Part shown: one piece after another, positions 1-24,160 of the stretch
How positions within the stretch are numbered: position 1 is the first letter of the stretch
How the letters are laid out: each line of letters starts with the position of its first letter
Source of the DNA: a virus
Virus record (IMG/VR): IMGVR_UViG_3300042402_006542
Location: 1 to 24,160 of that record
Reading direction: 5' to 3' (one strand)
Length of the DNA stretch: 24,160 nt
Translations under genes and position numbers: made by a program
Notes under the pieces: generated by a model
Database searches by the model: none
The model's input: only the letters and a program-made list of their open reading frames with translations
Told to the model about the DNA's origin: nothing

Positions 1-1037
1 GTCCAGACTCAGGATTGTCAGATGAGGAAATTTTGGCTCGACAAAATGCAGGTGGATTGTCTGATGAGGAAGTATTGGCTCGCCAACCACAACCAGTCAA
101 TTCTGAACTGTCTGACGAGGAAATTTTAGCACGTCAAAATCCCAATGAATTGTCTGACGAGGAAGTATTGGCTCGCCAAGAGTCAGCTACCAAAGAAAGA
201 GCAAAAAAACAGGCCACTGTACAAGCACGCTACAAACAACCGGGCAATCAAGACTGGCGTGTGCGATTGAGCCTGGGCCCCGGTGCACAATATTTGTACA
301 ACGCCACGCCAGCTGGCGTGTTAGCACCCTTGGCTGCCAACGGTGGCACAGATGGAGTAATATTTCCATACACTCCGAGTGTGACCACCGCCTATTCGGC
401 CAACTATGAACAGTATGACTTGACACACTCAAACTATCGAGGTTTGTTTTATAAAAGTTCACGAGTGGGGGACATTCAAATTCGAGGAATGTTTACAGCA
501 CAAGACACCACAGAAGCCAACTACCTGTTGGCAGTGATACACTTCTTTAGAAGCGTGACCAAAATGTTCTATGGTCAAGACACAGATTTACGTGGAACAC
601 CTCCACCAATTTGTTTGCTCAACGGTTTTGGTGGTTACCAATTTTCAAATCACCCAGTGGTAGTGAGTTCGTTTAGCTACAACTTGCCCAATGATGTGGA
701 CTATATTAGAACAACCAATCCCAACAACTTTGGTTTAAACCTCAACAACAGATACAATCCATCTGGAGCCAGTTTACCAGCAGGTGGTTCATTGGCAGGA
801 TTAAATAGATTGTTGAACGCCATCCCCGGTGGATTGAACAAAGGCGCACTGCCAAGGGTGCCGGCGCCAAACACTGTGGCAGGCAGTGTCACAAACAATG
901 TGCCGGCCAGTTATGTACCAACCAAAATGGAAATAGACGTTACATTGATACCCGTGCAGACACGCAGTCAAGTCAGTCAGCAATTCAGCCTCAAAGGCTT
1001 TGCCAACGGTGACTTACTCAAAGGAGGATTCTGGTAA
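1..1037 (+). CDS. Tail-tube cap/initiator protein, gp48/gp54-like baseplate protein (5' partial)
   Basis: This gene encodes a baseplate protein of the gp48/gp54 type, which caps the central hub and nucleates the tail tube in T4-like phages. The frame is open to the left edge. The first possible start (TTG at 15) is the first Leu of a repeat unit, and the residues before it (P-D-S-G) look like a repeat linker, so the true start lies upstream. Residues 1-55 (counting from base 15) hold four LSDEE(I/V)LARQ repeats, followed by a charged linker. The folded part begins near residue 80 (DWRVRLSLGPGAQYLY) and includes VIFPYTPSVTTAYSANYE, FTAQDTTEANYLLAVIHFF and a GTPPPICLLNG loop, which I recognise from annotated T4-like marine phage baseplate proteins. 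The stop overlaps the gp53 start (TAATG). Whether gp48 or gp54 is the better name cannot be settled by eye. Confidence 0.75.
   Translation, partial: PDSGLSDEEILARQNAGGLSDEEVLARQPQPVNSELSDEEILARQNPNELSDEEVLARQESATKERAKKQATVQARYKQPGNQDWRVRLSLGPGAQYLYNATPAGVLAPLAANGGTDGVIFPYTPSVTTAYSANYEQYDLTHSNYRGLFYKSSRVGDIQIRGMFTAQDTTEANYLLAVIHFFRSVTKMFYGQDTDLRGTPPPICLLNGFGGYQFSNHPVVVSSFSYNLPNDVDYIRTTNPNNFGLNLNNRYNPSGASLPAGGSLAGLNRLLNAIPGGLNKGALPRVPAPNTVAGSVTNNVPASYVPTKMEIDVTLIPVQTRSQVSQQFSLKGFANGDLLKGGFW
15..179 (+). repeat. Four-copy coding repeat, LSDEE(I/V)LARQ
   Basis: Four 30-base units encode LSDEEILARQ or LSDEEVLARQ at 15-44, 57-86, 108-137 and 150-179. They are separated by linkers of 4, 7 and 4 residues. 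The order is I, V, I, V, and each I unit is followed by N plus three residues before the V unit, so the array looks like a duplicated two-unit block. Several codons differ synonymously between copies, which suggests selection on the peptide. The array probably continues to the left of the window. Confidence 0.9.
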
Positions 1038-1336
1038 TGGCAAATTATACATCAACCAGCCCGTATTTTGAAACTGGCTACAGTCAGTTCTTTCTTGACG
1101 TCATGGTCAACAGACCCATTCCCAAGGAAGATGATGACTTGACTTTTACAATCAATACCACTTATCAATATCGTCCAGACTTGTTGGCATTTGACCTGTA
1201 TCAGGATGCTGCATTGTGGTGGGTATTTTATCAACGCAACCCCAACACCTTGCAAGCACCGCCCCTGGACTTCAAAGTGGGAACACTGATCTATTTGCCA
1301 AAAATTACAACGCTGAAATCAGCTCTGGGGTTCTAA
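1037..1336 (+). CDS. gp53: Baseplate wedge protein gp53
   Basis: This 99-residue protein matches the gp53 baseplate wedge family. In T4, gp53 clamps neighbouring wedges together around the hub through a LysM-like fold. The recognisable features are the N-terminal SPYFETGYSQFFLDVMVNRP segment, the central YRPDLLAFDLYQDAALWWVF block and the C-terminal DFKVGTLIYLPK strand, which resembles a LysM end. T4 gp53 is 196 residues, so this is a compact version holding only the core. The start is set by a strong Shine-Dalgarno sequence (AAGGAGGA, 1021-1028, 8 bases before ATG), and its ATG shares a base with the preceding stop, so it is probably translationally coupled. The next gene starts 3 bases after its TAA. 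Confidence 0.85.
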   Translation: MANYTSTSPYFETGYSQFFLDVMVNRPIPKEDDDLTFTINTTYQYRPDLLAFDLYQDAALWWVFYQRNPNTLQAPPLDFKVGTLIYLPKITTLKSALGF

Positions 1337-1339
1337 CCT

Positions 1340-4300
1340 ATGGCTACTGTAGCTGAACTAGAAGTCATCATCAATCGTCTAAGACGAAATATCGAAGTAT
1401 CAGAGCGGTTGATTGTTCAACGAGACCAGTTGCTGGCCAACCCCAATTTGTCTGAAGCACAAAGACGAACTGGAGAAATTGTACAGGCAAGAAACCGCGA
1501 GGTTCTTGCAAATCAACAGAGAGAATTAGCCGAAGCAGAGCAAGCATTGTCCCAGGCACAGACACCGGGTCAGCAACCGCCACCAGCTGCTAGTGCCAGT
1601 CAAACAGTGGCCGCCGCTGCACCACAAGGACCCAACGCACCACCTGCTGCTGAAGTTAGTCCTTCAGGCAGTGTGGTGCCACCGCCAGATACATCTACCC
1701 CAACCAACGCTGTTCAGCCCGTCACGTCAGACACCGGTGGCGACACAGGCACCGACGCTCCTGTGCGCACCACCGAGCAAACACAAGCCACTAACGGCTA
1801 CAATGCAAGTGGCAATGCAATAGGGCTTGACGTCAGAGCCGAAGATGGCACACTGTCTAATCTTAAAAAGAATCCCGATTCAGGTGAGTTGTACGAACCA
1901 GCAGGCACACCTGGAAATACTGAGTTAAAAACCAAACCTGGGACACCCACCAGAGATGATGCTGCCAACAACAGCACTGTTACCAAACAAACTGAAACCA
2001 ATGTCGCCGTCAACGCACTAAAAATTCAGCCTAGACCCAACACTCTAGATCAATTTGCCAGTTACACCTATTCCATATCCATTTATTTGTTGAGCGCCAA
2101 TCAATACGAAAGGTTGCTACGTAGCAAAACAAAAAAGATTGATGGCTACTATTTGCTGTTTCAAGACGGCGGCGCACCACTCAACCGTGGTGGTGTCAAA
2201 CAAGACATGGGCACAAACACAAATATCTCTGCCAGCGACAGCGGCCGCAACCCATTCTTCCCCAACGATTACTACATTGATTCGTTGACACTGGACACCA
2301 GCCCCTTGGGCAAAGCCACTGGGGCCAGCCACATGACCGCCTCAATGAAATTGGTTGTGAATGAACCCAATGGCATTACATTGATTGATAATTTGTATTC
2401 TGCTGTGGCCAACCTGCAACAAAAAGATGGCAGCGGAAAAGTCAATTATACCGCAGCTGACTACTTGGCTGTGATAAGATTCTACGGCCAAGGTGCTGAC
2501 GGAAATCCAGTACAAGTTCGTTCTGCCAGTGGAGCTGTTATTGAAAAGTTTATCCCTTTTAAACTGGCAGCCATCAACTGGAGCATTGGCAGTAAAATGG
2601 TCACCTATGAGTGGGACTGTGTGCCACAAGGGCACTTGATTGCAGGCTACACAGCTCGTGGTGCAATCCCACACGACATGCAACTTACTAGCACCACGGT
2701 GGGAAAATTATTAGGCAGCGACATAATTTACACTGGCAATGACACAAGCAGTGCGAACCCGGGCCAAACTACCACTGCACAAACTTTGTCACCAGATCAA
2801 AGTGATGCAGAAACTGCAAGGCTGAATAGACAAGCAGGCAATCCCCCAACACCCCCCAAGGCCATTGCCGCACCCACTTCTAGAAAAACTGTTACGCAGG
2901 GGTTGATGGGCGCTCTCACAGAATTCCAAGAAGAACTAACTAAATCACAAAAAGGCCAAGCTGAACCAATATTCAATATAGCCGACAGATACTTTATTAG
3001 ATTTGTTGACGGTATGGGCTATGATGGCAAAGTAATCCCTGCATCATCGATTGAGAATGCCACTATCACCTTGCCCAACACCAAAATTGACAACGGTCTA
3101 GCAGCCTCGGGCAAAAACAATAACACAAAAGATCTTGATCCACTCAAACAATCACGAGACAACGTGACCCGCAGTTTTAGTATCACTGCTGGACAAATGA
3201 TCACTCAGGCCATTGATCTTGCCATTCGCAACAGCAGTTATATCTTAGGTCAAGCTCTGACCCGACAAGACAGCGACGGGTTTCAAGTGCCAAATCCTGA
3301 CAAAAAAAATTCGCCCATGTCATGGTTCAACATCATAATGAATGCTGTTCCACGCCCCGGTGGCATTGATCCCAGACGCAACGACCATGCATTTGATATC
3401 ATTTACACAGTGAAACCCTATAGGTTGCAGAATTTCAACAGCAAATATTTTCCGGCCAGTAGATTTGCCGGAGTACACAAAAGTTATCCCTACTGGTTCA
3501 CTGGTCAAAATACTGCCGTGGTTGAATATCAAGAAACCATGAATGCACTGTACAATATCACCGTGAGTGGTAGCGATCCCAAAAACAGTGCGGCAGCAAA
3601 AATACGTGAAGCTGCCACTTCAAGTCTACGAGACATTGCCAAATACAATTATGCTGTCACCAGCGGACAAAGCACACAAGGATCGTCAGATACCAGACTC
3701 AACGAAGCTGCGGCCAATGCAGCAGACTATCTATTCAGCCCAGGTGACTTGGCCAATGCCAAGATAAAAATTCTTGGCGATCCTGATTGGATACAACAAG
3801 GTAGCTTGTTCAAAGAAATTAAACCAGGCGAACGTCAAGTGGCAGATGTCACTGGGTTTGAAGAAGACGGTAGTATCAGTTTTGAAACAGGAGATGTGCT
3901 GTTTGAAATAGTGTGGCAACGTCCCGAAGACTACGATCTCTCAACTGGAGTAGCGGATCCCTACAGCGGAGGCTACAGTGGTCGCGCCAATAAACCAAGA
4001 GAACCCATTCAAAGCAGGGTTTATCAGGCAGTCAAAGTCATCAGTGAATTCAGACAAGGCGCATTTTACCAGACCCTTGAAGGCACACTGTATCAATTTC
4101 CTCTGCCCAGCAAGAAAAATACTGTGCAAGCATCAAGCAGTCCTGCCACTAGCGATGCCTTGGACAACCAACGACCAGCAACCACTGGCGCTGGTGCTGG
4201 TACTGGTGCTGGTGCTGGTACTGGGAACAATGCAGCAAATCAAACCCCAGCCACTGCGTCGCGACTGGGCACAGACCTTCAAACTCGCATACAAAATGAT

Positions 4301-4696
4301 CAGTTCACAGATCCAAGATCTTCGTTGAGTGCCGATGGCGGTACTGCTGCAATACTTGGAGCACAACAGGCATCCAGCACCAAACCAGTGTTCCGTAACC
4401 CGTTAAGCAACGCAGGACTCAGTGCAGACAGTCTAAACACCGAATCGGGTGTGAACATAAGACCAGCAGGTCCCCCAGCGCCAGCCACAGATGGAACCGG
4501 CGGAACAGTGTCACCTCCAGTGTCCACAACTGGACCGCCAAAGTTGCCAGAATCTGGAGCAACACCAGGACAAGTTGCTGCTGCCTTGAATGCCCAACGA
4601 ATAGCAGATTTAAGAGCAAGAGCTGCTGGTACAGCACCCAAGTACAGTCCTGTAACTAATCCAGCTGTGCAAAAAATTGCCACCGACGGAGGATAA
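1340..4696 (+). CDS. Large baseplate hub-type structural protein (1118 aa)
   Basis: This large virion protein lies directly before the gp5-like spike, so it is probably a hub component, in the position where a gp27-type partner is expected; the exact role is inferred. Residues 1-75 are charged and helical, likely a coiled coil. Residues 75-230 are a Pro/Ala/Thr-rich flexible linker. The folded core runs from about 231 (LDQFASYTYSISIYLLS) through IPFKLAAINWSIGSK, HDMQLTSTTVGKLL and QGLMGALTEFQEEL to the WFNI...AVPRPGG and YPYWFTGQNTAVVEYQETMN blocks. A further domain near 810-930 (GDPDWIQQGSLF, VWQRPEDYDLSTG, SRVYQAVKVISEF, LEGTLYQFPLP) precedes a disordered tail with a GAGAGT repeat. I recognise the core blocks from T4-like phage structural proteins. 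The start is the first ATG after gp53; its ribosome site is weak. Confidence 0.65.
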   Translation: MATVAELEVIINRLRRNIEVSERLIVQRDQLLANPNLSEAQRRTGEIVQARNREVLANQQRELAEAEQALSQAQTPGQQPPPAASASQTVAAAAPQGPNAPPAAEVSPSGSVVPPPDTSTPTNAVQPVTSDTGGDTGTDAPVRTTEQTQATNGYNASGNAIGLDVRAEDGTLSNLKKNPDSGELYEPAGTPGNTELKTKPGTPTRDDAANNSTVTKQTETNVAVNALKIQPRPNTLDQFASYTYSISIYLLSANQYERLLRSKTKKIDGYYLLFQDGGAPLNRGGVKQDMGTNTNISASDSGRNPFFPNDYYIDSLTLDTSPLGKATGASHMTASMKLVVNEPNGITLIDNLYSAVANLQQKDGSGKVNYTAADYLAVIRFYGQGADGNPVQVRSASGAVIEKFIPFKLAAINWSIGSKMVTYEWDCVPQGHLIAGYTARGAIPHDMQLTSTTVGKLLGSDIIYTGNDTSSANPGQTTTAQTLSPDQSDAETARLNRQAGNPPTPPKAIAAPTSRKTVTQGLMGALTEFQEELTKSQKGQAEPIFNIADRYFIRFVDGMGYDGKVIPASSIENATITLPNTKIDNGLAASGKNNNTKDLDPLKQSRDNVTRSFSITAGQMITQAIDLAIRNSSYILGQALTRQDSDGFQVPNPDKKNSPMSWFNIIMNAVPRPGGIDPRRNDHAFDIIYTVKPYRLQNFNSKYFPASRFAGVHKSYPYWFTGQNTAVVEYQETMNALYNITVSGSDPKNSAAAKIREAATSSLRDIAKYNYAVTSGQSTQGSSDTRLNEAAANAADYLFSPGDLANAKIKILGDPDWIQQGSLFKEIKPGERQVADVTGFEEDGSISFETGDVLFEIVWQRPEDYDLSTGVADPYSGGYSGRANKPREPIQSRVYQAVKVISEFRQGAFYQTLEGTLYQFPLPSKKNTVQASSSPATSDALDNQRPATTGAGAGTGAGAGTGNNAANQTPATASRLGTDLQTRIQNDQFTDPRSSLSADGGTAAILGAQQASSTKPVFRNPLSNAGLSADSLNTESGVNIRPAGPPAPATDGTGGTVSPPVSTTGPPKLPESGATPGQVAAALNAQRIADLRARAAGTAPKYSPVTNPAVQKIATDGG
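4184..4225 (+). repeat. 18-bp tandem repeat in the Ala/Gly linker
   Basis: Two near-identical 18-base units (4184-4201 and 4202-4219) plus the start of a third encode a T-G-A-G-A-G run in the hub-like protein. The units differ at one base (C or T). The run lies in the low-complexity C-terminal tail, where copy number changes should be tolerated. Confidence 0.85.
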
Positions 4697-4699
4697 AAC

Positions 4700-6220
4700 A
4701 TGGCAGAAAGTGTAGAACGCAGCCGAGGCCGGCCCAGTAATTACAAATTAGATCGAGGCGGCGTACCCACAGAATTTGGACCGTTTACTGGCGTAGTAAT
4801 GAGCACAGTTGATCCCACACGTGCCGGAAGATTGCGTGTGTATATTGATGCCTTTGCTGCTGGCACCGAAGCCAACATGAACGACGAAAGTGCATGGACC
4901 ACAGTGAGGTACATGCCACCATTTTACGGCTCAACTCCGTTGCCGGGCACAGCCAATACCGGCGACAACGGTTCTTATCCTGGCAATCAAAACAGCTACG
5001 GCATGTGGTTCACTCCGCCTGACGTGGGAGTCACTGTTATATGCATCTTTGTCAACGGCGACCGCAGCCAGGGCTACTATATTGGTGTTGTGCCTGATCA
5101 AGGTCTAGGCCGCATGGTGCCGGCCATGGCTTCGGTTCCAGTACTGCAAGCAGAAGTACAAAATCAAAATCAAGAAACATATTTCATCAACGCTCCGCGT
5201 TTGCCTGTCACAGAAATCAACACCAACAACACTGATCTTTTCAACAATCCTAGATTTTTTGACGGTGTAAAACCAGTACAAAGCGTGGTGGCTCAGGCGT
5301 TGTTACAACAAGGCCTAATCAACGACACTGAACGCGGCACCATAAATTCCAGCAGTCAACGTGAAAGCCCCAGTGCAGTGTTTGGCATCAGTACTCCGGG
5401 TATTCCGATCTATCAGGGCGGCATGAAACCCAATGACATTAGAACCAAACTGAATTCTGGCGAACTCAAGTCTGGCGACGCCAAAGTAATTGGGCGGGTC
5501 GGCGGCCACAGCCTTGTGATGGATGATGGCGATCTTGAAGGCAACAATTCTTTGTTGCGACTGCGCACCAGCAAGGGCCACCAGATCACCATGAACGACA
5601 GTGGTAATTTTTTCTACATCATACATGCCAACGGACAAACCTGGATTGAATTTGGCGTTGAAGGCACAGTAGATGTATATGCCACAAACTCTGTCAACGT
5701 GCGCACCAAAGGTGATATCAACTTGCATGCAGACCGTGATATCAACATGTTTGCTGGACGTTATTTGAAAATGAAAAGCAAAGAAGACATGCAGATTGAA
5801 AGCGACACATTCTTGGCCATGCAAGCACAAGAAGATATCACATTGTACAGCAAGAGCACAATTGGCGTCAAAGCTGACGGCACACTGACTTTGAACAGCG
5901 CATCAGGTTCTTGGGGTGCTGGATCCAGCCTGGCCCTGCAAGCTGGCGGCATCGATCTCAACGGTCCCGCAGCAGGCACAGTGACCAATCCACAACCCTT
6001 GACCACAACACTGTTGGATGACACTGAGTGGGATACCAGCAAGGGATGGATGGTAAAACCCGAAGGACTGTCTAGCGTGGTGAGCCGTGCACCCACACAC
6101 GAGCCCTATCCTTATCACAACAAGGGTGTGGATGTTGAAATTGCCTTTGAAGAAGGCAAACCCAGCCCACCACCAGGTGCAGAACCCGTGCCAGCTGGCA
6201 TAGAGATACAGGCTAGATAA
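4700..6220 (+). CDS. gp5: Baseplate central spike, gp5-like, without lysozyme domain
   Basis: This 506-residue protein is the needle at the tip of the tail tube. Residues about 29-132 form the gp5/VgrG-type OB fold (GVVMSTVDPTRAGRLRVYID; WFTPPDVGVTVICIFVNGD; GYYIGVVPD). From about 265 there is the spike segment GHSLVMDDGD, RLRTSKGHQITMND and GQTWIEFGVEG. Residues about 320-400 carry roughly 8-residue beta repeats (GDINLHADRDINMFAG, EDMQIESD, EDITLYSKS), which in this family form a trimeric triple-stranded beta-helix. T4 gp5 (575 residues) has a lysozyme domain between OB fold and helix; here the intervening ~130 residues show no lysozyme-like E/D/T motif. The Pro-rich C-terminus (about 490-506) looks flexible. 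A GGAGGA site (4688-4693) sits 6 bases before the ATG and overlaps the upstream stop region. Confidence 0.87.
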   Translation: MAESVERSRGRPSNYKLDRGGVPTEFGPFTGVVMSTVDPTRAGRLRVYIDAFAAGTEANMNDESAWTTVRYMPPFYGSTPLPGTANTGDNGSYPGNQNSYGMWFTPPDVGVTVICIFVNGDRSQGYYIGVVPDQGLGRMVPAMASVPVLQAEVQNQNQETYFINAPRLPVTEINTNNTDLFNNPRFFDGVKPVQSVVAQALLQQGLINDTERGTINSSSQRESPSAVFGISTPGIPIYQGGMKPNDIRTKLNSGELKSGDAKVIGRVGGHSLVMDDGDLEGNNSLLRLRTSKGHQITMNDSGNFFYIIHANGQTWIEFGVEGTVDVYATNSVNVRTKGDINLHADRDINMFAGRYLKMKSKEDMQIESDTFLAMQAQEDITLYSKSTIGVKADGTLTLNSASGSWGAGSSLALQAGGIDLNGPAAGTVTNPQPLTTTLLDDTEWDTSKGWMVKPEGLSSVVSRAPTHEPYPYHNKGVDVEIAFEEGKPSPPPGAEPVPAGIEIQAR

Positions 6221-6221
6221 C

Positions 6222-8186
6222 ATGGCAGAATTTACATTTAACCTCAGCCAACTCGCAACTTCTGCCGCAGCCACTGGCAGCAGGATCAACACTGCTATCT
6301 TTGCCAAAACACCTGACTCAGAGTTAATCTACAACGGCGATGATTACATAGTATGGGACAGAACCAACCAAGAACGTCTGCGTCGCGGCTTGCCGGGTCT
6401 GGCCGCAATTGGACTACCTAGACCGCCTGAAGATACATCAGGCACACAGGCCTTGCCCGCCACAGGAACAACATCAACTCCCTCCACCGAGCAAGCCACA
6501 GTGTTTGCAGTCAAAGGGCCACCTGGACTCACAAGAGAACAAGCATTTGAAATTTTCAAGAAGCAAGTCAACACTGGTGCCTTGGTGGGTTTTAAATCTG
6601 GCGACAGTTTATCAGCTGCTACACAGGCAGCTGATGGTCTTGCTTCAGCACAGAGTGCCCTGCTGCAGGCACAGTCGGGGTTGACAGGTAGTATAGGTGC
6701 ATTTACAACAAGTTTGTCAGCATCAGGAGTTGATCTCGCAACTGGAAGAATTGCATCAGTTGACGCAGCATTTGCCAGGGGTGGCATCAATGGCGCTGCT
6801 GGATCATTCGTTAATGTAATTGGCAGCTTGCAGCCCGGTCTAGGCGCTGCTGGCGGCGCAGATCGGGGATCCCTTACTCAAACCGCAGCAGGCTTGACTG
6901 CGGCAGTGGGACCAGCTGTGTCGGCCGTGTCTGGCGCGGTGTCATTGATTCCGGGTGCTGCAGATGCAGGTAAACCCTTGGTCAATGCTGTGGTCACGCA
7001 GAGTTCCACAGCCATTGCAGCCATACAAACCATCAACAAGACCATCACAGAGATACCTGTAACCAACCCAATCAACACTGCTGATTTTACAAAATTTGCC
7101 AGCGGTGTCATTGGCACTGGTGCAGTCAGCGGAATCGGACCCATGGGAGTTGCTGAAGTCAACGGGGTACTAGCACAGGCCAAAAATTTAGTGGCACAGG
7201 ATGCAGCTGCCATCAGCAACGACAAAGGCCTTGGCACATTTGGACTTGACCTTGCACAACTAGAAGCGGCTGGCTATGTCAAGCCAGGTACTAGAGCGTT
7301 GGCAGAAAAAGGTGCCAGCTTGTTCTCCACAGTGATCAAAAGTCCTGCAGCCTGGACTGGCAAGGATGGCATAAAAAGCGCAACAGACCTCTTGAGCAAC
7401 CCTAGCAAACAAAGTCTCATACAGCAAGATCTTATGACCAAGGGTGTTGCCGACCTGGCCGCAGTGGGCGTGCCTGTGCAAAATCTATCAAGTCAAGGTA
7501 TTGCAGGCATGGCCTTGAATGCAGCCAAAGATTTGCCCAGTGCTGAAGCATTTGCCAAAGGATTGCCCATTCCCGGCGATGCCACAGGGCAAGTTCAAGC
7601 AGCATTTTCGAGTGCTGTGCGCGATGGTGCCTTTGCTGTGAATTTGGTTAATACCAAAATACCCACAGCTTTTAAACAGCAAGACATTCCGGTACCCCAG
7701 GTAGACACAGTTAATCGAGCCACTGTCGATGCTGCCAGCACTCGTGTTGTTGGAGATGAAAAAGTACCGGTGCCCAGTTATACCACGCCTGCCAATACAG
7801 TTGACTACACTTTTTACGTGGACAAAGCCAAAGCATTTATCAATCAACATGTTTTGCCCTTTGGTGCAAAATTACAGGCTTTGGACTCAAAGTTTGCTGC
7901 CTTGCAAAATCAACAAACCATTACTCAAGCTCAGTACAATGCTCTCGGTGCTGAACGCGATGCAATTCGCAACGATTACAGCGTCAACGGCATTCCCAAA
8001 GGACTAGAATTGGCTCAACTTTTTGATTCTTTACCTGAACTTGACAAGGCCGCGGTCAGAGCCCTGGGACTCAACATCGGCGAGATTGCCAAGACAGTAC
8101 AGGCTGCAATAATATATTCAAACCTACAAAAAGAAAGATTGTATGTGCTGAGCCAAAAAATTGAAGGGCGCGGAGAGGGTGAATAA
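6222..8186 (+). CDS. Ala/Gly-rich virion protein of unknown function (654 aa)
   Basis: I do not recognise a named family with certainty. The N-terminus (MAEFTFNLSQLATSA, then NGDDYIVWDRTNQERLRRGL) looks globular and is followed by a Pro/Thr linker at about 66-95. Residues 95-400 are extremely rich in Ala, Gly, Ser and Val with long helical stretches. A distinct block near 340-450 (FGLDLAQLEAAGYVKPGT, SPAAWTGKDGI, LLSNPSKQSLIQQDLM) resembles segments found in other phage structural proteins. The C-terminal 130 residues are charged and probably coiled coil. It lies between spike and gp25, 1 base after the spike stop, so it is probably a hub- or spike-associated virion protein. A chaperone or tape-measure role is possible but unsupported, and 654 residues is short for a myovirus tape measure. 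The ribosome site is weak. Confidence 0.8.
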   Translation: MAEFTFNLSQLATSAAATGSRINTAIFAKTPDSELIYNGDDYIVWDRTNQERLRRGLPGLAAIGLPRPPEDTSGTQALPATGTTSTPSTEQATVFAVKGPPGLTREQAFEIFKKQVNTGALVGFKSGDSLSAATQAADGLASAQSALLQAQSGLTGSIGAFTTSLSASGVDLATGRIASVDAAFARGGINGAAGSFVNVIGSLQPGLGAAGGADRGSLTQTAAGLTAAVGPAVSAVSGAVSLIPGAADAGKPLVNAVVTQSSTAIAAIQTINKTITEIPVTNPINTADFTKFASGVIGTGAVSGIGPMGVAEVNGVLAQAKNLVAQDAAAISNDKGLGTFGLDLAQLEAAGYVKPGTRALAEKGASLFSTVIKSPAAWTGKDGIKSATDLLSNPSKQSLIQQDLMTKGVADLAAVGVPVQNLSSQGIAGMALNAAKDLPSAEAFAKGLPIPGDATGQVQAAFSSAVRDGAFAVNLVNTKIPTAFKQQDIPVPQVDTVNRATVDAASTRVVGDEKVPVPSYTTPANTVDYTFYVDKAKAFINQHVLPFGAKLQALDSKFAALQNQQTITQAQYNALGAERDAIRNDYSVNGIPKGLELAQLFDSLPELDKAAVRALGLNIGEIAKTVQAAIIYSNLQKERLYVLSQKIEGRGEGE

Positions 8187-8191
8187 CCTTC

Positions 8192-8199
8192 AATAAATA
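8192..8199 (+). promoter_or_regulatory. Putative T4-type late promoter before gp25
   Basis: AATAAATA in the 17-base gap before gp25 matches the T4 late promoter core TATAAATA at seven of eight positions. The motif ends 4 bases before the gp25 ATG, so with T4 spacing transcription would begin at or very near the start codon. The gap is coding-free and the same core recurs before gp6, which supports a regulatory reading, although such AT-rich octamers can occur by chance. Confidence 0.5.
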
Positions 8200-8203
8200 C
8201 AGC

Positions 8204-8581
8204 ATGGCACAAACATTCATTGGATTCAACACACAGGGGCAATTTAAAAAGTTCACTCTTACAGACTTTGAACTGATCAAACGTGACCTGTTGAACGCAT
8301 TCAACATCCGTCAAGGTCAGCTGCCAGGCCGACCGGCCTATGGCACAGTGCTTTGGGATTTTTTGTTTGAAAATCAATTGGAAGAATTACAAAATAGTAT
8401 AGTGACCGAGGTGCAACGAGTGGCCGGCGGCGACCCAAGAATCTATATCAGTGACACACAGGTGTTCCCACAAGAGAACGGCATACTGCTTGAGATTGAA
8501 CTACAGGTAATACCCAGTGACAATGCTGAACGACTAAGCATCTTCTTTGACTTACAACAGCGCAGTGCGTCTTACATATAA
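8204..8581 (+). CDS. gp25: Baseplate wedge protein gp25
   Basis: This 125-residue protein is gp25, the small wedge subunit conserved in all contractile injection systems (GPW/gp25 family, related to TssE in type VI secretion). In T4 it contacts gp6 and gp53 and touches the sheath to trigger contraction. Visible features are the N-terminal GFNTQGQFKKFTLTDFELIK segment, the family hallmark RPAYGTVLWDFLFE and the C-terminal ILLEIELQVIPSDNAERLSI strand pair. Its length is close to the 132 residues of T4 gp25. The ATG follows an ATAAATA box by 4 bases. The nearest purine-rich tract (GGAGAGGG, 8172-8179) is 24 bases upstream, too far for a normal Shine-Dalgarno contact. gp6 follows after a 47-base gap. 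Confidence 0.95.
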   Translation: MAQTFIGFNTQGQFKKFTLTDFELIKRDLLNAFNIRQGQLPGRPAYGTVLWDFLFENQLEELQNSIVTEVQRVAGGDPRIYISDTQVFPQENGILLEIELQVIPSDNAERLSIFFDLQQRSASYI

Positions 8582-8602
8582 ACTAAGCCGTTTTAGAATT
8601 CC

Positions 8603-8609
8603 ATAAATA
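8603..8609 (+). promoter_or_regulatory. Putative T4-type late promoter before gp6
   Basis: ATAAATA lies in the 47-base gap between gp25 and gp6, the longest non-coding stretch in the window, and matches seven bases of the T4 late promoter core. It ends 19 bases before the gp6 ATG, leaving room for a short leader containing the AGAGG ribosome site at 8615-8619 (9 bases before ATG). No hairpin terminator is visible in the gap. Confidence 0.55.
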
Positions 8610-8628
8610 AAAATAGAGGCTCAGTACA

Positions 8629-11600
8629 ATGGCAAAAACAACTAGACAAACAGCGATATTTGGCGTAGAAGATTGGAAACAAATCTATCAAACCTATCGC
8701 GAAGCCGATTTTCAAAGTTATGACTTTGAAACTCTACGCAAAAGTTTTGTTGATTATCTGCGTTTGTATTATCCTGAAACATTCAACGACTACATTGAAT
8801 CATCAGAATACATTGCACTCCTGGATCTTATTGCATTCATGGGTCAAGCACTGGCCTTCCGCACAGATTTAAACACACGTGAAAACTACATAGACACGGC
8901 CGAGCGTCGTGATTCAGTGGTTCGCTTGGCCAATCTAGTGAGCTATACTGCCAAACGCAATATTGCAGCCCAGGGACTATTAAAAGTATTTTCTGTGCAG
9001 ACCACAGAAAACGTTGTGGACTATCAAGGCATAAATCTCAGCAATGTTACAGTGAACTGGGCTGACCCAACAAACCCAGACTGGCAAGAACAGTTTACAG
9101 CCATCATCAATGCCAGCTTGGTAGACACACAAAAAGTTGGCCGCCCTGGCAATCGTCAAACCATACTGGGTGTGAGAACTGACGAATATGGAATAAATTT
9201 GGTTCCTGGTTATCTGCCAGTGGTGCCTTACACTGCCACTGTAGATGGAGTAAGCATGCCGTTTGAGGCCATGTCTTCGACATCTGTGGGCCAAGATTTT
9301 GTGTATGAGCCTGCGCCGCAGGCCAATGTACCATTCAACATCTTGTTCCGCAACGATAGCCTGGGATTTCAAAGTGCCAATACTGGTTATTTCTTTATGT
9401 TCAAACAGGGCGTATTGCAAAACCAAGACTTCAACCTAGCAGAAAAAGTCAGCAACCGCACAGTGAACATCAATATTGAAGGGGTCAACAACGAAGATCG
9501 CTGGTTGTTTCAATTAGACAATGTTGGTAATGTCAGTCGCGAATGGGCTTACACAGAAAACATTTACTCTGCTGGTGCAGAACAAATAGGCACAACCTTG
9601 CGTCCTATCTATTCGGTGACTTCTAGAACCAATGATCAGATCACCATGGTGTTTGGTGACGGCGTGTTCTCTGAAATTCCAGTGGGCACTTTCCGTGCCT
9701 ATGTGCGTGCCTCAAACGGATTGCAATACATCATCAACCCTGAAGAAATGCAAGCGGTCACAATACCCATTAGCTATATCAGTCGCGCTGGCAATCTTGA
9801 AACACTCACATTCACCTGTGGTATTACACAACCTGTGAGCAACAGCCAGGCACGTGAGCCCATTGATGCAATCAAACAACGTGCTCCTGCTAGATACTAC
9901 ACACAGGACCGCATGGTCAACGGTGAAGACTATAATCTTTTTCCTTACACACAATACAACTCAATTGTGAAAAGCAAGGCACTTAACCGTGCCAGTATCG
10001 GCACCAGTCGTTATCTTGACTTGGTAGACAACACTGGCAAGTATTCTAGCACAAACAGTTTTGGTACTGATGGCGGCCTTTGGGAACAAAATATTCTTCC
10101 TACAATTTTGTTCTCATGGACCAATCGCAATGAAATTGCTGATTTTGTCGGCAACCAAGTTCAACCGGCCATTGCCGCAGCCACAGAAAGACAGTTTTAC
10201 TATTCTAACTTTCCTAGAGTGACTGAAAACAGCTTGCCCACATATGGTGGTACCACCTGGGTCACCGGTGCTTCATGGACTCAAAGTACCACATTGGCCA
10301 ACGAAACTACTGGATACTTCAAGAACGATGTGTACTCAATTCAATGGCCCACTGGCTCTCCCATACCAGTAGGTCCCACCACAACCACAGCATTCAAATA
10401 CGTTGCTGTGGGTAGTTTGATCAAATTTGCAGCGCCTGCTGGATACTACTTTGATCGCAACAACAAGTTGCAGCCAGGAACTCCCACAGCCGCAGATCAA
10501 AAGCTAGAAATCTGGGCCAGCCCCATCAGCATTGAAGGTTCAGGCTACAACAATGGTCTTGGTAATCTTCCATCTGGTGCCGGTCCCGTTGCACTCAATA
10601 ACTTTGTGCCCACAGGTGCCCTGGTTGACACAATTATTCCTTTGTTTATTACTGACCTTCCGGTATCAGTAGAGCAGGCCATTGCTGAACAAATTTTGTT
10701 AAATCGCAATTTTGGTCTTGGATATGACAGCAACGGAGACATCACTGGTACACCTTATTCGTGGTATCTGATCACCAGTACCAATCTTGCGCAAGACGCC
10801 ACCTGGAGTCAACAATACGCTGGCAACACATCGGGTACCAATTTGGATGCATCGTGGTTGATTCAGTTTGTGGTACAAAATCAAAACTACACAGCCACCT
10901 TCCGTGGCTTGGCCTACTACTTTGGGTCCGTGTTGCAGACACGTTTCTTCTACTATGACGGCGGTCAGATTTACGACAGCCGCACAGGTACAGTGATCAA
11001 AGATTTTATCAATGTTTTGGCTGTAAACACCCAGCCAGACAGCACTGATCATTTGCCAGGAGACATTGTTATGACCATTATTGGGCAACCGGTAGAAAGC
11101 GATGGTTATGTTGATGACTTCCAGGTGTTGGTGGGCTACCGCGACAACGACAACGATGGTGTGCCAGACAATCCAGACTTCTTTGACGAAATTGTTGCTC
11201 CCAACACTAACCCCACGCAAAAGTATGTTTACTTACAAAAGACCGTGGACTTTGACAATCTACAACGCTATCTTTTGGTTGAACCAGGTCGTGTGGTCAG
11301 CGACTATGGTACGTTGACTGAAATTGAATTACAGAAAAGTGCTTGGACTCCTGGGCAAATTTTCTATGCTTACACTGATCTTGCGTTCTATGAGTTGTCG
11401 GTGACTGTGACCGGAACACGAACATTGATTGATGTCACAGACGAGTGGATTGCCCGCACTGGTCGTCAATCTCTATATTATCAATATCGTCACAATGCAC
11501 CACTGACAACACGTATTGATCCAGGAACCACAAACATCATTGACTTGTATGTGGTAACTTTGAGCTATTACACAGCCTATCAAAATTGGATACGAGACAC

Positions 11601-12105
11601 CACTGGCACAGTTCCTGAGCCAGCAGTGCCTACCATTGACGAATTGTCAACTGAATATCAAGGCTTACAAAATTACAAAATGGTCAGCGATAACATCATT
11701 TTGAATTCAGTTGTATTCAAACCACTGTTTGGTGAAAAAGCCGCACAAGAATTGCGTGCCACAATCAAGGTAATCCGTGCACAAGGTTCTACAGCCAGCA
11801 CCAGCGAAATCAAGAGCAGTGTGGTGGCTGCAATGAACACTTATTTCAGCATTGACAAATGGAATTTTGGAGACACATTCTATTTTTCAGAACTTGCTGC
11901 ATATTTGCATAGAGAACTTGGAACCATTATCAGTTCAGTAGTGCTGGTACCACTCAACAGTCAAAAATACTTTGGTGACTTATACGAAATACGTTCAGCC
12001 CCCAATGAAATCTTTGTCAACGGTGCTACCATAAACAACATTGAAGTGATTGAAGCATTGACCAGTACCAACTTGCGTACTGCACCCGGTAGTGGAGTAA
12101 TTTAA
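8629..12105 (+). CDS. gp6: Baseplate wedge protein gp6 (enlarged)
   Basis: gp6 dimers form the ring that links the wedges of T4-like baseplates. The N-terminal block is clear: SYDFETLRKSFVDYLRLYYP, YIALLDLIAFMGQALAFRTD and RENYIDTAERRDSVVRLANL (residues about 30-110). The C-terminal block KMVSDNIILNSVVFKPLFGE through YFSELAAYLHRELGTIISSV (about 1017-1105) is also conserved and includes the gp6/gpJ-like helix pair. At 1158 residues it is far longer than T4 gp6 (660). Extra beta-rich material lies at about 535-790, and an acidic loop DNDNDGVPDNPD at about 839-850 resembles a thrombospondin type 3 calcium-binding loop. The start has AGAGG 9 bases upstream. The stop overlaps the next ATG (TAATG), so gp6 and the giant protein are probably translationally coupled. 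Confidence 0.93.
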   Translation: MAKTTRQTAIFGVEDWKQIYQTYREADFQSYDFETLRKSFVDYLRLYYPETFNDYIESSEYIALLDLIAFMGQALAFRTDLNTRENYIDTAERRDSVVRLANLVSYTAKRNIAAQGLLKVFSVQTTENVVDYQGINLSNVTVNWADPTNPDWQEQFTAIINASLVDTQKVGRPGNRQTILGVRTDEYGINLVPGYLPVVPYTATVDGVSMPFEAMSSTSVGQDFVYEPAPQANVPFNILFRNDSLGFQSANTGYFFMFKQGVLQNQDFNLAEKVSNRTVNINIEGVNNEDRWLFQLDNVGNVSREWAYTENIYSAGAEQIGTTLRPIYSVTSRTNDQITMVFGDGVFSEIPVGTFRAYVRASNGLQYIINPEEMQAVTIPISYISRAGNLETLTFTCGITQPVSNSQAREPIDAIKQRAPARYYTQDRMVNGEDYNLFPYTQYNSIVKSKALNRASIGTSRYLDLVDNTGKYSSTNSFGTDGGLWEQNILPTILFSWTNRNEIADFVGNQVQPAIAAATERQFYYSNFPRVTENSLPTYGGTTWVTGASWTQSTTLANETTGYFKNDVYSIQWPTGSPIPVGPTTTTAFKYVAVGSLIKFAAPAGYYFDRNNKLQPGTPTAADQKLEIWASPISIEGSGYNNGLGNLPSGAGPVALNNFVPTGALVDTIIPLFITDLPVSVEQAIAEQILLNRNFGLGYDSNGDITGTPYSWYLITSTNLAQDATWSQQYAGNTSGTNLDASWLIQFVVQNQNYTATFRGLAYYFGSVLQTRFFYYDGGQIYDSRTGTVIKDFINVLAVNTQPDSTDHLPGDIVMTIIGQPVESDGYVDDFQVLVGYRDNDNDGVPDNPDFFDEIVAPNTNPTQKYVYLQKTVDFDNLQRYLLVEPGRVVSDYGTLTEIELQKSAWTPGQIFYAYTDLAFYELSVTVTGTRTLIDVTDEWIARTGRQSLYYQYRHNAPLTTRIDPGTTNIIDLYVVTLSYYTAYQNWIRDTTGTVPEPAVPTIDELSTEYQGLQNYKMVSDNIILNSVVFKPLFGEKAAQELRATIKVIRAQGSTASTSEIKSSVVAAMNTYFSIDKWNFGDTFYFSELAAYLHRELGTIISSVVLVPLNSQKYFGDLYEIRSAPNEIFVNGATINNIEVIEALTSTNLRTAPGSGVI
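11143..11190 (+). other. Acidic calcium-binding-like loop in gp6
   Basis: The codons read D-N-D-N-D-G-V-P-D-N-P-D-F-F-D-E, which fits the DxDxDGxxD pattern of thrombospondin type 3 and EF-hand-like calcium loops. It sits in the C-terminal half of gp6 between two predicted strands. Calcium binding is an inference from the pattern. Confidence 0.5.
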
Positions 12106-15100
12106 TGGCAACAGTCCGCAGCGTAGATTTTCTTCCTGAGATTTTTCAGACTGATGCCAACAAACAATTTTTGGCAGCAACACTTGATCAACTGATACAA
12201 GAGCCCAAATTTAGAAAAACACAAGGCTTTATTGGTCGTCGTGTAGGCCCCGGCGTCAATCCCAACGACAAATACGTGGTAGAACCCACGGTCACAAGAA
12301 GTAACTACCAACTTGAACCTGGGGTGGTCAGTCTCGTGCCAGACACCGACACAATCAACAACGCCATTACCTATCCTGGACTCAATGATGCTGTGACTTT
12401 CCAAGACGGCAACGGTAGTCGACCTGACAGACTGTATTCCAGCGAATACTATACCTGGGATCCGTTTATTGATTTTGATACTTTCATAAACTTCAGTCAA
12501 TACTATTGGGTTCCAAATGGCCCCGATGTAGTGGATGTAAGTGCTACTGAGATTCCAACCACTGATAATTTTGTAGTAACCAGCACCAACAATGTGTACA
12601 ATTTTTCAGGCGTCAACGGCAACAGCCCAGTAATCGAACTGGTACGTGGCGGCAGTTACACATTTCAAGTAACTGATCAATTTTGGATTCAGAGTGCGCC
12701 CGGCATTGCAGGCACGATTCCGGCCACCCCAAATATCAGCAGTCGAGATGTTTATGGAGTAGCCAACAATGGAGAAGATTCTGGCACTGTGGTATTCAAT
12801 GTGCCCCAGAAAAATGCGCAGAGTTTTTACTACACCTCTCTTGACAGCATTGGTACAATTGACCTAGTGACTGAATTGGGTTTTGATGATATCAACGGGC
12901 AACCTTTGGTTGATTTTATTCTTGCCAACGGCGGCATTGATGGCACAACCAACTTAGATAATCGCACACTGGTTTTTCTCAACAACCCTGCTTACACACA
13001 AAAATATCAAATCACCTACAACACTGTTGGTGACGTAATTTATTTGCAAGTTTCATTGCTGGCCAATATCAATAATTTAGAAAAGTGGACCACCAGTTAC
13101 GGAGCAGTTTACAGCAGTACCCAATGGTACAAAGATGAGGCTGGAGTTATTCGTAGTATTCCGCTGTTGAGCGCCATTCAAGATACACTGTATTACCAGT
13201 CTGGCACAAACTCAGAAATTTTTGGCCGCATCACACTGATCGAACCTGGCGCCAGCAGCGTACTAGACGTTGACACCATAATTGGTAGAAAAACTTATAC
13301 CAGCCCCAACGGTGTGGCATTTACCAACGGACTCAAGGTAAGATTCACTGGAGATGTAGTACCCATCAGTTACAAGTCAGGCACCTCAAGTTTTGAGTGC
13401 ACTGCCACTGAAGCCAACACAAACTACATCACATATTATGATGCTGGCAGTTTATATGTAGGCCAACAAGTGGTGTTTTTGACCCCCACACTTGGGGGAC
13501 TTGACGCTGGCACAACATATTATGTAAGATCAATTGCAGCCAGCGGGATCAAATTCACAGTCAGTGCAGTTCCGGGCGGCCCCGCAGTGACCTTGCAAAA
13601 CGGCACAGGTGCCATGAACGCAATTGGCATCAGCAATCACGAATACTACGTGAGTGGTGTTGGAATTGCAATTGAGTTGTTGCCAGTGACAGACTTTGTT
13701 GTGCCCGAAACCTATGTTGAAGACTACAATGATAGTACCATTGCAGTAGAGCCCGCTGATCCTGATTATCTAACAATCAGCCGCGCCAGCCGAGATTTAA
13801 ATGCATGGACTAGAAGCAATCGTTGGTTCCACGTCAGCGTGTTAAATGCCACGGCAGAATATAACAACACTGCTGCCAACCTTGACAATAATCTTCGTGC
13901 CAAGCGTCCAATTATTCAGTTCCGTCCTGGAGTACGTTTGTGGAACATGGGAACTCAAGGCAAAGCACCTGTAGACATCATTGATTTCACAGAAACTGAT
14001 GCATTTTCAAATGTGGAAGGATCTACTGGTTACACAACCAATGGCTACTCCTTGGTTGAAGGATCAAGAGTTATATTTGCTGCTGATGAAGATTTGTCTG
14101 TGCGCAACAAGATATATGTGGTGACCTTTGCTGTTCCAGACACGATTCCTCCTTTGATTGCTCAACCAGTGATTGTGTTGACCGAAGCCGCTGATGGCGC
14201 AGTTGAATTAGATGAATCAACTGTGTGTTTAAATGGCAACACTATTGCTGGCAAAACATTTTGGTATGATGGCGCTGACTGGATTGAGGCTCAGCAGAAA
14301 ACCAAGGTTCAACAAGCACCTTTGTTCAACATCTATGATGTGGACGGTGTAAGTTTTGGTGACAGAGTCAAATATCAATCCAGCAACTTTGTGGGATCAA
14401 AGCTGTTTAGTTATGCAGTGGGTGACACCACCATTCTTGACCCAGTGCTGCAATTTCCCTTGCAATATTTGAACATCAACAACGTGGGAGACATTGTTTT
14501 TGACAACAATTTGTATGTTGACAGTTTCACTTACACTATAGACAATGTCAGTACAGTTACTCCAATCAGTTCAGGTGCGGCCAGAGAATACGCAACACGA
14601 ACTGCATACGCCAAGTTAATTGGTTGGCAAACCGCAGTGGTTGAACAACAAATTTATCAACAATTTCAGTTCAACTACACTGGCAGTCGACTTCAACTTG
14701 ATATTGCAGTAACCCCGCAATCATCTATTGCAATGCCAGTAATCAAGGCCTATATTGGCGGACAATTTATTGATCCAAGCCAATATACCTATACCGTTGG
14801 CGACGCCAGCACAACCATTACCTTGAGCAACACATATCTGCCTACAGATGTAATTGAAATTTTGGCACTAAGTGATCAGACCAGCAAGGTGGGGTTTTAC
14901 CAAGTACCAAACAATTTAGAAAATAATCCTCTCAATGCCAACAGCTCATCGTTTACCTTGGGCACAATCCGTACTCACTACGAGAGCATTTGCGAAAACT
15001 TATTGGCGTTGACTGGGCCTATCAACGGATCTAACAACAGTCGTGATCTTGGAAACATTGTACCATACGGTTTGGTAATACTTCAACAAAGTAGTCCGCT

Positions 15101-18100
15101 GACTTTGGCCGGCTACTTTATGCGCAGTTCTGCTTACAATATTTTTGCGTCATTGCAGTACAGCAGTCGTGAGTACACCAAATTCAAAGCGCAGATGTTG
15201 GATGCGGTGCTGAATCAAAACAACATTGCATTTAGAACCACAGCCAGTATTCTAGACGAAGCCATACAAGATATTACCCTAGGCAAGTTAAACACTCAGC
15301 CCTTCTACTGGAGCGACATGATTCCTCAAGGGGTAACTTCTTACAGCAATACCTACAATATTGGTCTAGTCATCAACTATGTTTTTGACACAGTACAAGT
15401 TTACAATTACACATCTTCCAACTATTTAGGATTGTGTGTGTATCTAAACGATCAAATTCTAACTCGTGACAAAGATTATGTGGTGGCCACAAACGGTCCT
15501 AGAATCACAATCACCACAACTCTTGTCACCGGCGACACAGTTACCATCAACGAGTACGGCGCCACTTACGGAAGCTTTGTGCCCAACACTCCTAGCAAAA
15601 TGGGTTTGTACCCAGCCTGGGAGCCAGAGATTACCACGCTTGTGACCAGCAATGGCACAGGTGAATTCATAATTGGGCATGATGGAAGCTCAACTCCAGT
15701 GTTTGGTGACATTCGCGATCAAGTGCTGCTGGAATTTGAAACTAGAATTTACAGCAACATTAAGCAAGATGGCAATCCTGTTCCTCTCACAGTGGAAGAT
15801 GTATTGCCGGGTCAGTTTCGTGATACCGGTTACAGCTTTGAAGAAGTTAACTCAATTTTTGGTTCTGATCTGTTGAGTTTCTGTGGTTGGAACAAATTGG
15901 ATTTCAAAACTCAGACGTTCAGTGCGACCAACGAGTTTACATGGAACTACAGCAATACCACCAACCGACTCAACAACGAAAACTTGTTGGGCGCTTGGCG
16001 CGGAATTTATCGTTATTTCTACGACACACAGCAGCCAAGCTATACTCCTTGGGAGATGCTGGGTTTCACAATTGAACCCGACTGGTGGCAAGATCGTTAT
16101 GGACCTGCGCCATATACTGGGGATAACTTGGTGTTGTGGGATGACCTAGAAGCAGGCTTGGTTGCTGATCCCGTTGCACCTTACATTCGTCCAGAATATG
16201 CTCGTCCTGGTCTTACATCGGTGATTCCCACTGGTCCGGAAGGTGAATTATTGAGCCCCCTCAACTCAGTTGTGGGCGTGGTGCCATTCAATCAAAATGT
16301 CACATCTAAATACCAGAAGAGCTGGGCAATCGGCGATGGCGGCCCAGTTGAAGCATCGTGGTGGAATTCAAGTTCATATCCATTCTCGGTAATGCATGTG
16401 TTGGCAGTTACTCGTCCGGCAAAATTCTTTGCACTGTTTGCTGACAGAGATTTGTACAAGTTTGACACTGACTACAATCAATATCTCTACAATGGTCGCT
16501 ATAGATTAGATGCCAACGGTGTTGAAGTATATGGCAATGGCGTCAGCAAAGCCAGTTACATCAACTGGATTGTGGATTACAACAGACAAACTGGAATTGA
16601 CTCAACCGATCTGTTGACTGCAGATCTCAAGGCCCTGGATGTGAGATTGTGCTATCGTATGGCCAGCTACTCAGACAAACAGTACATCAAGTTGATTACT
16701 GAAAAGTCCAGCCCCAACAGTACCAATACAACACTGACCATTCCTGATGAAAGCTACAACATTTTGTTGTATAAAAATCAACCGTTTGATCAAATCAAGT
16801 ACAGCAGTGTAGCGGTGCAAAAGGTCGACGGCGGCGGATTTGCTGTGTTTGGATATGGTACATCGCAGCCTTATTTTGAAATACTACAAAGTCAAGCAGT
16901 TGGTCGATTGCAAGAATACAGCTCAGGCGGCATCACTGTTCGTGTACCAACTTTCTACACTGATGCTGTGGTGCAAGTTCCTTACGGATATGTGTTTGTC
17001 AACGAAACTGCTGTGAGTGACTTTTTGTTGAGTTACGGAAAGTTGTTGGAAAAACAAGGATTAACGTTTGACAACATGGTCAATGGTTATGAGCTCAGCT
17101 GGCCAAGAATGGTAAATGAATTTTTGTACTGGAGCCAACAGGGCTGGAGTACAAATGCCATTATCAATTTGAATCCCTTGGCCGAAGGGTTGACTGTGAC
17201 CCGTCCCGGTGCAGTGGTGGATGGCATTGTGACCGAAACCACTGAAAATCTACTGTTGGATCAAAACTCAAACGAAATCCCCACACGCTCTTTGAATGTG
17301 GTTCGTCTGGGCAACACTTTTACTATACAACCGTTGTCCACACAAAGCATCAGCTATATCAATTTGAGATTTACCAATTTTGAACACATGATGGTGTTGG
17401 ACAACCAAAGTGTGTTTGGCGACCTCATATATGATCCAATCACTGGTGCAAGACAAAGCAGACTGACACTGGTGGCTGTAACCACCAGTGACTGGAATGG
17501 CAGCGTAGACACGCCTGGATTTATTTTGAATCAGGACAACGTTCAAGAGTGGACCGGACTTAAGACGTACCCCAAGGGAGAGATTGTCAAATACAAGAAT
17601 GTTTATTGGTCAGCACTTAAAATTGTGCAACCTAGCGCAAAGTTCAATTTCAATGACTGGGCCCAGAGTGATTACACTCAAATTGAATTGGGGTTGTTGC
17701 CTAACCTTGCCAACAAAGCCGATCAATTGGCCAACAGCTACAATATCAACGATGCCAATATCGAAAGTGACAACGATTTATTGAGTTATGGGCTAATTGG
17801 TTTCAAGCCACGGCAGTATCTAGCCGCACTAAATCTCGATGATGTCAGTCAGGTCAATGTGTATCGTCAGTTCTTGGGCACCAAGGGTACTATACTGGCA
17901 GCAGAATTATTCAAATCGGCCAACCTTGGCAAAGAGGCAGCTGATTACACAATCTATGAAAATTGGGGAGTTCAACGAGCAGTTTACGGTGCCAATGCTA
18001 ACCGTAGTTTCTTTGAATTGAGATTAAATCGTGCATTGTTGAGCAGCAATCCCAGCTTGGTAGAAGTAGTTGTGCCTCAGCAATCAAGCCAAGCTGATCA

Positions 18101-21100
18101 AACAGTATTGTTGTCTGATGTGTGGCGCTCCAGCTACAATCTCACCAGTACCAATATTTTGCCTACCACTACCGAACTGCCCACTGACATAGGATTGCCA
18201 ACAGCTGGATATGTGAGTTTGGACGATGTTGATATCACAGTATTTGACATCAACAACACAGACAGTCTTGCGGCCAACATTGATCAAATTGAAGTGGGAA
18301 CCAGCATCTGGGTGGCCAAGATCAACGATTACGACTGGAACATTTATCGTGCCCAAGCAGTGCCTGGTCAAATACAGCATGTTTGTGACAATTTAAACGG
18401 AACCAGCCGAGTAATTTTCAACAGTCAGCACGGGTTAAAAGCTGGTGACAAACTGATCATCAAGTTCTTTGACAGTGAGATCAACGGCGTGTATCAAGTA
18501 CTCAACGTTCCATCACTTGACACAGTGAACATTGCATTTACTTTCACAAGCAATCGTGCAGTGGCCAATGGCACAGGTCTAGGATTTACCTTGCAAACCA
18601 TGCGGGTAGCTCAGGCCAGCGATGTGGGCGACCTGTCATATGCATTGAATATTTTGCCCGGCGCCAAAGTTTGGGTAGACGACAACGGCTCGGGTCTATG
18701 GGAAGTGCTTCAGAAGAACAATGTATTTTCAAGCATTGTTACGTTGAACCCAGAGTTGCTTGATGCCAGCGAACAATACGGAGCCAGCGTAGCACAGGCC
18801 AGAAACAAAGTGGCTGCCTTGGTGGGTAGTCCACGCTATGGTTTTGCTAGTGGCACCGCCCGGGGAGCCATCTACGTTTATGTCAAGAGTTTCAGCGATC
18901 AATACACTCCAGTAAGTCCGTTGGGCACTGGTGATGCCATACTCACCCTGGATACCACAGGTCTTCGCGGATACGGCAATGCCATAGACTTTGGCAATCA
19001 AACTTATGCCGTGGCCGGTGCCAGCGCCAGCCTGGGTTCGGCAGGGCAAGCCGACAACGGCTATGCAGTTGTGATTTATCGTGATCCAGTGTTGGGTGTT
19101 CCTGGATCTATTCCTTATGGGCAATCGCAATTGTTAACTCAACCTGCAGGCTACGGAACACTATTGACTGGTGCAGGTGAATTTGGTTACAGCGTGGCCA
19201 TGAGCTTGGACGAACGTTGGATGTATATTGGTGCCCCGGGGTTGAATCAGGTGCATGCTTATGGTTATGTCGACTGGCAAGATCAGTTAATCAGAACCTT
19301 GGCTGATGGTACCACTTTATTATATGCCATCGCTGACAATATACAAATCAACAACAAGTACCAACTCAAAGTAACCCTCAATGGACAGGTGCAAACGGTT
19401 GACGTAGACTACACTATTGACAACAATTTCAACATTGTTACCTTTGTAAACACTCCTGGCGTGACCACTGCTGGTAGTTTTATTTCTGGACAAACATATA
19501 CTATTTTAAGTGTGGGCACTACTAACTTTGTTGCAATTGGTGCAAGTTCAAACACTGTGGGAGTTGAGTTCATTGCCACTGGCTCAGGATCTGGTACTGG
19601 CACTGCACTTGCATCAACCTTGATTGAATTTGCAAGATACAACAGTTTTCAAATTCCTTATACTGCATCAACATATGATCTTGATGATGACATTGATGCT
19701 GATGGTCGTAGAGTTGGATTATTCACCGCTACAAACATTTACTCTTTCAGCATCAAAGTTAACGAGTCGCTGTTGCGTCCCAACATCGATTACACATTCT
19801 CTGGAACCACAGTGACCTTTACTGGATCCTACAGCCTAACCGACATTATTGTGGTCAGCGCCAAAGGATACTTTGAATATGTAGATACAATTGACTCTAG
19901 CATGGTCACTGGCGGTCTAACTGCTGGTGACAGATTTGGTCATTCAGTGTCATGCACCACAGACGGCCGCCAAGTCATGATTGGAACCCCAGAACGTACC
20001 ATTGATGGTGAAGTCCAGGCAGGTACAGTTTATGTATTTGATCGCAATGTACAAAAGTTCATATACGGCTCGGATCCCTCCAGTGTGAGCTTCACAGTGC
20101 TGGGCGGAACGCCTACTGCACCAGTCAGTGTATTGGTCAACAATGAATTCTTTATCAACCAAGACAACAGCGTGATCAATGCTCCCAACTCGTTTACTGT
20201 GTCTGGTGACACTGTGACCATATTGGGCGATCTGCAAATTGGTGACATAATTGAAATTGAAACCAATCAATTTCAGCAGGTGCAACAAGTTGACCAACAT
20301 GTGACAGCTGACTTCAGTAACTTTGGCCAAGCTGTACAAATTTGCAGTAACAATTGCAGTTTGTATGTTGGCGAACCGCAGAGCAGTCAACAAATATTCA
20401 AAGGTGGTGTTGTTGAACGTTTTGTAAATCAAAGCAGAGTATATGGCACTATCACAGCCACCGTGGCCAATCCAGCTTTGACTGCCGGGGACACTATTAG
20501 AATTGACAACATAGATGTTGAGGTTCCTGTGGCGCAAACTGTAGCCAGCCTGGCCACAGCGATCAATGCCGCAGTTCCAAATGTTCTAGCCACAGTCAGC
20601 AGCACTGGTTATCTCACAATCAGCGTCAAGAATTCAGCAGCAGCCGCTCCTTTCAACAAGGTACAAGTGGCACCCGGTTCAGTAGGATCAACATTTGCTG
20701 ATTTTGGGTTCGAAACGTTTGTATGGACACAGAACATTACCAGCCCATACCCTGTACAATACGCAGGATTTGGCGGCGCAATCAGCATAAATGATTCAGC
20801 TGAAAACTTGGTGGTAGGCGCACCTCAAGGCACAATCTATCTTGAAACGGTGTTTGATGATGGTACCACAGTGTTTGACGCTGGCAGCACAATATTTTTC
20901 TCGGTAATTGTGCAGAGCGGTGCAATTTACACATTTGATTATTTGCCCAGCAGCTCGCTGACTGTGACCAACCCTGGTAAGTTTGTGTTTGGCCAACAAA
21001 TCAACAACAATCTTGTTGGGCAGTATGATATGTTTGGTGCTGCGGTTGACTATACTTCGGGCGTGTTAATGGCCGGCGCACCAAAAAATGATGCCGGTGA

Positions 21101-24100
21101 CAGCGATGCAAACTTTGGAGCTGTGTTTGTGTTTGAAAACCCAACTCAATCACCGGCTTGGAGTGTGATAGAGATTCAACAACCCACAGTGGACATTAGA
21201 CTGTTGAATTCAGTGTTTTTCTTTGACAGCATCACCAGCGCACGAACTGAATTCTTGGATTTTATAAATCCATTGCAAGGAAAAATATTGGGCGCTGCCC
21301 GAGCCAACATTGACTACGTGGGCGCAGTGGACCCTGCGGCCTATAATGTGGGACCCGCAAACCTCAAAGGCAGCACATGGTTCGCTGATCATGTAGGAGA
21401 AATTTGGTGGGATATCAGTTCAGTTAGATTCATTGATCCCAATCAAGACAGCATAGTGTACGCCAGCCGACGCTGGGCACAGTTGTTCCCTGGTAGCGAA
21501 GTTGATGTGTACCAGTGGGTTCAAAGCACAACACCGCCATCAACTTACACAGGCGAAGGCATACCACTGAACACGGTTTCCTATACAGTCAACACTAATT
21601 TGTCACAAGATGGAACATTTGCTACCTATTATTATTTCTGGGTGCGTGGCATCACAGTCACAGCCACGCAGCTAGGCAAAACATTGCCGGCCAGCACTGT
21701 AGCATCTTACATTGCTGATGCCAAGGCCAGTGGCATTCCCTACATGGCACCCATAAATGCCAACACAATTGCATTGTACAACTGTGCTGATCTTATTTCA
21801 GCCAGCGACACAGTAATCAGCATTGAATATGATCGTGAATTTACCAACGATAATGTACACGTTGAATACGAACTGATTCCTCAAGACCGTGCTGATGGTT
21901 TTTTGAGTGACAATTTATATCGTAAACTACAGGACAGTTTCTGCGGGGTAGACACCTTTGGTAACAAAGTACCTGATCCTAACCTGGGACCCGCTGAACG
22001 ATATGGAGTACAGTTCCGCCCGCGTCAATCAATGTTCGTGGATCGTTTTGCTGCGTTAAAAAATTATCTAAAACGTGCAAATGCAGTGCTGGCACAGTAT
22101 CCAATCACTGAAGATAAGTCGTTTAATCTGTTGAACAGCAGTGACCCAATTCCGTCGCAGACCGAGATTGTTGATGCTGTCACCGTCACCAATTGGAACC
22201 TTCAGGTTGCCAACTTGGAAATACTGGGATTCCAAACACCGTTCTGGAGTGATCCCTTGGGATCAATACCACTGGGTTACAAGTATCTTGTGACCACTGA
22301 CAGCAGTCAACGAGGATTGTGGACCATTTACACTGTTCAAGAAAGCGATACTGCGCCCAACACTAGAGAATTGGTTCTTTCCAAGGTACAAGGGTACAAT
22401 ACTCCAGACTATTGGAGCTACATCAATTGGTATCGTCCTGGATACAATTCCAGCACCAAAGTTGTTGCTGAGGTTGCCAATTATGCATCCTTGAGCACAC
22501 TGACTGTCACAGTTGGCAGCAGTGTAAAAGTCACAGCCAATGCTCAAGGAAAATTTGAAATCTATCTTAGAACCGATCTGGGTTGGGAACGAGTTGGGTT
22601 GCAAGATGGCACCATTGAATTCAGCGCGGAACTATATGACTATGCACTGGGCAGATTTGGATTTGACGTAGAAGTATTTGATGCACAGTATTTTGATCAA
22701 GAGCCTGTGATAGAAACAAGAAAAATTATTCAAGCCATCAACGAAGAACTATTTGTTGGCGACTTAGAAATACAGCGCAACAAGTTGTTGGTGTTGATGT
22801 TTAACTTTGTGTTGAGTGAATTCTCTGCACCAGAGTGGCTGGTCAAGACATCGCTAATTGACGTTGATCATAGAATTCGCCAACTGATACCGTATCAAAA
22901 CTACGTGCGAGACAACCAAGAATTTGTAAGTGACTACATCCAGGAAGTCAAACCATATCACGTGACCATTAGAGAATTTAACTTGCTGTACAACGGTTTT
23001 GATGAATTTTTTGGTGATATAACTGACTTTGATTTGCCGGCCTACTACAATACTTCGCTGGAAATACCTAAGTTTACCAGTCCTATATTGTTACCATACA
23101 ATAACGGAACAGCATTTAATTCTAGCACCAACATCGAAAGTGACGTACCATCAACCAGCGCATTGTGGTCAACTTGGCCGTACAATCAGTGGTACAGCAA
23201 TTATTTGTTGTCGTTGGAAAGTGTACAAATTATTGATGGTGGATCGGGTTATACACAACCCCCAGTGGTGATAATCACAGGAGGTGCAACAGAACCGGCC
23301 AAAGCCACCGCTGTAATCAATAGTATTGGACAAGTTGTTGCAGTAAATGTTACCAACTCGGGATCAGGCTATATTCAAACCCCAACAATAACATTTGATG
23401 GTGGCAACGGTGTTGCTGCCCGGGCATATGCAGTAATGAACAACAGCCTAGTACGCAGTTTCCGCACAGTGATCAAGTATGATCGTTTTCAGTATTTTTC
23501 AGACATAGCATCTTGGGAACCAAATCAAATTTACAATCCCGGTGCCCTGGTACGTTACGATGATCGCGTGTGGCAAGCCAGCGCAGCAACGCCAGTTACT
23601 GGCCCCACGTTCAATCTTGAAGATTGGACCCTGATCCCAGCACGACAACTAAGTGGCGTTGATCGTACCATGGGTTACTATGTGCCTGGAGTCAATCAAC
23701 CAGGACTTGAGTTGCCATTGTTGATCGACGGTGTTGATTATCCTGGGGTACAGGTGTACGGCGATTACTTCTTGAACAACCCAACATCAATAGACGCCAA
23801 CTACTCTAGCGAATTTACAGATGTAACACTGGGAACATCGCCCACAGACATCAATGTGGACGGCGGCGAGTTTATTGGCTTGTACGAAGGCCACGCTCCT
23901 GAAGAATTGGTCAACGGCGCAGAATTTGACACCCTTGATTTCCGCGTGTACACCAGACCCGGTGCTGACTGGAATCGCGACGGTCACGGTTTCCAGTGGA
24001 GCAGCGTTCGTTACAGTTTCGACCCTACCATTGAAACCGACTACAGCTGGGCAGGAATTACACAGCATCCAGTTCAGGTTCTGGTGAGCAATATTACCAC

Positions 24101-24160
24101 TGGTACTGACCTAGCACCAGATGTCAACTACACCGTTGATTGGGTAAATCAAACAGTTTC
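12105..24160 (+). CDS. Giant modular baseplate-associated structural protein (3' partial, at least 4018 aa)
   Basis: One frame stays open from this ATG to the right edge, giving 4018 codons without a stop. GGAG at 12094-12097 lies 7 bases before the ATG. The N-terminus (SVDFLPEIFQTDANKQFLAA, then KTQGFIGRRVGPGVNPND) and internal blocks such as PWEMLGF with DWWQDRYGPAPYTG (about 1315-1339), GFKPRQYLAALNLDDVSQ (about 1899), WWDISSVRF to DVYQWVQS (about 3100-3141), EVKPYHVTIREF (about 3614) and EELVNGAEFDTLDFRVYT (about 3933) resemble the giant virion proteins of marine T4-like phages. Position after gp6 matches T4 gp7 (1032 residues), so a wedge role is likely but unproven. Modules seen: cupredoxin-like (173-255), inserted beta domain (429-507), CBM5/12-like (1816-1857 and 3804-3846), a seven-repeat FG-GAP propeller (2225-3013) and GSGYT repeats (3707-3779). 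No enzyme motif was recognised. Confidence 0.88.
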   Translation, partial: MATVRSVDFLPEIFQTDANKQFLAATLDQLIQEPKFRKTQGFIGRRVGPGVNPNDKYVVEPTVTRSNYQLEPGVVSLVPDTDTINNAITYPGLNDAVTFQDGNGSRPDRLYSSEYYTWDPFIDFDTFINFSQYYWVPNGPDVVDVSATEIPTTDNFVVTSTNNVYNFSGVNGNSPVIELVRGGSYTFQVTDQFWIQSAPGIAGTIPATPNISSRDVYGVANNGEDSGTVVFNVPQKNAQSFYYTSLDSIGTIDLVTELGFDDINGQPLVDFILANGGIDGTTNLDNRTLVFLNNPAYTQKYQITYNTVGDVIYLQVSLLANINNLEKWTTSYGAVYSSTQWYKDEAGVIRSIPLLSAIQDTLYYQSGTNSEIFGRITLIEPGASSVLDVDTIIGRKTYTSPNGVAFTNGLKVRFTGDVVPISYKSGTSSFECTATEANTNYITYYDAGSLYVGQQVVFLTPTLGGLDAGTTYYVRSIAASGIKFTVSAVPGGPAVTLQNGTGAMNAIGISNHEYYVSGVGIAIELLPVTDFVVPETYVEDYNDSTIAVEPADPDYLTISRASRDLNAWTRSNRWFHVSVLNATAEYNNTAANLDNNLRAKRPIIQFRPGVRLWNMGTQGKAPVDIIDFTETDAFSNVEGSTGYTTNGYSLVEGSRVIFAADEDLSVRNKIYVVTFAVPDTIPPLIAQPVIVLTEAADGAVELDESTVCLNGNTIAGKTFWYDGADWIEAQQKTKVQQAPLFNIYDVDGVSFGDRVKYQSSNFVGSKLFSYAVGDTTILDPVLQFPLQYLNINNVGDIVFDNNLYVDSFTYTIDNVSTVTPISSGAAREYATRTAYAKLIGWQTAVVEQQIYQQFQFNYTGSRLQLDIAVTPQSSIAMPVIKAYIGGQFIDPSQYTYTVGDASTTITLSNTYLPTDVIEILALSDQTSKVGFYQVPNNLENNPLNANSSSFTLGTIRTHYESICENLLALTGPINGSNNSRDLGNIVPYGLVILQQSSPLTLAGYFMRSSAYNIFASLQYSSREYTKFKAQMLDAVLNQNNIAFRTTASILDEAIQDITLGKLNTQPFYWSDMIPQGVTSYSNTYNIGLVINYVFDTVQVYNYTSSNYLGLCVYLNDQILTRDKDYVVATNGPRITITTTLVTGDTVTINEYGATYGSFVPNTPSKMGLYPAWEPEITTLVTSNGTGEFIIGHDGSSTPVFGDIRDQVLLEFETRIYSNIKQDGNPVPLTVEDVLPGQFRDTGYSFEEVNSIFGSDLLSFCGWNKLDFKTQTFSATNEFTWNYSNTTNRLNNENLLGAWRGIYRYFYDTQQPSYTPWEMLGFTIEPDWWQDRYGPAPYTGDNLVLWDDLEAGLVADPVAPYIRPEYARPGLTSVIPTGPEGELLSPLNSVVGVVPFNQNVTSKYQKSWAIGDGGPVEASWWNSSSYPFSVMHVLAVTRPAKFFALFADRDLYKFDTDYNQYLYNGRYRLDANGVEVYGNGVSKASYINWIVDYNRQTGIDSTDLLTADLKALDVRLCYRMASYSDKQYIKLITEKSSPNSTNTTLTIPDESYNILLYKNQPFDQIKYSSVAVQKVDGGGFAVFGYGTSQPYFEILQSQAVGRLQEYSSGGITVRVPTFYTDAVVQVPYGYVFVNETAVSDFLLSYGKLLEKQGLTFDNMVNGYELSWPRMVNEFLYWSQQGWSTNAIINLNPLAEGLTVTRPGAVVDGIVTETTENLLLDQNSNEIPTRSLNVVRLGNTFTIQPLSTQSISYINLRFTNFEHMMVLDNQSVFGDLIYDPITGARQSRLTLVAVTTSDWNGSVDTPGFILNQDNVQEWTGLKTYPKGEIVKYKNVYWSALKIVQPSAKFNFNDWAQSDYTQIELGLLPNLANKADQLANSYNINDANIESDNDLLSYGLIGFKPRQYLAALNLDDVSQVNVYRQFLGTKGTILAAELFKSANLGKEAADYTIYENWGVQRAVYGANANRSFFELRLNRALLSSNPSLVEVVVPQQSSQADQTVLLSDVWRSSYNLTSTNILPTTTELPTDIGLPTAGYVSLDDVDITVFDINNTDSLAANIDQIEVGTSIWVAKINDYDWNIYRAQAVPGQIQHVCDNLNGTSRVIFNSQHGLKAGDKLIIKFFDSEINGVYQVLNVPSLDTVNIAFTFTSNRAVANGTGLGFTLQTMRVAQASDVGDLSYALNILPGAKVWVDDNGSGLWEVLQKNNVFSSIVTLNPELLDASEQYGASVAQARNKVAALVGSPRYGFASGTARGAIYVYVKSFSDQYTPVSPLGTGDAILTLDTTGLRGYGNAIDFGNQTYAVAGASASLGSAGQADNGYAVVIYRDPVLGVPGSIPYGQSQLLTQPAGYGTLLTGAGEFGYSVAMSLDERWMYIGAPGLNQVHAYGYVDWQDQLIRTLADGTTLLYAIADNIQINNKYQLKVTLNGQVQTVDVDYTIDNNFNIVTFVNTPGVTTAGSFISGQTYTILSVGTTNFVAIGASSNTVGVEFIATGSGSGTGTALASTLIEFARYNSFQIPYTASTYDLDDDIDADGRRVGLFTATNIYSFSIKVNESLLRPNIDYTFSGTTVTFTGSYSLTDIIVVSAKGYFEYVDTIDSSMVTGGLTAGDRFGHSVSCTTDGRQVMIGTPERTIDGEVQAGTVYVFDRNVQKFIYGSDPSSVSFTVLGGTPTAPVSVLVNNEFFINQDNSVINAPNSFTVSGDTVTILGDLQIGDIIEIETNQFQQVQQVDQHVTADFSNFGQAVQICSNNCSLYVGEPQSSQQIFKGGVVERFVNQSRVYGTITATVANPALTAGDTIRIDNIDVEVPVAQTVASLATAINAAVPNVLATVSSTGYLTISVKNSAAAAPFNKVQVAPGSVGSTFADFGFETFVWTQNITSPYPVQYAGFGGAISINDSAENLVVGAPQGTIYLETVFDDGTTVFDAGSTIFFSVIVQSGAIYTFDYLPSSSLTVTNPGKFVFGQQINNNLVGQYDMFGAAVDYTSGVLMAGAPKNDAGDSDANFGAVFVFENPTQSPAWSVIEIQQPTVDIRLLNSVFFFDSITSARTEFLDFINPLQGKILGAARANIDYVGAVDPAAYNVGPANLKGSTWFADHVGEIWWDISSVRFIDPNQDSIVYASRRWAQLFPGSEVDVYQWVQSTTPPSTYTGEGIPLNTVSYTVNTNLSQDGTFATYYYFWVRGITVTATQLGKTLPASTVASYIADAKASGIPYMAPINANTIALYNCADLISASDTVISIEYDREFTNDNVHVEYELIPQDRADGFLSDNLYRKLQDSFCGVDTFGNKVPDPNLGPAERYGVQFRPRQSMFVDRFAALKNYLKRANAVLAQYPITEDKSFNLLNSSDPIPSQTEIVDAVTVTNWNLQVANLEILGFQTPFWSDPLGSIPLGYKYLVTTDSSQRGLWTIYTVQESDTAPNTRELVLSKVQGYNTPDYWSYINWYRPGYNSSTKVVAEVANYASLSTLTVTVGSSVKVTANAQGKFEIYLRTDLGWERVGLQDGTIEFSAELYDYALGRFGFDVEVFDAQYFDQEPVIETRKIIQAINEELFVGDLEIQRNKLLVLMFNFVLSEFSAPEWLVKTSLIDVDHRIRQLIPYQNYVRDNQEFVSDYIQEVKPYHVTIREFNLLYNGFDEFFGDITDFDLPAYYNTSLEIPKFTSPILLPYNNGTAFNSSTNIESDVPSTSALWSTWPYNQWYSNYLLSLESVQIIDGGSGYTQPPVVIITGGATEPAKATAVINSIGQVVAVNVTNSGSGYIQTPTITFDGGNGVAARAYAVMNNSLVRSFRTVIKYDRFQYFSDIASWEPNQIYNPGALVRYDDRVWQASAATPVTGPTFNLEDWTLIPARQLSGVDRTMGYYVPGVNQPGLELPLLIDGVDYPGVQVYGDYFLNNPTSIDANYSSEFTDVTLGTSPTDINVDGGEFIGLYEGHAPEELVNGAEFDTLDFRVYTRPGADWNRDGHGFQWSSVRYSFDPTIETDYSWAGITQHPVQVLVSNITTGTDLAPDVNYTVDWVNQTV
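12621..12868 (+). other. Cupredoxin-like domain in the giant protein
   Basis: The segment reads PVIELVRGGSYTFQV, then FWIQSAPG, then VYGVANNGEDSGTVVFNVP and SFYYTSLDSIG. This is the pattern of a cupredoxin-like beta sandwich common in large marine phage structural proteins. The His/Cys/Met ligands that bind copper in true cupredoxins are not visible, so a structural role is more likely than redox activity. Confidence 0.5.
13389..13625 (+). other. Inserted beta domain in the giant protein
   Basis: About 79 residues, from FECTATEANTNYITYYD through GGLDAGTTYYVRSI and GIKFTVSA to LQNGTGAMNAI, look inserted within a host domain whose flanking strands are FTGDVVPISYKSG and NHEYYVSGVGIAIELLPV. I recall the same TTYYV / F-T-S-A pattern as a recurrent module in marine phage tail proteins. 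Confidence 0.5.
17550..17670 (+). other. CBM5/12-like chitin-binding module 1
   Basis: The residues follow the small chitin-binding (ChtBD3, CBM5/12) pattern: W-T-G, then YPKGEIVKYKNVYWSA, and a closing FNFNDWAQ. The spacing of the aromatic residues (W, Y, Y, W, W) fits the family. Carbohydrate binding is inferred. Confidence 0.5.
18777..21141 (+). other. Seven FG-GAP-like repeats: probable beta-propeller
   Basis: Seven repeats share the pattern (Y/F)G-x-(S/A)-(V/I), a hydrophobic strand ending in G-(A/T/E/S)-(P/S), and a closing G-x-(V/I)-(Y/F) strand. Starts are 18777 (YGASVA, LVGSPRYG, GAIYVYV), 18966 (GYGNAI, VAGAS, GYAVVIY), 19179 (FGYSVAM, YIGAPG), 19929 (RFGHSV, MIGTPE, GTVYVF), 20316 (NFGQAV, YVGEPQ, GGVVERF), 20763 (GFGGAI, VVGAPQ, GAIYTF) and 21027 (MFGAAV, MAGAPK, GAVFVF). 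Seven is the number of blades in integrin alpha-type FG-GAP propellers. Insertions of about 217, 90 and 111 residues separate blades 3-4, 4-5 and 5-6. Confidence 0.75.
19473..19612 (+). other. GTT-F-x-AIGASSNTVG module inserted in the propeller
   Basis: The segment GQTYTILSVGTTNFVAIG, then ASSNTVGVEFIATGSGSG and a Thr/Ala tail, is a Gly/Thr-rich module that I recall as widespread in marine phage tail and virion proteins. Here it lies between propeller blades 3 and 4, splitting a short beta module. Confidence 0.6.
23223..23440 (+). repeat. GSGYT-type tandem beta repeat in the giant protein
   Basis: Two units, IIDGGSGYTQPPVVIITGG and VTNSGSGYIQTPTITFDGG, each followed by an A-x-A-x-(A/V) strand, form a tandem repeat of about 40 residues. 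This GSGYxxxP pattern is frequent in phage tail and bacterial surface proteins. Confidence 0.65.
23514..23640 (+). other. CBM5/12-like chitin-binding module 2
   Basis: W-E-P-N-Q, then YNPGALVRYDDRVWQAS and a closing FNLEDWTLI, match the small CBM5/12 fold better than module 1. It directly follows the GSGYT repeats. The sugar it would bind cannot be told from sequence. Confidence 0.55.

Follow-up and report, generated by a model that had tools for sequence, protein, structure and literature searches.

The DNA analyzed here (the window) comprises a 24,160-base virus record and ends within a giant open reading frame. On its plus strand lie, in order, a gp5-like baseplate hub gene (4700–6220; phrog_13211, E 9e-40), a gp25-like baseplate wedge gene (8204–8581; phrog_43, E 1.9e-9), a gp6-like baseplate wedge gene (8629–12105; phrog_10646, E 5e-279, and phrog_219, E 1e-21) and the giant frame itself, which is open from 12105 to 24158 and past the window end and provides the first 4018 codons of a virion protein (phrog_10938, virion structural protein, E 6.5e-289). 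A 654-aa ORF between the hub and gp25-like genes (6222–8186) has no PHROG or NCBIfam match. In the relative L005 the giant protein is complete at 4727 aa, and its propeller, described below, is 100% identical to that of the window. An NCBIfam search and direct PDB sequence searches with the giant protein and with its PA5oct homolog returned no matches. Near the end of the window, residues 3703–3785 of the giant protein form repeats matched by phrog_460 and phrog_1922.

The first-pass annotation had called this product a giant phage baseplate protein. Its position behind the gp25-like and gp6-like genes, together with a note that the PA5oct homolog was found by ESI-MS/MS, makes a baseplate-region protein likely, and from gene order we infer that the propeller is also located at the baseplate. 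No homology to T4 gp7 was detected (hhalign of the giant family against the single gp7 sequence gave a probability of 0.1%), and the two proteins agree only in following a gp6-like gene. The place of the giant protein in the wedge is therefore positional only.

Residues 2223–3025 of the giant protein form the propeller, with seven FG-GAP-type blades that follow one another in frame over residues 2223–3013 of the plus-strand product. Blade 1 (18771–18890, residues 2223–2262) was placed by the repeat profile and by strands, as were strands 1–3 of blade 3 (19170–19274, residues 2356–2390), strands 1–3 of blade 5 (20316–20435, residues 2738–2777), blade 6 with its additional long 2–3 loop (20760–20948, residues 2886–2948) and blade 7 (residues 2973–3013), which together with its fourth strand WSVIEIQ spans 21021–21179. 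Strands 1–3 of blade 4 (19923–20045, residues 2607–2647) are the best FG-GAP_2 stretch. The diverged blade 2 (18966–19085, residues 2288–2327) was placed by position and strands; the repeat profile does not detect it in the window itself, although the same profile detects it in many relatives. Profile-profile comparison related most window blades to one another, blade 2 excepted, and some relatives (L286, L314 and L332) carry seven evenly spaced blades. Pfam FG-GAP_2 (PF14312) scores 45.7 bits against the window segment, where the cut-off is 23, and has a match in every one of the 12 close relatives examined (lowest E-value 9e-17). The classical FG-GAP family PF01839, against which a search had been proposed, stays below its cut-off in the Pfam scan of the window and relatives.

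A relaxed cage motif is present in blades 1, 3, 5, 6 and 7 of 74–78 of 78 sequences, in blade 2 of 49/78 and in blade 4 of 56/78, compared with 6% in shuffled blades. The strict cage motif as defined in PMC3192720 was found in 0/78 sequences for each blade, the relaxed pattern being the one that most sequences have. DxDxDG calcium loops, which integrin alpha subunits carry in blades 4/5–7, were likewise absent from blades 1–3 and 5–7 (0/78) and occurred in blade 4 of only 3/78. Bacterial integrin-type propellers, by contrast, have seven FG-GAP repeats with conserved calcium sites (PMC3192720); the phage propeller lacks these sites, is viral and is placed in a hairpin.

Structure prediction gave the same arrangement. 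AlphaFold modeled the window propeller with a pTM of 0.81 and strands in seven sets of four (alignment depth, 52 sequences), and the natural relative L300, which is almost free of inserts, with a pTM of 0.80 (24 sequences). In Foldseek the window model matched integrin alpha5 first (E 1.4e-8). With the L300 model, ranks 1–49 against the PDB were all integrin alpha chains (best E 5.8e-14). TM-scores to integrins were moderate, at about 0.5–0.6. The family sequence profile likewise placed an integrin, alpha M, first in the PDB (E 8.6e-5). Integrin alpha propellers such as those of alpha5, alphaX and alphaV, which gave the best PDB matches by both fold and sequence profile, consist of seven four-stranded FG-GAP blades as the phage propeller does. 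They differ from it in that the phage domain has neither calcium loops nor the strict cage motif, is embedded mid-protein in a scaffold and has large inserts in its 3–4 loops.

We considered whether the fold could be another beta-propeller, of WD40, YVTN or similar type, with a convergent resemblance to FG-GAP. The missing strict cage motif and calcium loops would agree with this, as would the WD40-type propellers that appear lower in the Foldseek list of the insert-bearing window model. Since the 49 best PDB fold matches of L300 are without exception integrin alpha chains, the sequence profile also finds integrins first and FG-GAP_2 exceeds its cut-off, we regard this as very improbable. A resemblance that arose by chance or from low complexity, without an underlying domain, has no evidence in its favor, is contradicted by the FG-GAP_2 matches, the blade positions, the AlphaFold model of the window, the tree described below and the Foldseek result with L300, and has a negligible probability. 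The claim of seven FG-GAP-like repeats in order is thus confirmed at essentially the positions first given, and it is well supported that the segment is a complete, predicted seven-bladed FG-GAP_2 (integrin-type) beta-propeller. Structure prediction and profile searching, the two tests by which the first-pass annotation said this could be refuted, both came out in its favor.

Three large insertions interrupt the blades, as had been described. They had been assigned to the loops between blades 3 and 4, 4 and 5, and 5 and 6; the predicted strands instead put them inside blades 3, 4 and 5, each in the loop between strands 3 and 4. Insert 1 (19293–19868, plus strand as for the others) consists of two beta-modules, 1a and 1b, around a small module, and the two are related to each other (hhalign probability 96%). 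The small module (residues 2458–2507, with the sequence GQTYTILSVGTTNFVAIGASSNTVG...) shares 73% identity across 37 aa with a cyanophage S-TIM54 virion protein and is possibly a mobile module. Insert 2 (20064–20246) was delimited from the alignment of relatives and from strands. Insert 3 (20430–20717), delimited by PF07196 and strands, is a Flagellin_IN-like module whose match to PF07196 (E 3.5e-4) is just under the cut-off of that family. All three inserts would lie on the face formed by the 1–2 and 3–4 loops, which bears out the proposal that they project from one face even though they sit within blades. Over 77 relatives the insert regions vary from 152 to 262, 88 to 189 and 106 to 161 aa for inserts 1, 2 and 3, with blade lengths nearly constant. 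Some natural propellers (L286, L300, L314 and L332) are nearly free of large inserts, and L286 and L300 lack insert 1.

The scaffold forms a hairpin (WxV...W), and its turn houses the entire propeller. The scaffold strand before it (KVWVDD...WEVLQK, 18666–18716, plus strand) was identified from AlphaFold strands and from the same motif in propeller-less relatives. In the window the propeller is bounded by VWVDD...WEVLQK on one side and WSVIEIQQPTVD on the other. At the downstream end the fourth strand of blade 7 continues directly into conserved scaffold (21159–22124, plus strand). We infer that the propeller can sit in the hairpin with the scaffold undisturbed because both of its ends lie together. 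In the giant virion proteins of PA5oct, RaK2, Atu_ph07 and SCTP-2 the scaffold is homologous to either side of the site and there is no propeller; the site is either short or, in SCTP-2 and Atu_ph07, filled by other sequence. The hairpin motif is kept with a short turn in PA5oct and in the propeller-less loci L327, L330, L351 and L356. GxGY repeats similar to those at residues 3703–3785 occupy the site in Atu_ph07 and L305. Reading of the SCTP-2 sequence gave the impression of a LamG-like domain in the slot, which we dropped as it has no Pfam match.

The distribution of the propeller was determined with the downstream scaffold as the only bait, which is blind to the propeller. In two such scans of 80 loci each, nearly all loci had at least five blades, the exceptions being contigs cut close to the bait match. 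A third scan, centered on PA5oct, contained both states. Blade counts are bimodal, with 32 loci having none and nearly all others at least four. On a tree of 80 rows built from this downstream flank the propeller state changes twice, compared with a mean of 21.4 for shuffled states, and the insert-length class changes eight times; the tree is a quick one with SH-aLRT support only, and because it is unrooted the direction of the propeller change is inferred. The propeller is retained in 55 of 56 rows of its clade. The sole propeller-less row inside the clade, L346, has other sequence in the site and, by reading, an SGNH-hydrolase-like stretch upstream. A frequently swapped slot, as the other contents in SCTP-2, Atu_ph07 and L305 could suggest, was rejected because the tree needs only those two changes of propeller state. 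Like the fold and the insertion site, this inheritance is a computed result: a phage clade apparently gained the propeller once and later decorated it with variable loop modules.

On the tree, the cultured relatives that we could place (PA5oct, RaK2, Atu_ph07 and SCTP-2) group with the loci that lack the propeller. Searches with tblastn using the window and L300 propellers found no deposited phage with this propeller inside the giant protein, and all the giant phages with a propeller-bearing giant protein that we encountered are represented by viral contigs from the environment. In Sinorhizobium phage Phosso (PV764938.1, 57900–68978; L364), an annotated protein of ~3.7 kaa matches the L300 propeller, and the record has eight such places, possibly a tandem series of FG-GAP propellers.

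Phages are already known to encode propellers and FG-GAP proteins. The Atu_ph07 gp320 "hemagglutinin" and the cyanophage S-TIM5 gp054 virion protein are FG-GAP-type propellers of tailed phages like that of the window (TM 0.73 and 0.64 to the window model, by target), but they are encoded by stand-alone genes of ~400 aa, whereas the window propeller is part of a giant wedge-region protein. Another phage propeller is phiKZ gp131C, which has seven blades, lies at the baseplate periphery of a jumbo phage and is suspected in host binding (PMC4901313); it was not among the best 50 fold matches listed for the window and L300 models. In the collection of papers that we searched, none combined FG-GAP, phage and baseplate.

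With respect to function, a receptor-binding or wedge-stabilizing platform had been proposed. Conservation of the blades is close to that of the scaffold (87% versus 89–90% identity in L009 and 70% versus 70–74% in L018), and the inserts are the variable part. These values are therefore more in keeping with a rigid docking or display platform than with a rapidly evolving receptor tip, and of the two proposed roles the data lean toward the structural one. Insert identity is below that of blades and scaffold but not clearly below that of other variable stretches of the giant protein, so a binding role of the inserts is weakly supported.

Integrin propellers bind ligands. The propeller could be a primary receptor-binding domain whose face recognizes a glycan or protein of the host, and host contact is possible. 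Phage propellers serve or are suspected in host recognition, as in phiKZ gp131C and in phi11 Gp45, which has a propeller domain in a baseplate protein (PMC4901313). Gp45, however, is a trimeric receptor-binding protein with five blades rather than seven, and the blades described here are not hypervariable; we consider this role rather unlikely. A purely architectural propeller, one that widens or locks the wedge via neighboring wedges with neither blades nor inserts contacting the host, would explain why the blades evolve at about the scaffold rate and why the domain is retained in nearly every row of its clade. Repeated changes in insert length would be unfavored in a buried contact, though, and the inserts weakly resemble surface modules (CBM_X2 in 8/12 relatives and Flagellin_IN in 5/12, both below cut-off). 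This explanation is a serious candidate, but we consider it less likely than not.

The reading that we favor with some confidence is a display platform with docking, acquired once in a hairpin of the giant wedge-region protein. The ancestor of the clade would have acquired the propeller in a beta-hairpin turn, where it would most likely form a rigid disc that lacks integrin-type calcium loops and projects from the baseplate. Its conserved blades may hold the disc and contact a neighboring virion protein, and the modules in the 3–4 loops of blades 3–5, on one face, would provide a variable contact surface for fibers or the host surface. More tentatively, we propose that a jumbo phage lineage, of which we found no cultured member, acquired an integrin-type propeller without calcium loops in cis in its giant wedge-region protein and uses it to display modules in an evolvable way, gaining and losing them repeatedly on one face. 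Given the apparent single gain on the tree and the relatives with a short site, the effect of such a large plug-in domain on baseplate architecture becomes directly comparable.
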